Source: Labrys monachus (GTDB taxonomy: Bacteria; Pseudomonadota; Alphaproteobacteria; Rhizobiales; Labraceae). From it: DNA of 64,000 nucleotides. Positions 1 to 64,000 of the stretch are shown piece after piece. The stretch spans positions 1,259,501-1,323,500 of the forward strand of contig NZ_JAUSVK010000001.1 in NCBI RefSeq assembly GCF_030814655.1, written 5' to 3'. Within the stretch, counting starts at the first letter, position 1; every line of letters begins with the position of its first letter. Made by a program: the position numbers and the translations under genes. The notes under the pieces are model-generated. The model was not told the origin of the DNA, searched no databases, and worked only from the letters and a program-made list of their open reading frames with translations.

Positions 1-2
1 CC

Positions 3-692
3 CGCGTGGCGATGATATCGGGCGCCAATCGCGGTATCGGCGCGGCCATTGCCGACCATCTGTCCCGGCAGGGCTGGCGGTTGAGCCTGGGGGTGCGCGA
101 CCCCGCCCGGCTGCCGCCCAGGGCCGGCGCCGCCCAGACCCTCGTCTGCGGCTTCGATGCCCGCCGCCCCGCAAGCGAGAAGGCATGGGTGGAAGCGACG
201 GTCGAGCGCTTCGGCCGCATCGATGCCGTCATCGCCAATGCCGGCATCACCATTCCCAAGACGGTGATCGAGGCGGAGGACGAAGAGCTCGACGACCTCT
301 TCCAGGTGAATGTGCGCTCGCCCCTGCGCCTCGTGCGCGCCGCCTGGCCGTGGCTCACCCGGTCGGGACGAGGGCGGGTGGTCACCATCGTCTCCCTGTC
401 GGGGTTGCGGGTGAAGACCGCGAAGGCGGGCCTCTATTCGACCAGCAAATTCGCGGCCCTCGCCATGACCCACGCCATCCGCCATGCCGGCTGGGAGGAC
501 GGCATCCGCGCCACGGCCGTCTGTCCCGGCTTCGTGGCGACCGACATGGCGGCGGGCCTGACGACGAGGCCGCCCGAGGACATGACCCAGCCCGCCGACG
601 TCGCCCGCCTCGTCGGCGTCGTTCTCGATCTGCCCAACAGCGCTAGCGTCGCGGAACTCCCGATCAATTCAACCCTGGAAGAAATGCTATGA
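3..692 (+). CDS. SDR family oxidoreductase (5' end outside window)
   Basis: This is a classical short-chain dehydrogenase/reductase, an NAD(P)-dependent oxidoreductase with a Rossmann fold. Counting from the GTG at base 6, the cofactor motif SGANRGIG is at residues 5-12, NAG at 78-80, and the catalytic YSTSK (Tyr144, Lys148) follows serines at 130 and 132. The frame is open to the first base and the glycine motif normally lies about ten residues in, so the true start is probably upstream of the window. It lies 36 bases before an FAD oxidoreductase on the same strand, probably the same transcription unit as the peptide importer downstream. The substrate cannot be read from sequence. Confidence 0.88.
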   Translation, partial: RVAMISGANRGIGAAIADHLSRQGWRLSLGVRDPARLPPRAGAAQTLVCGFDARRPASEKAWVEATVERFGRIDAVIANAGITIPKTVIEAEDEELDDLFQVNVRSPLRLVRAAWPWLTRSGRGRVVTIVSLSGLRVKTAKAGLYSTSKFAALAMTHAIRHAGWEDGIRATAVCPGFVATDMAAGLTTRPPEDMTQPADVARLVGVVLDLPNSASVAELPINSTLEEML

Positions 693-728
693 CGACAATC
701 GGCAACCGCCTCGCGGGCTCGGCCTGAC

Positions 729-2057
729 ATGGGTCCGCAGGTCGATACCCTCGCATCCGATGCCCGCTTTCCCGCGGAGGCAGACGTCGTCATCGTCGGC
801 GGCGGCATCATCGGCACCAGTGCCGCCCTCTTCCTGGCGCAGCGCGGCGTTTCCGTCGTGCTCTGCGAGAAGGGCCACATCGCCGGCGAGCAATCCAGCC
901 GCAACTGGGGCTGGGTGCGCAAGGCGCGGCGCGATCCGCGCGAGATCCCCCTGATCATCGAGAGCCTGCGCCTGTGGGAAGGCATGAACCAGGTCGTCGG
1001 CGCCGAGACCGGCTTTCGCCGCACGGGCATCGTGTTCGCGGCCGAGAGCGAGGCGGAGGTCGCCCGGTACGAGACCTGGCTCGACCATGCACGGCCCTAC
1101 CAGATCGACGCCCGTTTGATTTCCGGCGCCGAGCTCGAGCGGCAGGTGCCCGGCGGCGCGTCGCGCTGGAAGGCGGCCTTGTTCTGCGCGACCGACGGAA
1201 GGGCCGAGCCGCAGAAGGCGGCGCCCGCCATCGCGGCGGAGGCGCGGCGGAACGGCGCCGTCATTCTCACCGATTGCGCCGTCCGGGGGCTGGACAGGGA
1301 AGGCGGCAGGATCGCCGCGGCGGTGACCGAGCGCGGGCGCATCCGCTGCAAGAGCCTGGTGGTGGCGGGCGGTGCCTGGTCGCGGCGCTTCCTCAAAGAT
1401 CTCGGCCTGACCCTGCCGCAACTCAAGGTGCGGTCCAGCGTCATGCGCACGGCGCCGCTGGAAGGAGCCCCCGAGACGGCGATGTGGTGCAACGAGTTCG
1501 CGTTCCGACGCCGCCTCGACGGCGGCTACAACATCGCCAACGGCAATGTGAACGTCGTCCCGATCGTGCCCGACAGCTTCCGCTTCTTCACCGATTTCCT
1601 GCCGGCGCTGCGCGCGGACCACAAGAGCCTCAAATTGCGGCTGGACGGACGCTTCGCCCAGGAATGGCGGGAGGCGGCGCCGACGCCGCTGGACGCGGTC
1701 TCCGTCTATGAGAAGGTGAGGGTGCTCGACCCCGCGCCGGATCGCCGCTACCTCCGCCAGGCGCTGGAGAGCCTGTCCAGGATGTATCCGGTCTTCGCCG
1801 GGACGAGGATCGTCCAGGAATGGGCCGGCCTCATCGACGTCATGCCCGACGCCATCCCGGTGATCTCCCCCGTCGACAGCCTGCCCGGCCTCGTCATCGC
1901 CACCGGCTTTTCGGGGCATGGCTTCGGCATCGGTCCGGGCGCGGGCCGGCTGATCGCCGACCTCGTCATGGGAGGAACGCCCGTCGTCGATCCCCACGAG
2001 TTCCGCTTCTCGCGCTTCAGCGACGGTTCCAACCCCCGCCCGATCGCGGGGATCTGA
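729..2057 (+). CDS. FAD-dependent oxidoreductase, DAO family
   Basis: A 442-residue flavoprotein of the D-amino-acid oxidase/dehydrogenase superfamily (DAO fold). The FAD-binding GGGIIG is at residues 24-29, and the C-terminal segment with ATGFSGHGFGIGP is the usual second FAD-contact region. Members oxidise amines or amino acids, passing electrons to oxygen or the respiratory chain. It sits between an SDR enzyme and a complete Dpp-type importer, so a peptide, opine-like or N-alkyl amino acid substrate is plausible, but this is inference from context. No strong ribosome site precedes the ATG. No signal peptide is visible, so it should be cytoplasmic. Confidence 0.88.
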   Translation: MGPQVDTLASDARFPAEADVVIVGGGIIGTSAALFLAQRGVSVVLCEKGHIAGEQSSRNWGWVRKARRDPREIPLIIESLRLWEGMNQVVGAETGFRRTGIVFAAESEAEVARYETWLDHARPYQIDARLISGAELERQVPGGASRWKAALFCATDGRAEPQKAAPAIAAEARRNGAVILTDCAVRGLDREGGRIAAAVTERGRIRCKSLVVAGGAWSRRFLKDLGLTLPQLKVRSSVMRTAPLEGAPETAMWCNEFAFRRRLDGGYNIANGNVNVVPIVPDSFRFFTDFLPALRADHKSLKLRLDGRFAQEWREAAPTPLDAVSVYEKVRVLDPAPDRRYLRQALESLSRMYPVFAGTRIVQEWAGLIDVMPDAIPVISPVDSLPGLVIATGFSGHGFGIGPGAGRLIADLVMGGTPVVDPHEFRFSRFSDGSNPRPIAGI

Positions 2058-2120
2058 AGCGCCCGGCGCTCCAGCGAAATCGAAAGGAGCCGCAACGGCG
2101 TCAGGGAACAAGGAGTTGGA

Positions 2121-2155
2121 GCAGAACGGGGTTTTCCGCGGAAATGCCGTTCTGC
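2121..2155. repeat. Long palindromic hairpin, rhizobial intergenic-repeat type
   Basis: Arms GCAGAACGG (2121-2129) and CCGTTCTGC (2147-2155) are perfect inverted repeats around an inner palindrome TTTCCGCGGAAA (2133-2144). It lies in the 176-base gap before the binding-protein gene. It could be a dispersed palindromic element or an mRNA hairpin limiting read-through between the oxidoreductase and the transporter genes. Confidence 0.5.
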
Positions 2156-2233
2156 GCCGGGGAGTGCCGGGGCCCAAGGCGCGGCGGGCCATCGCTTGGC
2201 TGCGAAAAACACAAAAACAGAGGACCATCCATC

Positions 2234-3931
2234 ATGACTGAGCACAGCAAGGACAAGACGGGTCTTCGGGGCGCGTCGATTCTCAAACCCTCCCGCCGCC
2301 AGCTTCTCGCGCTGGGGGCGTCGGCCGGCTTCCTGACATGGCTGGGCCCGCAGCGGGGCTGGATCGATGCCGCCCATGCGGCCACGCCGCCCGCCAAGCC
2401 GACCGGGCAGGCGATCGTCGGCCTTTCGCAGGAGCCGACGGTCTTTCATCCCCTTCTGGTCCATATCGAGGTCGATGAAGCCGTCTATTTCAACCTGTTC
2501 AGCGCCTTGTGGCGCGTCGATCCCAAGGGGGCTTTCCAGCCCGATCTGGTGGCGGAAATCCCCACGGTCGAGAATGGCGGCATCTCGGCGGATGGCCTCA
2601 ACTGGCGCATCAAGCTCAAGGACAACGTCAAATGGCATGACGGCACGCCGTTCACGGCCGATGACGTGAAGTTCAACATCGAGCTGATCCAGAATCCGAA
2701 ATTCATCGCGGGCCGCCGGGCGGGCCACGAACTGGTCCGCGACATCAAGATCGTCAGCCCCACCGAGCTGACCTGGCGCATGGAGAAGGCCTATGCGCCC
2801 TATCCGGCCATCCTGTCCTGGACCTTCCTCGTGCCCAAGCACATCCTGGAAAAGGAAGCCGATCTCAACAAGCCCGCCTTCACCACCAGCCCGGTCGGCA
2901 CCGGCCCCTTCAAATGGGTGGAACGGGTGCCGGGCGACCACATCACGCTTGCCGCCCATGACGGCTATCACGGCGACGGCCCCTATCTGGAAAGACTGAT
3001 CGTCAAGTACATTCCCGATATGACCGTGCTCTACACGCAGTTCCAGACCGGAGACATCGACTATATCGGCCTGCAGGGCATCACCCCCGACCACTATGAG
3101 GAGGCCAAGGGCCTCGCCGACCGCGCCGTGATGCCGGTGCCGCAGCCCTTCATCGAGAACATCGCCGTCAATGTCGGCCTGCCCGTGTTCAAGGACAAGG
3201 CGGTTCGCGAGGCTCTCTACTACGGCATGGACAAGAAGAGCGTCATCGAACAGATCTATTACGGCCTGCCGAGCGAGACGGAGTCCTTCCTGCCCAAGCA
3301 GTCCTGGGCCTTCAATCCCGATCTGCCCAAGCATGAATTCGATCCGGAAAAGGCCAAGAAGATCCTCGACGAGGCCGGCTGGGCGCTGGGATCGGACGGG
3401 GTGCGGGCCAAGGACGGCGTGCGGCTCGAATTCGTCAACTCGACGACCGCCGGCAACCACGTCCGCGAACAGGCGCAGCAATTGCTGCAGCAGAACTGGG
3501 CCGATATCGGCGCCAAGATGACCATCAACAATCTGCCCCCGGCGGTGATGTGGGGCGATTTCTGGATGCAATCCAAGTTCGAAAGCGCGATGGTGGGCAT
3601 CGGCTTCATGATCGGGCCCGATCCGGACGCCACCGATTTCTTCTCCAGCCGCTCCATCGGCGCGAAGGGCGGCTCCGGGCAGAACACCACCCAGTTCGAG
3701 AACCCCGAGGTCGACGGCCTTCTGGCGGAAGGCGCCAAGACGGTGGACCTCGAAAAGCGCAAGGCGGCCTACAGGAAGATGCAGGAGGTGACGCGCGCCG
3801 AGCTGCCTTATCTGCCGATCTTCCAATATGCGATGGTTTCGGGTGTCAAGGCCAAGCTCGAAGGCTTTACGCCCAACGTCAACGTGCAGGAGAATTGCTG
3901 GAACGCCAACACCTGGTACTGGGCGACCTGA
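2234..3931 (+). CDS. ABC transporter substrate-binding protein, peptide family (SBP_bac_5)
   Basis: A 565-residue periplasmic binding protein of the DppA/OppA type. The N-terminus has a twin-arginine motif SRRQLLALG near residues 20-28, then a hydrophobic stretch and AHA/A cleavage region, so export by Tat is likely. The family-5 core is visible in FTADDVKFNIE and the long C-terminal lobe ending ENCWNANTWYWAT. The start is an ATG at 2234 after aacagagg. It is the first gene of a five-gene importer (binding protein, two permeases, two ATPases) on the same strand. The ligand is unknown; the neighbouring DAO and SDR enzymes suggest a modified amino acid or peptide. Confidence 0.92.
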   Translation: MTEHSKDKTGLRGASILKPSRRQLLALGASAGFLTWLGPQRGWIDAAHAATPPAKPTGQAIVGLSQEPTVFHPLLVHIEVDEAVYFNLFSALWRVDPKGAFQPDLVAEIPTVENGGISADGLNWRIKLKDNVKWHDGTPFTADDVKFNIELIQNPKFIAGRRAGHELVRDIKIVSPTELTWRMEKAYAPYPAILSWTFLVPKHILEKEADLNKPAFTTSPVGTGPFKWVERVPGDHITLAAHDGYHGDGPYLERLIVKYIPDMTVLYTQFQTGDIDYIGLQGITPDHYEEAKGLADRAVMPVPQPFIENIAVNVGLPVFKDKAVREALYYGMDKKSVIEQIYYGLPSETESFLPKQSWAFNPDLPKHEFDPEKAKKILDEAGWALGSDGVRAKDGVRLEFVNSTTAGNHVREQAQQLLQQNWADIGAKMTINNLPPAVMWGDFWMQSKFESAMVGIGFMIGPDPDATDFFSSRSIGAKGGSGQNTTQFENPEVDGLLAEGAKTVDLEKRKAAYRKMQEVTRAELPYLPIFQYAMVSGVKAKLEGFTPNVNVQENCWNANTWYWAT

Positions 3932-3932
3932 T

Positions 3933-3968
3933 CGCCGGCAATCCGGCGCGGCGGAGCCGTTCTCCGCC
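3933..3968 (+). other. Two tandem intercistronic hairpins
   Basis: Just after the binding-protein stop codon there are two perfect hairpins: CGCCGG-CAAT-CCGGCG (3933-3948) and GGCGGAG-CCGTT-CTCCGCC (3950-3968). Neither is followed by a T tract. Hairpins in this position often protect upstream mRNA, so that the binding protein is made in excess over its membrane partners. Confidence 0.55.
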
Positions 3969-4001
3969 TCGTCTTTCCGCCATCGGCCGGGAGCATCGAA
4001 T

Positions 4002-4955
4002 TTGGTCCGTTTCTTCATCGGTCGCCTCGCGCAGAGCCTCGTTCTGCTCGTGCTCGTCTCCGCCATCGGCTTCGCCGTGTTGCATCTGGCACCGGGCGGG
4101 CCGCTGTCGCAGTTCGCGCTCGTGCCCGGCCTGTCCCAGGCCGACATCGCGCGCATCGCCCACGAGATGGGGCTCGACCGGCCGCTTCCGGTCCAATATT
4201 GGGAGTGGTTCTCCCGGCTGCTGGCCGGCGACTGGGGGCGGTCATACCGCGACAGCCAGCCCGTCCTCGCCGTCATCGGCTCGCGCCTGCCGGCGACGCT
4301 GGAATTGATGGTCGCGGCGATCCTGATCGCCGTGGTCATCGGCATATCCGTCGGCATCATGGGCGCGGTGCGGCGCTATTCGATATTCGACACGCTGGCG
4401 ACCGTCGGGGCGATGGTCGCGCTGTCGATCCCCACCTTCTGGTTCGGCCTGATCACCATCTATGTCTTCGCCGTCAAGCTGCAGTGGCTGCCGGCGGGAA
4501 ACCGCGCCACCATCGGCGGCGGCGGGTCGATCCTGGACTATTTGCACCATCTCATCGCCCCCGCTCTGGTGCTGGCGCTCGTCGAGGTGGCGGTGTGGAG
4601 CCGCTACATGCGCTCCTCCATGCTGGACGTGATCAACCAGGATTATATCCGCACCGCGCGGGCGAAGGGGCTGCCGGAGCGGACCATCCTGCTGCACCAC
4701 GCCTTCCGCAACGCCCTCCTGCCGATGATCACGCTGGCGGGGCTGGAACTGCCGAGCCTGCTCGGCGGCGCGCTGGTCACCGAGACGGTGTTCACCTGGC
4801 CCGGGATGGGGCGGCTCTTCCTCGATTCGCTGGGATATCGCGACTATCCGGTGGTGATGGGCATCCTGATGTTTTCGGCCATCCTGGTCCTGCTCGGCAA
4901 TCTGCTGGCGGACCTGCTCTGCGCGGTCGCCGATCCGCGCATCCGGCTCACGTGA
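4002..4955 (+). CDS. ABC transporter permease, DppB type
   Basis: A 317-residue inner-membrane subunit of the peptide-type importer. It has the typical first helix near the N-terminus (RFFIGRLAQSLVLLVLVSA), a periplasmic loop, then five further helices and the EAA coupling loop RTARAKGLPERTILLHHAF. The start chosen is the TTG at 4002, because a GGGAG ribosome site lies about eight bases upstream and the protein then begins exactly at the conserved family N-terminus; upstream codons in this frame overlap the binding-protein gene. It pairs with the DppC-type gene 10 bases downstream. Confidence 0.88.
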   Translation: MVRFFIGRLAQSLVLLVLVSAIGFAVLHLAPGGPLSQFALVPGLSQADIARIAHEMGLDRPLPVQYWEWFSRLLAGDWGRSYRDSQPVLAVIGSRLPATLELMVAAILIAVVIGISVGIMGAVRRYSIFDTLATVGAMVALSIPTFWFGLITIYVFAVKLQWLPAGNRATIGGGGSILDYLHHLIAPALVLALVEVAVWSRYMRSSMLDVINQDYIRTARAKGLPERTILLHHAFRNALLPMITLAGLELPSLLGGALVTETVFTWPGMGRLFLDSLGYRDYPVVMGILMFSAILVLLGNLLADLLCAVADPRIRLT

Positions 4956-4965
4956 GGAGGCCCCG

Positions 4966-5859
4966 ATGTCGATGTCGTCAGTGACCGCGCCGGCCGCATC
5001 CCCGTCGGGATCGGCGCGTCTTCGCAGCCGCGCATTGCGGCGCTTCCTGCGTCACCGGCTCGCCGTGTTCGGCGCTTGCGCGATTGCCGCCCTGGTGCTG
5101 GCGACGATCGCCGGGCCATGGGTCATCCCGTTCGACCAGCTCCACATCGATTTGCGCCACCGCTTCGAGCCGCCGCCGGCCGGCGGCCATGTGTTCGGCA
5201 CCGACCAGCTCGGCCGGGACCTTCTGGTGCGGCTTTTGATGGCGGGTCGGATTTCCCTCACCATCGGTTTTGCCGCCATGCTCGTCAGCACCGCGATCGG
5301 CGTGCTGGTCGGGGTGACGGCCGGCTATTACGGGCGCTGGCTGGGCCTCGCTCTGATGCGCTTCGTCGATGCGATGCTCTGCTTTCCCTCGATCTTTCTA
5401 CTTCTGGTGCTGGCCGCCTTCATTCACCCCGACGTGCTGACGCTGACCTTGATCATCGCGGCCACCAGCTGGATGGAGGTGGCGCGGGTCGTCCAGAGCC
5501 AGATCCGCACCTTGCGCGAACGCGACTTCACCGCCGCTGCCGAATTGCTCGGCGCTTCGGGCCGCCACGTGATGTTCAACGAATTGCTGCCCAACGCGGC
5601 GGGGCCGATCATCGTGGCCGCCACGCTGACGGTGGCGCGGGCGATCCTGATGGAGGCCTATGTGAGCTTTCTCGGCTACGGCATCCAGGCGCCGACCGCC
5701 AGCTGGGGCAACATGCTCAACAATGCCCAGCAATATCTCGGCTCCGCCCCCTGGCTCGCGATATTCCCCGGCCTGATGATCACGCTGGCGGTGACCAGCT
5801 TCAACTTCGTCGGCGACGGCTTGCGCGATGCGCTCGACGCCCGCTTCGATCTGGCTTGA
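4966..5859 (+). CDS. ABC transporter permease, DppC type
   Basis: A 297-residue second permease of the peptide-type importer. After a basic N-terminal tail it has the family-specific [15 protein letters not shown] segment, then transmembrane helices and the EAA loop [14 protein letters not shown] that docks on the ATPases. Its length is normal for DppC. It lies 10 bases after the DppB-type gene, with a GAGG ribosome site before the ATG, and 17 bases before the first ATPase. Confidence 0.92.
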
Positions 5860-5876
5860 GAGCGGGGGGGACGGGC

Positions 5877-6959
5877 ATGATTTCGGCAAGCGAGCCTCGT
5901 ACCGCAGTCTCGGTTCCGCCGCCTCCCGGGCATGGCGCGGCGGCCGGCGGGCCTGCGATCCTGGAAGTGCGCAATCTCTCCGTGACCTTCAGGACGGAGA
6001 ACGGGCCCATCCATGCGGTGCAGGACGTCTCCTTTGCCTTGCGGCCGCAGGAGACCCTGGCGCTGGTCGGCGAGTCGGGATCGGGCAAGAGCGTCACCAG
6101 CCTGGCGATCATGCGCCTGACGCCGCCGGCGCCCAGGGTCAGGCTGGGCGGGAGCGTCCTGCTGAGTGGCGGCGCGGCGCCGCGCGATCTGGCGACGCTC
6201 GACGACCGGGCCATGCGCCTGGTGCGCGGCAACGAGATCTCGATGATCTTCCAGGAACCGATGACCTCGCTCAACCCCGTGCACCATATCGGCGACCAGA
6301 TCGCGGAGGCGGTGATGTTCCATCGCGGCGTCAGCCGCCGCGCCGCCCTGGCGCGCGCCGTGGAGCTTCTCGACCGGGTGGGCATTCCGGAAGCCCGGCG
6401 CCGGCTGTCCTCCTATCCCCATCATCTGTCCGGCGGCATGCGCCAGCGGGTGATGATCGCCATCGCGCTGGCCTGCGACCCTCGGATCCTCATCGCCGAC
6501 GAGCCGACGACGGCGCTCGACGTCACGGTGCAGGCCCAGATCCTGGCGCTTTTGAGGGAACTGCAGACCGCGACCGGCATGGCGATCATCTTCATCACCC
6601 ATAATCTCGGCGTCGTCGCGGAGATCGCCGACCAGGTCATGGTGATGTATGCCGGCCGCATCGTCGAGCAGGGCGGCGTCGTGCCGGTGATGAAGCAGCC
6701 GCGAATGCCCTATACGCAGGGATTGTTGCGATCCGTGCCGCGCATGGACCTGGCCGGGCAGGGCGGCGGGCGGCTGGAGGCGATCCCAGGAAGCGTGCCC
6801 GACCCGCTCAACCTGCCGCCGGGCTGCGCGTTCGCGCCGCGCTGCGGCCATGCCGAGCAAGGCATCTGCGACGCTGCGATTCCGCCGCTGGAGCCGACGG
6901 CGCCGGGCCATTCCGTCCGCTGCGCGCGCTGGCGGGAACTCGCGATGCGGGGGGCATGA
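5877..6959 (+). CDS. ABC transporter ATP-binding protein, DppD type
   Basis: A 360-residue ATPase energising the importer. The Walker A motif GESGSGKS is at residues 65-72, the signature is LSGGMRQRV, and Walker B is [12 protein letters not shown]. The C-terminal oligopeptide-transporter extension with the cysteine segment [15 protein letters not shown] is present, as is usual in DppD/OppD. The start is the ATG at 5877; the frame is open further upstream, but that stretch overlaps the DppC-type gene. Its stop codon overlaps the start of the second ATPase. Confidence 0.92.
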
Positions 6960-7987
6960 CAATGCTGGCGACACCCGAACGCCCGATTGAGGCCGATGGC
7001 CAGGAGCCCCTGCTGCGCGTGGAGCATCTGCGGCAATGGTACCGGATTGGTTCCGGCTTCCTCGGCCGCAGGGATCTTGTCCGTGCCGTGGAAGACGTCT
7101 CGTTCGACATAGGGCGCGGCGAGGTGCTGGGCCTGGTCGGGGAATCGGGCTCGGGCAAGAGCACGCTCGGGCGGGCCGTGCTTCGCATGATACGACCCAC
7201 CGAGGGGCGCATCGTCCTCGACGGTAAGGACATCACGCATCTGAGCCGGCGCGAGCTGCGTCCCCTGCGGCCCCGCATGCAGATGATCTTCCAGGATCCG
7301 TTCTCCTCGCTCAATCCGCGCATGACGGTCCGGCAGATCGTGGCCGCTCCCCTCGTGATCCAGCGGGCGGATCTGGACGAGGCCGCGCGCACGGCCCGCA
7401 TCGTCGAGGCGCTGGAACTGGTGGGTCTGTCCAGCCAATATGCGGACCGCTATCCGCATGAATTCTCGGGCGGGCAGCGCCAGCGCATCGGCATCGCACG
7501 CGCCTTCGTGACCGAGCCGAGCTTCCTCGTCGCCGACGAGCCCGTCTCGGCGCTCGACGTCTCGATCCAGGCCCAGATCGTCAATCTGCTGATCGACATC
7601 CGCAGGAGGCTGAACCTCACCGTCCTGTTCATCAGCCACGACCTGGCGGTCGTCGGCTATCTCTGCGACAGGGTGGCGGTGATGTATCTCGGCCGCATCG
7701 TCGAGATTGCAGAGACGAGAGCGCTGTTCCGGCAGCCGCGCCATCCCTATACGCAGGCGCTCTTCTCGGCGGTGCCGGTGCACGATCCAACGCTGCGGCG
7801 AGAACGCATCGTCCTGAAGGGCGACATGCCCAGCCCGATCGATCCGCCCTCCGGCTGCGCCTTCCGCACGCGCTGCCGCCATGTTCTTCCCGCCTGCGCC
7901 GAGGCCGTGCCGCCGCTCAGGCCGGTGGCGGCGGGCCATATGGTGCGTTGCATTCGCGACGATCTCGCGCCGGCCGGAGGGGCCTGA
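6956..7987 (+). CDS. ABC transporter ATP-binding protein, DppF type
   Basis: A 343-residue second ATPase of the peptide-type importer, with Walker [10 protein letters not shown] at residues 62-70, signature FSGGQRQRI, Walker [13 protein letters not shown] and the cysteine-bearing C-terminal extension ([10 protein letters not shown]). The ATG at 6956 overlaps the previous stop by four bases (ATGA), which implies translational coupling; a second ATG six bases later is possible. It is the last gene of the operon. The next gene (HU) is on the other strand. Confidence 0.92.
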
Positions 7988-8205
7988 ACGTTCCCGGCCG
8001 GCGCGAGGGCAAGTCAGCAAGGACTGCGGTATCGGAGGCACGGGCCAGTGGGCCGCCGCATCGCTCTTCGCGGCAGCGCCGCCTCCTTTGGACCATGAAG
8101 CGCGGCGCCTTCGGCGCGCGCAGGCTGCTTCGAGCGGCATCGGTCGGCGCCCGGGGGCGGTCCTCGATGCGTCGGCGGGACCTGCTCGCGGCAGGCCCGG
8201 CGGCC

Positions 8206-8484
8206 TCACGCGTTGAGCGAGTCCTTGATCGCCTTCGCCGGCACGAAGGTGAGCTTCTTCGAGGCGGCGATGGTCATCGCCTCGCCGGTGGCCGGATTGC
8301 GGCCTTCGCGTTCGGGCGTCGATTTCACCTTGAACTTTCCGAAGCCGGGGATCGAGGTCTCCGCGCCGGCCACGGCCGCATCCGCGATGGCCTTGAAGAC
8401 ATACTCGACGACCGCTTTCGCCTGGGCCTTGGTGAGGTTCTCTCCAGACGCGATCTTCTCGGCGATTTCGTTAGTCGTGGTCAT
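8206..8484 (-). CDS. hup: HU family DNA-binding protein
   Basis: A 92-residue histone-like nucleoid protein. The HU/IHF signature is intact: an N-terminal helical dimer region, then the GFGKFKVKSTPEREGRNPAT arm, including the RNPATGE tip that inserts into the minor groove, then KKLTFVPAKAIKD. The start chosen gives MTTTNEIAEK because AAGGAG lies just upstream of that ATG; a longer frame to 8529 has no such site. It is monocistronic between two convergent/divergent transporter operons. Confidence 0.95.
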   Translation of the reverse strand: MTTTNEIAEKIASGENLTKAQAKAVVEYVFKAIADAAVAGAETSIPGFGKFKVKSTPEREGRNPATGEAMTIAASKKLTFVPAKAIKDSLNA

Positions 8485-8909
8485 GAAAGGCTCCTTCCTG
8501 CCTGTTTCCTCATGCTCCTTTGCACGCAAAGGGGGAGGAGCGAAAGCCGCACAGCAAGCTCAAGCCTCCAAATCCACGGAAATCGAGCATTTTTCCTCGA
8601 TAATCGGGGATGTCGGTGGTCGGCGCTGCCGCCGGCGGCCCGGCGAAGAGGCCTGCGGCGCCGCTCGGGCGCCACCCGAGGCCGTTCCCCTGCGCCTGTT
8701 TCGAGGCCCGATCGAGCGGGCAACGAACCGCGTCCGGGCCAGGGAAGGCGGCCTCTCATGACGGTTCGATCGCGCCTTTTTACTCTTGTAAAAACGAAAT
8801 TACATATGTATAGGTCGCCTTGTAGGTGCCGCAATCGATGAGCACCTGTCGGCGGAACCTCCTCCCATGTCCGAATGGAGGGCTTTCGCCCGATGCAAGG
8901 GAGGAATTC
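8485..8909. promoter_or_regulatory. Divergent promoter region between HU and the sugar importer, with operator-like palindromes
   Basis: This 425-base gap holds no convincing gene. Next to the sugar operon it becomes AT-rich and contains a perfect inverted repeat TTTTTAC-TCTT-GTAAAAA (8777-8794) followed seven bases later by the self-complementary TACATATGTA (8801-8810). These are good candidates for binding sites of the SorC regulator encoded at 14352-15308, though that link is inference. The binding-protein ATG follows an AAGGGAGG ribosome site. Confidence 0.5.
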
Positions 8910-9854
8910 ATGAAGAAGCTCGCTACAGTGCTGGCGTGTGTCGCATTTGCCCTGCCGGTCACGGCCTGGGCGCAGAACGCTGCCGGCACCGTGAAAAAGG
9001 ACAGCTACCGTTTCGTCATCGTGCCGAAGGTCGTGCACCCCTGGTTCGACAAGGTGAACAACGGCGCGCAGGCGGCCGCCGCGGCGCTGAAGGCCCAGAC
9101 CGGCGCCTCGATCGAGATCGTCTACTCCGCCCCGCAGACGGCCGACGTCGTGCAGCAGAACCAGATCCTCGACAGTGCCCTGGCGACCCATCCGGACGGG
9201 CTCGCCATCGACCTGCTCGATCCCTCGGGCAACCGAGCCTCGCTGGAGGAGGCCCAGTCGCAGAAGATCCCGCTGGTCCTGTTCGATTCCGTTCCGCCGG
9301 AAGGCATGGCCATCACCCATATCGGCTCGGATTTCTGCGAGCAGGCGAACATCGCCGCCCGCCGGCTGGTCGAGGTTCTCGGCGGCGAGGGTGAGGTCGC
9401 CATCATGCAGGGCGTGCCGACCGCTCCGAACCATGCGATCCGCGCCGAGTGCCATCGCAAGCTCTTCGCCCAGCATCCCGGCATCAAGGTCGTCGCCGAA
9501 GGCATCGACAATGACAGCATCGAGACCGCGCAGCAGCAGGCGGCGGCCATCATGCAGGCCCATCCCAACCTCAAGGGCTGGGTGGCCTCGGACGCCTCCG
9601 GCCCGATCGGCATCGGCCAGGCCATCGTCGAAGCCGGCAAGCAGGGCAAGGTCACGCTCGTCGGCCTCGACAACCTGCCTGAAATGCTCGACATGATCCG
9701 CAAGGGCGTGGCCGACAGTTCCTCGGCTTCACAGCCGGAGCTGCAGGGCTATTGGTCGGTGATGATGCTGTGGGCGCAGGCGACGGGTGCGCCGGTTCCC
9801 GGCTATGTCGACACCGGAAACGCCTTCCTCACCAAGGCCAATGTCGGCGGCTGA
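8910..9854 (+). CDS. Sugar ABC transporter substrate-binding protein (ribose class)
   Basis: A 314-residue periplasmic binding protein of the RbsB type (Peripla_BP_4 fold). The signal peptide is residues 1-22, ending PVTAWA before QNAAG. The start is the ATG at 8910, directly after AAGGGAGGAATTC; the longer in-frame extension would put residues before the signal peptide. It is followed by a hairpin, then a two-domain ATPase, permease and DAK-type kinase, all on the same strand. The kinase suggests the ligand is a tetritol or other short polyol/ketose, but ligand specificity is not readable. Confidence 0.9.
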   Translation: MKKLATVLACVAFALPVTAWAQNAAGTVKKDSYRFVIVPKVVHPWFDKVNNGAQAAAAALKAQTGASIEIVYSAPQTADVVQQNQILDSALATHPDGLAIDLLDPSGNRASLEEAQSQKIPLVLFDSVPPEGMAITHIGSDFCEQANIAARRLVEVLGGEGEVAIMQGVPTAPNHAIRAECHRKLFAQHPGIKVVAEGIDNDSIETAQQQAAAIMQAHPNLKGWVASDASGPIGIGQAIVEAGKQGKVTLVGLDNLPEMLDMIRKGVADSSSASQPELQGYWSVMMLWAQATGAPVPGYVDTGNAFLTKANVGG

Positions 9855-9878
9855 GGCAGCCCGGCTGGATGAGTCGTC

Positions 9879-9901
9879 GGGGCGCGGCATCGCTGCGCCC
9901 C
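9879..9901 (+). other. Intercistronic hairpin after the binding-protein gene
   Basis: Perfect 7-bp arms GGGGCGC (9879-9885) and GCGCCCC (9895-9901) around a nine-base loop lie 24 bases after the binding-protein stop. There is no T tract. As at 3933-3968, it may stabilise the upstream message or act as a partial attenuator within the importer operon. Confidence 0.5.
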
Positions 9902-9932
9902 TGACCGTATCATGTCGGAAGGCGTTGCTCCC

Positions 9933-11417
9933 ATGGCTTATCTTGAAACGCGTGGGCTGGGCCGGGATTTCCCCGGCGTGGTCGCCCTGAACAACGTCGA
10001 CCTCGAGATCGAATTGGGGCGCACGCATATCCTCGCCGGGGAAAACGGCGCCGGCAAATCGACGCTCGTGAAGATCCTGACCGGCACCGACCGTCCCTCG
10101 CGCGGGCAGGTGCTGATCGACGGCCGCGACCCGGCCCAGGACCCCACGCTCTACCGCAACGTCGCCTATGTGCCCCAGGAACTGACGCTGTTTCCGCAGA
10201 TGAGCGTGGCGGAAAACCTGTTCATGCCCTTGAGCCGCACGGGACATGGCGGCCTCCTGTTCAACCGCCGGGCGCTGACGGCCGAGGCGCAGATCTATCT
10301 CGACCGGTTCGGCATCGAGGCGAAGCCGCAGGATCTGGTCGCCCATATCTCGGTGTCCGACCAGCAATTGCTGCAGATCGCCCGCGCCTGCACCAATGCC
10401 GACATGAAGGTGCTGATCCTCGACGAGCCGACATCCTCGCTCACGCGGGTCGAGGTCGAGCGCGTCTTCAAGGTGATCCGGGGGCTCCTCGATCGTGACC
10501 ACGCCATCGTGTTCATCAGCCACAAGATGGAAGAAGTCTTCCAGATCGGCGACGACTACACCGTGCTGCGCAATGGCGAGAAGGTCGAAAGCGGCCGGAT
10601 CGCCGATGTGACCGAGGCCGGGCTGATCCGCGCCATGTCGGGGCGGCACCTGACGTTCGACGATCACTTCCGCCCCGAGACCCCGGCGAGCGAGCCGATC
10701 CTCGAGGTGCGGGGCCTTTCCGGCGCCCGGTTCCAGGATGTGAACTTCGATCTGCGCCGCGGGGAGATCCTCGGCTTTGCCGGTCTCGTCGGTGCCGGGC
10801 GGTCGGAGGTGATGCAGACGATCTTCGGCTACCTCAAGGCGACCGCCGGCACGGTGAAGGTCGAGGGCCGGGACTGGCGCCTGAACGACACGTCCCGCTC
10901 GGTCGCGGGCGGCATGCTGTACCTGTCGGAAGAGCGCAAGCATCACGGCATCTTCCCGATGCTGTCGCTGCGCGAGAATATCGGCCTTTCCATCCTGTCG
11001 CTGACGAGCGGCCCGCTCGGCATCAGCCTGCCGCGGGAGCGCAGCGCGGTCCAGAAGATCATCGACGATTACGGCATCCGGACCGCGGGCATGGGCAAGC
11101 GCATCTCCAACCTCTCCGGTGGCAACCAGCAGAAGGCGATCATCGGGCGCGCCATGGCGACGCGGCCGCGCATCCTGATCTTCGACGAGCCGACCAAGGG
11201 CATAGACATCCGCACCAAGGCGGAAATCTATCGCATCATGAAGACCCTGGCGCAGGAGGGCGTCGGCGTCATCCTGGTGTCCTCCGAGATCAACGAGCTG
11301 CGACAATGCTCCAGCCGCATCGTCACGATGCATAACGGGCGCGTCACCGGCGAATTCGGCACGGCCGAAACCAGCACGGAAACGCTTGTGGGCGCCATAT
11401 TCGGAACGGAAGTTTGA
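9933..11417 (+). CDS. Sugar ABC transporter ATP-binding protein (RbsA type, two ATPase domains)
   Basis: A 494-residue protein with two tandem ATPase domains. The N-terminal domain has Walker A GENGAGKST and Walker B VLILDEPTSSL. The C-terminal domain lacks a full Walker A (VGAGRSE) but has the strong signature LSGGNQQKAI and DEPTKGID, the standard asymmetry of RbsA/MglA proteins. The ATG at 9933 is preferred because GGAAGG lies ten bases upstream; the ATG at 9912 in the same frame has no ribosome site. It sits between the binding protein and the permease. Confidence 0.92.
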   Translation: MAYLETRGLGRDFPGVVALNNVDLEIELGRTHILAGENGAGKSTLVKILTGTDRPSRGQVLIDGRDPAQDPTLYRNVAYVPQELTLFPQMSVAENLFMPLSRTGHGGLLFNRRALTAEAQIYLDRFGIEAKPQDLVAHISVSDQQLLQIARACTNADMKVLILDEPTSSLTRVEVERVFKVIRGLLDRDHAIVFISHKMEEVFQIGDDYTVLRNGEKVESGRIADVTEAGLIRAMSGRHLTFDDHFRPETPASEPILEVRGLSGARFQDVNFDLRRGEILGFAGLVGAGRSEVMQTIFGYLKATAGTVKVEGRDWRLNDTSRSVAGGMLYLSEERKHHGIFPMLSLRENIGLSILSLTSGPLGISLPRERSAVQKIIDDYGIRTAGMGKRISNLSGGNQQKAIIGRAMATRPRILIFDEPTKGIDIRTKAEIYRIMKTLAQEGVGVILVSSEINELRQCSSRIVTMHNGRVTGEFGTAETSTETLVGAIFGTEV

Positions 11418-11421
11418 GCCG

Positions 11422-12387
11422 ATGCAATCGAAGCCCTTCGCAATTGTGCTGCGCAGCCCGCTGGCCGGAGTCTTCGTGGCGCTGGCCGTGATATTCGCGC
11501 TGTCGGCGGTCGCCTCCCCCTACTTCCTGAGCCCCTACAACATGTCGGTCATCGCGCGGGGGCTCGCCTTCGTCGGACTGATCACCATCGGGCAGTCCAT
11601 GCTGATGGTCCTCGGCGAGCTCGACCTCTCGCTCGGCGTCACCGGCGGGCTGTGCGGCGTGGTTTCCGGCATCCTCATGGTCAAGCTCGGCATCGAGCCC
11701 TACACCGCCATGGCCCTCGCCTTGGGTCTCGGCGCCTGCCTGGGCGCGGTGAACGGCCTGCTGGTCACCGCCCTGAGGTTGCATTCGCTGGTGCTGACGA
11801 TCGGCACGGCCGGCATCTTCGGCGGCGCCAATCTGGTGCTGACGCGCGGCGTGGCCATCACCGGCATTCCGCAGAAGGTGCAGTTCCTGGGCCGGGGCGA
11901 CGTCCTGGGGGTGCCGGTTCCCTTCCTCATCATGCTGGCGGCGCTCGCCGTCGCCACCTTCGTGATGCTGAAGACGCCGTTCGGCCGCTACATGTATGCC
12001 ATCGGCAACAATCAGGCCGGCGCCAGGATGCTGGGCGTCCGCGTCGACCGGATCCGCGTCATCGTGTTCGTCGTCGCCGGTGCGCTCGCCGCGCTGGCCG
12101 GCGTGCTGATGGTGGCGCGGCTCGGCACGGCGCAGCCGTCCATCGGCGATACCTGGGTGCTGGCGCCGATCGCCGCCTCGGTCATCGGCGGCGTCGCCAC
12201 GACGGGCGGCGTCGGCAGCCCGATCGGCGCCATCTTCGGCGCGGGGATCATCGCCATCATCGAGAACATCATCGTTCTCTTCGGGGTCTCGCCCTATTGG
12301 CAGGGCATCGTTTCCGGCGCGATCGTCGTCATCGCGATCTCCTTCGACGCAATTTCACGCCGCTATCTGCGCCACGACGCAGCATGA
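11422..12387 (+). CDS. Sugar ABC transporter permease (RbsC type)
   Basis: A 321-residue inner-membrane permease of the BPD_transp_2 family, with about eight to ten hydrophobic segments. Family markers include GQSMLMVLGELDLSLG near the N-terminus, the cytoplasmic loop KTPFGRYMYAIGNN, ARMLGV, and the C-terminal gate IIENIIVLFGVSPYWQ. The ATG at 11422 lies four bases after the ATPase stop codon. It forms homodimers in characterised relatives. Confidence 0.92.
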   Translation: MQSKPFAIVLRSPLAGVFVALAVIFALSAVASPYFLSPYNMSVIARGLAFVGLITIGQSMLMVLGELDLSLGVTGGLCGVVSGILMVKLGIEPYTAMALALGLGACLGAVNGLLVTALRLHSLVLTIGTAGIFGGANLVLTRGVAITGIPQKVQFLGRGDVLGVPVPFLIMLAALAVATFVMLKTPFGRYMYAIGNNQAGARMLGVRVDRIRVIVFVVAGALAALAGVLMVARLGTAQPSIGDTWVLAPIAASVIGGVATTGGVGSPIGAIFGAGIIAIIENIIVLFGVSPYWQGIVSGAIVVIAISFDAISRRYLRHDAA

Positions 12388-12424
12388 GCGCCGCGGCGGT
12401 CCCTTTTTGGCGGAAGACACAATC

Positions 12425-14191
12425 ATGACTGAAAAACCCAAGACCAAGAAACTGATCAACGCGCCGGAAAACATCATCGCTGAAATGATCGAGGGAATGG
12501 CGGGCGCCCATCCCGGCATGCTGCGCGTCGAGGGCGCGACCGGGCGCGCGGTGGTGGCCGTGGACGGGCCGCGCGACGGCAAGGTCGCAATCGTCATCGG
12601 CGGCGGCTCCGGACACGAGCCGGCCTTTGCCGGCTATGTCGGACGCGGGCTCGCCGATGCGGCGGCCGTCGGCAATGTGTTCGCCTCGCCCTCGCCCGCC
12701 CACATCGTCGAGGCGGCGCGGGCGGCGGACGGCGGCGTCGGCGTGCTCATGCTCTACGGCAACTACACCGGCGACGTGCTGAACTTCACCATGGCGGCCG
12801 AGGAACTGACGCTGGGCGGTACCGTCGTCCGCCACGTGGCCGTCGCCGACGACGTCGCCTCGGCTCCGATCGACCGGAAGTCCGAACGGCGCGGGATCGC
12901 GGGCGATTTCTTCGTCTTCAAGATCGCCGGCGCCGCAGCCGACCTCGGCGAGCCGCTGGCGCGCGTGGAAGCGCTCGCCCGGGCGGCGAACGAGGCGACG
13001 CGGTCGATGGGCGTCGCACTGGGCGCCTGCTCCCTGCCGCAGACGGGAAAGCCGAACTTCACCATCGGCGACGAGGACATGGAAATCGGCATGGGGCTAC
13101 ATGGTGAGCCGGGCATCCGCCGCCAGAAGCTCGCGCCCGCCGACGAGGTCACCGATGAATTGACGGATGCGGTCATCGGCGAATTGGCGCTGAAGGCCGG
13201 CGACCGCGTCGGCGTGCTGGTCAACGGGCTGGGGGCCACCTCGCAGATCGAACTCTATCTGATCTTCCGGAGGGTCAAGCAGCGGCTCGACGCGCTCGAT
13301 GTGCGGATCCACGCGTCCTGGGTCGGGGAATACGCCACGTCTCTCGAGATGGCGGGCGCCTCCGTCACGCTGATCAAGCTGGACGACACGCTGCAGGCGC
13401 TGCTCGACCATCCGTGCCGCACGCCGGCCCTGACGGTCGGCGCCCTGGAGCAGGGCGCGGCCGCCGGCGCGCGCAGCCGCCGGGCGGAGCGGGCCGCGGA
13501 CGCCCGCATCAGCCCGACGGCCTCGCCGCGCGAGCTCGTCACCGAAGGCGACGTCACGCCGGCCATCTTCCGCGTGATGATGCACAATGTCGGCGAGCAG
13601 ATCATCGCCGAGAAGGACTGGCTCTCCGAACTCGACGGCGTCATCGGGGACGGCGACCACGGCGTCACCATGGAGATCGGCTGGAAGGCCGTGCAGCGGG
13701 CCATGGAGGACACTCCCGAGGACGAAACGATCGAAGGCACCTGCAAGCGGATGGCGAAGGCCTTCCTGGACGCTGTCGGCGCCTCGTCCGGCCCGCTCTA
13801 CGCCACGGCCTTCCTGCGGGCGGGAACCGCCGTGGGGCACCGGCTGAACCTCGACGGCGGAGCGATGGTCGACTGGCTGTCCGCCGCCTGCCAGGGCATC
13901 CGTGACCGGGGCAGGGCGGAGCCGGGGGACAAGACGATGATCGATGCCTGGCTTCCGGCGGTGGCGGCCGCGACCGAGCGGGCGGCCGGCGGGGGGGCCA
14001 CCCTCGACATCCTCACCGCGGCGCGCGACGGGGCCGAGGCCGGCATGAAGGCGACGGCGGCGATGGAATCGCGCCGTGGGCGCTCGGCCAAGCTGGGCGA
14101 ACGCTCCGTCGGCCATATCGACCCCGGCGCGGCCTCGACCTATGTCACGCTGCGGGCGATGACCGCCGCTTTGGAGCGAGCGCTCGCCTGA
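12425..14191 (+). CDS. Dihydroxyacetone-kinase family protein, DhaK-DhaL fusion (probable ketotriose/tetrulose kinase)
   Basis: A 588-residue ATP-dependent kinase with a full DhaK domain (about 1-340) joined to a DhaL domain (about 375-588). In DhaK the substrate loop GSGHEP is at 61-66, the TGDVLNF aspartate at 117, and the histidine that covalently binds the substrate carbonyl is His226 in GLHGEPG. DhaL has the metal-binding GDGDHG at 408-413. The gene lies 37 bases after the sugar permease. Related fusion kinases phosphorylate dihydroxyacetone or L-/D-erythrulose. With a ribose-type importer and SorC regulator, a tetrulose kinase role is my inference. No isomerase or polyol dehydrogenase is adjacent. 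Confidence 0.88.
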   Translation: MTEKPKTKKLINAPENIIAEMIEGMAGAHPGMLRVEGATGRAVVAVDGPRDGKVAIVIGGGSGHEPAFAGYVGRGLADAAAVGNVFASPSPAHIVEAARAADGGVGVLMLYGNYTGDVLNFTMAAEELTLGGTVVRHVAVADDVASAPIDRKSERRGIAGDFFVFKIAGAAADLGEPLARVEALARAANEATRSMGVALGACSLPQTGKPNFTIGDEDMEIGMGLHGEPGIRRQKLAPADEVTDELTDAVIGELALKAGDRVGVLVNGLGATSQIELYLIFRRVKQRLDALDVRIHASWVGEYATSLEMAGASVTLIKLDDTLQALLDHPCRTPALTVGALEQGAAAGARSRRAERAADARISPTASPRELVTEGDVTPAIFRVMMHNVGEQIIAEKDWLSELDGVIGDGDHGVTMEIGWKAVQRAMEDTPEDETIEGTCKRMAKAFLDAVGASSGPLYATAFLRAGTAVGHRLNLDGGAMVDWLSAACQGIRDRGRAEPGDKTMIDAWLPAVAAATERAAGGGATLDILTAARDGAEAGMKATAAMESRRGRSAKLGERSVGHIDPGAASTYVTLRAMTAALERALA

Positions 14192-14204
14192 CGATGCCTG
14201 CGTC

Positions 14205-14321
14205 GTCCCGGACGCGACGCGGCACGGCAGTGGCGCTTCGCAGATCCGGGACCGCGTGCAGGATGAGGTTCCTTCCGCGCGCGGTCGCGTGTCTGCACCG
14301 CACCCCTGCGGGATGCGGTGC
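14205..14321. repeat. Palindromic intergenic repeat block
   Basis: The 160-base gap between the kinase and the convergent SorC gene is almost wholly self-complementary. GTCCCGGA (14205-14212) pairs with TCCGGGAC (14245-14252), and GCACCGCACCC (14295-14305) pairs with GGG-A-TGCGGTGC (14310-14321) with one bulged base. The layout resembles dispersed palindromic repeats of rhizobial genomes. It could also terminate both convergent transcripts. Confidence 0.45.
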
Positions 14322-14351
14322 GCACGGGATGACATGGAGACGACAAGCGTC

Positions 14352-15308
14352 TCAGCGCGGGCCCTGCAGCAGGGCGCGGGCGACCGTCTCGTTGGTCACC
14401 AGGCGGTTGACGTAGCCGGCGCGCAGGATCGCCCGGATGACGGGGATCTTGTTGAGGCCGCCCGAGACGAGCACGGAGACCGGCTTCAGCTTCAGCTTGT
14501 CCGGCGGCAGGGCGATGATCGATTCGTTGAGGAAATGGTCGATCGGCCGCCCCTGCGCGTCGAGGAAGCAGCCCATGAATTCGCCGACCGCGCCGAGCCT
14601 CAGCACCGTATCGAGATGGTCCTTCACCACCCGGATCTGGGTGAGGGAGGTGTCCTGGGTGAGCGGGCCGCAGGATACCAGGCCGATATCGGCGATTTCG
14701 GTGCGGGCCAGGACATCCGTCAATTCCTCGTTCAGCAGCACGGCGTTGCGGCTTTCCGGATTGGCGCAATAGATCGGCGCGGTGAGGTAATGGCACTCCA
14801 CGCCGAGGATGCGCGCGAAGGCGGTGGCGACCTCGAAGGTGTTCGTCGCCGATCCGCTGGTGACGCCGCCCGTCAGGCCGACCACCCAGCTCTCGGGCTT
14901 CGGGCGGGCGCGCAGGGCGCGCACCGCGAAGCTCAGCGTCCGTCCGGAACCGATGCCGACGCCCATGTCATGCTCATGGATGAGGGGGCTGGCCAGGATG
15001 CCGGCAGCCTCGCCGATCACCCGCTTCTGCTCGATGTAATCGTCGAGGTCGGGCACGACGACCGATTCCACCAGGCCGTAGCGCGCCGAGACCTTCTCCG
15101 CCAGGTCGACGCAATCGCTGAGCGGCAGGCTGACGGTGACCTGAACGCTGCCGGAATCCCTGAGCTGGCCGATGATCTTGTTGACCTTCAGCCGCGTGAT
15201 GTTCATCCGCTGCGCGATTTCCTGCTGGGTCTGGCCGCCGACGAAATAGAGCCAGGCAACGCGCGCGCGTTCGAGCTCCTCGTTGAAAGGTCCGGGATCT
15301 TCGGTCAT
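14352..15308 (-). CDS. SorC family sugar-binding transcriptional regulator
   Basis: A 318-residue regulator. The N-terminal helix-turn-helix is in QTQQEIAQRMNITRLKVNKI (about residues 28-47), followed by the C-terminal SorC sugar-phosphate-binding domain with GIGSGRT and GLTGGVTSGSATNTFEVA segments. Family members bind a phosphorylated sugar intermediate, which fits the adjacent kinase product as effector. It is convergent with the importer-kinase operon and very probably controls it from the palindromic region before 8910. Confidence 0.9.
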   Translation of the reverse strand: MTEDPGPFNEELERARVAWLYFVGGQTQQEIAQRMNITRLKVNKIIGQLRDSGSVQVTVSLPLSDCVDLAEKVSARYGLVESVVVPDLDDYIEQKRVIGEAAGILASPLIHEHDMGVGIGSGRTLSFAVRALRARPKPESWVVGLTGGVTSGSATNTFEVATAFARILGVECHYLTAPIYCANPESRNAVLLNEELTDVLARTEIADIGLVSCGPLTQDTSLTQIRVVKDHLDTVLRLGAVGEFMGCFLDAQGRPIDHFLNESIIALPPDKLKLKPVSVLVSGGLNKIPVIRAILRAGYVNRLVTNETVARALLQGPR

Positions 15309-15406
15309 CCTCCTGTCCTATCCGCAGCGTCCGCCGAGTTCAACCGGCCTCGCCGGACGCCGGCGCGAAGAGACGGGGCGAACGCGGCGGATGCCCGGCC
15401 GCTGCA

Positions 15407-16588
15407 TCAGTCCTTCGAGGCCGCCTCGTCCAGCCGCATCAATATGCCGTAGGCGGCGGTCACGCGGGCGTCGATCGGATAGTTCTTGTTGGCCAGCAGC
15501 ACGATGCCGATCTTTCCGGCGGGAACGAACGCCACATAGGCGCCGAAGCCGTTCGTCGATCCCGTCTTGTTGATCAGGACGTCGTCTCGGGGCGCCAGCG
15601 GGGGATCGATTTCGGTCGCCGGATTGGCCTTGAGCGCGATCGCGGCCGAATTGCCCGCCAGCAGGTCCGCCAGCCGCGGCGGGTATCGATACTGCTCCCA
15701 GATGAGGTCCTGCGTCATCGGGCCGATCCGGTAATAGCCCGTATGGGTGCTCGATAGGGCGCGCTGCAATGTCGGGTCGAGGGCGAGCATGCCCATATTG
15801 GCTTCGACGAAGCGCAGCATGTCGCCGGCCGTCGTCCGGATGCCATAGGCTTCCGCCGCCAGCACGCCGGGCGCCATCCGGACCGGCGCATCCTTCGTGG
15901 TGTAGCCTTGCGCGTAATCTTCCATGCGGGAGGCGGGAACATCGAGATAGGTGTGCCGCAGGCCCAGCGCCGGGAACAGCCTGCTCTCCATCAGGGCGAC
16001 GAAGTCCCCGTTCATGCTCCTGGCGGCGATCATGCCGAGCATGCCGATACTCGGATTGGCGTAGGTCCGATACGTTCCGGGCGCGTAGGTCGGCTTCCAG
16101 CGCCGGAAATACGCCATCAGTCCATCGTCAGTGGTGATGCCGTCGGGTACCTGCAGGGGCAGGCCTCCCGAGGTGTGCGTCCCCAGATTGAGCAGGCTCA
16201 CCGCGTCGAAGCTGCTGCCCCGCAAAGAAGGAAGATATCGGCTCGCCCGGTCGGACAGCGATAATTTGCCGCTGACCTGCGCATAGGAAGCGAGGGTCGC
16301 GGTGAAGGTCTTGCTGCAGGAGCCGATCTCGAAGAGCGTCTCGCCCGAGACGGGATTTCCCGTCGCCTTCGACGCCACGCCGTAATCGTAGACGTAGCCC
16401 CGTCCCTTCACGACGATCCCCACCGCCATGCCGGGCACGCCATATCGCGCCATCACCGGCCGGATCGCCTCCGCCACGACCTTGCCGATGTCGGCCTTCT
16501 CGTCGGCGTTCGCCTGGCGGGTCATCGGGAGGAGGGCGCCGATGCACACCGCCGCGATCGCGGCACTCCGAAGGGTGGGTCGCCTCAT
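15407..16588 (-). CDS. ampC: Class C (AmpC-type) beta-lactamase
   Basis: A 393-residue serine hydrolase with a Sec signal peptide (about residues 1-28, ending RQANA). Catalytic motifs are Ser90-Cys-Ser-Lys93, Tyr176-Ala-Asn178 and Lys341-Thr-Gly343. The spacing Ser to Tyr is 86 residues and Tyr to Lys is 165, identical to AmpC Ser64, Tyr150, Lys315. Surroundings YANPSIGML and NKTGSTNGFGAYVAFVP are typical of class C enzymes. It should hydrolyse cephalosporins in the periplasm. No ampR-type LysR gene is adjacent or divergent, so induction by the usual route is not apparent. An AGGGA ribosome site precedes the ATG. Confidence 0.9.
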   Translation of the reverse strand: MRRPTLRSAAIAAVCIGALLPMTRQANADEKADIGKVVAEAIRPVMARYGVPGMAVGIVVKGRGYVYDYGVASKATGNPVSGETLFEIGSCSKTFTATLASYAQVSGKLSLSDRASRYLPSLRGSSFDAVSLLNLGTHTSGGLPLQVPDGITTDDGLMAYFRRWKPTYAPGTYRTYANPSIGMLGMIAARSMNGDFVALMESRLFPALGLRHTYLDVPASRMEDYAQGYTTKDAPVRMAPGVLAAEAYGIRTTAGDMLRFVEANMGMLALDPTLQRALSSTHTGYYRIGPMTQDLIWEQYRYPPRLADLLAGNSAAIALKANPATEIDPPLAPRDDVLINKTGSTNGFGAYVAFVPAGKIGIVLLANKNYPIDARVTAAYGILMRLDEAASKD

Positions 16589-16715
16589 CCGCTCAATCCC
16601 TGTCGCTGCCCGGCCGCCCCTCCCGTGCGATCTACAACGCAGAGGGGCGGCATCGCAACAGCCGGGCGGACGAGGGATCGGCGGCGGCGTTCCGCAGCCC
16701 GCGCCTCGCGCCGGA

Positions 16716-17594
16716 TCAGGCGGCGCCGATGCCTGCGACGGTGTCCAACTCCCCGATGGCGTCGTCCGGCAGGGTCAGCGTGGCCGCAGCGAGGTTTTCC
16801 CGCAGATGCGCGACGGAGGAGGTTCCGGGGATCAGCAGGATGTTGGGCGCGCGGCGAAGCAGCCAGGCGAGCGCCACCTGCATCGGGGTCGCGCCGAGGC
16901 GCGCGGCGACGGCCGAGAGGGTCGAGGACTGCAGCGGGCTGAAGCCGCCGAGCGGGAAGAAGGGCACATAGGCGATGCCGTCGCGGGCGAGTTCGTCGAT
17001 CAGGGCGTCGTCGGCCCGATGCGCCAGGTTGTACTGGTTCTGCACGCAGGCGATCTCGCAGATCCTCCGCCCTTCGGCGATCTGCGCGGGCGTGACGTTG
17101 CTCAGGCCGATCTGGCGCACCAGGCCCTGCCGCTGGAGCTCCGCCAGGGCGGCGAGCGGCGCCTCGATCGATCCTTCGGCGGGTCCGTGCACGCTGAACA
17201 TGATGCGGAGATTGACGACGTCGAGCACGTCTACGCCGAGATTTCGGAGATTGTCATGAACCGCGGTAGCCAGGTCTTCGGGCGAGAAGGCCGGAAGCCA
17301 GGATGCGTCGTCGCCGCGCCGGGCGCCGATCTTGGTGACGATGACGAGATCGTCCGGGTAGGGCGCGAGCGCCTCGCGGATCAGCCGGTTGGTGACGTGC
17401 GGGCCATAGAAATCGCTGGTGTCGACATGGTTGATGCCGCTCGCCACCGCTTCGCGCAGCACGGCCACCGCGGCGTCATGGTCCTTGGGCGGCCCGAACA
17501 CGCCGGGCCCCGCCAACTGCATGGCGCCATAGCCGAGCCGCTTCACGCTGCGGCCGCCGAGGGTGAATGTGCCGGCTTGGTCGATAGGGGTCAT
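16716..17594 (-). CDS. Aldo/keto reductase
   Basis: A 292-residue NADPH-dependent oxidoreductase with the AKR TIM-barrel. Recognisable features are GYGAMQL near the N-terminus, DTSDFYGPHVTNRLIREAL carrying the catalytic Asp and Tyr, VIVTKIG with the catalytic Lys, and IGLSNVTPAQI. The start gives MTPIDQAGTF, with AAGGAG nine bases upstream; the frame continues upstream but runs antisense to the LysR gene. It is divergent from a LysR regulator, which probably controls it. Substrate unknown. Confidence 0.9.
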   Translation of the reverse strand: MTPIDQAGTFTLGGRSVKRLGYGAMQLAGPGVFGPPKDHDAAVAVLREAVASGINHVDTSDFYGPHVTNRLIREALAPYPDDLVIVTKIGARRGDDASWLPAFSPEDLATAVHDNLRNLGVDVLDVVNLRIMFSVHGPAEGSIEAPLAALAELQRQGLVRQIGLSNVTPAQIAEGRRICEIACVQNQYNLAHRADDALIDELARDGIAYVPFFPLGGFSPLQSSTLSAVAARLGATPMQVALAWLLRRAPNILLIPGTSSVAHLRENLAAATLTLPDDAIGELDTVAGIGAA

Positions 17595-17690
17595 GATGCA
17601 ATCTCCTTGCAAGTCGGCCTTAAAGATAGGCCATGTCGGCATCGGTGAAAATCCGGTACAATCTGCACGGGCTGTGCGGAGAAGCGAACA

Positions 17691-18599
17691 ATGAAGGTGG
17701 AGCTGGGCGATCTCGACGCCTTCGTGGCCGTGGCGCGCGCCAAAGGTTTTCGCGACGGCGCGCGCGCGAGCGGCGCCAGCGCGTCCGGTCTCAGCGAGGC
17801 GGTGCGCCGCCTGGAGGCGCAGCTCGGCGTCAGGCTGCTGAACCGGACGACGCGCAGCGTCGTCCCCACCGAAGCGGGCGAGGGGCTGCTGGCACGGCTG
17901 GGCCCGGCCTTGGCCGAGGTGGAGGCAGCGCTCGACGTGGTGAACGGCTTTCGAGGCAGGCCGGCGGGCTGGCTGCGCCTCAACGTGCCGGTCAGCGCGG
18001 TGCGGCTGGTGTTGCCCGCGATCGTTCCCCGTTTTCTCGCCGCCTATCCCGACATCAGGCTGGAAGTGGTTGCCGAGGAAAGCTTCGTCGACCTGCTGGC
18101 GGCCGGCTGCGACGCCGGCATCCGCTATGACGAGCGGCTGGAGCAGGACATGATCGCCGTGCCGATCGGGCCGCGTGTCCAGCGCTTCGCCGCTGCCGCC
18201 TCGCCGGCCTATCTCGATCGGCACGGGCGGCCGGACCATCCGCGCGAGCTGCTCGCCCATGCCTGCCTGCTCGGCCGTTTTGCCAACAGGGCGACGGTGC
18301 CGTGGGAGTTCGAACGCGACGGCGAGGTGGTGCTGGTCGATCCCGCCGGGCCGCTGCTGGTAAGGATCGGCGCGGCGACGGATCTCGCCGTCGACGCCGC
18401 CATCGCCGGCACGGGCGTCGTCTATCTCTTCGAGGACTGGCTGCGGCCCTATTTCGACAGCGGGGCGCTCGAGCCCGTCCTCGAACCGTGGTGGCAGCGT
18501 TTCTCGGGACCGTTCCTGTATTATCCGGGACGGCGGCTGGTGCCGCCGCCGCTGCGGGCGTTCGTCGATTTCATCAAGGCGCCGCCCGACCGGCCCTGA
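17691..18599 (+). CDS. LysR family transcriptional regulator
   Basis: A 302-residue regulator with an N-terminal winged helix-turn-helix (residues about 1-60, including GARASGASASGLSEAVRRLE and LLNRTTRSVVPTEAG) and a periplasmic-binding-like effector domain. It belongs to the subgroup often found divergent from oxidoreductases. The 96-base gap to the aldo/keto reductase (17595-17690) must hold both promoters. Confidence 0.92.
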   Translation: MKVELGDLDAFVAVARAKGFRDGARASGASASGLSEAVRRLEAQLGVRLLNRTTRSVVPTEAGEGLLARLGPALAEVEAALDVVNGFRGRPAGWLRLNVPVSAVRLVLPAIVPRFLAAYPDIRLEVVAEESFVDLLAAGCDAGIRYDERLEQDMIAVPIGPRVQRFAAAASPAYLDRHGRPDHPRELLAHACLLGRFANRATVPWEFERDGEVVLVDPAGPLLVRIGAATDLAVDAAIAGTGVVYLFEDWLRPYFDSGALEPVLEPWWQRFSGPFLYYPGRRLVPPPLRAFVDFIKAPPDRP

Positions 18600-18618
18600 C
18601 GGATGGCCGCGCCGCCGT

Positions 18619-19323
18619 TCAGGCCAGGATGTTGACGGCCCGGGCGGCGACCAGGGCGACCGTGAGCAGGGAGATCATCGCCTCCGTCATCATCAGCAGC
18701 TTGGCGCGCGCCGACAGCGGCAGCGTATCGGTCGGCGAGAAGGCCGTCGCATTGGTGAACGCCAGGAAGAGATAGTCGACGAAGCCCGGGATCCAGGTGC
18801 CGAATTCGCGGTCGGGCAGCGTCATCTGCGGGAAGAGGAAATCGGCTTCGGCCCGCTTTGTCAGGCCGCAGGTCGGCGGACCGCCGCGATCGGTGCTCCA
18901 GAACCACAGCGCGAAGATGATGACGTTGGTGATCCAGATGTTGAGGGCATCGACAAGCAGCATCTGTGCGCTGCCGCCGTGACCGTGGAGGAGGTTCCTG
19001 ACGAGCTCGAACAGCGCGCCGCAGTTGATCAGGCTGATCACGCCGGTGAGCAGGATGGCGGCCCGCCTGATCCACAGGCGATAATTGCCGATCGCCTGCC
19101 AATGGTGCTCTGCTGTCGCGACGCGCACCTTCGCCTGGTTCCAGGCGGTGGCGATCGACAGCGGAACGAGCATGACGAACTCCACCGCCGGCGCCAGCCA
19201 GCGCGGCCCGAAGGTCAGGTCGTTGACCAGCAGGAGCTGCAGCAGGGCGACGACCAGAACGGCCGCGCGGGCCATCCAGAAATCGACGGCATAATTGTGG
19301 ATGACGAGATGGGGCTTGGACAC
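18619..19323 (-). CDS. Conserved membrane protein, DUF1345-like
   Basis: A 234-residue integral membrane protein with about five or six hydrophobic segments. The segment DYLFLAFTNATAFSPTDTLP followed by a final helix ending LVAARAVNIL resembles DUF1345 proteins, where a conserved acidic/threonine loop precedes the last helix. No enzymatic motif is visible. It is convergent with the LysR gene, with a 19-base gap. Function unknown; similarity to DUF1345 is a pattern judgement, not a search result. Confidence 0.7.
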   Translation of the reverse strand: MSKPHLVIHNYAVDFWMARAAVLVVALLQLLLVNDLTFGPRWLAPAVEFVMLVPLSIATAWNQAKVRVATAEHHWQAIGNYRLWIRRAAILLTGVISLINCGALFELVRNLLHGHGGSAQMLLVDALNIWITNVIIFALWFWSTDRGGPPTCGLTKRAEADFLFPQMTLPDREFGTWIPGFVDYLFLAFTNATAFSPTDTLPLSARAKLLMMTEAMISLLTVALVAARAVNILA

Positions 19324-19496
19324 GGGGCGGGATTTCGGGTCAGGAGGGAAATTCTCGGGCCCCGGTCAGCAGCAGGAAACTGCGGCACAAGGATGGCGTG
19401 ACGGGCCGGCGGGCAGGGCGACCGCAGCAGGAGCCTTCGAGCGGCCGCGGGCTTGGAGCCTCGGCCGTCTCCTCTCTCGCACGCCGGGAGCGGCGA

Positions 19497-20213
19497 TCAT
19501 CGCCGCGCCGCGGCCGGGCGCGGTTTCGGGGGAGGGACGGGCGTTCTGCTTCTGCTCGCGAACCAGATGACATGCCGTGCGCCGCTGCGGCCCTTGTTGG
19601 CACGCACGCGCACTTCGTCGACGATGAACCCGCTCCGGACCAGGCGCTGCCCGAATTTCGGGTCGGGCCCCTGCGACCAGACCGCCAGCACGCCGCTCGG
19701 CGCCAGGGCGGCCCGGGCGGCGGCCAAGCCTTCGAGGTCGTAGAGACGGTCGTTGGAGGGACGGGTGAGGCCCTCCGGGCCATTGTCGACGTCGAGCAGG
19801 ATGGCATCGAACCGGCGCCCCGACCGGATCACCGTGCCGACATCGACTTCCTCGATGCGCACGCGCGGATCATCGAGGCAGTTCCCGAAGATCGCGGCCA
19901 TCGGGCCCCTGGCCCAGGCGACGACCGCCGGCACCAGCTCCGAGACGACGATCTCGGCATCCGCGGCAAAGCAGGCCAGCGCCGCGCGCAGGGTGAAGCC
20001 CATGCCCAGCCCGCCGATGAGGATGCGCGGCCGCCTGCGCTCGCCGATGCGCTGGCGCGTCAAGGTCGCGAGCGCTTCTTCCGAGCCGCTGAGCCGGCTG
20101 TTCATCAGTTCGATCCTGCCGAGCATGATCGAAAACTCGGCGCCGCGCTGCATCAGGCGCAGTTCGCCGCCGCCGGGGACCGTAGAGGTGTCGAGGTGCT
20201 TCCAGGGGATCAC
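19497..20213 (-). CDS. Spermidine synthase-like methyltransferase-fold protein
   Basis: A 238-residue protein with the spermine/spermidine synthase fold. The nucleotide-binding loop is RILIGGLGMGFTLRAAL, the acidic SELVPAVVAWARG corresponds to the strand that binds the adenosyl ribose, and FDAILLDVDNGP is the post-motif loop. It is shorter than classical SpeE (about 280 residues) and no SpeD is adjacent, so true aminopropyl transfer is uncertain. It may be one of the many uncharacterised SpeE-like proteins. The basic proline-rich tail looks unstructured. Confidence 0.78.
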   Translation of the reverse strand: MIPWKHLDTSTVPGGGELRLMQRGAEFSIMLGRIELMNSRLSGSEEALATLTRQRIGERRRPRILIGGLGMGFTLRAALACFAADAEIVVSELVPAVVAWARGPMAAIFGNCLDDPRVRIEEVDVGTVIRSGRRFDAILLDVDNGPEGLTRPSNDRLYDLEGLAAARAALAPSGVLAVWSQGPDPKFGQRLVRSGFIVDEVRVRANKGRSGARHVIWFASRSRTPVPPPKPRPAAARR

Positions 20214-20254
20214 GGGGGACTCATCGGCAGGATGCGGCAGGATGGCCCGGTCTA

Positions 20255-20301
20255 GAGCAAACGGGTTTGCGCGGGAACGCCTTTTGTTCCCGCCCTTTGC
20301 T
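20255..20301. repeat. Palindromic element beginning tctagagc
   Basis: GCGGGAAC (20271-20278) and GTTCCCGC (20286-20293) form a perfect inner stem, with outer AGCAAA (20256-20261) pairing TTTGCT (20296-20301). It starts with tctagagc, as does the element near 63044. It fits short rhizobial palindromic repeats and may also terminate the LysR or SpeE-like transcripts. Confidence 0.5.
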
Positions 20302-20316
20302 TCGAGGCATGGTTCC

Positions 20317-21246
20317 TCACGCGCTCCAGCCCGACCGGTTCTCGTCGGCCTTGAAGAACCAGCTCTCCTCCTTGGCGAAGGAGGCGATTTCGGGGAGGAA
20401 GCTCATCTCGCCGGTGGGCAGATAGGAGACGTAATATTCGGCAGGCCCGATCCGGGGGCTTGCCGGCACGATCACCATCGCGCCTTCCTCAACGTGATCG
20501 CGAAAGAAATCATGCGGCAGCAGGCTTGCGCCGATGCCCTTGCGCACCAGGGAGGCAATGACGCTGAAGCTGGCGCAATAGCTGACCCGGCGGGGCTTCA
20601 CCCCCGCATCCACGAACCATTTCTGCATGATGGAGAAGACGTTCGCGTCCTTGGGGGCGGTCAGGATGGGAACATCGGCGAAATCGGCCGGCGTGATGTC
20701 GCGATCGATCTTCACCAGGGCCGGATGCGCCATCCAGCTCAGTCCGTAGGAACCGAGCGATTCCGTCACCGCACCGGGCAGGGCCACCGGTCCGGGCAGC
20801 AGGGCCATGTCGATGTTGCGGGAATTCAACTTGTTCACGAGGCGGGCGGAAAGGTCGATGTCGAGATCGACCTCAATGTTCGGATATCGCTCCGCAATGC
20901 GCACCAGCAACCTGTCCAGCCAGCTCAGAGCGATGACTTCGGCGACGCCCAGCCGGATCACGCCGATGAGACCCGCATTGTCGTCCACCGCCGCCCGCAG
21001 CGCCGAGATGTCGGCGACGATACGCTCGGCGATCTGGAGGCACTTCTTGCCGGCGGCGGTCAGGGTGATCTGCGGCCTCTCGCGGTTGAAGAGCGGCGCG
21101 CCCAAATCGGCCTCCAGCTCGTTTATCCGCCTGGTGATCGCCGGCTGGGTGAGGCGCAGATGCCGCGCGGCGGCGCTGAAGCTGCCCAGGCGCGTAATCC
21201 AGAGGAGTGTTTCCAGGCTGCGGATATTCACGAGCGTCCATAACAT
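20317..21246 (-). CDS. LysR family transcriptional regulator
   Basis: A 309-residue LysR regulator: winged helix-turn-helix at about residues 7-65 (FSAAARHLRLTQPAITRRIN, LFNRERPQITLTAAGKK), then an effector-binding domain. It is divergent from the amino-acid transporter operon starting at 21348 and is its likely activator. The 101-base gap contains ATGC-N8-GCAT (21249-21264) and two copies of CGATATT, possible LysR boxes. The start is the ATG at 21246. Confidence 0.92.
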   Translation of the reverse strand: MLWTLVNIRSLETLLWITRLGSFSAAARHLRLTQPAITRRINELEADLGAPLFNRERPQITLTAAGKKCLQIAERIVADISALRAAVDDNAGLIGVIRLGVAEVIALSWLDRLLVRIAERYPNIEVDLDIDLSARLVNKLNSRNIDMALLPGPVALPGAVTESLGSYGLSWMAHPALVKIDRDITPADFADVPILTAPKDANVFSIMQKWFVDAGVKPRRVSYCASFSVIASLVRKGIGASLLPHDFFRDHVEEGAMVIVPASPRIGPAEYYVSYLPTGEMSFLPEIASFAKEESWFFKADENRSGWSA

Positions 21247-21347
21247 TTATGCATGGGAAGGCATCAACCGATATTAATTGTCAACATCGATATTGCAACG
21301 CAAAATGAAACCCGTTGAGCCTTGCACCGCCAATGGGGAACAAAAAC

Positions 21348-22217
21348 ATGTTCAATAACAAATCTTTGCGTGCCTGGGCCGTCGCTGCGAGCCTGACTGT
21401 CGGGTTCGGCGTCAGTACAGCGATGGCCGCAGACCTGAAATGCGAACCCGGGAAGCTCGCGTCGAAATATCCCGGCCTCGTCGGCAAGACGATCAGGATC
21501 GGCCAGGACGGCGAAAGTCCGCCCTACAGCTTCCGCGACCCGAAGGATTTCAGCCAGATGGCCGGCCTCGATGCGGATCTCGCCCGGGCGACGTTCAAAT
21601 GTATCGGGACCCCGGTCGAATTCGTGACGGGGGCGTGGTCAGGCCTGCTGCCGGCCATCATCGCCGGCCAGATCGACGTCATGTGGGACACGCTGCTCTA
21701 CACGCCGGCGCGGGCCAAGCAGATCGACTTCGTCGCCGAGATGTCGTCTGCGAGCGGGGTGCTGGTACCGGCGGGAAATCCCAAGCAGCTCAAAACGCTC
21801 GTCGATGCCTGCGGCCTGACCGGAACGGCCGGCCTCGGAACCGTCGAGGAAGCCCAATTGCGCCGGATGAGCGCGGACTGCGAAAAGGCCGGCAAGGCGT
21901 CCGTCGGCATCGTGCCCACCGCCGACATCCCGGCCGGCGCCCGCCTCGTGCAGAACGGACGCGCCGACTTCCTGATCGACGACCTGGCCCTGATCGATTC
22001 CATGGTGGGCAGCAACCCCGCGGCCTACGCCAGGGCCTTTTCGATGAAGACGCACGACATCAAGGCCGTCGGCCTGACGAAGGGCAACAAGGACCTGGCC
22101 AAGGCCATCTATGACGCCTTGTCGATCCTCGAGGCGGACGGCACCGCCAAGGAGATCTTCCAGAAGTACAACACCGATTACGGGCTGGTCGTGCCGCCCA
22201 AGATCCTGACCGAATAG
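21348..22217 (+). CDS. Amino-acid ABC transporter substrate-binding protein (SBP_bac_3)
   Basis: A 289-residue periplasmic binding protein of the polar amino acid class. The signal peptide ends GVSTAMA before ADLKCEPG. The start at 21348 is favoured because GGGGA lies about eight bases upstream; ATG 21333 and TTG 21315 are in frame but lack this. The domain shows RIGQDGESPPYSFRD, the typical lobe-1 opening, and FVTGAWSGLLPAIIAGQIDV. It heads an operon with a DUF1028 protein, an M24-fold protein and a fused permease-ATPase, so the imported molecule is probably an amino-acid derivative processed by these enzymes. Confidence 0.9.
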   Translation: MFNNKSLRAWAVAASLTVGFGVSTAMAADLKCEPGKLASKYPGLVGKTIRIGQDGESPPYSFRDPKDFSQMAGLDADLARATFKCIGTPVEFVTGAWSGLLPAIIAGQIDVMWDTLLYTPARAKQIDFVAEMSSASGVLVPAGNPKQLKTLVDACGLTGTAGLGTVEEAQLRRMSADCEKAGKASVGIVPTADIPAGARLVQNGRADFLIDDLALIDSMVGSNPAAYARAFSMKTHDIKAVGLTKGNKDLAKAIYDALSILEADGTAKEIFQKYNTDYGLVVPPKILTE

Positions 22218-22225
22218 GCGCGGCG

Positions 22226-22897
22226 ATGACATGGTCGATTCTGGCTCATGATCCGGCGACCGGCGAGTTCGGGGCCGGCATCGCGACCAAGGCGTTCGCC
22301 GTCGGCGCGCACTGCCTGTACGGCGACGGCCGCTTCGGCGTGCTGGCGACCCAGGCCAAGACCAATCCCTTGTTCGGCGGCCGGGGACTCCGGCTTCTCG
22401 CGGAGGACTGTCCCGCCGACCATGTGCTGGCGATGCTGCTGGCGACGGACGAGGGCCGGGACATGCGTCAGCTCCACGTCATGGATCGGTGGGGGCATAT
22501 CGCCCAGCATACGGGGGCGGCGTGCGTGTCCTGGCGCGGCAGCGTGCAGGGGCGGAGCGTGTCCGTCGCCGGCAACATGCTCTCGGGCCCGGGCGTCGTC
22601 GAGGCCTGCCGGGATGCCTTTCTCGCCACCGCCGGGCAAGCTCTCGCCGAGCGCCTGATGGCGGCGATGGAGGCCGCGGAGGCTGCGGGCGGCGACAGCC
22701 GGGGCCGGGAATCCGCGGCCCTGCGCATATGGAAGGGCGAGGAATATTCCTCGCTCGACATCCGCGTCGACAGCCATGCGGATCCGCTCGCCGAACTGCG
22801 AAGGCTCTATGGCGTCTCCCGCGGCCGGTTCGCGACCTTCAGCACCGGCTTTCCGACCAGGGCCGATCCGGTCGGGTCCACCGACCTCACTCTCTGA
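22226..22897 (+). CDS. DUF1028 domain protein (Ntn-hydrolase-like)
   Basis: A 223-residue protein matching DUF1028: WSILAHDPATGEFGAGIATK at the N-terminus, VLATQAKTNPLFGGRGL, the TGAACVSW segment, GNMLSGPGVVEAC, and the family hallmark GGDSRGRESAALRIW. DUF1028 is predicted to have an Ntn-hydrolase fold, and members often sit with peptide or amino-acid transporters, but no reaction is established. No signal peptide, so cytoplasmic. It lies eight bases after the binding-protein stop, which argues for a role in processing the imported solute. Confidence 0.85.
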   Translation: MTWSILAHDPATGEFGAGIATKAFAVGAHCLYGDGRFGVLATQAKTNPLFGGRGLRLLAEDCPADHVLAMLLATDEGRDMRQLHVMDRWGHIAQHTGAACVSWRGSVQGRSVSVAGNMLSGPGVVEACRDAFLATAGQALAERLMAAMEAAEAAGGDSRGRESAALRIWKGEEYSSLDIRVDSHADPLAELRRLYGVSRGRFATFSTGFPTRADPVGSTDLTL

Positions 22898-23090
22898 CCG
22901 TCTCCATCGGCCGGGCAGGATCGAGGCCACCGAACGCCGTCGCATCGGAGCGCTGCGACCATGGCGCGTTTCCGCTCGCGACGATATGGCCCGCGCCGCC
23001 CGTCCGGCGCGAGCCCCAACCGCAACCCATGCAGGTCGGCAATCCCCCGCGGATCGAGCCGGCCTGCCTCCGGATCGACAGGAAAATATC

Positions 23091-24221
23091 TTGAAAACCT
23101 CCTTCAACGAGCTGGTGAACAGCCGGCGGCTGAACGACAGGATGGACGCGCTGGGGCTCGACGCTCTTGTCGCCCGGTCCGGCGCCAATTTCACCTATCT
23201 CGCCGGCTTCGCCTATCCCGGCACCCTGGCCCGGCATGTCGACCTGCCCGATTCCCCCCGCGCGGTGTTCCTGCTGTGGCCTCGCCACGGCGAACCGCGC
23301 ATCATCGTCAATACGATTGCCGAAGGGCTCGCGCGGCGGGATTCATGGGTCGAGACGTTCGATCTGTATGAAGGCTATGTCGAGCGGCCGGTCGAACGCC
23401 TCTGCACGGCCATCGAGGATGCCGGCCTTTCCGGCGCCGTCGTCGGCTTCGAGAGAAACTATATCAGCGCCGCCGACGCCGATGTCCTGGCTGCCCGCCT
23501 GCCGCGGATGAGGATGCGGGATTCCACGGCGATGATGGAGGACGTGCGGGCCGTCAAGATGCCCGGCGAGATCGCCTTGCTCAGGCAGGGCGCCGACATC
23601 CTGGACGACGCCTTCCTGGAGGTCTTTCCCACCGCGCGCCCCGGCATGCGGGAGCGCGACCTGCACGCCGCGCTCGTCGCCGCGTGCCTGGCGCGTGGAT
23701 GCGAGTTCGTGCACGGCATCCTGAACTCGAGCCGGAACACCGTCTCCTATGCCGGCGAGAGCGATTTCGCCTTCGAAGCGGGAGATGCCATCCGTACCGA
23801 CTATGTCGCCTATCGGAAGGGCTATCCCGGCCATCAGTCGAGATGCGCGGTGATCGGACAGCCGACGGCCGAGCAGCGCCGGGATTATCGCACGATACGG
23901 GACATCTATCTCGCCTCGCTCGACATGTGCCGGCCCGGGGTCGCGTCCGGGGACATCTATCGGCAGATCGTGGAGCGCTTCGAGGCCGCGGGGCTCACCT
24001 ACGCGTCGATGCTCGCCGGTCACAGCGTCGGCTGTTGGTGGCATCAGCAGGAGCCCGTCATCTCGCGCGGCAATTCCAGGCGGCTGGAGAGCGGCATGGT
24101 CATCGCGATGGAGCCTCATATCAATCATTGGCACATCCAGGACATGATCCTGGTGACGGGTGACGGCCCCGAATTGCTGTCCGGCAAGTTCCCGACGGAC
24201 GAAATCTTCGCATGCGGGTAG
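23091..24221 (+). CDS. M24 family (creatinase/aminopeptidase-fold) protein with altered metal site
   Basis: A 376-residue pita-bread-fold protein: creatinase N-domain (1-145) and M24 domain (155-376). Counting from the TTG start, the canonical ligands Asp237, His311 and Glu341 are kept, but the second Asp of the GYxSDxTR segment is His248 ([13 protein letters not shown]) and the final Glu of the EDxxLVT segment is Gln350 (HIQDMILVT). Creatinase itself works without metal, so a non-peptidase hydrolase of a guanidino or amide compound is possible. The TTG is chosen for its AGGA site and because the region upstream is non-conserved. It lies between DUF1028 and the fused transporter gene. Confidence 0.82.
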
Positions 24222-24318
24222 GGACGAAAATCGCCTCCTCCCTTCATCCCGGCATGCCCGGCTTCGCCTTTCCCTTTCCTGGACCGCTCCGCTTCGCGAC
24301 GACATCGGGAGTCCCGCA

Positions 24319-26040
24319 GTGAACCGGATATTCCACAGTTTCGCCCGCCTGGCGGGGATCCCCGCTTTGGCGACGATGGCGACATGCCGCCCTGCATGGG
24401 CGGCGGACGCCGGCGATGTCGACGCCTCCTGGGCGTGGGATCTGTTGTCCTACGCGACGGAGCCGTTCCTCCTGCAGGGGGCCTGGGTCGCCGTCGAAAT
24501 CGCGGCTCTCGCCATGGTCGGCGGCGTCGTGCTCGGATTGGGACTGGCGCTTCTGCGGCTGTCGCATCTGTCCGTGGTGCGAAACGCGGCCTGGTTCTAC
24601 ATCTGGTTCGTGCGCGGAACGCCCCAGTTGCTCCAGCTCGTGTTCATCTACGATGCCTTGCCGGCCTTCGGCATCAGGTTCGGCACCTTTACGACGGCGG
24701 TCATCGGCTTTGCCCTCAACGAGGCGGCGTTCAGCGCCGAAATCATCCGCGGCGGAATTCTCTCCGTAAACCGCAACCAGAGCATCGCCGCCTCGGCCTT
24801 CGGCATGAAGCCGCTCCTGACGCTGCGGCGGATCATCCTGCCCCAGGCCATGCGGGCGATCCTTCCCGGCATCGCCAATGAAACGATCAGCATGATCAAG
24901 GGGACGTCGATCGCTTCCGTCATCTTCGTGAACGAGCTGACCTTCCGGGCGCAGCAGATCGTCGGCCAGAACTTCAAGTTCTTCACGGTGTTTGCGGCTG
25001 CGGGCCTCATCTACCTCGCGATGACCAGCGTCGTGGCGGCGCTGCAGGCGGTTCTCGAACGGCGCTTCGACTTCGAGCTCGAACGCAGTCCGTCACGGGA
25101 GGGCGGCATCGGGCGGTTCGTCGGCTTCCATTGGGGCAGTCCGGCGCCGCCATCCGCCGCCCCCGTTCCCGCCGCCGATCCGGATGCGACCGAAGAGGCG
25201 GCCCCGGCCGATCTATGGCTCGGCGAGCTTGCATCGGGGCGGGGGGACCAGGCTCAGAAGCCGGGACCCTTCGTGCTCGGGCGCAATCTCTGGAAGGCCT
25301 ACGGAGCCCGCCCGGTACTGCGCGGCGTCGATTTCAGCGTCGCGCGAGGGGAGGTCGTCGTCGTCATGGGCCCGAGCGGCTCCGGCAAGAGCACGCTCCT
25401 GAGAATGGTCAACCATCTCGAAACCATCGACCAGGGCGCCATCCTCGTCGATGGGGAATATGTCGGCTATCGGCAGGTCGGCGAGACGATGATTCCCATG
25501 CGCGATCTCGCCACCGCGCGTGCCCAGGCCCGCATCGGCATGGTCTTCCAGCATTTCAACCTTTTCGAGCATCTGTCGGCGCTCGAGAACATCATGGAGG
25601 CGCCCGTCCATGTGCATGGCGTGGCGCCGGCGGAGGCCCGGCGCACGGCGATGCGCCTGCTGCGCATGGTCGGCCTCGGCAATCATGCCGATCACCTGCC
25701 GCACCGGCTTTCCGGCGGGCAGCAGCAGCGCGTCGCCATCGCCAGGGCGCTCGCCATCTCGCCGCGCCTGATGCTGTTCGACGAGCCGACCTCGGCGCTG
25801 GATCCCGAACTGGTCGGCGAGGTGCTCGCCGTGATCCGCCGTCTCGCCGAGATGGGCATGACCATGCTCGTGGTGACGCACGAGGTCCGTTTCGCGCGGG
25901 AGGTGGCCGATCGCGTCATCTTCATGGACGAGGGCGTGGTCGTGGAGGAGGGCACGCCGGACGAGGTGCTGGGCGCGCCTCGGCACGAGCGGACGCAACG
26001 TTTCCTGCGCATGGTGGAGCGCGAAGCCTCGGCGGGGTGA
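24319..26040 (+). CDS. Fused amino-acid ABC transporter: permease joined to ATP-binding domain
   Basis: A 573-residue protein that unites two normally separate subunits. Residues about 1-255 are a HisM/ArtQ-type permease ([32 protein letters not shown]), preceded by a signal-like segment ending RPAWA. A proline/alanine-rich linker runs to about 315. Residues 316-573 are a HisP-type ATPase: Walker [10 protein letters not shown] near 350-358, signature [14 protein letters not shown], Walker [13 protein letters not shown]. The GTG at 24319 is chosen for its GGGAG site. A dimer of this one chain would supply the whole membrane and motor part. It closes the operon begun by the binding protein at 21348. 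Confidence 0.87.
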
Positions 26041-26275
26041 GCCGCGCCGTTGGATGCCCCATGCCCCGTGGATGAATCGGCGCTGCCCGCGGGGATCTGC
26101 GTATCGTCCAGGTTGGCGGCGAGCCGGTCATCGCATTCCGACGGAATACCGGCGATTTCTGCGCGGGCTCATCGCGGGGGCCGCTCCGGTTCGGCTTCCC
26201 GCCCGAAGAGGGACGGAGAACGCCGCCGATGGCGTGCATGGCAGCTATGCGTATTTTGCATATTTACTTTATATA
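26041..26275. other. Intergenic region without a visible gene
   Basis: The gap between the fused transporter and the next binding-protein gene (26041-26383) holds no convincing coding frame. Its first 200 bases are GC-rich and featureless. The last 130 become strongly AT-rich, with a promoter-like stretch ending in the palindromic motif at 26276-26294. Confidence 0.5.
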
Positions 26276-26294
26276 ATTTATAGAAATAGTAGAC
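26276..26294. promoter_or_regulatory. Recurring 19-bp operator, copy 1
   Basis: On the minus strand it reads GTCTACTATTTCTATAAAT, one of five copies of a shared motif in this window. Its centre is 99 bases upstream of the ATG of the binding-protein gene at 26384. The outer right half is the most degenerate of the five copies. Confidence 0.6.
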
Positions 26295-26383
26295 ATTAAT
26301 GCCGGCGAAGACGGCTGTCGGGCATGCCCGCTCGGCGTCGCCCCGGCGACCTTTCATTCCTCCCACAGATCAAGGAGCCGGCG

Positions 26384-27730
26384 ATGACCGCTGGTATGCT
26401 CACTCCTCCCCCCTTGCCCGACTTCTCGGACAAGCGCGTCGTCGATCGGCACATGGATCGCCTCGACACCACCGGCGTGAGCCGGCGCGACTTCCTGGCG
26501 CTCGCATCCGCCGGCGCGGCTGCCGCGGTCGCGGCGGCGACGATGGGGCTGCCCTCGGTCGCCGTCGCCTCGCCCGACGGCAAGCTCGCCTTCCTCACCG
26601 CCTTCTACCGGAACGAATACAACGTCATCCTCGACAAGGCCTTCGCGGATGCGACCAAGGACCTCGGATTCGGGGGCTATACGGCGCTCGACGGCAATTT
26701 CGACAGCCAGCTGCAACTGAATCAGTTCGAGCAGCAGGAGGCCGCGGGCATCCAGTCCGCGATCTTCAACCTCGCCGACGGCAGCCCGCTGCGCCGCATC
26801 GCCAAGGGTGCGCAGGACAACAAGATCTATGTCGGCAACGTATGGGATACGCTGTCCTGGTTCACGCCCTTCGAAGCGGGTGACTATTACACGCTCTATG
26901 CCGTGCCGGAGGAATTCGCCGCCCATCGCGCCGTGACGGTCGAGCTGCTGAAGGCGGTGACCGAGAAATTCGGCGGCGGCGAGATCATCGGCGTGACCGG
27001 CTCGCCGGGCAACTGGACCGACATCGCCCGCAGCCGCGGCCGCGACGATGCCTTCAAGGACTTCCCCAAGACCCGGCTGGTCGACCAGCTTCCCGGCAAA
27101 TGGAATCGGGAGGACGCGCTGAAGGCCACCGAGGATCTGCTCAGCCGGCACAAGAACGTGGTCGGCGTGGTGGCTCAGAACGACGATGTCGCCCAGGGCG
27201 TGATCGCGGCGCTGAACGCCGCGGGCCTGCGTCCCGGCGAGGACGTGCTCGTCGTCGGCGCCGACGGCACGAGCGGCGGCGTGAAGTCGATCGCCAAGGG
27301 CACGCAACTCGCCACCAGCGCCAACAGCCCGGCCTATGCCGCCGGTCTGTTCGCGGGCCGCATCTATGACGTGACGCATGGCTGGCAGCCGCGGGCTTCC
27401 GAGCGCCTTTTGAACTGGCGCTCTCTCACCACCACCAAGGAGAACGTCGCCGGCTACCTCAAGCGCTTCGTCGACAATGAGGGCGTCAAGCCGTTCGACT
27501 ATCGCAAGATATCGAAGGTGCTGCATCCCGACGACTGGGATCCGCAGGCCGATGTCTACCCGCTCGACATCGACAAGCATTGGGAAGGCATCGCCAAGCC
27601 CGAGGGCTGGACCTACCCGAAGGCCTATACGGACGCCAAGTCCAGCGGCGAGTTCGAGCGGGTGAGGGCGGAATACGCCGATCACCACAAGATCAAGTTC
27701 GACGGTCCCTCGCCCAACGCGAAGGCATGA
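26384..27730 (+). CDS. Sugar-type ABC transporter substrate-binding protein with Tat signal (copy 1)
   Basis: A 448-residue periplasmic binding protein of the ribose class, larger than RbsB (about 300). A conserved N-terminal leader (DKRVVDRHMDRLDTTGV) precedes a twin-arginine signal SRRDFLALASAG, so it is probably exported folded by Tat. The core has VVAQNDDVAQGVIAALNAAG and VVGADGT, typical of the hinge and ligand region. A C-terminal extension ends KPEGWTYPKAYTDAK. AAGGAG lies upstream of the ATG. It is a close paralogue of the protein at 33846, in the same operon. The ligand is unknown; the flavin monooxygenases downstream suggest a sugar-like or heteroatom-containing compound. Confidence 0.9.
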   Translation: MTAGMLTPPPLPDFSDKRVVDRHMDRLDTTGVSRRDFLALASAGAAAAVAAATMGLPSVAVASPDGKLAFLTAFYRNEYNVILDKAFADATKDLGFGGYTALDGNFDSQLQLNQFEQQEAAGIQSAIFNLADGSPLRRIAKGAQDNKIYVGNVWDTLSWFTPFEAGDYYTLYAVPEEFAAHRAVTVELLKAVTEKFGGGEIIGVTGSPGNWTDIARSRGRDDAFKDFPKTRLVDQLPGKWNREDALKATEDLLSRHKNVVGVVAQNDDVAQGVIAALNAAGLRPGEDVLVVGADGTSGGVKSIAKGTQLATSANSPAYAAGLFAGRIYDVTHGWQPRASERLLNWRSLTTTKENVAGYLKRFVDNEGVKPFDYRKISKVLHPDDWDPQADVYPLDIDKHWEGIAKPEGWTYPKAYTDAKSSGEFERVRAEYADHHKIKFDGPSPNAKA

Positions 27731-27783
27731 CCGCGGCGCCCGCCGCCTCCGCCCGTCCGTTCCCTTCGATCCGCGAGACACCG

Positions 27784-29424
27784 ATGACCCTTCACAGCCA
27801 AGCGCTGGCGCGCCCGTTCGCGCCGGCCGAGAACCGCGCCGTTCTTTTCGAGGCCGAAGGGCTCACCAAATCCTTTGGCCGGACCGTGGTCCTCGACGGC
27901 GTGAGCTTCGAGGTCCCGGCCAACAAGGTGGTCACCTTCGTCGGCGAGAACGGCGCGGGCAAGTCGACGCTGTTCAACATCCTCAGCGGCCTGGTGAAGG
28001 CGGATTCGGGGTCCATGCAGTTGAATGGGCGGCCTTACTCGGTGAGGAGCTATGGCGAGGCGGTGGCGAGCGGGGTCTCGCGGGTCTTCCAGGAGCAGTC
28101 GCTGGTGGCGAATGTTCCGGTCTACGAGAACCTGCTTCTCGGCCAGGAGCACCGTTTCGCGCGCGCCGGGCAATTCCTCGACAGGAAAGCCATGATCGCC
28201 GCCGCGGAAGGGATCATCGAGGAGGCCGGGATCGACGTCGACGTCCGCAAGCGGACCAGCGACTATGATTTCTCCAAGCGCCAGTCGATCGAGATCGCCC
28301 GCGCCTGCCTGGCCACCACCCATCTCGGCGGAGCGAAGACGCCCTTCATCCTGCTCGACGAGCCGACATCGGCGCTCGACCGCCGCGACGAGGAGGCCTT
28401 CTTCCGCCTGGTGGCCCGGGTCAAGCAGCGCGGCTCGCTGCTGTTCGTCTCGCACCGGCTCACCGAGGTCCTCGATCTCTCCGACGTCATCTATGTGCTC
28501 AAGGACGGCCGTCTCGTCGCCAGGCTCGATCCGCAGAGCGCCAACGAGCAGATGCTGCATGCCCTCATGGTCGGGCGCGAACGGGCGGCGGACTATTATC
28601 ACGAAAATCGCCAGCGCCGGATCGAGACGTCCTCTTCCGTCATCGAGGCGCGCGGGTTGAGCCTGCCCGGCCTCTTCGAAGACGTCTCCCTGTCGGTCCG
28701 GCCGGGCGAGGTCGTCGGCATCGGCGGCCTGCTGGATTCCGGCAAGAGCGCCGTCGGCAAGGCGATCGCAGGCGTGACGCCGCCCGCGAGCGGGACGGTG
28801 TCGCTCAAGGGCGGCAAGCCCGTCACGCCCCGGATCAGCCGCTTCGTGCGCCAGGGCCTTGGCTATGTGCCGGCCGAGCGGCTCGCCGAAGGTATGATCG
28901 CCGCCTTCAGCGTGGCATGGAACATCTCGCTCGCCAGCGGCGCCGATCTGTTCTCGAACCGTCTCGGCATCTGGCGCCGGCAGAAGGAAGTCGCGGTCGC
29001 GGCCCGTTATGCCGCCGAGCTGTCGATCAAGTCCGCCACGCCGAATCTGCGCAGCGCGCGGCTCTCGGGCGGCAACCAGCAGAAGGTGGTCCTGGCCCGC
29101 TGGCTCGTCCGCAAGCCCGATGTGCTCGTGCTCGACAATCCGACGCGCGGCGTGGACGCCGGCGCCAAGGAGGAGATCTACCGCCTGATCCGCGAGCTGA
29201 CGGCATCCGGGGTCGGCATCCTGCTGATCACCGACGAGTTGCTGGAACTGATCGGGCTGTCCAACCGGGTCCTGATCATGCAGCGCGGGCGGATCGTCAC
29301 CGAGATCGCCGCGCCCGTCGACGCCAAGCCCAGCGAGCGCGAACTCGTGGCCTGGATGCTGCCCAAGGGCGGCGAGAAGCCGGCCCGGCAAACGCAGCAG
29401 CAAACCTTGGAAATCGTACAATGA
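27784..29424 (+). CDS. Sugar-type ABC transporter ATP-binding protein (RbsA type)
   Basis: A 546-residue protein with two tandem ATPase domains. The first has Walker A GENGAGKST and Walker [13 protein letters not shown]. The second has the degenerate loop LLDSGKSAV, signature LSGGNQQKVV and VLDNPTRGVD. This asymmetry is normal for RbsA proteins. The ATG at 27784 is used here, but an ATG at 27727 that overlaps the previous stop codon (ATGA) is equally possible and would add 19 residues. Its own stop overlaps the permease start, so the three importer genes are translationally coupled. Confidence 0.9.
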   Translation: MTLHSQALARPFAPAENRAVLFEAEGLTKSFGRTVVLDGVSFEVPANKVVTFVGENGAGKSTLFNILSGLVKADSGSMQLNGRPYSVRSYGEAVASGVSRVFQEQSLVANVPVYENLLLGQEHRFARAGQFLDRKAMIAAAEGIIEEAGIDVDVRKRTSDYDFSKRQSIEIARACLATTHLGGAKTPFILLDEPTSALDRRDEEAFFRLVARVKQRGSLLFVSHRLTEVLDLSDVIYVLKDGRLVARLDPQSANEQMLHALMVGRERAADYYHENRQRRIETSSSVIEARGLSLPGLFEDVSLSVRPGEVVGIGGLLDSGKSAVGKAIAGVTPPASGTVSLKGGKPVTPRISRFVRQGLGYVPAERLAEGMIAAFSVAWNISLASGADLFSNRLGIWRRQKEVAVAARYAAELSIKSATPNLRSARLSGGNQQKVVLARWLVRKPDVLVLDNPTRGVDAGAKEEIYRLIRELTASGVGILLITDELLELIGLSNRVLIMQRGRIVTEIAAPVDAKPSERELVAWMLPKGGEKPARQTQQQTLEIVQ

Positions 29425-30419
29425 CGACAGTTCCGCTCCAGTCGCCGCCGCGGCGTTCGTCGCCCTTCGGGCTCGACCTGAAATCCATCGATACGAGCCT
29501 GTGGTTTCCCATCGGTGTCGTGGCGTTCCTGTTCGTCTTCTTCGCGCTGGCGACGGATTCCTTTGCGACGCTGCGCAATTTCACCGCCGTCAGCGGACAG
29601 GCGGGAACCCTGCTCATCGCATGCCTCGGCGGGACCTTCGTGGTGCTGATGGGAAGCATCGACCTTTCGGTCGGCGCCATCGTGCTGCTGGGCGGCGCCG
29701 CCAGCGTCACCCTGCTGAACGACACGCCGGTGGGATTTGCCGTCCTGCCGATCGTCGCGGTGATCGGCGGCGTCCTCGGCCTGGTCAACGGCGTCATCTA
29801 CACGCTGGGCCGCATCCCCTCCTTCATCGCGACGCTGGGGACGCTGTCGGTTTTCAGTGGCCTGGCTCTGACCATCCTCGACGGGCGGGCGATCCAGTTC
29901 GACCTGTCCGGCTTCGAGCAGATCGCCATAGGGCAGCTGATACCGCGCCTTCCCAATATCGCGCTGTGCGCGCTCCTGGCCTGGATCGTCGTGGTGTTCA
30001 TCGCCGCCCGCACGCGGTTCGGACGCTACATGTACCTGATCGGCGGCGGCGAGACGGTCGCCCGCACCGCCGGCATCCCGGTGGAACGCTACAAGATCTA
30101 TGCCTTCGTGCTGTCGGGCGTGCTGGCGGCCATCGGTGCCGTCCTGTCGGTGGCCCGTCTCGGGGCGGCCGGCCCGTCGCTCGGATCCGACCTCCTGCTC
30201 AACAGCCTCGCCGCCATCGTCGTCGGCGGCACCTCGCTCTCGGGCGGTGTCGGCGGCCCGCATCGGACGCTCATCGGCGTGCTCATCATCGCCATCCTCG
30301 ACAACGGCCTGAACCTGATGGGCGTGTCGCAATACTCACAGATGGTGGTGAAGGGGCTGGTGGTCATCGCCGCCGTCCTGGTCAGCCGCGATCGCGCCCG
30401 TACCACCGTCGTAAAGTAG
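29421..30419 (+). CDS. Sugar-type ABC transporter permease (RbsC type)
   Basis: A 332-residue membrane permease (BPD_transp_2). It has a 30-residue cytoplasmic tail, then multiple helices with GGTFVVLMGSIDLSVGAIVLLGG in the usual RbsC position, the loop ARTRFGRYMYLIGGG, and ILDNGLNLMGVSQYSQ near the C-terminus. The ATG overlaps the ATPase stop by four bases. Seven bases separate it from the first monooxygenase gene, so transport and oxidation genes form one transcript. Confidence 0.92.
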   Translation: MTTVPLQSPPRRSSPFGLDLKSIDTSLWFPIGVVAFLFVFFALATDSFATLRNFTAVSGQAGTLLIACLGGTFVVLMGSIDLSVGAIVLLGGAASVTLLNDTPVGFAVLPIVAVIGGVLGLVNGVIYTLGRIPSFIATLGTLSVFSGLALTILDGRAIQFDLSGFEQIAIGQLIPRLPNIALCALLAWIVVVFIAARTRFGRYMYLIGGGETVARTAGIPVERYKIYAFVLSGVLAAIGAVLSVARLGAAGPSLGSDLLLNSLAAIVVGGTSLSGGVGGPHRTLIGVLIIAILDNGLNLMGVSQYSQMVVKGLVVIAAVLVSRDRARTTVVK

Positions 30420-30426
30420 GCGAGCC

Positions 30427-31818
30427 ATGGCAAAGCGATTGATCTTCAACGGCTTCTCCATGAATGCCGTCTCCCATGTCTATCACGGGCTCTGGCGGCA
30501 TCCGCTGACGGCGCAGACGCGCTTCAACGATCTGGATACCTGGGTCGCACTGGCCCGGCTGCTGGAAAAGGGCAAGTTCGACGCCCTGTTCGTCGCCGAT
30601 ATCCTGGGAGTGGACGCCGTCTACAAGGGGTCCTGGGACACCTATATCAAGGAAGCGGTGCAGATCCCGATCAACGATTCCGGCGTGCTGGTCGGGGCGC
30701 TGATCCAGTCGACGCAACATCTGGGACTGACGCTGACGAGCTCCATCCTGCAGGAGCACCCCTTCAACTTCGCCCGCAAGCTCTCCACCCTCGACCATCT
30801 GAGCAAGGGGCGGGTCGGCTGGAACATCGTCACCAGCGTCAGCCACAATGCGGCGCAGAATTTCGGCTTCGACCGCATCGTGCCGCATGACGAGCGCTAC
30901 CGGTGGGCGGAGGAATATGTCGATGTCGTCTACAAGCTGTGGGAGGGCTCCTGGGACGACGATGCCGTCATCGACGACAAGGCCGGCAACATCTATGCCG
31001 ATCCCGACCGGATCCACCGCATCCACCATCAAGGCCAGCGCTACAAGGTCCTGGGTCCGCATCTGAGCCAGCCCTCCCGGCAGCGCACGCCGGTCCTCTT
31101 CCAGGCGGGCTCCTCGCGGGCCGGCCGGGCCTTCGCCGCCCGCCATGCCGAAGGCACCTTCATCGCCGCCGTCAATCCGCAGGGCGCCCGCCGGCAGATC
31201 GACGAGACCCGGGCCCTGGTCAGGGCCTCCGGCCGCGACGCCGACGATCTCCTCTTCGTGCAGGGTATGTCCTTCGTGGTCGGCGGCACCGAGGAAGAGG
31301 CGCGGCGCCGGGCGCGCGAGCTGGAGCAGGACGTCAGCGTCGACGGGCTGCTCGCCCATATCAGCCGCGATCTCGGCATCGATCTCGGCCTCCTGGATCC
31401 CAACCGGCCGGTCGAGGAGCTGGAGATCGAGGGCGTCCAGGGCATCATCCGCGCCTTCGAGGAGGGCAACCCGGGCAAGCGTGCCACGGTGGCCGATCTC
31501 GGCCGCGCCTATGCCCTCAGCAGCCAGGTCGTCGGGACGCCCGAAACCATCGCCGACCAGCTCGGCGAATGGCAGGCGGCCGGCATCGACGGCGTCAACC
31601 TGATCTACCACACGACGCCCGGCTCCTTCGCCGATTTCATCGAGAACGTGACGCCCGTCCTCCAGAAGCGGGGGCTCGCCCAGACCGACTATGCCGAAGG
31701 CAGCCTGCGCGAGCGCCTGTTTCCCGGCCGTCCTGGCCGCCTCGTCGACCGCCATCCGGCCGCGCGCTACCGCGGCGCCTTCGCGGGTCCTGGCGACCGC
31801 AGCCAGCCGGCTGCGTAG
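30427..31818 (+). CDS. LLM-class flavin-dependent monooxygenase, NtaA/SnaA/DszA type (copy 1)
   Basis: A 463-residue bacterial-luciferase-fold enzyme that would use FMNH2 from a separate reductase and oxygen. Family markers are FNGFSMNAVSHVYHGLWRHP, DALFVADILG, HPFNFARKLSTLDHLSKGRVGWNIVTS, and PVLFQAGSSRAGRAFAA. Characterised relatives oxidise nitrilotriacetate, EDTA, dibenzothiophene sulfone and similar compounds; the exact substrate is not readable. No flavin reductase is encoded in this operon. The next gene is a close paralogue, beginning 13 bases after its stop, evidently from tandem duplication. Confidence 0.9.
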   Translation: MAKRLIFNGFSMNAVSHVYHGLWRHPLTAQTRFNDLDTWVALARLLEKGKFDALFVADILGVDAVYKGSWDTYIKEAVQIPINDSGVLVGALIQSTQHLGLTLTSSILQEHPFNFARKLSTLDHLSKGRVGWNIVTSVSHNAAQNFGFDRIVPHDERYRWAEEYVDVVYKLWEGSWDDDAVIDDKAGNIYADPDRIHRIHHQGQRYKVLGPHLSQPSRQRTPVLFQAGSSRAGRAFAARHAEGTFIAAVNPQGARRQIDETRALVRASGRDADDLLFVQGMSFVVGGTEEEARRRARELEQDVSVDGLLAHISRDLGIDLGLLDPNRPVEELEIEGVQGIIRAFEEGNPGKRATVADLGRAYALSSQVVGTPETIADQLGEWQAAGIDGVNLIYHTTPGSFADFIENVTPVLQKRGLAQTDYAEGSLRERLFPGRPGRLVDRHPAARYRGAFAGPGDRSQPAA

Positions 31819-31831
31819 CGAGGATCGACAG

Positions 31832-33205
31832 ATGCGCAAGCGATTGATCTTCAACGCCTTTTCGATGAATGCCGTCTCCCATGTCTATCACGGGCTCTGG
31901 CGTCATCCGCAGACGCGCCAGACGGAGCTCAACCAGCTCTCGACCTGGGTCGAGCTCGCCGGGATCCTCGAGAAAGGCCGCTTCGACGCCCTGTTCCTGG
32001 CCGATGTGATCGGGGTCGACAAGGGGCACAACGGCAGCTGGGACGTCTATCTGAAGGAGGGCATCCACTTCCCCGCCAATGATCCGTCCGTCCTGGCGGC
32101 GGCGCTCATCGGCGCGACGACGAATCTCGGGCTGACCTTCACGAGCTCGATCCTGCAATCCCATCCCTTCGATTTCGCGCGGCGGGTGTCGACGCTGGAC
32201 CATTTGAGCGGCGGGCGCGTCGGGTGGAACATCGTCACGACGACGAGCCGCAACGCCGCCGCCAATTTCGGCTTCGACGAGCCGGTCCCGCACGACGAGC
32301 GTTACCGCTGGGCGGACGAATATGTCGAGGTCGCCTACAAGCTGTGGGAAGGATCCTGGGACGACGACGCGGTGCGGCTCGACAGGACGGCGCAGGTCTA
32401 CGCCGATCCCACGCGCATCCGGACCATCGATCATGTCGGGCCGCGCTACCGCGTGGCGGGACCGCATCTCACCAGCCCGTCGCCGCAGCGCACGCCGGTG
32501 CTGATCCAGGCCGGATCGTCCAGGGCGGGGCGCGCGTTCGCGGCCCGCAACGCCGAGGCGACCTTCGTGGTCTGCCTCACCCCGGAGGCCGCGCGCTCGG
32601 CCATCGCCGATATCCGGGTGGAACTGGCGAAGGCCGGCCGCCGGCCCGAGGACCTCCTGTTCTTCCAGGGGCTGTCCTTCGTGGTGGGGAGCACCGAGGA
32701 GGAGGCCTGGCGCAAGGCGCGGGCCATCGACGACTATGTGAGCACCGACGGCCTCGCCGCCCATGTCGGGCGGGACCTCGGCATTGATTTCGGTCTTCTC
32801 GATCCGCAAAAGCCGGTTGCCGACTACAAGATCGAGGGGCTGCAGGGCTTCACGCAATTCTTCGAGGAAGCCAATCCCGGCAAGCGGGCCCGCCTCGTCG
32901 ATCTGGTGACGGCGATGTCCTATAACGGGCGCATCGTCGGCACGCCGGAGCAGATCGCCGACCGCCTCGAAGACTGGCAGGATGCCGGCATCGACGGCGT
33001 CAACGTCGCCTACCAGACCACGCCGGGCTCCTTCGTCGACTTCATCGACCACGTCATGCCGGTGCTGCGCGAACGGGGCCTCGCCCAGCGCGACTACGCC
33101 CCCGGCACCTTGCGCGAGCGCCTCTTCCCGGGGCGCCCGGCCTTCCTGGCGAGAAACCATCCCGCCGCCCGCTTCCGCCACCCGCAGCGCCAAGCTGCCG
33201 AATAG
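31832..33205 (+). CDS. LLM-class flavin-dependent monooxygenase, NtaA/SnaA/DszA type (copy 2)
   Basis: A 457-residue paralogue of the preceding gene, colinear over its full length: RKRLIFNAFSMNAVSHVYHG at the N-terminus, HPFDFARRVSTLDHLSGGRVGWNIVTT, and PVLIQAGSSRAGRAFAARNAE. Differences cluster in the central segment, as expected if the two copies handle different but related substrates or successive steps. It uses FMNH2 supplied in trans. It is followed 25 bases later by an AhpD-like gene. Confidence 0.9.
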   Translation: MRKRLIFNAFSMNAVSHVYHGLWRHPQTRQTELNQLSTWVELAGILEKGRFDALFLADVIGVDKGHNGSWDVYLKEGIHFPANDPSVLAAALIGATTNLGLTFTSSILQSHPFDFARRVSTLDHLSGGRVGWNIVTTTSRNAAANFGFDEPVPHDERYRWADEYVEVAYKLWEGSWDDDAVRLDRTAQVYADPTRIRTIDHVGPRYRVAGPHLTSPSPQRTPVLIQAGSSRAGRAFAARNAEATFVVCLTPEAARSAIADIRVELAKAGRRPEDLLFFQGLSFVVGSTEEEAWRKARAIDDYVSTDGLAAHVGRDLGIDFGLLDPQKPVADYKIEGLQGFTQFFEEANPGKRARLVDLVTAMSYNGRIVGTPEQIADRLEDWQDAGIDGVNVAYQTTPGSFVDFIDHVMPVLRERGLAQRDYAPGTLRERLFPGRPAFLARNHPAARFRHPQRQAAE

Positions 33206-33230
33206 ATCCTGTCAACAAGGGAGAACAGCC

Positions 33231-33800
33231 ATGACGACGGTTCTGGATGCAGCAATCGGACAGCCCCTGTCGCGGTTGCCCGTGCCCGATGTCGCCGCCT
33301 TGCCGGATGACGTGAGGAAGATCGTCGACGCACATCATCGGGAGAATTGGGTGCGTTCGCTCTCGCTGAACGGCGAGACCGTGCATCGCTTTGCCGGCTA
33401 TTTCGAAAGTCTGTTCTCGCCGCGGGGCCGCCTGCCGCTGCAGGAGCGCGAATTGATCGCGGTGATCGTCTCCGCGGCGAATGGCTGCGGCCTGTGCACC
33501 GTCCATCACACCCGCGCGCTCGGCGACGTGCTGGACGACCACGCCCGTGCGCAGCGTATCGCGCTCGACGATCATCTCGTCCCGCTTTCGAAGCGCGAGC
33601 GAGCCCTGGCGGACCTCGCACGGAAGATCACGCAGTCACCCAAGGCCGTGGGCGAGAAGGATTTCGCGACCCTGCGCGACGCAGGCCTGTCCGATGCCGA
33701 CATCCTCGAAGCCGTCGAGACGAGCGCCTGGTTCAATCACACCAACCGCATCTTCATCTCGCTCGGCGTCGTGCCGGACGACAAGTTCTTTCCGGCCTGA
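33231..33800 (+). CDS. AhpD-like / carboxymuconolactone decarboxylase family protein
   Basis: A 189-residue cytoplasmic protein of the CMD/AhpD fold. The redox motif C-x2-C-x3-H is intact as Cys86, Cys89 and His93 (CGLCTVHH), preceded by the usual ERELIAVIVSAANG. Relatives reduce peroxides or act as disulfide relay partners. Next to two flavin monooxygenases it may remove hydroperoxide or sulfenate by-products, which is inference. It has a GGGAGAA ribosome site and lies 45 bases before the second binding-protein gene. Confidence 0.88.
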   Translation: MTTVLDAAIGQPLSRLPVPDVAALPDDVRKIVDAHHRENWVRSLSLNGETVHRFAGYFESLFSPRGRLPLQERELIAVIVSAANGCGLCTVHHTRALGDVLDDHARAQRIALDDHLVPLSKRERALADLARKITQSPKAVGEKDFATLRDAGLSDADILEAVETSAWFNHTNRIFISLGVVPDDKFFPA

Positions 33801-33845
33801 ACCGCAGTCCGTTCCCCCCCAATCTTCGATCGACAGGAGGATCTC

Positions 33846-35180
33846 GTGCCCATCAGGACGAACCCGCTCGCCTTCGGCGATCTCGGCGAAAAGCGCGTCG
33901 TCGACGCCCATCTCGACCGGCTCGACACGCGCGGCGTTTCGCGCCGCGACTTCCTGGCGCTGGCTTCGGCCGGGGTCGCCGCGGGTGCGGCGGCCGGGCT
34001 GCTCGGCAGCTCCTCGGTCGCCGTCGCCGCGCCATCCGGCAAGCTCGCCTATCTCGCATGGACGAGCCGCGTGGAGTTCATGGTGCAGGCCAGCAAGGCG
34101 ACGCAGGCCGCCGCGAAGGCCTTCGGCCTCGGCTACAGCTATCTGGACGGCCAGATCGACAGCCAGCGCCAGCTCAACCAGGCCGAGGAGCAGTTCAACG
34201 TCGGCGCCAACGCCATCATCCTGCATGCGCCGGACGGCAGCGCCGTCAAGCGCATCGCCCAGCTCGCCGAACAGAACAAGGCCTATTTCTCGAATGTCTG
34301 GGCGACGCTGCCCTGGTTCACGCCGTTCGACGCCAGCGAATACTACGCCCTCTATGCGGTGCCCGAGGAGTTCTCGGCCCATCGCGGCGTCACCGAGGTG
34401 CTGCTCAGGACTGTGACGGAGAAGTTCGGCGGCGGCAAGATCCTCGGCGTTACCGGCGTGCCGGGCTTCTCCACCGATTCGGTGCGTAGCCGCGGGCGGG
34501 ACGAGGCCTTCAAGGCTTTCCCCAAGACCCAGCTGGTCGACCAGCTTCCGGGCCTGTTCAACCGCGAGGACTCCCTCAAGGCGACACAGGCTCTCCTTGC
34601 CCGGCACAACGATATCGTGGGGGTCGTCGCCCAGAACGACGACGTGGCGCAGGGCGTCATCGCCGCCCTGCGCAGCGCCGGCCTGCGGGCGGGCGAGGAC
34701 GTGCTGGTGGTGGGCGCGGACGGCACCGCCGAAGGCGCGCGCGCCATCAAGAGCGGCGTACAGCTCGCCACCAGCGCGAACTGCCCCGCCTTCCAGGCCG
34801 GTTTCTTCACCGCCTATCTCTACGACGTGCTCAACGGCTGGAAGCCGCGCGCCTCCGAGAGAATGCTGAACTGGCATTCGGTCATCACGACGCAGAGCAA
34901 TGTCGACGTCTACCTCAAACGCTATGTCGACAATGGCGATGTGCTGCCCTTCGACTACCGCCGGATGTCCAAGGTCGCCCATCCCGCCGATTGGGACCCG
35001 CAGGGAGAGATCACGCCGCTCGACATCGACGTGGAATGGGCGGGCCTGCCCAAGCCCGAGGGGTGGACCTATCCCAAGGCCTATATCGATGCGAAGACCA
35101 ACGGCGAATGGGATGCGGTGAAGAAGGAATACAGCGAGCATTACAAGATTCCCTTCTTTGGTCCGTCGCCGAATGCCTGA
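33846..35180 (+). CDS. Sugar-type ABC transporter substrate-binding protein with Tat signal (copy 2)
   Basis: A 444-residue paralogue of the protein at 26384. The same leader is present (EKRVVDAHLDRLDTRGV) before the twin-arginine signal SRRDFLALASAG, then the binding-protein core (GVVAQNDDVAQGVIAAL, VVGADGTAEGA) and the C-terminal GWTYPKAYIDAK extension. The start is GTG at 33846, directly after an AGGAGG site. It has no ATPase or permease of its own, so it probably shares those at 27784-30419 and widens their ligand range. Confidence 0.9.
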   Translation: MPIRTNPLAFGDLGEKRVVDAHLDRLDTRGVSRRDFLALASAGVAAGAAAGLLGSSSVAVAAPSGKLAYLAWTSRVEFMVQASKATQAAAKAFGLGYSYLDGQIDSQRQLNQAEEQFNVGANAIILHAPDGSAVKRIAQLAEQNKAYFSNVWATLPWFTPFDASEYYALYAVPEEFSAHRGVTEVLLRTVTEKFGGGKILGVTGVPGFSTDSVRSRGRDEAFKAFPKTQLVDQLPGLFNREDSLKATQALLARHNDIVGVVAQNDDVAQGVIAALRSAGLRAGEDVLVVGADGTAEGARAIKSGVQLATSANCPAFQAGFFTAYLYDVLNGWKPRASERMLNWHSVITTQSNVDVYLKRYVDNGDVLPFDYRRMSKVAHPADWDPQGEITPLDIDVEWAGLPKPEGWTYPKAYIDAKTNGEWDAVKKEYSEHYKIPFFGPSPNA

Positions 35181-36606
35181 CTCAGCCGCTTTGCCCAGCC
35201 GGCAGGCACCCATCGTCATCGTGGGCGGCGGCCTCAGCGGGGCCCTGCTGGCGGCGCGCCTGCTCGAAGCGCCGGGCCGGCGTGACGTCCTCGTCGTCGA
35301 CGATGCGGGGCCGCCGGGCCGCGGCCTCGCTTATTCGGGCCGCAGCCGCCTGCATCTCGTCAATGCCAATGCCGGCAGGATGAGCGCCGATCCGGCCGAT
35401 GCCGCCCATTTCACGCGATGGCTCGAGCGCTTCGTCCGCAAGGGCGGCTGGCCGGAAGCGCCCGAGGGGCCGGCGAGCGACCTGTTCGCGCCCCGCTCCG
35501 TCTACGGCCTCTATATCCAGGAAGTCCTGGCGGAAGCCGTGACCGCCAATGCGCGCCACGGGCGCCGGTTCGAGTGGGTGAGGGCCAGGGCGGCGGATAT
35601 CGAGGAGAAGCGGGACGGCTTGCGGGTCCGGCTCTCCGACGGCTCGGCCCTGGCGGCATCCGTCGCGGTGCTCGCGACGGGTATCTTCTCGCGAAGCCGC
35701 GCGACGGACGGGGCGCGATCCTCCCGGCGGCTGCTCGATCCCTGGGCCATGGACGCCGGCGACGTCCCCGGGCCGGAGGCGCGCATCGCCATCATCGGCG
35801 CCGGCCTCACCATGGTGGATGCCGTGGTGTCGCTGCAGTCGGCGGGGTACCGGGGGGCGATCGACGTCGTCTCCCGCCACGGGCTGAGACCCCATCCGCG
35901 ACGGCTGCCGCCCGACTGGATCGATTTTCTCGCCGGGCGGCCGCATCTGGCGACGGCGCGCGCCCTCACGCGCGCGGTTCGCGCCGAATGCGAGGCGGCG
36001 ATGGCGGCCGGCGAGGATTGGCAAGGCCCCCTCGACACCGTCCGCGCCCATGTCGGCCGGCTGTGGGGCGGGGCGAGCGATCGGGAACGCCGCCGGTTCC
36101 TCCGCCATGTCCGTCCCTTCTGGGAAAGCCATCACCACCGTTCGCCGCCGGCGGCCGGATCGATCGTCGACGGCCTCGCCCAGGCGGGGCGGCTGCACCA
36201 CCTGGCGGGCGAGGTCCGGGCGATCGACGTCTTGGGAAAACGCCCGGCTCTGACGATACGCCTGCGCGGAACGGCGGATACGTCGATCCGGGTCTACGAC
36301 GCCGTCGTGGTGTCCAGCGGCGTGGATTACGACTGGCGGCAAGTCGGGCAGGCGCTGCCGCAGAATCTGCTGAGGGGCGGAACGGTGCGGCCGGGGCCCC
36401 TGGGGCTGGGTATCGATGCGACAGCGGATTATCGCGTCGTCGGCCGCGGCGGCGTGGCGTCTGACCGGCTGTTTGCGCTCGGCCCGCCCCTGCGCGGGCT
36501 GTGGTGGGAAAGCACGGCGGTCGCCGACATCGCGCGCCAGGCCTGCGAACTCGCCGCCGCCCTGGCGGCGACGGCATCGGCGCTCGCATCGGAGGATCGA
36601 GCCTGA
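35173..36606 (+). CDS. FAD/NAD(P)-binding protein, YdhS-like (COG4529 type), copy 1
   Basis: A 477-residue flavoprotein with an N-terminal Rossmann FAD motif GGGLSG at residues 18-23 and a second nucleotide-binding segment IAIIGAGLTMVDAVVSLQSAG. Other conserved pieces are LAYSGRSRLHLVNANAGRMSA and LLDPWAMDAGDVPG. The family is uncharacterised, though it resembles N-hydroxylating and Baeyer-Villiger-like oxidoreductases. The ATG at 35173 overlaps the binding-protein stop by eight bases. It is the last gene of the monooxygenase operon. A paralogue at 41902 has its own copy of the shared operator. Confidence 0.85.
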   Translation: MPDSAALPSRQAPIVIVGGGLSGALLAARLLEAPGRRDVLVVDDAGPPGRGLAYSGRSRLHLVNANAGRMSADPADAAHFTRWLERFVRKGGWPEAPEGPASDLFAPRSVYGLYIQEVLAEAVTANARHGRRFEWVRARAADIEEKRDGLRVRLSDGSALAASVAVLATGIFSRSRATDGARSSRRLLDPWAMDAGDVPGPEARIAIIGAGLTMVDAVVSLQSAGYRGAIDVVSRHGLRPHPRRLPPDWIDFLAGRPHLATARALTRAVRAECEAAMAAGEDWQGPLDTVRAHVGRLWGGASDRERRRFLRHVRPFWESHHHRSPPAAGSIVDGLAQAGRLHHLAGEVRAIDVLGKRPALTIRLRGTADTSIRVYDAVVVSSGVDYDWRQVGQALPQNLLRGGTVRPGPLGLGIDATADYRVVGRGGVASDRLFALGPPLRGLWWESTAVADIARQACELAAALAATASALASEDRA

Positions 36607-36620
36607 AGGGCACCGGCATT

Positions 36621-36653
36621 CCCTCTGCCTCGCTTGCACCGCAAGGCAGAGGG
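36621..36653. terminator. Bidirectional terminator hairpin
   Basis: CCCTCTGCC (36621-36629) pairs perfectly with GGCAGAGGG (36645-36653), with an inner TTGC-ACC-GCAA stem. It sits in the 61-base gap between two convergent genes (the FAD protein and the aldehyde dehydrogenase), the expected place for a shared terminator. There is no long T tract on either side. Confidence 0.65.
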
Positions 36654-36667
36654 CGCCCGCCGTGCGG

Positions 36668-38059
36668 TCAGAATTCGGCGTCGATGTCGACGACGTCGAT
36701 CAGCTTGTGGTTGACGAACTCCTTGATGCCGAGACCCAGCAATTCGCGGCCATAGCCGGAGCGGCGAATGCCGCCGAAGGGCAGGTCTGCCTTGACCATG
36801 GTCGGATGGTTGACGAACACCATGCCGGTCGAGATCTTCTCGGCCACCTTGGCGCCGTGCTCGGTGTCCGAGGTGAACACGGAGCCGCCCAGGCCGAACG
36901 GCGAGTCGTTGGCGATGCGCACGGCGTCGTCCTCGTCCTTGGCGCGGAACAGCATGGAGACGGGGCCGAAGAATTCCCAGTAGCGCGCCGGATTGTCCTC
37001 GCCGATGTCGGTCAGGATCGTCGGCTGCACGAAGGCGCCCTGGTTCGGGACATCGGGGCCGACTTCCGTCGCCGTGGCGCCGTGGGAGACGGCCAGGCGG
37101 ATCTTGGCTTTGAGGTCGTCGGCCGCCGCCTGCGAGGAAAGCGGCGCCAGGGTGGTCTCGGGGTTGAACGGATCGCCCGCCTTCAGGCCCGCCACGCCGG
37201 TTTTGTAGCGTTCCAGGAAGCGATCATAGACCTCGTCGACGATGATCATCCGCTTGGACGACACGCAGACCTGCCCGCCGTTCCAGTGCCGGCCGAAGAC
37301 CGCCCATTTGGTCGTCTTCTCCAGATCGGCATCGGCCAGCACCACGAAGGCGTCGGCGCCGCCGAGTTCCATGGTCGACTTCTTCAGCGCCTTGCCGGCC
37401 TGGGCGGCGATGATCGCGCCGGCGTCTTCCGAGCCGGTGAGGGCGACGCCGTGGACGCGCGGATCGTTGAGGATGCGCTCGACCTGCGTACGCGTGGCGT
37501 AAAGGTTCTGGAAGGCGCCCTCGGGCAGGCCGGCCTCGCGCATCAGCCTCTCGAACGCCGCGGCGCTCTGGGGAACGTTCGACGCGTGCTTGAGCAGCAT
37601 CGTGTTGCCGGCGGACAATTGCGGCGCGATGATGCGGGCGATCTGGTAATAGGGGAAGTTCCACGGCTCGATGCAGAGCAGCACGCCCAAGGGATCGTGC
37701 ACGATCCTCGCCTTGCCTTCGGCCGCGCTGGCCACCGGCAGTTCCTGCGGGGCCAGAAGGGTTTCGGCATTGCGGGCATAATATTCGAGGATGTTCGCTG
37801 ACAGCTCCACTTCGGCCCGGGCCTCGGCGAAGAGCTTGCCCATCTCGATGGTGAGCAGCTTGGCGTAGGGGTCGATATCCTTGCGCAGCAGATCGGCGGC
37901 GGCCTGCATCACCTTGGCGCGCTCGGCGAAGGTCGTTTCCTTCCAGGCCAGGAACGCATCATGGGCGTTTGCGACAGCCTGCTCGACTTCGGCGTCGGTG
38001 GCGTCCGGAAACGTCTTCAGGACTTCGCCCGTATAGGGATTCGTCGTTGCATATGCCAT
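36668..38059 (-). CDS. NAD(P)-dependent aldehyde dehydrogenase, succinate-semialdehyde type
   Basis: A 463-residue ALDH-superfamily enzyme oxidising an aldehyde to the acid. Catalytic residues are in place: Asn134 in EPWNFP, Lys157 in LLKHAS, Glu231 in MELGGADAF and Cys265 in GGQVCVSSKR. The short length and the NPYTGEVLKTFPDATD opening are typical of the YneI/GabD-like succinate-semialdehyde group. The start is chosen at MAYATTNPY, with AAGGA nine bases upstream; the longer open frame has no homology-like sequence. A perfect FNR/FixK-type box lies about 100 bases upstream, so it may respond to low oxygen. Confidence 0.9.
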   Translation of the reverse strand: MAYATTNPYTGEVLKTFPDATDAEVEQAVANAHDAFLAWKETTFAERAKVMQAAADLLRKDIDPYAKLLTIEMGKLFAEARAEVELSANILEYYARNAETLLAPQELPVASAAEGKARIVHDPLGVLLCIEPWNFPYYQIARIIAPQLSAGNTMLLKHASNVPQSAAAFERLMREAGLPEGAFQNLYATRTQVERILNDPRVHGVALTGSEDAGAIIAAQAGKALKKSTMELGGADAFVVLADADLEKTTKWAVFGRHWNGGQVCVSSKRMIIVDEVYDRFLERYKTGVAGLKAGDPFNPETTLAPLSSQAAADDLKAKIRLAVSHGATATEVGPDVPNQGAFVQPTILTDIGEDNPARYWEFFGPVSMLFRAKDEDDAVRIANDSPFGLGGSVFTSDTEHGAKVAEKISTGMVFVNHPTMVKADLPFGGIRRSGYGRELLGLGIKEFVNHKLIDVVDIDAEF

Positions 38060-38155
38060 GATAGCTATTCCTTTCGATGAATCGGATCTCTGAAAATCAG
38101 GCACGATCCGGTGGCTGATCGTTCCGCAGTCTGTCACCCCGGCCTTCCCCGGCGC

Positions 38156-38169
38156 TTGATACGGATCAA
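38156..38169. promoter_or_regulatory. Perfect FNR/FixK-type box
   Basis: TTGAT-ACGG-ATCAA matches the FNR/FixK/Anr consensus TTGAT-N4-ATCAA exactly. It lies in the divergent gap between the aldehyde dehydrogenase (centre 103 bases from its ATG) and the small membrane protein (182 bases). Either gene, or both, could be under oxygen-responsive control. The factor is not encoded in this window: the Crp/Fnr protein at 63253 has a different recognition helix. Confidence 0.65.
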
Positions 38170-38344
38170 GATCAGGCGGTCCGGACGCAAATTCCCGGAC
38201 GGGCGTGCTCCGCATCACGCGCCGGCGCTTCCGGCCGCCCCTCCCCGAGGGGCGCGACGAAAAATGCTGGGGAAAATTCGCGATACCCGCGGCACCGGCG
38301 GCGCGGCGTGAGAATGATAGCGGATTGCAAGTGACGGTAAGGGA

Positions 38345-38857
38345 ATGCCTGTGACGCGTGAGTATGAAGCCGAGGACTACGAGATCAACATCCGCGCCGC
38401 GGAACGGTCCCACGACGATCAGGCCCGGTCCCTGGCTGCGATGCAGGCCACCGTCATCCGTCTGGGCAGCGAAGCGCTGCGGGTTGCGGCCCTCGCCAGC
38501 GGCGGGTCCGCCGCCGCCATGCTGGCCTTCATCTGCTCGCTGGTCGCCAATGGAAATGCCGAACTGGCTTCCTGGCTGCCCTGGTCCCTCCGGGCATTCG
38601 TCATCGCGATTCTATGCGCCTGCGTCGGCTTCGGCACGACCTACTTCGCCCAGCTGTTCCATACGGGAGCCCTGAAGCGGCAGACCTATGTGTGGGAATA
38701 TCCCTATGTCGAGAACGCCCCGGGCTCCGCCTTCCGCGCGCGGCTCGGCACCACCTTCAATCTCCTCACGGCGGTGCTGACCATCGCGTCCTATGTCGCG
38801 CTCGCCGTGGGCTATCTCGCGGCCTATCGCGCCATCGGTATCGTCGGGTTCAAATAG
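38345..38857 (+). CDS. Small membrane protein of unknown function
   Basis: A 170-residue protein with an acidic, charged N-terminal stretch (about 50 residues) and three or four hydrophobic segments: around 47-68, 80-103 and 137-160. I do not recognise the family. GTG at 38351 is an alternative start with better spacing from the AAGGGA site, since the ATG at 38345 is only two or three bases from it. It is divergent from the aldehyde dehydrogenase with an FNR-type box between them, and convergent with the next gene. Confidence 0.7.
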   Translation: MPVTREYEAEDYEINIRAAERSHDDQARSLAAMQATVIRLGSEALRVAALASGGSAAAMLAFICSLVANGNAELASWLPWSLRAFVIAILCACVGFGTTYFAQLFHTGALKRQTYVWEYPYVENAPGSAFRARLGTTFNLLTAVLTIASYVALAVGYLAAYRAIGIVGFK

Positions 38858-38878
38858 CCGGAGCGGCCGGACCTGCGC

Positions 38879-39991
38879 TCAAGCGCCCGGCGCGGCCCGT
38901 CCGCCGCTCTCGGCGGCCTTCTCGATCGCCGCGATGAGGCGATGGACCTGCACGGCATCGTCGAAGGAGGGGGCCGTGCGGGTGCCTTCGCGCAGATCCG
39001 CCGCCATCCTCGCATAGAGGCGGGCGACGTTGCCCGGCACGACGTCGGCGGGCCAGCCCGAGCGGTAGGAGGCGGGTATTTCCAGCGGCCGCATCGCCTC
39101 GCCGTCGCCGCGGGCGCCCTCCAGCGACAATTGCACCATCTGGGTATGCCCGGACGGACCGGTGACGCGGATGTCGCCCTCGGTGCCGTTGATCTCCCAG
39201 TCGAGGCCCCTGTCGCGGGCCGGGCCGCCGCGGTAATGGATGGAAACCGACGCGCCGCTCCGCAGCAGGCCGCTGACCAAGACCTGGTCATGGGCCGTCA
39301 TCGGCAGCATCGCGCCGGTGTCGCGCGCCAGGACCGATCGGCGCCTGTTGGCCAGCACCGCCGAAAGCTCGGCGACGTCGCCGAGCACGTCCCGAAGCGC
39401 CGCCAGCGTGTGGCCGAGCGGGATCGTCAGCATGGTGGCGCCGTTGGCGCGGTCGAGCAGATAGGCGCCGGTCGCCGTGCTGTCGATCGAAGCACCCCAG
39501 CCGCGGCCCCAGGCCGTCAGCGTCGTCGACAGCACCTCGCCGACGAAGCCGTCGGCGACCAGCCGCCCCAGATACTCGATCTCGGGGGCGACACGGGCCT
39601 GGGTGCCGACGACGCCGAGAACGCCTCGCTGCCGGGCGAGCGCCGCCATCTCTTCCGCCTCGGCAAGACCGTTGCCGAGCGGCCACTCGCAATAGACATG
39701 CTTGCCCGCCTCGATCGCCGCCTTCACCAAGGCGTGGTGGTGCGGTACTTTCACGGTGACGGCGACGATATCGATGTCGGGCGAAGCGACCAGCGCGTCG
39801 ACGTCGGCGAAGGCGCGGGGAATGCCGCAGGCCTCCGCCGCAGCCTGCGCGCTGGCAAGGCTCGAATTGGCAACGCCGACGATTTCGTAATCTTCCGGCA
39901 GGGCGCGGAGCGCCGGGACATGGGCGCGTGCCGCCCAGCTCCGGCCCGGCTGCAGGCCGATGATGCCGACCCGGAAGCGCTGTTCAGCCAT
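38879..39991 (-). CDS. Gfo/Idh/MocA family oxidoreductase
   Basis: A 370-residue NAD(P)-dependent dehydrogenase. The N-terminal Rossmann domain shows VGIIGLQPGRSWAARAHVPAL, VGVANSSLASAQAAAEACG, and the catalytic-type GKHVYCEWPLGNGLAEAEE, where the EWP segment stands in for the usual EKP lysine motif. The C-terminal alpha/beta domain follows. Members act on sugars, inositols or related alcohols; the replacement of the conserved lysine by tryptophan makes the reaction uncertain. It is followed upstream by a TetR gene on the same strand, 36 bases away, and is probably co-transcribed with it. Confidence 0.87.
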   Translation of the reverse strand: MAEQRFRVGIIGLQPGRSWAARAHVPALRALPEDYEIVGVANSSLASAQAAAEACGIPRAFADVDALVASPDIDIVAVTVKVPHHHALVKAAIEAGKHVYCEWPLGNGLAEAEEMAALARQRGVLGVVGTQARVAPEIEYLGRLVADGFVGEVLSTTLTAWGRGWGASIDSTATGAYLLDRANGATMLTIPLGHTLAALRDVLGDVAELSAVLANRRRSVLARDTGAMLPMTAHDQVLVSGLLRSGASVSIHYRGGPARDRGLDWEINGTEGDIRVTGPSGHTQMVQLSLEGARGDGEAMRPLEIPASYRSGWPADVVPGNVARLYARMAADLREGTRTAPSFDDAVQVHRLIAAIEKAAESGGRAAPGA

Positions 39992-40027
39992 GGGTGATGT
40001 CCTTCTTCGCCGGGGCGATGCCCCGCT

Positions 40028-40642
40028 TCATATGCTGCCGCCGTCCGCGCCGTCGTCGCCGTCCCGGAGGTAGCCGTGGGCGAACACCGCCTCGAGGGCG
40101 CGGCGCGTGGTGCCGTAGGCGTCGGCCTTGTCGAGCACCCAGGCGATGCCGAGCGCGCCGAGGAACAGTTCGTTGGCCGTGACCGATCTCCGCGCATGGC
40201 CATGGCTCTGCGCCCGCGCGAGAAACTCGCCGGTGATGGTGACGAGCGTGTCGCAGGAGAGGGCGAGGGGCGAGGCCCGTTCCTTCACCGCGGCGAGGAC
40301 CGGAGCCGGCAGGCCGTTGAAGGTGCGCAGGTAATCCTGCAGCGCGGTGAGCCATGTGTGGAGGGCCGCGTCGGCGTCGGCGATGCCGCGGGCCTGCCGG
40401 GATGTCTCCAGCAATTCGAGCTGGTGTTCGCGCAGGGCGGCTTCGAGCAAAGCTTCGCGCGAGGGAAAATGGCGGTAGAGCGTGCCGGCCCCGACACCGG
40501 CGGCCTTGGCAATGTCCTCCAGAGAGGCCCCGATGCCGTGGGAGGTGAAATGGTGCACGGCCGTGCGCAGGATGCGGTCGCGATTGCGCCGCGCATCCGC
40601 CCGCAGGCCGGATCGGTCGTCGTTCGGAGCATCGAGGCTCAT
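40028..40642 (-). CDS. TetR family transcriptional regulator
   Basis: A 204-residue repressor: helix-turn-helix at about residues 20-65 ([39 protein letters not shown]) and an alpha-helical ligand domain. The start at MSLDAPNDD leaves the two operators upstream of the gene; a longer in-frame start would put them inside it. It is divergent from the luciferase-like gene at 40792 and heads the TetR-Gfo/Idh/MocA pair. The two matching palindromes in the shared promoter suggest it represses itself and the monooxygenase. Confidence 0.9.
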
Positions 40643-40674
40643 GGCTGTTCCCGGTGCCGCATCGGATTGACACA

Positions 40675-40695
40675 ATATGGAGGCAGCCTCCATAT
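40675..40695. promoter_or_regulatory. Probable TetR operator O1
   Basis: A perfect palindrome with arms ATATGGAGGC (40675-40684) and GCCTCCATAT (40686-40695) around one central A. It lies 33 bases upstream of the TetR start codon, within the divergent promoter region. Confidence 0.72.
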
Positions 40696-40709
40696 AGCGT
40701 CAAGGAAAA

Positions 40710-40724
40710 TGGAGATCGCCTCCG
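40710..40724. promoter_or_regulatory. Probable TetR operator O2
   Basis: TGGAGATCGCCTCCG shares the core TGGAG-N5-CTCC with O1 and is flanked by AAAA and TTTT. Its centre is 32 bases from that of O1, about three helical turns, so two dimers could bind the same DNA face. Confidence 0.6.
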
Positions 40725-40791
40725 TTTTCAGCGCGGGGACGATCGGGCCGAGGGTCCGGCGCTGCTCCGTCGATCCAATCGGGAGTCGGCC

Positions 40792-41793
40792 ATGACGGCA
40801 CTGTCCATCCTCGAACTCGTCCGCGTCACCGAAGAGACCGATGCGCGCGGGGCGCTCGACAATGCCCGCGATCTCGCCGCCCACGCCGAGAAATGGGGCT
40901 ATCGCCGCATCTGGGTGGCGGAGCATCACAACATGCCGGGCATCGCCAGCGCCGCCACCTCGATCGTGCTCGCCCATATCGCGGCGGGCTCCGACACCAT
41001 CCGCGTGGGGGCGGGCGGCATCATGCTGCCCAACCACGCGCCCTATGTCATCGCCGAGCAGTTCGGCACGCTGGCGCGCCTGTTTCCCGGGCGGATCGAC
41101 CTCGGGCTCGGCCGCGCACCGGGCACCGACCAGCTCACGCTGCGCGCCTTGCGCCGCTCGCCCGAGGCGGCGGATAATTTTCCGCAGGACGTGCTGGAAT
41201 TGCAGGCCTTCCTCGGGCCGGTGGCGTCCGGCCAGCGCATCCAGGCCGTGCCGGCGGCGGGAACCGCGGTTCCCCTGTGGATCCTCGGATCGAGCACTTT
41301 CGGCGCGATGCTTGCGGCCGAGTTCGGGCTGCCCTACGCGTTCGCCTCCCATTTCGCGCCCGACCTCCTCCTCGAAGCGCTGGAAATCTATCGCAGCCGC
41401 TTCAAGCCGTCCGAGCAGCTCGACCGGCCCTATGCGATGGTCGGCGTCAACGTCGTCGCCGCCGGGACCGATGCCGAGGCGCGCCGTCTGGCGACCACCC
41501 AGCAGATGTCCTTCGCGGACATCTTCCGCGGCGCGCGCGGCCTGAGCCGGCCGCCCATCGACGATATCGAGAGCTATTGGTCGCCGATGGAGAAGGCGCA
41601 GGCGATGCGGATGCTGGCCCGGTCCATCGTCGGCTCGCCGGCGACGGTGCGCTCGGGCATGGAAGCGCTCGTGGCCGAGACCGGGGCCGACGAACTCATC
41701 GTCGTGTCCGACGTCTACGACCATGCGACACGGCTGCGTTCGTTCGAGTTGATCGCCGAGGCGGGAGATGCGGGGAGCAAAGGCTCGATCTGA
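40792..41793 (+). CDS. LLM-class luciferase-like oxidoreductase (YhbW/MsnO8 type)
   Basis: A 333-residue single-domain luciferase-fold protein. Typical segments are [57 protein letters not shown] and [21 protein letters not shown]. This subgroup is predicted to use FMN or F420-like flavins, but is mostly uncharacterised in proteobacteria. It has a GGGAG ribosome site before the ATG. It is divergent from the TetR gene across two operators. The next gene downstream has its own operator. Confidence 0.9.
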
Positions 41794-41866
41794 TCGGCGG
41801 GCTCCGCCCCGGATCGGGTTTGCCTGGTGCGGGCCCGTGTTTTTCGTTGCGCCATGACGCGCCTAC

Positions 41867-41887
41867 GATCTACTAAAATAGTAGATC
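41867..41887. promoter_or_regulatory. Recurring operator, copy 2 (perfect palindrome)
   Basis: Perfect arms GATCTACTA (41867-41875) and TAGTAGATC (41879-41887) around AAA. Its inner 19 bases align with the four other copies of the shared motif. It ends only 14 bases before the ATG of the FAD protein at 41902, so binding here should block transcription or act on a very short leader. Confidence 0.7.
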
Positions 41888-41901
41888 AATGGAGCGCAGC
41901 C

Positions 41902-43278
41902 ATGCCGGACCGGCCTGTCCCCGCAGCGAACGGACACCTGCTCATCATCGGGGGCGGAGCCAGCGGCGTGCTGATGGCAGCGCATCTGTTGCGCAGCCGC
42001 CAGCCGGCCCTGCGCGTCACCCTGGTCGAAAAAAGCCCGGAACTGGGCGCCGGCATCGCCTATGGCACCAGCCATCCCGACCATCTGCTCAATGTCCGCG
42101 CCGCCAATATGAGCGCCTATCCCGACGATCCCGTGCATTTCTGGCGCTGGGTCGCCGAGCACAGCAGCGCCGATTGCCCGGATCCGCAGTCCTTCGCGCC
42201 GAGAAGGCTCTTTCGCGACTATCTCTCGGACCTCCTGGGACCGCATCTGGTGCAGAAGCCGGGCACCAAGCGGCTGGCCATCATCCATGACGAGGTGGTC
42301 GGCCTCGAGGAAACGCCGGAGGGCCTCACGGCGCGCTTCGCCGGCCGGGAGCCGATTCGGGCCGATATCGCCATCCTCGCGACGGGCAACGAAGGACCGA
42401 AATTGCCGCCGGCACCCTGGCGCTTCGACGGCTGGTTCGACATCCCGTCCGCCGCCCTCTCGCCGGACGCGGACGTGGCCATCATCGGCACCGGCCTCAC
42501 CATGACCGATCGTGTCCTGTCCCTGCTGCATGCCGGCCACAGAGGCCGCATCGTCGCGATATCGCGGCACGGATTGCTGCCGCAGAGGCACAGGCCGGTT
42601 CCCGTGCTTCGGCTCGACGCCGCCGACATACCCTATGGCGCCGGCATGTCCTATCTCACGCATTGGCTGCGACGGCTGGTCAGGGACCATCAGGCGAGGG
42701 GTGGGGACTGGCGTAGTGTCGTCGACGGTTTGCGTCCGCACAGCCAGACCCTTTGGCGCAGCCTGACACAGGAAGCGAGGCGGCGTTTCCTGCGTCATGC
42801 CCGCACCTGGTGGGACACGCATCGCCACCGCATGGCGCCGGCCGCCGCCGATCGCATCGAGGAGGCGCGGCGGACGGGGCAGTTGACGGTGATCGCCGGC
42901 CGGGTCACGGGCTTCGAGCCGGGTGCCGACGGTGTCGTCCTGCGCTACGTCGCACGCACGGGGCAGCGGGAGCGGCATCTGCACGCCGGCGCGGTGTTCG
43001 AGTGCCGCGGCCGGGCGTCCGACATCCGCGCGACGGAGAACCCGGTGCTGCGGCAATTGCTCGCCGCCGGGTCGGTCAGGCCGGATCCGCTCGGCCTGGG
43101 TCTCGACGTCGGCGAGGATTGCGCCGCCGTAAGGCGGGACGGCACCATGTCGGGACGGATCTACGCCGTCGGCCCGGTCACCTCGGGGGTCTTCTGGGAG
43201 ATCGTCGCCGTGCCCGATATCCGCCAGCAGGCGGCGATGCTGGCGGGCAGGCTGCTCGGCCACGCCGGATCCCGCTGA
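41902..43278 (+). CDS. FAD/NAD(P)-binding protein, YdhS-like (COG4529 type), copy 2
   Basis: A 458-residue paralogue of the protein at 35173. The FAD motif GGGASG is at residues 17-22, followed by the shared pieces GAGIAYGTSHPDHLLNVRAANM and VAIIGTGLTMTDRVLSLLHAG for the second nucleotide. No substrate is known for the family. The ATG at 41902 is the first position giving a conserved N-terminus; frames upstream overlap the palindrome. Two copies of this family, each linked to the recurring operator, suggest a dedicated role in the same regulon. Confidence 0.85.
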   Translation: MPDRPVPAANGHLLIIGGGASGVLMAAHLLRSRQPALRVTLVEKSPELGAGIAYGTSHPDHLLNVRAANMSAYPDDPVHFWRWVAEHSSADCPDPQSFAPRRLFRDYLSDLLGPHLVQKPGTKRLAIIHDEVVGLEETPEGLTARFAGREPIRADIAILATGNEGPKLPPAPWRFDGWFDIPSAALSPDADVAIIGTGLTMTDRVLSLLHAGHRGRIVAISRHGLLPQRHRPVPVLRLDAADIPYGAGMSYLTHWLRRLVRDHQARGGDWRSVVDGLRPHSQTLWRSLTQEARRRFLRHARTWWDTHRHRMAPAAADRIEEARRTGQLTVIAGRVTGFEPGADGVVLRYVARTGQRERHLHAGAVFECRGRASDIRATENPVLRQLLAAGSVRPDPLGLGLDVGEDCAAVRRDGTMSGRIYAVGPVTSGVFWEIVAVPDIRQQAAMLAGRLLGHAGSR

Positions 43279-43405
43279 GACCGCTCTGCCCTGCCGCGTC
43301 GGATCGCCGGACGGTGAAGTCCGGGGCCGCCCATTGCATCGGAGCACGCACGGAGCCTGTCGAACGTCGTTTTTTGGCGCCTGCTGCTTCGGCGGAAGCA
43401 TTTCA

Positions 43406-43424
43406 GTCTATAAATACTGTAGAC
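43406..43424. promoter_or_regulatory. Recurring 19-bp operator, copy 3
   Basis: GTCTATAAATACTGTAGAC has perfect five-base arms GTCTA and TAGAC. On the minus strand it reads GTCTACAGTATTTATAGAC, very close to copy 5. It lies 339 bases before the amino-acid binding-protein ATG at 43763, with no gene between. Confidence 0.68.
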
Positions 43425-43762
43425 TTATTGCCGTCGCCGATTAAGATACCTGTCGTCGATGAGGTCCGGCCTGGAGATGGTTCCGCCGGATTCGCGTGAG
43501 GGGTCCGATGTCGTCCTGTCTTATCTCGATAATTTCGGAACAAGGCGGCTCGCCGAGGGCCGCCGCTCGGAACGGGACAGGGGAACCGGCGGCCTGACGG
43601 CATGGTCATCGGCGCCCGCCCGGGGGGCCGGCCTCCGGCATCAGGGAAGCCGCCATCGCGACATCGCCGTTGCCGTGAACGCCAAGTTTCGGAAAGATGC
43701 GGGCTCGTTCGAACGAAGACCCGCCGGATTGCCTACAACCTCGATGTGTTTGGAGAGACAGG
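43425..43762 (+). other. Long untranslated leader or unexplained gap
   Basis: There is no convincing gene between the operator and the binding-protein start. The stretch is GC-rich, with several short inverted repeats around 43560-43650. It could be an extended 5' leader carrying a structured RNA, but I recognise no known riboswitch class in it. Confidence 0.35.
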
Positions 43763-44662
43763 ATGATGAAAGCAACACGACGCCAGGCCATGCTGCTGGG
43801 CGCCGGCTTCGGTGCGACGGTGCTGGCCGGAGCCCTGGCAGATGGCAGCCGGACGCCGGCCCATGCGGCGGAGGGCACCCTCGCCAAGATCAAGGCGCGC
43901 GGACGCCTGATCGCCGGCATCGCCAATGAGCAGCCCTATGGCTATGTGGATGCCAACGGCAAGCTCACGGGCGCCAACATCGACGTGCTGCGGGCCGTCG
44001 TGGCGCCGCTCGGCATCACCCAGATCGAAGCGCCCATCGTCGATTTCGGCGCGCTGGTGCCGGGCCTCGCCGCCGACCGTTTCGATGTGATCGGCGCCGG
44101 CCTCTTCATCCGCCCGGCGCGCTGCAAGGTCATCGCCTTTTCCAATCCGGTGACCCGTTCCGGAGGGGCGTTCCTGGTCAAGGCGGGCAATCCGCTTGGG
44201 CTGCACAGCCTGAAGGACGTCGCCGCCAAGAAGAACGCCAGGTTCGGCACGCAGTCCGGCAGCAACCAGGTGCAGGAAGCCAAGGATGCCGGCATCGAGG
44301 CCGATCGCGTCTCGCTGTTCGACAAGGACAACGAGGCGCTCGCCGCGCTGCAGGCCGACCGCATCGATGTCGTTTATTTTCCCGACGTCGAAATCGCCGG
44401 CCTCCTGAAGACGGCCAACGATCCGAAGATCGAACGCGCCTTGCCGTTCGACCAGATCCCGGGCCCCGACGGCAAGCCGAGCTTCAACTATCATGCTTTC
44501 GGCCTGCCCAAGGGCGACAAGGAATTCGCCGACGCCTTCAACGCCGAACTGAAGAAGCTGCGCACCTCCGGCCGCCTGCTCGAACTCCTCAAGCCCTATG
44601 GCTACACGGAAAACGAGCTGCCGCCCGAGGACGTGACGGCCGAGCAGGTCTGCGCCGGCTGA
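43763..44662 (+). CDS. Polar amino-acid ABC transporter substrate-binding protein
   Basis: A 299-residue periplasmic binding protein (SBP_bac_3). The export signal has a twin-arginine-like TRRQAMLLGAGFGATVLAG and ends AHAAEG. The core shows KIKARGRLIAGIANEQPYGYVD, GANIDVLRAVVAPLG and GLFIRPARCKVIAFSNPV. ATG 43766 is an equally good start three bases later. It is convergent with the ATPase-permease genes at 44823-46913, and both units carry the recurring operator, so they most likely form one importer with the binding protein transcribed separately. Confidence 0.9.
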   Translation: MMKATRRQAMLLGAGFGATVLAGALADGSRTPAHAAEGTLAKIKARGRLIAGIANEQPYGYVDANGKLTGANIDVLRAVVAPLGITQIEAPIVDFGALVPGLAADRFDVIGAGLFIRPARCKVIAFSNPVTRSGGAFLVKAGNPLGLHSLKDVAAKKNARFGTQSGSNQVQEAKDAGIEADRVSLFDKDNEALAALQADRIDVVYFPDVEIAGLLKTANDPKIERALPFDQIPGPDGKPSFNYHAFGLPKGDKEFADAFNAELKKLRTSGRLLELLKPYGYTENELPPEDVTAEQVCAG

Positions 44663-44711
44663 GGCCGTGAAGCCGTTCGTCGCGGCATTCGCATCCCGGG
44701 CCTTGCTGCCC

Positions 44712-44782
44712 GGCGGCGTTTCGCCGCCCGCTCGTCGAGACGGCCGCCATCCCTTCGCTCCGCATCGCGGGGAGAAGGGATG
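44712..44782. terminator. Two hairpins between convergent importer units
   Basis: GGCGGCG-TTT-CGCCGCC (44712-44728) and CATCCCTTC (44748-44756) pairing GAAGGGATG (44774-44782) are both perfect. They sit between the binding protein and the convergent ATPase gene, consistent with a bidirectional termination region. No T tract is present. Confidence 0.5.
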
Positions 44783-44822
44783 GATGAGCGTGAGGGCGGG
44801 GGCGTGCGGGCCGACAGCCCGC

Positions 44823-45614
44823 CTATCGCTCCAGCACGGCGCGCAGGAAGGTCCGGGTCCTTTCGCTCGCCGGGTCGGTGAAGAGCCTTGCCGGCGGCGC
44901 ATCCTCGACGATGCGGCCCTTCTCCATGAACAGCACCCGGTCGGCGACGTCGCGGGCGAAGTTCATCTCATGCGTGACCAGCAGCATCGTCATGCCGCTT
45001 TCGTGCGACAGAGCGCGGATGACGCCGAGGACCTCGCCGACCAGTTCCGGATCGAGGGCCGAGGTCACCTCGTCGAACAGCATCACCTGCGGCTGCATGG
45101 CGAGGGCCCGCGCGATCGCGACCCGCTGCTGCTGGCCGCCGGATAATTGCCTGGGATAGGCCGCCTCCCGGCCCGTCAGGCCGACGCTCGCCAGCAGTTC
45201 CGCCGCGCGAGCCTCCGCCTCGGCGCGGCGGAGGCCGAGGACGCGCATCGGCGCCTCCACGATATTGCCGAGCACGGTCATGTGCGGAAAGAGGTTGAAC
45301 TGCTGGAAGACCATGCCGACGACGTGGCGCCGCTTCGCGTCCCGGCGTGCGAACCAGCCGCCGCCCGCCTTCTCGCCGACCGGCATGCCGGCGACTTCGA
45401 TGCGGCCCTGCTGATAGGGTTCGAGCCCCTTGATCAGGCGCAGGATGGTCGATTTGCCGGACCCGCTCGGCCCGATGATGGCGAGCTTCTGCCCGGCAGG
45501 CACGGCGAGGTCGAGATTGTCGAGAATGAGCGTGTCGCCATAGAATTTGGACACGCCCGAGAAGCGCACGATCGGCATTTCGCCGGGCGGGGTCTCGGCA
45601 GCGGTTTCAGCCAC
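44823..45614 (-). CDS. Polar amino-acid ABC transporter ATP-binding protein
   Basis: A 263-residue ATPase of the HisP/GlnQ type: Walker [11 protein letters not shown]-loop GMVFQQFNLFPHMTVLGNI, signature [14 protein letters not shown], Walker B VMLFDEVTSALD. The Walker B has Val where Pro is usual (DEVTSAL), a common variant in this group. It is the last gene of the three-gene minus-strand unit and overlaps the preceding permease by eight bases. Confidence 0.92.
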   Translation of the reverse strand: MAETAAETPPGEMPIVRFSGVSKFYGDTLILDNLDLAVPAGQKLAIIGPSGSGKSTILRLIKGLEPYQQGRIEVAGMPVGEKAGGGWFARRDAKRRHVVGMVFQQFNLFPHMTVLGNIVEAPMRVLGLRRAEAEARAAELLASVGLTGREAAYPRQLSGGQQQRVAIARALAMQPQVMLFDEVTSALDPELVGEVLGVIRALSHESGMTMLLVTHEMNFARDVADRVLFMEKGRIVEDAPPARLFTDPASERTRTFLRAVLER

Positions 45615-46257
45615 GCAGGCGCCTTTCGATCGTGCGGAACAGGAAGGAAGCCGGCAGGCTCATGGCCAGGAAGATCAGCGCCAGCAGCGTGTAGGGCTCG
45701 TTGTAGCGGTAGGTCTCGCCGGCGATCTGCTTGACCACCTGCATCATCTCGGGAATGGTGATCACCGCGAGCAGGGGCGTGTCCTTGAACATGCCGATGA
45801 GGTAATTGCCGAGCACCGGCACCATCGGCGGAATCGCCTGGGGCAGGACAATGCGCAGCCAGGTGTCGCGCGGCGACATGTCGAGGGCGCCAGCGGCTTC
45901 CCATTGACCGCGCGGCACGCTGTCGATGCCGCCGCGATAGACCTCCGCGAGATAGGCGCTGTAGTTCAGCCCGAGGGCGAGGATGCCGGTGGTTATCGCC
46001 GTGAAGGTGAGGCCCCACAGCGGCAGGACGAAGAACAGGAAATAGATCTGCACGAGCAACGGCGTGTTGCGCATGAACTCGATATAGGCGGTGCAGGCGG
46101 CCCGCAGCGGCGCGTTGCCCGCCTGCCTCGCGACGGCGAGGAGGAGCCCGCCGAACAGGGCGGCGACGAAGCCGGCCAGCACGACTTCGAGGGTCACCAC
46201 CGCGCCGCGCAGGAGGTCCGGCAGAATTTCGACGGCAAAGGAAAAGTCGAAATCCAT
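45607..46257 (-). CDS. Polar amino-acid ABC transporter permease (second)
   Basis: A 216-residue permease with the HisMQ signature EFMRNTPLLVQIYFLFFVLP and the EAA loop SAYLAEVYRGGIDSVPRGQWEAAGALD. The start at MDFDFSF overlaps the preceding permease's stop by one base (TGATG), so translation is coupled; the long open frame further upstream is antisense to nothing conserved and belongs to the other permease's region. It forms a heterodimer with the product of 46257-46913. Confidence 0.9.
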   Translation of the reverse strand: MDFDFSFAVEILPDLLRGAVVTLEVVLAGFVAALFGGLLLAVARQAGNAPLRAACTAYIEFMRNTPLLVQIYFLFFVLPLWGLTFTAITTGILALGLNYSAYLAEVYRGGIDSVPRGQWEAAGALDMSPRDTWLRIVLPQAIPPMVPVLGNYLIGMFKDTPLLAVITIPEMMQVVKQIAGETYRYNEPYTLLALIFLAMSLPASFLFRTIERRLRG

Positions 46258-46913
46258 CAATGCCCCCGTGCGCCGCGAAAGCGGCCGAGACGCTGCTCCA
46301 GCCGGCGGACGATCCGGCTCAGAGGATAGGCCATGACGAAATACAAGGCGAGCACGAGGCTCCAGACCAGCTGCTTCTGGCCGGTCGTCGTCACCATCTG
46401 GGTGCCCGCCGCGGTCAGGTCGGTCAAGGTGATGAGGGAGACGAGGGACGTCGCCTTCAGGAGCTCGATCAGCTGGTTGCCGAAGGGCGGCAGCATCAGC
46501 GGAATGGCCTGCGGCAGGATGATGCGCCGCAGCGTCAGCAGCGGCGGCATGTCGAGCGCTCTGGCCGCCTCCCATTGCGGCCGTTCGACGGATGAGATCG
46601 AAGTCCGCACCACCTCGGCCGCATAGGCCGAGGCGTTGAGGCCGAGCCCGATGACGGCGGTGGTCAGCGGGCTGATCTCGATGCCGAACAGCGGCAGGAT
46701 GAAGAAGAGGTAGAACAACTGGACGAGTGCCGAGGTGCCGCGCAGGATCTCGACATAGGTCGCCGCGACGGCGCGCAGGATCCGGCTCGGGGCGAGGCGC
46801 ATGAGGCCGGCGACGAAGGCCAGCGGGAGCGCCACGACCGCGGCCAACACGGTAACCTCGATCGTGACGCGCGCGCCTTTGAGCAGGAACCAGAGAAGGG
46901 CGTCAATCGTCAT
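46257..46913 (-). CDS. Polar amino-acid ABC transporter permease (first)
   Basis: A 218-residue permease of the HisMQ type: EILRGTSALVQLFYLFFILP and EAA loop SAYAAEVVRTSISSVERPQWEAARALD, with five or so hydrophobic segments. It is the promoter-proximal gene of the permease-permease-ATPase unit. The recurring operator is centred 62 bases upstream of its ATG and is shared with the divergent peptidase gene. Confidence 0.92.
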   Translation of the reverse strand: MTIDALLWFLLKGARVTIEVTVLAAVVALPLAFVAGLMRLAPSRILRAVAATYVEILRGTSALVQLFYLFFILPLFGIEISPLTTAVIGLGLNASAYAAEVVRTSISSVERPQWEAARALDMPPLLTLRRIILPQAIPLMLPPFGNQLIELLKATSLVSLITLTDLTAAGTQMVTTTGQKQLVWSLVLALYFVMAYPLSRIVRRLEQRLGRFRGARGH

Positions 46914-46965
46914 TGCATCACGGAATCGGAACGGGGCTCGGCATGCCCGGTGCTTATCGCATGTG

Positions 46966-46984
46966 GACTATTGATTTAATAGAC
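46966..46984. promoter_or_regulatory. Recurring 19-bp operator, copy 4
   Basis: GACTATTGATTTAATAGAC, with inner arms CTATT and AATAG. It lies between divergent units: 62 bases from the permease ATG (46913) and 105 from the M24 peptidase ATG (47080). One bound protein could control uptake and processing together. Confidence 0.65.
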
Positions 46985-47079
46985 TGGACGTGATGCAAAC
47001 GGCTGGTCTCTTCGGGCGCGCATGCCTGCACCGTGCAGCTGCCGGCGCGAGCCCCCGGAAATGTTGGAGTCGTCTCTGC

Positions 47080-48321
47080 ATGTCGTTCGTGGATCGTGAG
47101 CGGGCCTCCCGCCTGATGGCCGAGGCCGGCCTGGATGCGCTTGTCATCGCGGAGCCCGAGGGCTTTGCCTATATTACCGGCGTGTCGCAGGGCGTGCCGG
47201 CGCTGTTTCGCCGGGCCGGCGCCGGATTTGCCGTTCTCCCGGCCGATCCGCAGCAGCCGATCGGCGCGGTGATCGGCGATCTCTACGAAGAAGCCGCGCG
47301 CCGCCTGGTGCCGGAAGTGCGCGTCCATCCGCTGTGGATGGAGAATGCCGACCTGACCGGCATGCCCGAGGCGGGTCCGGTCGAGGCGCGCATCGCCTCG
47401 GCGTGGCGGAAGGCGGGCCGTCCGCCGGGTTTCGCCCGCCCCGCGACCTTCGACCTCCATCTGGCGCTGCAGGCGCTGGCGGATCTCCTGGCAAGCCTCG
47501 GCCTCGCGGGCGGGAGGCTCGGCCTCGACCTCGATTATGTGGCGGCGAGCGATGCCGCGGTGATCGGCGATGCGCTGGACGGCGCCGGCATCGCCAATGG
47601 CTCGCCGGTTCTCGACCGCATCCGCATGGTGAAGACGCCGGGCGAATTGTCCCGCCTCACCCTCGGCGTGGAACTGGCGGAAGCGGGGCTGCGCGCGATG
47701 GCGGCCTCGGTCGAGGCCGGCCACACCGCGGCCGACCTTCATGGGTTCTTCCTCGCCGGCGTCGAGGCCGAGGCGGCGCAGCGAAACATCAAGGCGCCGC
47801 CGTCCTGGGCCTATATCGCCGTCGGTCCCGACCCCTGGAACCCGAAGGGCCGCGTCGAGCGCGAAGCCGTCATCAAGGCCGATGTCGGCTGCGTCGTCGA
47901 CGGCTACTCCTCCGATACGTCGCGGAACTATGTGTTCGGCGCGCCGACATCGGACCAGGCCCAGCTGCATCGCTCGATCGAGGCGGCCTTCACTGCGGGG
48001 CGCGAGTGGATCAGGCCGGGCGTGCCGCTGTCGGAGGTGCATCGGGCCGCCACCGCCGCCCTGGAGGAAGCGGGCCTCACCGGCTTCAGCAGGGGGCATT
48101 TCGGGCATGGCCTCGGCCATTCCCTGTTCTCCGAGCAATGGCCGTTCATCGCTGCGACCAGCACGACGCCGATCGAGCCCGGCATGGTGCTGGCTTTCGA
48201 GATTCCGATCTACGTCACCGGCGTCGGCGGTTTCAACCTGGAGGACCAGTTCCTGGTGACGCCGGACGGGCATCGTTCGATGAACACGCTTCCCCATCAT
48301 CTCATCACCGTCGGACGGTAG
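47080..48321 (+). CDS. M24 family metallopeptidase (Xaa-Pro aminopeptidase-like)
   Basis: A 413-residue cytoplasmic dipeptidase or aminopeptidase-type protein: N-terminal creatinase domain (1-180) and catalytic pita-bread domain (185-400). All five dinuclear-metal ligands are present: Asp268, Asp279 (GYSSDTSRNY), His343 (FGHGLGHS), Glu374 (FEIP) and Glu388 (NLEDQFLVT). This contrasts with the M24 protein at 23091. The ATG at 47080 follows GGAG; an in-frame ATG at 46990 would add 30 unconserved residues. It is divergent from an amino-acid importer and precedes an AstE-like gene by nine bases. Confidence 0.88.
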   Translation: MSFVDRERASRLMAEAGLDALVIAEPEGFAYITGVSQGVPALFRRAGAGFAVLPADPQQPIGAVIGDLYEEAARRLVPEVRVHPLWMENADLTGMPEAGPVEARIASAWRKAGRPPGFARPATFDLHLALQALADLLASLGLAGGRLGLDLDYVAASDAAVIGDALDGAGIANGSPVLDRIRMVKTPGELSRLTLGVELAEAGLRAMAASVEAGHTAADLHGFFLAGVEAEAAQRNIKAPPSWAYIAVGPDPWNPKGRVEREAVIKADVGCVVDGYSSDTSRNYVFGAPTSDQAQLHRSIEAAFTAGREWIRPGVPLSEVHRAATAALEEAGLTGFSRGHFGHGLGHSLFSEQWPFIAATSTTPIEPGMVLAFEIPIYVTGVGGFNLEDQFLVTPDGHRSMNTLPHHLITVGR

Positions 48322-48330
48322 GGCTCGCCC

Positions 48331-49302
48331 ATGCAGCAGCAGATCATCGGCCGGCACCGCTCGCTCGCCTGGGGCACTCTGCGCTTTTCCTCGCCGGTGC
48401 TCGCGGACCTTGCGCTGCCCGTCTTCGAGATCGCCTCGGGCGTGCCGGGGCCGCGCCTCGCCATCATGGCCGGCATGCATCCGAACGAGGTTTCGAGCAT
48501 GGAGGCGGCGCTGCGCCTCAAGGACGCCTTCGCGGACAGGCTCGACGCGGGTTCGGTGACGATCCTGCCGGTGGTCAACATGCCCGGCCTCTACCTCCAT
48601 TCGGAATTCGTCTGTCCGGTCGACGGGAGGAACATCAACTTCTCCTTCCCCGGCCGCGCCGACGGCTCGTTCAGCGAGGTGCTCGCCCATGCCCTTCTCC
48701 ATGAATGGGCCGGAGACGCCGACCTGCTGGTCGACCTCCATGGCGGCGACCTGCGCGAGGACGTCGCCAAATTCGTGATGTGCCAGATGACGGGCAGCGA
48801 GGAGTTCGACCGGCGCACGCGCGATTTCGCCCATTGCTTCGATGCCGATGTCGTCGTCGAGTTCGCGGCGGGGCAGACCAGCAACAGGGGCCGCGCCACC
48901 AATGAGCGTCCTTCTCTCGGCCGGCATGCGGTGATGGCGGAGGCGGGCGCCAACGGGCGCCTGGACGAGGCGTGCATCGCTTTCCATACCCAGGGCGTGC
49001 TGAATATCGCACGCCGGCTCGGGCTTGTCGGCGGCCCGCTCGTGCCCGGCGGCAGGGCGCGGCGCGTGCTGGACAATTTCGTCAAGATCGGCTCGCCGGC
49101 GAGCGGCCGCTTCTACCTCGAAGCCGATGTCGGGGACCATGTCGAGCGCGGCCAGCGGCTGGCGCGGCTGCGCGACCTCTACGGCGCCGAGATCGGCGAG
49201 ATCCGCGCCCCCTTCTCGGGGCGCGTCGTCATGGTCGTCACCCACAACATCGTCGAGAAGGACGAATGGGTGATCAGCGTGGGCGAAGTCGTCCGGGAGT
49301 AG
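48331..49302 (+). CDS. AstE/aspartoacylase family zinc deacylase
   Basis: A 323-residue zinc-dependent hydrolase of the succinylglutamate desuccinylase/aspartoacylase family. Zinc ligands His50 and Glu53 (GMHPNEVSS) and His137 (DLHGGD) are all present, and the substrate carboxylate segment is PVDGRNINFSFPG. A C-terminal beta domain with VGDHVERGQRLARL follows. It would remove an acyl group from an N-acyl amino acid or related amide. Paired with an M24 peptidase and an amino-acid importer, it suggests that imported acyl-amino acids or short peptides are unblocked in the cytoplasm. Confidence 0.87.
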   Translation: MQQQIIGRHRSLAWGTLRFSSPVLADLALPVFEIASGVPGPRLAIMAGMHPNEVSSMEAALRLKDAFADRLDAGSVTILPVVNMPGLYLHSEFVCPVDGRNINFSFPGRADGSFSEVLAHALLHEWAGDADLLVDLHGGDLREDVAKFVMCQMTGSEEFDRRTRDFAHCFDADVVVEFAAGQTSNRGRATNERPSLGRHAVMAEAGANGRLDEACIAFHTQGVLNIARRLGLVGGPLVPGGRARRVLDNFVKIGSPASGRFYLEADVGDHVERGQRLARLRDLYGAEIGEIRAPFSGRVVMVVTHNIVEKDEWVISVGEVVRE

Positions 49303-49317
49303 CGAGGACGATCGGCG

Positions 49318-50139
49318 TCATGTGAGGGGTCCCCGATCCCGGCCCGCGGCCCCGGCACCCAGATAGAACTCCTTGACGTCCTCGCGCAGAGCCAGTTCCG
49401 CGGCCGGGCCTGATGCCGCCACCCTGCCGTTCTCGAGAATATAGCCGTAATCGGCGTGCCTCAGAGCCAGATTGGCGTTCTGCTCGGCGATGAGGAAGCT
49501 GACGCCGCTCTCGCGGTTGAGCGTGCGGATGATCGAGAAGATCTCCTGCACGATGATCGGCGCGAGCCCCATCGAGGGCTCGTCGAGGAGCATCAGCTTG
49601 GGCTGCGTCATCAGGGCCCGGCCGATCGCGACCATCTGCTGTTCGCCGCCGGACGTCAGTCCTGCTTTGGTCCGGCGCTTCTGCTTGAGGCGGGGAAACC
49701 AGGCGTAGATCCGCTCGAGGTCCTCGGCGAGCCGGCGCCGTCCCGAGCGGCGCAGGAATGCGCCGGAGAGGAGGTTCTCCTCCACGGTGAGCTGGGCAAA
49801 GCAATGACGTCCCTCGAGCACCTGGACGATGCCCCGGCCGACGAGTTCGGCGGGGGAGAGGCGGCCCGTCGCCTCTCCCTGCCAGGTGATGGCGCCGCGG
49901 CTGACAGCGCCCCGTTCGGGACCGAGCAGGTTGGAGATCGCCTTGAGCGTCGTCGTCTTCCCGGCGCCGTTGGCGCCGAGCAGGGCGACGACCGCTCCCT
50001 GATCCACACGCAGCGACACGTCCCTGACCGCCAGGATCGCCTGGCCGTAGAGGGCCTCGATTCCCGTCACCTCCAGGAAGCCGGCGGCTTCGGGCAGGCT
50101 CGCCCGCGGAACGTTCCTGCTGTCGCTCGTGCTGGTCAT
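49318..50139 (-). CDS. Branched-chain-type ABC transporter ATP-binding protein (LivF type)
   Basis: A 273-residue ATPase with Walker A GANGAGKTT, signature LTSGGEQQMVAIGRA and Walker B LMLLDEPSMGLAP, the LivF hallmark. It is the distal gene of a six-gene minus-strand operon (monooxygenase, LivG, LivH, LivM, binding protein, LivF) and is convergent, with a 15-base gap, with the AstE-like gene. Confidence 0.92.
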   Translation of the reverse strand: MTSTSDSRNVPRASLPEAAGFLEVTGIEALYGQAILAVRDVSLRVDQGAVVALLGANGAGKTTTLKAISNLLGPERGAVSRGAITWQGEATGRLSPAELVGRGIVQVLEGRHCFAQLTVEENLLSGAFLRRSGRRRLAEDLERIYAWFPRLKQKRRTKAGLTSGGEQQMVAIGRALMTQPKLMLLDEPSMGLAPIIVQEIFSIIRTLNRESGVSFLIAEQNANLALRHADYGYILENGRVAASGPAAELALREDVKEFYLGAGAAGRDRGPLT

Positions 50140-50152
50140 CGCCGGACGGTCC

Positions 50153-51496
50153 TCAATTGGTGTTGGTCTGCGGGGTGATGCCCTTTTCCTGGGCGTAGGC
50201 CGCGGCCTTGGCCCGGATCGTGTCGGCGAAGAGCGAGGTGTCCGCCTTGATCCAGTCCGTCAGCGTGTTCCATTTGGCGCCGTCCCACTGGATGACCTTG
50301 GCGGTGATCGTTTCGCCCTTGTGGTTGTCCGGCGAGGTCTTCAGCGGGCTGATCAGGCCCTTCGCGCCGAGGTCCGCGATGCGCTTGGCATCGATATCGA
50401 GGTTCTCCAGCGCCCAGCGTCCCTCCTCGGCCGCCAGGGGACGGTTGCCGAACTTCCTGTGGCCGACGTGCAGGGCCTCGACGAAGGTGATCGCTTCGAT
50501 GACGCCGTAATTGTAGTAGACCGTGCCGAACTTGGTGTTGTCCTTGAGGTCGCTCTTGCCGGCGTCGAGGATCTTCGCCTTCAGCGTCCTGAGGATGTCG
50601 TAATCGGTTCCGGGCGGGAACACGGAGACGGCGAGATAGCCCTTGGCGGCGCCGCCGGCCGGCCGGGCGTCGTCCTCCGATCCGCTCCAGATGTCGCCGA
50701 TGATGTGGTCGGCGGGAAAGCCGACGCGTGCCGCCGTCTTGATCGCCACCGGCGTCATCACGCCCCAGCCGCGCAGGAACACCCAATCGGCCTGCGCGCG
50801 GCGGATCTGCTGCCATTGCGTCTGCTGCTGCTCGCCCGGATGGGGAACGGGGATCTGGATGTCCTCGAAGCCGTATTTCTTCGAGAGGATGCCCAGGGGC
50901 TCGATCGTGTCGCGGCCATAGCCGGAATCGTGATAGAGCGTGACGATCTTCACGCCCTTCAGCTTGTCGTAGCCGCCGACCTTGGAGGCGATGTAGTCGA
51001 CGACGATCTGGGCCTCGCTCCAATAGTCGAACATCAGCGGATATTGATAGGGGAAGATGCGCCCGTCGGTCGCGATGTTCTGGCCGCCGCCAGGGCTGAC
51101 GATCGGGACCTTGTCGATGCGCGCCTTGTCGGTGAGCGCGACGTCGAGGCCGCTCGAATGCGGATAGATCGCTGCGGTCAAGGCACCGTCATAGCCGTTC
51201 TTGTAGCGCTCGTAGCACTCGATGCCGCGTTCGATCGTATAGGCGGTCTCGCATTCCTGAATGAAGATCTTCACGCCGTCGACGCCGCCCTCGACGTCAT
51301 TGACATAGGTCAGGTAGTCGCGGTTGCCGGCGCCGAAGGGAATGAAGGACGGCGCATAGGGGCCGGTGCGGTAGGTGAACAGCGGGTAGAGCTGTTCGCC
51401 CTTGTGGTCCTGGGCCGCCGCGGGCGGGGCACCGGCGAGACCCGCCAGGCCGAGGGCGCCGGCGAAGGCGAGGATTTTGACGAAGGACGATGGCAT
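50153..51496 (-). CDS. ABC transporter substrate-binding protein, Liv-type (Peripla_BP_6)
   Basis: A 447-residue periplasmic binding protein. The signal peptide is residues 1-25 (LGLAGLAGAPPAAAQ). The mature protein opens with LYPLFTYRTGPYAPSFIPFGAG and has IFIQECETAYTIERGIECYERYK, a pattern seen in a subgroup found with LLM monooxygenases rather than classical LivJ. It is longer than LivJ (about 370). The start at MPSSFVKIL follows AAGAGG. The ligand is unknown; a branched-chain amino acid should not be assumed. Confidence 0.88.
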   Translation of the reverse strand: MPSSFVKILAFAGALGLAGLAGAPPAAAQDHKGEQLYPLFTYRTGPYAPSFIPFGAGNRDYLTYVNDVEGGVDGVKIFIQECETAYTIERGIECYERYKNGYDGALTAAIYPHSSGLDVALTDKARIDKVPIVSPGGGQNIATDGRIFPYQYPLMFDYWSEAQIVVDYIASKVGGYDKLKGVKIVTLYHDSGYGRDTIEPLGILSKKYGFEDIQIPVPHPGEQQQTQWQQIRRAQADWVFLRGWGVMTPVAIKTAARVGFPADHIIGDIWSGSEDDARPAGGAAKGYLAVSVFPPGTDYDILRTLKAKILDAGKSDLKDNTKFGTVYYNYGVIEAITFVEALHVGHRKFGNRPLAAEEGRWALENLDIDAKRIADLGAKGLISPLKTSPDNHKGETITAKVIQWDGAKWNTLTDWIKADTSLFADTIRAKAAAYAQEKGITPQTNTN

Positions 51497-51594
51497 GGTG
51501 CAGGCCTCTTGCTGTTGATGCGGGATGTTCGGGCGCAGGCCGCCGGCCGGGCAGGACGTGCCGCCCGTCGGACCGGCAATGCGGATGCGGGCGT

Positions 51595-52665
51595 TCAGCC
51601 GCCGGCGCGGCGCGGATTGGTGCCCGGCGGGACGAGGCGGCGCAGGAGACTCGCCAGCCCGTCCGGCTCCTTGATCAGGAGCACGATGATGATCACGCCG
51701 AAGATGATGTGCTGGATGTTGGCGAGCGCGCCCTGGTCCGTTAAGGCCGAGAGGTCGGTCGCCAGGGCGATGCGGTCGAGGGCGATCGGCATCAGGACGA
51801 TGAAGGCCGCACCGAGGAAATTGCCGAAGATCGTCGCGCTGCCGCCGATCAGCACGATGAAGAGCACCTGGAAGGATTTGTCGAGGTTGAAGGCGTGGGC
51901 ATCCGCGGTGCCGAGATAGCCGAAGGCCCACAGCGCGCCGGCGATGCCGCAGAAGAACGAACTGATGCCGTAGGACAGGAGCTTGCGGCCGGCGACGTGG
52001 ATGCCGATGACGGCGGCCGCGGTGTCCATGTCGCGGATCGCCATCCATTCGCGCCCGACGCGGCTGCGGATGATGGCGAAGGCGAGGGCGATCAGCACGG
52101 CCGCCGAGACGGCCACCAGGAGATAGCGCCCGGTGGCGGAGGACAGGTCGTGGCCGAAGGCCTCCAGGCGGGGCGCCGAGATCGTCAGCGACTGGCTCTC
52201 ATGGGAGAACCAATTGTAGTTGGTGAACAGCCATTCGAAGAAGAACTGCGCGCCGAGCGTCGACGCCGCGAGGTAGAAGCCCTTGATCCGCAGGCTCGGC
52301 AGGCCGAACAGCACCCCGGCGACGGCGCTGATCAGCCCGGCGAGGACCAGCACGAGGGGCAGGGGCAGGACCGGCACGCGCAGCAGGAGATTGTAGGTCG
52401 CGAAGGCCCCGATCGACATGAAGGCGGCCGAGCCGAGCGACACCAGCCCGGTATAGCCCATCAGAAGATTGAGGCCGATGCCGGCGAGCCCCATCACGAT
52501 GGTGGGGATGACGATGGAGGACAGCCAGTAGTCGTTGCCGATGGCGGGCACCACGCCGAAGGCGATCACCAGCACGAGAAGGATCAGCAGCACCCGAGGG
52601 CTCGCGATGCGCCGCAGCGGCCGGTCGTCGAGGAGGGCGTCGGCAGGCTGGGGAATGAACGACAT
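51595..52665 (-). CDS. Branched-chain-type ABC transporter permease (LivM type)
   Basis: A 356-residue membrane permease. LivM markers are LLMGYTGLVSLGSAAFMSIGAF, the cytoplasmic SRVGREWMAIRDMDTAAAVIGI loop and FLGAAFIVLMP. The C-terminus ends in KEPDGLASLLRRLVPPG. It starts four bases after the LivH stop. Between its end and the binding-protein start there is a 98-base gap. Confidence 0.92.
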   Translation of the reverse strand: MSFIPQPADALLDDRPLRRIASPRVLLILLVLVIAFGVVPAIGNDYWLSSIVIPTIVMGLAGIGLNLLMGYTGLVSLGSAAFMSIGAFATYNLLLRVPVLPLPLVLVLAGLISAVAGVLFGLPSLRIKGFYLAASTLGAQFFFEWLFTNYNWFSHESQSLTISAPRLEAFGHDLSSATGRYLLVAVSAAVLIALAFAIIRSRVGREWMAIRDMDTAAAVIGIHVAGRKLLSYGISSFFCGIAGALWAFGYLGTADAHAFNLDKSFQVLFIVLIGGSATIFGNFLGAAFIVLMPIALDRIALATDLSALTDQGALANIQHIIFGVIIIVLLIKEPDGLASLLRRLVPPGTNPRRAGG

Positions 52666-52669
52666 GGGA

Positions 52670-53551
52670 TCAGACCCTCTCGATGGCGCGGTCGCCGAAC
52701 AGGCCGGCCGGACGCACCAGCAGGAAGGCGACGGCGAGGATGTAGGCGAACCAGGTGGAAACGCTGCCCTGGACCAGTGGCCCGATATAGATGTCGGCGA
52801 GGCTCTCGGTGGCGCCGACCAGCAGGCCGCCGACGATGGCGCCGGTGATCGAGGAGAAGCCGCCGATGATCAGCACCGGCAGGGCCTTCAGCGTCACCAG
52901 GGACAGCGAATATTGCACGCCCTGCCGGGCGCCCCAGACGAGGCCCGCCACCAGCGCCACGATGCCGGCCACGCTCCAGACGATCCGCCAGATCGCGGGC
53001 AGCCGGATGCCGATGGACTGGGCGGCCAGCGTGTCGTCGGCGACCGCCCGCAGCGAAATGCCCATGCGCGTCTTGTTGAACACGATGGAGAGCACGATCA
53101 CCAGGAGCAGGGCGGTGCCTGCGGCGAAGATGTCGAACTGGCTGACCGAGAGGCCGGCGATCGAGATCGGCACGTCGTCGATGCCGAGGTCCAGCATATG
53201 GACGTCCGTGCCCATCAGCAGCTGCGCCAGCCCCTCGATGACGAAGCTGAGGCCGAGCGTCGCCATGAAGAGGGTCAGTGCGTCGCGATCGACCAGCGGG
53301 CGCAGGACGAGCCGCTCGATGAGCACCGCGCCCGCCACCATCACCAGCACCGTGGCGAGAAGCGCGGCCCAGAACGGAACGTTCCGCTCGACCAGGGTGA
53401 CGAAGGTCAGCGATGCGAACAGCAGCATCGAGCCCTGGGCGAAATTGAAGACGCCCGACGCCTTGTAGATCAGCACGAAGCCGATGGCGACGAGCGAATA
53501 CATCGTGCCGGCCAGCAGCCCGCTCACCAATGTTTCGAGGAAGAAGCTCAT
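52670..53551 (-). CDS. Branched-chain-type ABC transporter permease (LivH type)
   Basis: A 293-residue permease with the LivH features GLLAGTMYSLVAIGFVLIYKASGVFNFAQGS at the N-terminus, KTRMGISLRAVADDTLAAQSIGI in the coupling loop and GGFSSITGAIVGGLLVGATES. The ATG at 53551 lies eight bases after the LivG stop; the longer frame upstream is out of phase with LivG and not a gene. Confidence 0.92.
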   Translation of the reverse strand: MSFFLETLVSGLLAGTMYSLVAIGFVLIYKASGVFNFAQGSMLLFASLTFVTLVERNVPFWAALLATVLVMVAGAVLIERLVLRPLVDRDALTLFMATLGLSFVIEGLAQLLMGTDVHMLDLGIDDVPISIAGLSVSQFDIFAAGTALLLVIVLSIVFNKTRMGISLRAVADDTLAAQSIGIRLPAIWRIVWSVAGIVALVAGLVWGARQGVQYSLSLVTLKALPVLIIGGFSSITGAIVGGLLVGATESLADIYIGPLVQGSVSTWFAYILAVAFLLVRPAGLFGDRAIERV

Positions 53552-53559
53552 GGCGGGCC

Positions 53560-54330
53560 TCAGTGAACCGTGCCGAGATAGGCGGCGATGACGTCGGGGT
53601 TGATGCGGACGTCCTCCGGCGCGCCGTCGGCGACCTTGCGGCCGTAGTCGAGCACCACGACGTGATGGGCGAGGTCCATGACGATGCCGACATCGTGCTC
53701 GATCAGCACCACGGTGGTGCCGAGTTCGGCGTTGACGCCGGCGACGAAGCGGCTCATCTCCCGCTTCTCCTCCTGGTTCATGCCGGCCATCGGCTCGTCG
53801 AGCAGGAGGAGCTTGGGTTCGGCGACGAGCGCCCGGGCGAGGTCGACGCGTTTCTGCACGCCATAGGGCAGGGTGGCGACCACGGTCGCGGCGTGGCGCT
53901 CCAGTTCCAGGAAGGCGAGGATGCGCTCCGCCCGGGCCCTGAAGCGCCGCCGCTCGGCAGGATCCCGTCCGACGCGGAAGATGTTCTCGACGAAGGTGGC
54001 GCGGCCATGGCGGGCGAGGCCGGCGAGCACGTTCTCGATCACGCTGAGCCGGCCGAACAGCGCATTGTGCTGGAAGGTGCGGCCGATGCCGAGATGGGCC
54101 GCCTTGTAGGGGTGGATGCGCTCGAAACGCACGCCGTCGAACACGACGTCGCCCGCATCGGCGCGGTAGACGCCGTTGATGACATTGAGCAGCGAACTCT
54201 TGCCCGCGCCGTTCGGGCCGATCAGCGCGCAGATCTCGCCCTTTGCCACCTCGAAGCTGAGGCTGTTCAGGGCGCTTATGCCCTGGAAGGACAGGGAGAC
54301 GTCGTGGAGCTGCAGGAGTTGTGTCCCCAT
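53560..54330 (-). CDS. Branched-chain-type ABC transporter ATP-binding protein (LivG type)
   Basis: A 256-residue ATPase with Walker A GPNGAGKSS (residues 38-46), the LivG-type GIGRTFQHNALFGRLSVIENV Q-loop, a degenerate signature LPYGVQKRVDLARAL and Walker B LLLLDEPMAGMNQEE. It begins three bases after the monooxygenase stop codon, which shows that the monooxygenase and importer are one operon. Confidence 0.92.
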   Translation of the reverse strand: MGTQLLQLHDVSLSFQGISALNSLSFEVAKGEICALIGPNGAGKSSLLNVINGVYRADAGDVVFDGVRFERIHPYKAAHLGIGRTFQHNALFGRLSVIENVLAGLARHGRATFVENIFRVGRDPAERRRFRARAERILAFLELERHAATVVATLPYGVQKRVDLARALVAEPKLLLLDEPMAGMNQEEKREMSRFVAGVNAELGTTVVLIEHDVGIVMDLAHHVVVLDYGRKVADGAPEDVRINPDVIAAYLGTVH

Positions 54331-54333
54331 CCC

Positions 54334-55776
54334 TCATCCTCCCGCGGTTTCGAGGTGGCGCTCGTCGAGGCGCGGGGCGGCGGCTTGCCGTTCCGTCGCC
54401 TCGCGGCGCTTCACCGCCTCGATGTCCCGATAGGCGTGGGCCGGATGGCTTTCGGGCAGATAAGGGCCTTCGCCGAACAGCTTCTCACGCAGCGTGCCCG
54501 GCCTGTAGGCGGTCGGGTAGGCGCCGCGCTTCTGCAATTCCGGCACCAGATGCGCCACGACGTCCTCGAAGCTCTCGGGCGTGACGGCATAGGCGAGGTT
54601 GAAGCCGTCGACGTCGGTCTCGTCCACCCACTCCTGCAGGATATCGGCGACGGTCGAGGGCGAGCCGACGAACACCGGACCGAGGCCGCCGACACCGCCC
54701 CAGCGCGCCAGCTCCTCGATGCTCCAGGTGCGGTCGCCGCCGGCGAAATGCTCGACCATGGAGACGATGGCATTGGTCTCCACCTTCTTCACCGAATCCG
54801 TCGGGGCGTATTGGCCGAAATCGATGCCGCTCCAGCCGGACAGGAACACGAGCGAGCCGTCATAGGAGGTATAGGACTGGTACTCCTCGAAGCGGGCCTG
54901 CGCCGCCGCGTCGCTCTCGCCGACGATCACGGTGGTGAGGTTGTAGACGAGGATCTTGCGGCGGTCGCGCCCGGCGGCGGCGGCCTGCCGGCGGATGTCG
55001 GCGACATAGGCGCGGAGCATCGGCTTGGTCGGCGCGGCGACGAAGACGCATTCGGCATGGCCGGCGGCGAAGGTCTTGCCCGGCCCCGAGGCGCCGGCCT
55101 GGTAGAGCACCGGCGTGCGCTGGGGCGAGGGCTCGCACAAATGATAGCCCGGCACCTCGAAGAACTTGCCCTTGTGGCCGATCTCGTGGACCTTGGCCGG
55201 ATCGGTGAAGATGCGGCGTTCGCGGTCGCGCAGCACCGCGCCTTCCTCCCAGCTGCCTTCCAGCAGCTTGTAGAGGACCTCGACATATTCGGCCGCGACC
55301 TCGTAGCGGTTGTCGTGGCGGCGCAGCCCGCCCTGACTGATGTTCTTGGCGCCGCTCTCGAGATAGGACGTCACGATGTTCCAGCCGACCCGCCCCTTGC
55401 TGTGGTGGTCGGCGGTCGCCAGCCTCCTGGCGAAGGTATAGGGATGCTCGAACGAGGTGGAGGCGGTGATGCCGATGCCCAGATGCTCGGTGGCGAGCGC
55501 GATGGGGGCGGCGAGCTGCAGCGGATCGTTGACCGGGATCTGGGCGGCCTGGTGGATGGCGTGATGGTTCGACCCCTTGTAGACGTCGTAATAGCCGATG
55601 ACGTCGGCGATGAAGATGCCGTCGAAAATGCCCTTTTCGAGCGTGCGTGCCAGATCCTGCCAATAATCGAGATCCTTGTAGGTCCAGGACTTGTCGCGGG
55701 GGTGCGCCCACAGGCCCGGTGACTGGTGGCCCACGCAATTCATGTCGAAGGCATTGAAGCGGATCTGGCGTGTCAT
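54334..55776 (-). CDS. LLM-class flavin-dependent monooxygenase, NtaA/SnaA/DszA type (copy 3)
   Basis: A 480-residue luciferase-fold monooxygenase. Family markers are IRFNAFDMNCVGHQSPGLWAHP, FDGIFIADVIGYYDVY, HPYTFARRLATADHHSKGRVGWNIVTS and PVLYQAGASGPGKTFAA. It is more distant from the tandem pair at 30427-33205 than those are from each other. It heads the Liv-type importer operon, so its substrate is probably the imported solute. FMNH2 must come from an unlinked reductase. The start gives MTRQIRFNAF; the recurring operator is centred 105 bases upstream. Confidence 0.9.
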   Translation of the reverse strand: MTRQIRFNAFDMNCVGHQSPGLWAHPRDKSWTYKDLDYWQDLARTLEKGIFDGIFIADVIGYYDVYKGSNHHAIHQAAQIPVNDPLQLAAPIALATEHLGIGITASTSFEHPYTFARRLATADHHSKGRVGWNIVTSYLESGAKNISQGGLRRHDNRYEVAAEYVEVLYKLLEGSWEEGAVLRDRERRIFTDPAKVHEIGHKGKFFEVPGYHLCEPSPQRTPVLYQAGASGPGKTFAAGHAECVFVAAPTKPMLRAYVADIRRQAAAAGRDRRKILVYNLTTVIVGESDAAAQARFEEYQSYTSYDGSLVFLSGWSGIDFGQYAPTDSVKKVETNAIVSMVEHFAGGDRTWSIEELARWGGVGGLGPVFVGSPSTVADILQEWVDETDVDGFNLAYAVTPESFEDVVAHLVPELQKRGAYPTAYRPGTLREKLFGEGPYLPESHPAHAYRDIEAVKRREATERQAAAPRLDERHLETAGG

Positions 55777-55871
55777 GGCGGCTTTCCAATCTCGATAGGG
55801 GTCGCGACGGCGGCCCGCCAAGGGAGAGCCGCGTCGGAAGTGGCGTTATAGAAGCGTCGCCCGAATTAAAT

Positions 55872-55890
55872 GTCCAGTATTTTTATAGAC
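55872..55890. promoter_or_regulatory. Recurring 19-bp operator, copy 5
   Basis: GTCCAGTATTTTTATAGAC lies in the divergent gap between the monooxygenase-importer operon and the DszC/SfnB-like gene. Its centre is 105 bases from one ATG and 104 from the other, so it is placed symmetrically to act on both. Confidence 0.68.
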
Positions 55891-55984
55891 AATATGTACA
55901 AAAATTCCGGATGGTGCTAGATCGGCTTTCACGGTTTCCGGCCACTGCCGGCGACGAAGGTGAAACGCCAAGAGAATCAAAGAC

Positions 55985-57208
55985 ATGACGCAGATCGGTT
56001 CGGTGTGGGGCGGCGGCCCCGGCGATGGATACGAAGCCCTGGCGCGGCGTTTTCGTCCGATTTTTCAGCGCATCCGCGAGGGGGCCGTCGAGCGGGAGCT
56101 GAGCCGGACCCTGCCGCACGAGCCGATCGCCTGGCTCAAGGAGGCCCGGTTCGGAGCCCTGCGCGTGCCGCGGGCGGACGGGGGCTCCGGCGCGACGCTG
56201 CCGGAGCTCTTCAACCTCCTCATCGAGCTTTCGGAAGCCGATTCGAACGTCACCCAGGCGCTGCGCGCGCATTTCGGCTTCGCCGAGGATATCGTCAATT
56301 CGCGTTCGCCTGCGCGCCGCGCCCGCTGGCTGCCGCGCCTCCTCGACGGCGAGACCACCGGCAGCGCATGGACCGAGACCGGGCAGGCCAAGCAGGCTGC
56401 CTTCGCCACGACGGTGACCCGCGCGGCGGACCGGGCGAGCGTCACCGGCTCCAAATATTACACCACCGGCTCGCTGTTCGCCGACTGGATCGATATCGGC
56501 GCGAGCGGCGAGGACGGGCAATCGCTGTCCGCCGTCGTGTCGCGCCATGCCCCCGGCGTGAACGTCGTCGACGACTGGGACGGCTTCGGCCAGATCCTGA
56601 CCGCGAGCGGCACGACGGTCTTCGCCGAGGCACCGGTGGCGCCCGAGGACGTGGTGGTGGACGAGGACCGCTTCCGCTATTCGGCCGCCTTCTACCAGCT
56701 CGTGCATCTCGCCACGCTGGCGGGCATCGGCCGCGCGGCCGCCAACGACGTCGCCAAGGCCGTCGGCGAGCGGCGGCGCAGCTACACCAACGCGCCGGCG
56801 CCGCTTCCGTCCCAGGATGCGCAGGTCCTGCAGGTCGTGGGCCGCGTGCGCGGCGCGGCCTATTCGGCGGGCGCGATCGTCCTCAAGGCGGCCGAGGCGC
56901 TGCAGCGCGCCTTCGACCAGCGCTTCGCCGGCGACGAGGCGGCGGAAGAGCAGGCCAATGCCATCGCGGAGCTCGAAGTGGCGCAGGCCCAGACCGTGGT
57001 CTCCAACCTGATCCTCGACGCCGTCACCCTGCTGTTCGATGCGCTCGGCGCTTCCGCCACCCGGCGCGCCGCGGCCTTCGACCGCTATTGGCGCAATGCG
57101 CGGACGCTGTCCTCGCACAATCCGCGCATCTACAAGGACCGCATCGTCGGGGATTTCGCGGTCAACGGCACCCCGCCGCCCTATCAGTGGCGCATCGGCG
57201 AGGCGTGA
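55985..57208 (+). CDS. Acyl-CoA-dehydrogenase-fold flavoprotein, SfnB/DszC-like monooxygenase
   Basis: A 407-residue protein with the acyl-CoA dehydrogenase fold. It has GSAWTETGQ in the flavin-contact position and the DszC/SfnB-type C-terminal segment YWRNARTLSSHNPRIYKDRIVG, instead of the catalytic glutamate region of true dehydrogenases. Such proteins are FMNH2-dependent S- or N-oxygenases (DszC) or sulfur-acquisition proteins (SfnB). It is divergent from a DszA-type monooxygenase with a shared operator, the pair of families that together cleave organosulfur compounds in the Dsz pathway. Confidence 0.86.
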   Translation: MTQIGSVWGGGPGDGYEALARRFRPIFQRIREGAVERELSRTLPHEPIAWLKEARFGALRVPRADGGSGATLPELFNLLIELSEADSNVTQALRAHFGFAEDIVNSRSPARRARWLPRLLDGETTGSAWTETGQAKQAAFATTVTRAADRASVTGSKYYTTGSLFADWIDIGASGEDGQSLSAVVSRHAPGVNVVDDWDGFGQILTASGTTVFAEAPVAPEDVVVDEDRFRYSAAFYQLVHLATLAGIGRAAANDVAKAVGERRRSYTNAPAPLPSQDAQVLQVVGRVRGAAYSAGAIVLKAAEALQRAFDQRFAGDEAAEEQANAIAELEVAQAQTVVSNLILDAVTLLFDALGASATRRAAAFDRYWRNARTLSSHNPRIYKDRIVGDFAVNGTPPPYQWRIGEA

Positions 57209-57228
57209 GCCGGCAGAACTTGCCGGCT
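57208..57228 (+). terminator. Hairpin at the end of the SfnB/DszC-like gene
   Basis: Perfect eight-base arms AGCCGGCA (57208-57215) and TGCCGGCT (57221-57228) begin in the stop codon. No T tract follows, so it may be an imperfect terminator or a mRNA 3' stabiliser. Confidence 0.5.
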
Positions 57229-57419
57229 ACGTCCATGCCGGGTGGAAAGGCAACTCGACAATCACCGGCATCCACCCTTAAATAGGGCAAAGGCCGGCAT
57301 CCCCCGTCCTCCCGCGGATGCCCTGCGCATGCGATGGAAGGGAAGGAGCGGCGAGGCGAGGAAATGGCGGAGCGGCCGCGCGGGGAGTGATCTCCGCGGC
57401 CGGGAGCGGGGTGCGTGGC

Positions 57420-59081
57420 ATGACGATCGGAATGGCCGAGATGGAGAGATCGGCTCCGGCCGGCGAAGAGGACTTCCTTCGCCGCCGCGCCGCCAACCAC
57501 GTGCCGCTGTCGCCCTTGTCCTTCCTGCGCCGGGCCGCGGCCGCCCATCCGGACCGGATCGCCGTCGTCTATGGCCAGCGGCGCCGCAGCTGGGCCGAGA
57601 CGGAAGCGCGGGTCAGGCGGCTCGCCTCGGCCCTGGAGGCGCTGGGCATCGGCCGCGGCGACACCGTGGCGGTGATGGCAGCCAACACGCCGGAACTCTA
57701 CGAGGCCCATTTCGGCGTCCCCATGGCGGGCGCCGTGCTGTCGGCCCTGAACATCCGGCTCGATGCGGCGACGATCGCCTATATCCTCGAGCACAGCGAG
57801 GCGAAGGTCCTCCTCACCGACACGGATTTTTCGGACACCATGAAGGCGGCGCTGGCGATGCTGGCGCAGCCGCCGGTCGTCATCGACATCATCGACCCCG
57901 TCGCCGAGGGCGAGCGGCTCGGCCGCATGGACTATGAGGCGCTGCTCGAAACCGGCGATCCTCACCGCAGCTTCCCCGGCCCCGGCGACGAATGGGATGC
58001 GATCAGCCTGAACTACACCTCAGGAACCACCGGACGGCCGAAGGGCGTGCTCTATCACCACAGGGGCGCCTATCTCAACGCCGTCGGCAACATCCTCGAA
58101 TGGGACATGGGCGAGCGGCCCGTCTATCTGTGGACGCTGCCGATGTTCCATTGCAACGGCTGGTGCTTCCCCTGGACGATGGCGGCCAAGGCCGGCACCA
58201 GCGTCTGCCTGCGCAAGGTCACCGCGCGCGGCATCTACCAGGCGCTCGCGGAAGAAGGCGTCGATCATCTCTGCGGAGCACCGATCGTGCTGAAGATGAT
58301 CATCGAGGCGGCGCCGGACGAGCAGCGTGCCTTCGCCCCCGGCTGCAAGGTGATGACCGCGGGTGCCGCCCCGCCTGCCGCCGTGCTGGAGGGGATGCAG
58401 AAGAAGGGCTTCGCGGTCACGCATACCTACGGCCTGACCGAGACCTACGGCCCCGCGACGAGCTGCGCCTGGCGCGAGGAATGGAACGAGCTGCCGCTCG
58501 AAGAGCAGGCGGCCAGGAAGGCGCGCCAGGGCCTGACCTATATCGTCAACGAGGAGGTGGTCGTCATCGATCCGCAGACCGGCCTTCCCGTCCCGCGCGA
58601 TGGCCGCACGCTCGGCGAGATCCGCTTCCGCGGCAACATCGTCATGAAGGGCTATCTCAAGGACGCCGCGGCGACCGAAGCTGCCTTTGCCGGCGGCAGG
58701 TTCCGGTCCGGCGACCTGGCGGTCTGCCACCCCGACGGCTATGTGCAGATCAAGGACAGGCTGAAGGACATCATCATCTGCGGCGGCGAGAACATTTCCT
58801 CGATCGAGGTCGAGGACGCGATCTCGCACCACCCGGCCGTCTATGCCGTCGCCGTGGTGGCGCTGCCCGACGAGAAATGGGGCGAGGTGCCCTGCGCCTT
58901 CATCGAAGTCGCGCCCTCGTCCGTCCCGCCGACGCCGGCGGAGATCATCGCCTTCGCGCGGGAGCGCCTGGCCCATTTCAAATGTCCCAAGCGCGTCGTC
59001 TTCACGACGCTGCCGAGGACTTCGACCGGCAAGGTGCAGAAGCGCGTGCTGCGCGACGGCATCGCGGCCGGGCAGAGCTGA
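57420..59081 (+). CDS. Acyl-CoA synthetase (AMP-forming, AlkK/FadD-like)
   Basis: A 553-residue ANL-superfamily ligase that activates a carboxylate to its CoA thioester via an acyl-adenylate. The phosphate-binding loop YTSGTTGRPKG is at 199-209, the A5 motif is THTYGLTETYGP, the A7 motif FRSGDLAV, and the A10 lysine is in TGKVQKR near the C-terminus. The segment LWTLPMFHCNGWCF is typical of AlkK-like and methylmercaptopropionate-CoA-ligase-like members. Substrate length is not readable. The ATG at 57420 is preferred; the frame is open to 57318. It is followed by a crotonase-fold gene. Confidence 0.9.
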   Translation: MTIGMAEMERSAPAGEEDFLRRRAANHVPLSPLSFLRRAAAAHPDRIAVVYGQRRRSWAETEARVRRLASALEALGIGRGDTVAVMAANTPELYEAHFGVPMAGAVLSALNIRLDAATIAYILEHSEAKVLLTDTDFSDTMKAALAMLAQPPVVIDIIDPVAEGERLGRMDYEALLETGDPHRSFPGPGDEWDAISLNYTSGTTGRPKGVLYHHRGAYLNAVGNILEWDMGERPVYLWTLPMFHCNGWCFPWTMAAKAGTSVCLRKVTARGIYQALAEEGVDHLCGAPIVLKMIIEAAPDEQRAFAPGCKVMTAGAAPPAAVLEGMQKKGFAVTHTYGLTETYGPATSCAWREEWNELPLEEQAARKARQGLTYIVNEEVVVIDPQTGLPVPRDGRTLGEIRFRGNIVMKGYLKDAAATEAAFAGGRFRSGDLAVCHPDGYVQIKDRLKDIIICGGENISSIEVEDAISHHPAVYAVAVVALPDEKWGEVPCAFIEVAPSSVPPTPAEIIAFARERLAHFKCPKRVVFTTLPRTSTGKVQKRVLRDGIAAGQS

Positions 59082-59134
59082 CGGGCGGATATGCCGCCGC
59101 AGGCGGGACGTTGAACGAGCAGGGAGTGCAGGCG

Positions 59135-59947
59135 ATGGCGGAAGGCGTGGCGCGGAGCGATCCCGGGGCGGAGACGTCGGAGCGGCCGGTGCTGGTCGAC
59201 AGCGCCGACGGCATCACCCGGCTCACCCTCAATCGTCCGGCGCAGTTCAATGCGCTGTCGGAGGAGATGCTCGCGGCGCTGAAGACGGCGCTCGACGATA
59301 TCGCCGCCGACGGCGCAGTGCGCTGCGTCGTCCTCGCCGGAGCCGGGAAGGCCTTCTGTGCCGGCCACGATCTCCGGCAGATGATGGCGCATGACGGCAA
59401 GGCTTATTTCAAGGCCCTGTTCGAACAATGCAGCACCGTCATGCAGGCGATCAGGGCCCTGCCGGTGCCGGTGATCGCGCAGGTCCAGGGCGTCGCGACC
59501 GCGGCGGGATGCCAGCTGGTGGCGGCCTGCGACCTCGCAGTGGCCGCCTCGAGCGCGCGTCTGGCGGTGTCCGGCATCAATCTCGGGCTGTTCTGCTCGA
59601 CGCCCGCCGTGGCGTTGTCGCGCAACGTGGCGCCGAAGGCGGCCTTCGACATGCTGTTCACCGGCCGTTTCATCACGGCGGCGCGCGCCCTCGAACTCGG
59701 TCTCGTCAACGCGGTGGCCGAGGATGACGGGCTGGAAGCGGCCGTCCGCGACTATACCTCGGCGATCGCGGCCAAGAGCGCCGCGGCGGTGCGGCTCGGC
59801 AAGCAGATGTTCTATGCGCAGCGCGCCATGCCGCTGGACGAGGCCTACCGCTTCGCCGGGGAGGTGATGGCGGACAACATGATGCTCGCCGACGCGCAGG
59901 AGGGGATCGGCGCCTTCCTGAACAAGGGCCGGCCTGCCAAGCCGTGA
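59135..59947 (+). CDS. Crotonase-fold protein, ECHDC3-like (catalytic glutamates absent)
   Basis: A 270-residue enoyl-CoA hydratase/isomerase-family protein. The oxyanion-hole segments CAGHDLRQMM and GVATAAGCQLVAACDLAVA are present. The two glutamates of classical hydratases appear to be missing: Gln replaces Glu in GCQLVAACD, and SGINLGLFCSTP lacks the second. This pattern matches the ECHDC3 subgroup, so hydratase activity should not be assumed. The ATG at 59135 follows GGGAG. The gene is 53 bases after the synthetase and probably co-transcribed. Confidence 0.86.
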   Translation: MAEGVARSDPGAETSERPVLVDSADGITRLTLNRPAQFNALSEEMLAALKTALDDIAADGAVRCVVLAGAGKAFCAGHDLRQMMAHDGKAYFKALFEQCSTVMQAIRALPVPVIAQVQGVATAAGCQLVAACDLAVAASSARLAVSGINLGLFCSTPAVALSRNVAPKAAFDMLFTGRFITAARALELGLVNAVAEDDGLEAAVRDYTSAIAAKSAAAVRLGKQMFYAQRAMPLDEAYRFAGEVMADNMMLADAQEGIGAFLNKGRPAKP

Positions 59948-59971
59948 CCGGCCGGGCAGCGGGGCTCTCCT

Positions 59972-61558
59972 TCAGAGCTTCGGATTGCCGTCCGGATTCG
60001 AATCGGCGGCAGGCGTCGGCCTCCGGGCATGGATCGCCTTGACCGCCGAGACCGGCAGGGTGTCGGCAAGGCCCGCCGGCCGGGGATAGGCCTCCTTCGT
60101 CTCGTCGACCCGGTTCCACCATCCGCCGCCGAGCGCCTGCAGCAGCGCCGCGGTGTCCTCGAAGCGGGCAGCCTGCGCCTTGACGAGGCCGGTCCGCGCC
60201 GCGAGCGCCGTCTGCTCGGCATTCAGCATGGTGATGTAGTTGGTGGCGCCGGCCTTGTATTCCGCCCGCGCGATCTTGAGGCTGTCGTCGGCAGCGCTCT
60301 GCGCATCGGCCTGCGCCTTGAGGGCTTCGGCGTCATATTGCACCGCCTTGATCGAATCCGCGACATTCTCGAAGGCGGTGATCACGGTCGACTTGTATTG
60401 CTGCGTGGCCTGGTCCAGCGCGGCGCTCGCCGCCTCCTTGCGGTGGTAGAGCGTGCCGCCGTCGAAGAGGGGGGCCGTGACGCCGCCCGCGAGATTCCAG
60501 ACCAGGGTCTGCGAATTGAAGAGCTGGTCGAACTTCAGCGACTCCGCGCCGCCGCCGGCGGACAGGGTGATCTGCGGCAGCATGTTCGCCAGGGACACGC
60601 CGACTTCGGCGCTGGCCTGGTGGAGGCGGCTCTCCGCCTGGCGGATGTCGGGCCGTTGCCGCACGAGGCGGGCCGGCACGCTGACCGGCAGATGGGCCGG
60701 CAGGGTAAGCCCGTCCAGGCTCACCGCCTCGCCATTGTCCTGGCTCGGAAAACGGCCGAGATAGGCCATCAGCTGGTCGCGCTGCTGCGCGCGGGCCTTC
60801 AGGAGCGGCGGCAGCGTCGCCAGCGTCTGGGCGAGTTCGGCCTTTTCGGAGGCGATATCGGCCTGGCCGATCGCGCCGAGATTATATTCGACCTGAAGGC
60901 CCTTGAGCTGCTCGCGCTGCGAATCGGCGATCTCCCGCGTGACCTTGATCTGCGCCACGAGCGAGGCGTCGTTGATCGCGGCCGTCACCACATTCGCGGT
61001 CAGCGCGAGATAGGTGGCCTCGAGCTGGAACTGCGCGGTCTCCGTCGCGGCGTCGGTCGCCTCGATGGACCGTGCCGTCCCGCCGAAGACGTCCGGCACG
61101 TAGGAGACCGCGGCGGTCGAGTTGAAGAGGTTGAAGTCGACCGGCGGCGTGTTCTCGCCGAGTTCCGCGCCCGAGATCTGTTCGCGCTTTACCGACTGGC
61201 TGGTGCTGGCCTGCGGAAACAGGCTGCCGCGGCCGGCCAGCGCGATCTCCCGTGCCTGCCGCAATGCCGCCTGCGCCGCCTTCAGGTCGGGATGGTTACG
61301 GATCGCCTCCTCGACCAGCGCATTGATCTGCTTGGAATGATACAGCCGCCACCATTGGCCCGGAATGTCGCGGCCGGTGGCGAAGGCCTGGGCATTGCCG
61401 CGGGGAATATCGGTGCCTCTGGCCGTCGCCAGCAGCGAGTCCCTGGTGTATCCGGAAACCTGCGGTGCACCGGGCGGAGCGAAATCCGGGCCGACGGCAC
61501 AACCTGTCACGGTCAATGCAACGGCTGTACCTGCAAAGGCTTTCGCAGCCGATGTCAA
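59972..61558 (-). CDS. Outer-membrane efflux lipoprotein, NodT family (orphan)
   Basis: A 528-residue TolC-like outer-membrane factor with a lipoprotein signal and lipobox VTGC (cysteine near residue 20), then CAVGPDFAPP and two OEP repeats, as in NodT/OprM. I set the start at TTG 61558 because GGGGAGGA lies five bases upstream and the protein then opens MTSAAKAFAG, a clean lipoprotein leader. The ATG at 61573 overlaps that ribosome site, and the frame to 61684 has no site at all. No inner-membrane pump or adaptor gene is adjacent. Palindromes at 61711 and 61769 lie in its promoter region. Confidence 0.87.
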   Translation of the reverse strand: MTSAAKAFAGTAVALTVTGCAVGPDFAPPGAPQVSGYTRDSLLATARGTDIPRGNAQAFATGRDIPGQWWRLYHSKQINALVEEAIRNHPDLKAAQAALRQAREIALAGRGSLFPQASTSQSVKREQISGAELGENTPPVDFNLFNSTAAVSYVPDVFGGTARSIEATDAATETAQFQLEATYLALTANVVTAAINDASLVAQIKVTREIADSQREQLKGLQVEYNLGAIGQADIASEKAELAQTLATLPPLLKARAQQRDQLMAYLGRFPSQDNGEAVSLDGLTLPAHLPVSVPARLVRQRPDIRQAESRLHQASAEVGVSLANMLPQITLSAGGGAESLKFDQLFNSQTLVWNLAGGVTAPLFDGGTLYHRKEAASAALDQATQQYKSTVITAFENVADSIKAVQYDAEALKAQADAQSAADDSLKIARAEYKAGATNYITMLNAEQTALAARTGLVKAQAARFEDTAALLQALGGGWWNRVDETKEAYPRPAGLADTLPVSAVKAIHARRPTPAADSNPDGNPKL

Positions 61559-61710
61559 TAGTTCCTCCCCCATGCGGCGGTTGTAGAGCAGTTTCGTCAG
61601 GAGAAAGGCTTGCGTTTTATCGATCTTCCATGTCGTGTAAGTTTTGTGGCGGGAAGGGAATACAATCGAAGGTTGTTCTGACACGAGATCGCACCGAGTT
61701 TTGCGTAGAA

Positions 61711-61726
61711 GTTAATCCGCATTAAC
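61711..61726. promoter_or_regulatory. Palindrome upstream of the efflux gene
   Basis: GTTAAT-CCGC-ATTAAC is a perfect inverted repeat about 150 bases upstream of the efflux gene start, a reasonable operator position for the minus-strand promoter. Confidence 0.45.
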
Positions 61727-61768
61727 CCTAATCTGTAGCGAACGGCGTGGCGACGTCAAGTGCCGACT

Positions 61769-61782
61769 GAACCGTTCGGTTC
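61769..61782. promoter_or_regulatory. TetR-type operator candidate upstream of the efflux gene
   Basis: GAACCG-TT-CGGTTC, followed at once by another CGGTTT half site. Palindromes of this shape are commonly bound by TetR-family repressors of efflux genes. No such regulator is adjacent in the window. Confidence 0.4.
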
Positions 61783-62127
61783 GGTTTGGATCCGCGTTCC
61801 GGACGACCTTTCGCCGCATCGCCCTGCCGGGCCAGCTTGCCCGTCCGGCTGCGCTCGCCCGTATTCTTCCGTCCGCGGGATTGCCGCTGCGGTTGCGTCC
61901 GCCGGTAACCCGGTGGCGTGCGGGTCATGAAATCTGCGTGAGCAATAGATTTGGCCGACGCGGCGGTCCAACCTCCGCCCCTCCCGCAATTGAAATGTCT
62001 CCGCCCCTCGGGCCCGGCGTGCCGGTGGGTCGAGACACCGGAAGTAGCTTCAAATTTCGATTGGTCACCGCCCTTTGTCCAAAGGCTGCTCAGGTCTTTT
62101 ATAGCTGGCTTCTATTGCACGAATGTC

Positions 62128-62155
62128 ACCGAGGGGCGGCAAACCCCGGTTTTTT
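62128..62155 (+). terminator. Rho-independent terminator
   Basis: ACC-GA-GGGG pairs with CCCC-GGT across a seven-base loop and is followed by a run of six T on the plus strand. No plus-strand gene ends upstream, so it may terminate a small untranslated RNA. A possible promoter (TTGTCC, 17 bases, TTTATA) lies about 50 bases before it. Confidence 0.55.
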
Positions 62156-62826
62156 GACGTGAATAGCACAATCCTGGACTGAGTATTTATTGCTCTCCGG
62201 CAGGCGCGTGGAGACTTTGTCAACACGCTGTATACAGAAATATGCTTGCGCTGCAGCAATCGGCATGGGGCTTCGAGAACAATTCGGCGACCCAGCCGGG
62301 TTTTGGAATATCGTTGACAAAGATAAACATAATTTCCTGTAGAAAAGGCGCCCTATACTGTCTATAAGTGCTTACCGCGAGGTGGGGACGAGGGGTGTGA
62401 TGTCGGCGAGGAGGCCATCCGTTCGGTGCGGCGATTGCCTGTATCTTCAATTCACAAGAGGCCGATGGCCGCGGCTTCCGAGCCGGGCCGCCATGGCATG
62501 ACCCTGGTTTCGAATGGAGGGAGGCCCCCTCCGCAGCGCGTTCCGAGTGCCTTTGTGAGGGGGCATCGGGGCGTGCGGCAAAAGCCGCCGGTAGGGTACC
62601 CCGTCGCGCGATCGTGGGGTGGGGGGCGTGCTGACCTCGAATCGGCGCCGCGAGCCGGGCCGGACGAGTGCGGGCATGTCCGGGGCCGTGCTGTCTCCGA
62701 GATCCTTACTGGCCGGGCCGCGATGGTTCGTCCTTGCCAACGCGACGGGCCGAGCGCCCGACGCCTCCCGACAAATCGCTGTCGGCGCTCCGAGCGCGCC
62801 GACCCTGAGAACCCAAGAGACCCGTC

Positions 62827-63048
62827 ATGTTCGAGGAAAGCGCCTATCGCATCGTCGATATCTTCTGGACCCGCAACGTGCCGGCCGGGGAGCCCGTCCT
62901 CACCGCTGCCATAGAGCTGCTGTTCGATGGTTCCGGCTGCCCCGATGCGGATTTTCGTGCGGGGCTGGCTCATGCGGTGGTCAAGGGATGGATCGAGGAA
63001 AACGCCTCGACCATCAGCCTGACCCAAGCCGGATATCAGCAATTCTAG
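62827..63048 (+). CDS. Small hypothetical protein (73 residues)
   Basis: The predicted protein is acidic at its start (MFEESAYRIVDIFW) and balanced in composition, with regular hydrophobic spacing compatible with a small winged-helix-like fold. It ends ISLTQAGYQQF, a pattern seen in LTxxG-type wing segments. AAGAGA precedes the ATG. I do not recognise a named family. Codon use matches the surrounding genes, which supports coding. Confidence 0.6.
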   Translation: MFEESAYRIVDIFWTRNVPAGEPVLTAAIELLFDGSGCPDADFRAGLAHAVVKGWIEENASTISLTQAGYQQF

Positions 63049-63170
63049 AGCCTTCTCCGAAACGGCCGACAGGCTTTTCGATCAAGAAAATGTATCGAAA
63101 CAGGGTGTTGGAGAAAATCTGCGATCCGATGCAATCGCAATGCTCCGGGGCGAGGCGTTTTTTGCGGATG
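63044..63170. repeat. Palindromic intergenic repeat beginning ctagag
   Basis: The stretch after the small gene starts ctagagccttctccg and contains several imperfect inverted repeats, for example CTTCTCCGAAAC against a later GGAGAA, and CGATCCGATGCAATCG. It resembles the element at 20255 in its leading bases and in overall style. I read it as a dispersed rhizobial-type repeat. Confidence 0.4.
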
Positions 63171-63252
63171 CTTTTTGCTGCGACTCCGGGATGCCCGCCG
63201 CCGCCTGCGGAACCCGCGTGCCGTTCGTGACTTCTCTCCGGTGGAGAGGGCC

Positions 63253-64000
63253 ATGAACCATTTCGATCGCTTCGCCCTTCAAAGGCCTGAATTGACCGCG
63301 GCTCTCGTCCGCGGCGAGGAAAAGATCTGCGCCCTGATCGGGCGCAGTCTCAGGACGCTGCCGGCCGGCGAGGAACTCGTCTCGGCCGGAGAGGACCACA
63401 GATTCGTCTATCGCCTGCGCCGCGGCTGGGCCGGCCGCGTGCGCTTCCTGCCCGATGGACGCGCCCAGTTCATCCTGCTGTTCCTGCCCGGCGACATCTT
63501 CGCGGTGAAGAGCATGTTCGTCCGGGAGCATCCCGACGCTATCGAAGCGCTTTCGGACGTGGTGGTCGAGCAGATCGATCACGCCGCCCTCAGGGCGGCC
63601 TATGAGAAGGACAGCGATATCGCCATGCGCTGTACCTGGCAGGTCATCGACGAGGAGCGGCGCCTGCATAATTGGGTGGTCAGCCTCGGGCGCGGCGGTG
63701 TCAGCGAGAGGCTGGCCGTGCTGCTGCTCAACATGCGCGGCCGTCTCGCTCTTGCGGGGGCGATCGGATCGTCGACCTGGACGTTCGAAATCCCGATGAC
63801 GCAACAGCAATTGGCCGATTATCTCGGCCTCTCGCTGGTGCATGTGAACAAGAACCTGATGAAGCTCCGCGAGGCCGGGATGATTGCGGTCCGCGGGCGG
63901 GAATTCACCATCCTCGACGTGGACGCGCTGGCGAGAAAGGCGGAGCCGCTGCTCGATTCCTTCGAAGCCTCGCGCCCTGAATTCGTCGGGCAGCGCTACG
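63253..64000 (+). CDS. Crp/Fnr family transcriptional regulator (3' end outside window)
   Basis: At least 249 residues are visible, open at the window end. The cyclic-nucleotide-binding-like beta-roll is at about 30-120 (LPAGEELVSAGED, FLPGDIFAVKS), followed by the dimer helix and a winged helix-turn-helix MTQQQLADYLGLSLVHVNKNLMKLREAG near residues 180-207. The recognition helix reads HVNK instead of the ExxSR of FNR/FixK, and no cysteine cluster is present. It is therefore of the rhizobial HVNR-type subgroup and should not read TTGAT boxes. GGAGAGGG precedes the ATG. Confidence 0.9.
   Translation, partial: MNHFDRFALQRPELTAALVRGEEKICALIGRSLRTLPAGEELVSAGEDHRFVYRLRRGWAGRVRFLPDGRAQFILLFLPGDIFAVKSMFVREHPDAIEALSDVVVEQIDHAALRAAYEKDSDIAMRCTWQVIDEERRLHNWVVSLGRGGVSERLAVLLLNMRGRLALAGAIGSSTWTFEIPMTQQQLADYLGLSLVHVNKNLMKLREAGMIAVRGREFTILDVDALARKAEPLLDSFEASRPEFVGQRY

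Follow-up and report, generated by a model that had tools for sequence, protein, structure and literature searches.

A candidate organosulfur-scavenging module in Labrys monachus with an ectoine-type importer and a deacylase of an unnamed subfamily

Introduction

Firmicutes control their cysteine regulon through CymR, an Rrf2-family regulator whose targets include cysteine synthesis and the uptake of sulfur compounds. Importing an organosulfur compound and then deacylating it is itself an already known logic. In Bacillus subtilis, the S-alkylcysteine clusters scm, yha, and ytn carry a flavin monooxygenase and an acetyltransferase, and their last step is an N-acetylcysteine deacetylase of the M20 peptidase type (as outlined in PMC12757645). 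In mammals, aminoacylase 3, a deacetylase of the AspA family, acts on mercapturic acids, that is, on N-acetyl-S-conjugates of cysteine (as outlined in PMC11511702). The ectoine pathway (ehuABCD with doeA and doeB, also called eutD and eutE) proceeds by import, opening, and deacylation in the account of PMC5924519. Its regulators are treated in PMC5320631 and PMC8739950, the latter giving ATTGT-N6-ACAAT as the EnuR/EutR operator consensus.

Here, we describe a locus of Labrys monachus that lies within a stretch of 64,000 nucleotides (the window) and resembles each of these systems in part. The ectoine system has the same importer type, an M24 enzyme and an AstE/AspA-fold deacetylase, and the same import-open-deacylate logic, but the window enzymes fall below the DoeA and DoeB cut-offs and are not under EnuR/EhuR control, and the deacylase has lost the Asn-Arg motif. 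As in the B. subtilis clusters, a flavin monooxygenase and a deacylase occur together; the latter, however, has the AstE fold, and the scan of window proteins (a subset of the open reading frames) named no acetyltransferase. To aminoacylase 3 the modelled deacylase shows a distant fold relation only (Z about 15). As in the CymR regulon, targets include cysteine synthesis and the uptake of sulfur compounds, and an Rrf2-family regulator is likely, but the bacteria are not Firmicutes and the Rrf2 protein stays below the cut-off of the CymR model (86 versus 195 bits). In the open-access literature (titles and abstract openings) we found no description of an Ehu-type importer paired with an AstE/AspA-fold deacylase, nor of an Rrf2 sulfur regulator in Hyphomicrobiales. 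We propose, with a probability of about 0.6, that the locus scavenges organosulfur as part of a sulfur/cysteine-starvation regulon, taking up an N-acylated sulfur amino acid (or a cyclic equivalent) and deacylating it.

Results

Layout of the module

The genes and operator copies are listed in Table 1. The binding protein has a twin-arginine-like leader when read by eye, and its nearest PDB sequence is the EhuB structure 2q88. The ehuA, ehuD, and ehuC genes overlap, and a 166-bp gap separates ehuC from the divergent M24 gene, whose start was placed by comparison with relatives; the deacylase gene follows after 9 bp. Operator copy 4 lies inside this gap, 62 bp upstream of ehuC and 105 bp upstream of the M24 gene. 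Gene calls and weight matrix agree with an earlier note on this DNA, which had an importer and a peptidase-deacylase pair diverge from copy 4 and gave the binding protein its own copy 3. At 348 bp, the gap between copy 3 and ehuB is long, a point against the reading proposed here. A leader RNA in this gap was considered and rejected, as none of the Rfam families attained its gathering score at any place in the window. The NtaA/DmoA gene near copy 5 is the first of a liv-type ABC operon, with a likely ATG start at about 55776.

Table 1. Operator copies and genes of the module and its regulon within the window.
Feature	Position	Strand	Remarks
Operator copy 1 (two overlapping sites, 26266/26275)	26266..26295		99 bp before PF13407 binding-protein gene
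Operator copy 2	41867..41887		25 bp before NAD_binding_9 flavoprotein gene
FAD/NAD(P)-binding protein (NAD_binding_9 flavoprotein)	41902..43278	+	
Operator copy 3, AGTCTATAAATACTGTAGACT	43405..43425		21-mer; 348 bp upstream of binding-protein gene ehuB
EhuB-type solute-binding protein	43763..44662	+	TIGR02995 229.5 bits, cut-off 190.9
EhuA-type ATPase	44823..45614	-	TIGR03005 342 bits, slightly below cut-off 345.4
EhuD-type permease	45607..46257	-	TIGR03003 268.1 bits, cut-off 205.2
EhuC-type permease	46257..46913	-	TIGR03004 244.3 bits, cut-off 196.95
Operator copy 4, GGACTATTGATTTAATAGACT	46965..46985		21-mer palindrome; between divergent operons
M24 metallopeptidase-like hydrolase with creatinase N-domain	47080..48321	+	PF00557, PF01321
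AstE/AspA-fold deacylase, separate subfamily	48331..49302	+	PF24827; tree; structure model
NtaA/DmoA-family flavin monooxygenase	54334..55821	-	TIGR03860 533 bits, cut-off 279.7
Operator copy 5	55871..55891		about midway between NtaA/DmoA monooxygenase gene and SfnB-like gene
SfnB-like sulfur-acquisition oxidoreductase	55985..57208	+	TIGR04022 260 bits, below cut-off 430.9

The operator marks a sulfur regulon

We turned to weight matrices after a consensus of perfect GTCTAT arms had given no matches. One matrix, trained on the sites of the window itself, is circular. A second matrix was built from 11 sites in four other genomes of the genus and is only partly independent, since these sites were found with a pattern taken from the window sites at 41867, 43405, and 46965. 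Its scores for the window's five operator places are 23.9–30.6. The best non-overlapping stretch of the window reaches 12.7, and simulating the window 60 times with a first-order Markov model gave a best score of 17.8 (mean maximum 9.0). The strict pattern WCTAYNNWWWNNRTAGW has six sites in the 6.92-Mb genome, three of them inside one 5.1-kb part of the window, against three for the reversed-pattern control.

What genes the sites precede is independent of the window-derived pattern. The search of the genus gave 22 matches (15 with the reversed-pattern control), and the context of 16 was fetched. Twelve precede sulfur genes: TauA (three), flavin reductase with SfnB (three), serine acetyltransferase (two), NAD_binding_9 behind rrf2 (two), MsuE with a monooxygenase (one), and a sulfate-binding protein (one); the other four have no sulfur gene in view. 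In the L. monachus genome itself, an exact site precedes TauA, and sites with one mismatch precede a sulfate-binding-protein gene and a flavin-reductase/SfnB/LLM cluster with rrf2 at its end. Two of the three strict sites outside the window (L044 and L045) and nine of the 11 one-mismatch sites outside it do not precede a recognised sulfur gene. Because 12 of the 16 examined sites of the genus precede sulfur genes, we conclude that the operator marks a sulfur/cysteine-starvation regulon, common to sulfate, taurine, and cysteine-synthesis genes, with exceptions. The earlier note had likened the locus to routes that import and strip cysteine derivatives, and this sulfur logic gains from finding the same operator before sulfate, taurine, serine-acetyltransferase, and organosulfur genes. 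At the other deacylase loci scanned there was no convincing operator; hence, operator control of the module is seen only in the window.

The deacylase and its relatives

The deacylase (70.9 bits against PF24827) is distinct from both AstE and DoeB. In the unnamed subfamily to which it belongs, the Asn-Arg motif typical of the family has lost its Arg: the residue is Phe, Trp, His, or Tyr in 39 of 39 subfamily rows, and three paralogs in the same genome keep Arg. H50, E53, H137, and E204, which we take to be the His-Glu-His zinc ligands and the catalytic Glu of AstE/AspA-fold deacylases, are kept in all 34 aligned rows. The DoeB model TIGR02994 was the only one to reach 1e-5 (72.3 bits, cut-off 402.7); no AstE equivalog model did. 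In the structure model, too, DoeB is the nearest characterised fold (Z 30.5, versus 17–18 for AstE structures), and VIA-align and Foldseek gave no closer characterised relative among the matches listed. The earlier note, with its label "AstE-like", missed that the deacylase forms a subfamily of its own, closer to DoeB than to AstE.

In the tree, the window deacylase sits in a clade of nine rows (support 100/100) with Pseudomonas, Yersinia, Sodalis, an Enterobacterales row, and a Rhodospirillales row. The importer adjoins the deacylase in seven of the eight other rows. Thus the pairing is kept in distant bacteria, in some of them beside organosulfur genes, which again speaks for the sulfur logic. 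On Sodalis pHS1, for example, the deacylase is flanked by metNIQ on one side and by rhodanese, acyl-CoA-dehydrogenase-type, and LLM genes on the other.

The locus could also serve to acquire an N-acyl or peptidic amino acid without sulfur as a nitrogen or carbon source, and carry sulfur-type operators for another reason, for example if low cysteine is sensed along with amino-acid need. Rhizobial rows of the wider subfamily adjoin genes for 5-oxoprolinase, D-amino-acid dehydrogenase, DapF, or ornithine cyclodeaminase and no sulfur genes, and a second deacylase clade with the same kind of importer has no sulfur gene in view. The rhizobial rows, however, fall outside the window clade, where sulfur mono-oxygenase-type neighbours occur in three of the eight other rows versus one of 30 outside it (Fisher p 0.024); one clade row (L043) lacks both these genes and the importer. 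Moreover, the other genes of the window that carry the operator are those of an importer's binding protein, a flavoprotein, a flavin monooxygenase, and an SfnB-like protein. We consider a sulfur-free substrate unlikely, though it deserves to be kept in mind.

The candidate regulator

The likely reader of the operator is an Rrf2 protein resembling CymR, whose gene lies at C1:4344838 in the L. monachus genome. In three genomes of the genus, rrf2 is the regulator gene adjoining the operator, and orthologs of the window flavoprotein (73–75%) lie behind it in three. Close Rrf2 homologs adjoin sulfate-binding-protein genes in eight further genomes and flavin-reductase or NAD_binding_9 genes in two other families. 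When 10 rrf2 loci were scanned, operator-like sites stood before rrf2 itself in three (L135, L140, and L150); at the L. monachus gene (L095) the best nearby site scores only 6.7. A LysR-type activator such as that encoded at 20317–21246 might read the operator instead. LysR proteins bind by the rule T-N11-A, which the half-sites fit, and this LysR gene adjoins another importer and M24 gene. But the second matrix finds no operator near it, and the neighbourhoods of rrf2 favour the Rrf2 protein, so that a LysR reader seems rather improbable to us.

The importer and the M24 enzyme

EhuB, EhuC, and EhuD of the window pass their NCBIfam equivalog cut-offs and EhuA narrowly misses its own, which first suggested ectoine degradation. 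The database names of the importer would make the locus a second set for uptake and degradation of ectoine (or hydroxyectoine), and it does hold the two enzyme families of that pathway, with DoeB as the characterised fold nearest the deacylase. Against this, first, both enzymes are far below the cut-offs, the M24 enzyme scoring 30.7 bits against 613 for DoeA. Second, the canonical locus lies elsewhere in the genome, with DoeB (619 bits), EhuB (345 bits), and the regulator EhuR (604 bits, cut-off 480); its EnuR/EhuR boxes have 0 and 1 mismatch, as opposed to at least 3 in window positions 41800–49400. Third, the window operator is that of sulfur genes. We hence regard an ectoine function as very unlikely and the importer as a paralog of the ectoine (Ehu) type. 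Given the roles that we assume for the pocket residues of 2q88, even the canonical EhuB of this genome deviates at pocket positions. The earlier note's "polar amino-acid importer" was right about an importer and missed both its ectoine type and the canonical locus.

The aligned M24 sequence has an Asp-Asp-His-Glu-Glu metal site of the M24 prolidase type, presumably the metal ligands. Close homologs occur in 13 other genomes of the order (397 searched), and the 12 surroundings fetched contain no match to ehuB, ehuC, ehuD, or the deacylase, though generic ATPase matches do turn up. Conversely, among 38 deacylase loci examined, the M24 gene accompanies the deacylase in just one (L015) besides the window. 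We therefore dropped the M24 enzyme as core of the module; it is an accessory. The peptidase-deacylase pair proposed before is real in the window and usually lacks its M24 half at other deacylase loci.

Arginine catabolism, the role that the earlier note had set against its own reading and that the family name "succinylglutamate desuccinylase/aspartoacylase" suggests, was rejected on the profile models and structure alignment given above; the scan, which covered a subset of the window's open reading frames, named no gene of the AST pathway, no result favours this role, and a succinylglutamate desuccinylase of the AST pathway is scarcely credible.

Discussion

The computations show that the module belongs to the regulon and that the regulon has a sulfur character, and they establish orthology, fold, and the conservation of the catalytic residues. 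Under the organosulfur-scavenging reading, we infer the identity of the regulator, its repressing action, the substrate, and the order of the enzymes as follows. When sulfur is scarce, the CymR-like Rrf2 protein, acting as a repressor, would leave its TCTAY-N7-RTAGA operators. With copy 3 free, the binding protein would be made; with copy 4 free, two operons would be expressed, one for the Ehu-type permeases and ATPase and one for the M24 enzyme and the deacylase. The ligand captured by the binding protein would be a small carboxylate without a free alpha-ammonium group, an N-acylated sulfur amino acid being the likeliest candidate. The ABC importer would carry this ligand into the cell, and the zinc deacylase would strip it of its acyl group. 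As an optional addition, the M24 enzyme may cut a peptide or imide bond in related substrates. The sulfur amino acid thus released would then enter cysteine metabolism, either directly or via the flavin monooxygenases of the same regulon.

A more speculative version, to which we give little credence, is that the ectoine design of import, opening, and deacylation has been reused for a sulfur heterocycle, a thia-analogue of ectoine. Thiazoline-4-carboxylate (cyclised N-acetylcysteine) or an acylated thiazolidine carboxylate might be such a compound. Once the ring is bound by the Ehu-type protein and taken up, it would be hydrolysed, either spontaneously or with the help of the M24 enzyme, to an N-acylcysteine, from which the deacylase would release cysteine.

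The organosulfur-scavenging reading also bears on annotation. The public record of Sodalis pHS1 carries the label "ectoine transporter" for the importer and "succinylglutamate desuccinylase" for the enzyme; for the window deacylase clade, neither is likely to be correct. The reading also points to acylated sulfur amino acids as a possible class of organosulfur nutrients for bacteria associated with soil, plants, and insects, and the operator together with its candidate Rrf2 regulator offers a handle for mapping the sulfur regulon in a group of Hyphomicrobiales.

Results

A 21-bp palindrome with the core TCTAY-N7-RTAGA occurs at five places in the window. A weight matrix trained on 11 sites from four congeneric genomes was run over the window. 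The five places scored 23.9–30.6 bits, the top stretch elsewhere scored 12.7, and the maximum in 60 simulated windows was never above 17.8; this test is only partly independent, as the training sites were retrieved with a pattern from three window sites. Copies 1 and 5 did not fit the strict pattern used to find the training sites. In the 6.92-Mb genome the strict pattern has six sites, three of them inside one 5.1-kb stretch of the window, and the reversed pattern has three.

Positions of the operator copies, the module and neighboring features in the window
Feature	Position	Strand	Remark
Operator copy 1	26266/26275		two overlapping sites
Operator copy 2	41867
Operator copy 3	43405		348 bp ahead of ehuB
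Operator copy 4	46965		62 bp ahead of ehuC, 105 bp ahead of M24 gene
Operator copy 5	55871
EhuB-type binding protein	43763-44662		separate from both operons
EhuA-type ATPase	45614-44823	-	importer operon, overlapping genes
EhuD-type permease	46257-45607	-	importer operon, overlapping genes
EhuC-type permease	46913-46257	-	importer operon, overlapping genes
M24 enzyme	47080-48321	+	first of pair with deacylase
AstE/AspA-fold deacylase	48331-49302	+	9 bp past M24 gene
Second importer and M24 cluster, with adjoining LysR gene	20317-26040
CUT2-like ABC operon with operator copy 1	26266-36606
TetR gene	40028-40693
26-bp palindrome	40672-40697		near-perfect
MsnO8-family monooxygenase	40795-41793
Flavoprotein	41902-43278		41867-43278 with operator

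The module consists of two divergent operons and one gene apart. The earlier note had the importer and the M24-deacylase pair diverge from copy 4 and gave the separate binding protein copy 3, and this arrangement is confirmed. Its "polar amino-acid importer" is right for the superfamily; more exactly the importer is of the ectoine type, because EhuB, EhuC and EhuD exceed the NCBIfam equivalog cut-offs for ectoine importers and EhuA lies only about 3 bits under its own.

The operator marks a sulfur- or cysteine-starvation regulon. Four other genomes of the genus hold 22 strict sites (15 for the reversed control), and 12 of the 16 with context lie ahead of sulfur genes: tauA (three), flavin reductase then an SfnB-like gene (three), serine acetyltransferase (two), the ortholog of the window flavoprotein (two), MsuE then a monooxygenase (one), and a site at a sulfate-binding-protein gene (one). 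For several of these targets the longest ORF spans the site, and we adopted a conserved later start. In the genome itself, one of three strict sites outside the window is upstream of tauA (TIGR01729, 446 bits); the other two (L044, L045) are not ahead of a recognised sulfur gene. Two of the 11 one-mismatch sites outside the window precede sulfur genes. The first is at a sulfate-binding-protein gene; the second lies behind metQ, ahead of a flavin reductase, two SfnB-like genes, two flavin monooxygenases and rrf2. Allowing up to one mismatch gives 19 matches against 10 for the reversed control, so single weak sites mean little. Another one-mismatch site (4645425, locus L076) is directly ahead of a peroxiredoxin gene, possibly an oxidative-stress member of the regulon, or chance.

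The link between a candidate Rrf2 protein and the operator is good but indirect. The flavoprotein gene, with its operator, comes directly after an Rrf2-family gene in three genomes of the genus. The best equivalog model for the protein is the cysteine regulator CymR, matched at 86 bits, below the cut-off of 195. A 95% identical copy in the present genome (C1:4344838) sits inside the flavin-reductase/SfnB/monooxygenase cluster behind metQ. Across the order, 78 of the 397 genomes carry a homolog at 1e-45. Among 29 rrf2 loci inspected (L132-L160), eight have an adjoining sulfate-binding-protein gene (L137-L139, L141-L145; two by model, six by 76-95% identity), and another such gene is in view in L153. 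L135 and L136, two loci that belong to other families, carry a flavin-reductase or NAD_binding_9 gene close to rrf2. Weaker operator-like sites precede rrf2 in three of ten loci scanned (L135, L140, L150); the genome's own rrf2 locus L095 yielded no operator-like site (best score 6.7). Lying next to sulfate-binding-protein genes in eight genomes of the order, close Rrf2 homologs are a candidate sulfur regulator reaching past the genus. Behind rrf2 at L097, in the present genome, the flavoprotein gene and operator are missing, whereas they are present in the three same-genus genomes (L132-L134); here they are located in the window instead.

Copy 1 heads a sugar-type ABC operon that also holds two NtaA/DmoA monooxygenases, a CMD-domain protein, a second PF13407 binding protein and an NAD_binding_9 flavoprotein, possibly to import and desulfonate a sugar or nucleoside that bears sulfur. 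The 26-bp palindrome, at the start of the TetR gene and ahead of the MsnO8-family gene, is perhaps a TetR operator distinct from the sulfur operator.

Discussion

One could argue that the module simply serves ectoine. A canonical ectoine locus is, however, already present in the genome (DoeB 619 bits, EhuB 345 bits), as is the regulator EhuR (604 bits). Measured against the EnuR/EhuR consensus of PMC8739950, the boxes of that locus have 0 and 1 mismatch, and window 41800-49400 holds no box closer than 3 mismatches. The window M24 enzyme reaches 30.7 bits as DoeA (613 required) and the deacylase 72.3 as DoeB (402.7 required). This is a paralogous module with a different task.

The deacylase belongs to a distinct subfamily. 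H50, E53, H137 and E204, which we take to be zinc and catalytic residues, are conserved in 34/34 subfamily rows. The Arg of the Asn-Arg motif is replaced by Phe, Trp, His or Tyr in 39/39 rows and kept in the genome's three deacylase paralogs; a long, fully supported branch separates the two groups, with a long-branch warning at the join. For the AlphaFold model (pLDDT 87, pTM 0.88), the top structural matches are DoeB/EutE (Z 30.5) and uncharacterised relatives, followed by the cyanophycin dipeptide hydrolase CphZ (27.0) and, lower, by AstE (17-18), aspartoacylase (16) and aminoacylase 3 (15). Aminoacylase 3 offers a precedent, since it deacetylates mercapturic acids (PMC11511702).

The window clade has nine rows (support 100/100): the window, a Rhodospirillales MAG, four Pseudomonas, Yersinia alsatica, an Enterobacterales MAG and Sodalis praecaptivus. 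In seven of the eight others ehuB, ehuC and ehuD adjoin the deacylase, six with the order ehuB-deacylase-ehuC-ehuD-ehuA; the eighth (L043) has none of the three nearby. On Sodalis plasmid pHS1, metNIQ flanks one side of the operon and rhodanese, acyl-CoA-dehydrogenase-type and LLM-type oxidoreductase genes the other. The rhodanese-like protein of this organosulfur island is encoded at L127 17074-18684. Sulfur mono-oxygenase-type matches occur in 3/8 other clade rows versus 1/30 other loci (Fisher p 0.024), a count with unequal locus lengths, a flank of 12 kb for Sodalis and 10 kb or less for others, and one contig entered twice (L013/L036). SsuA-family genes also lie near loci L016 and L027. 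Eight rows (L011-L013, L030, L032-L034, L036) form a second clade, in which the deacylase diverges from ehuBCD and sulfur mono-oxygenase-type genes were not found in view. Rhizobial rows adjoin 5-oxoprolinase, D-amino-acid dehydrogenase or DapF genes. Because neighbors differ between clades, the subfamily probably acts on several N-acyl amino acids, with the window clade probably its sulfur branch. On rhizobial plasmids (L128, L130, L131), relatives of the deacylase have 5-oxoprolinase/hydantoinase or D-amino-acid dehydrogenase genes as neighbors, together with other ABC transporter genes, and are candidates for a different substrate within the same subfamily. The module looks acquired by this genome, because the deacylase was absent at 1e-30 from the four same-genus genomes searched.

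The M24 enzyme is accessory to the module. Its metal site is complete, assuming the ligand roles of the residues, and it clusters with putative peptidases, not DoeA. Among the loci examined, M24 is beside the deacylase only in the window and in L015. In L015 the importer is separated from the M24-deacylase pair by a gene for a class V aminotransferase that resembles cysteine desulfurases. The window's second importer and M24 cluster, next to a LysR gene, carries no operator, and two residues of the metal site, the second Asp and the last Glu, are missing from its M24 protein.

What, then, is imported? In alignments, an Asp of the ancestral amino-acid-binding protein AncQR, which presumably holds the alpha-ammonium group of the ligand, is Pro in both window EhuB and the ectoine-binding 2q88. 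A ligand that lacks such a group agrees with an N-acyl amino acid or with a ring, and also with a deacylase as the sole accompanying enzyme. Given sulfur control, the deacylase and such a ligand, the simplest candidate substrate is an N-acylated sulfur amino acid. In terms of regulation, an operator common to sulfur genes supports the sulfur interpretation of the earlier note; the cysteine derivatives to which it pointed may plausibly be substrates. Known systems import and deacylate modified sulfur amino acids; here the task would fall to an ectoine-type importer and an AstE-fold subfamily.
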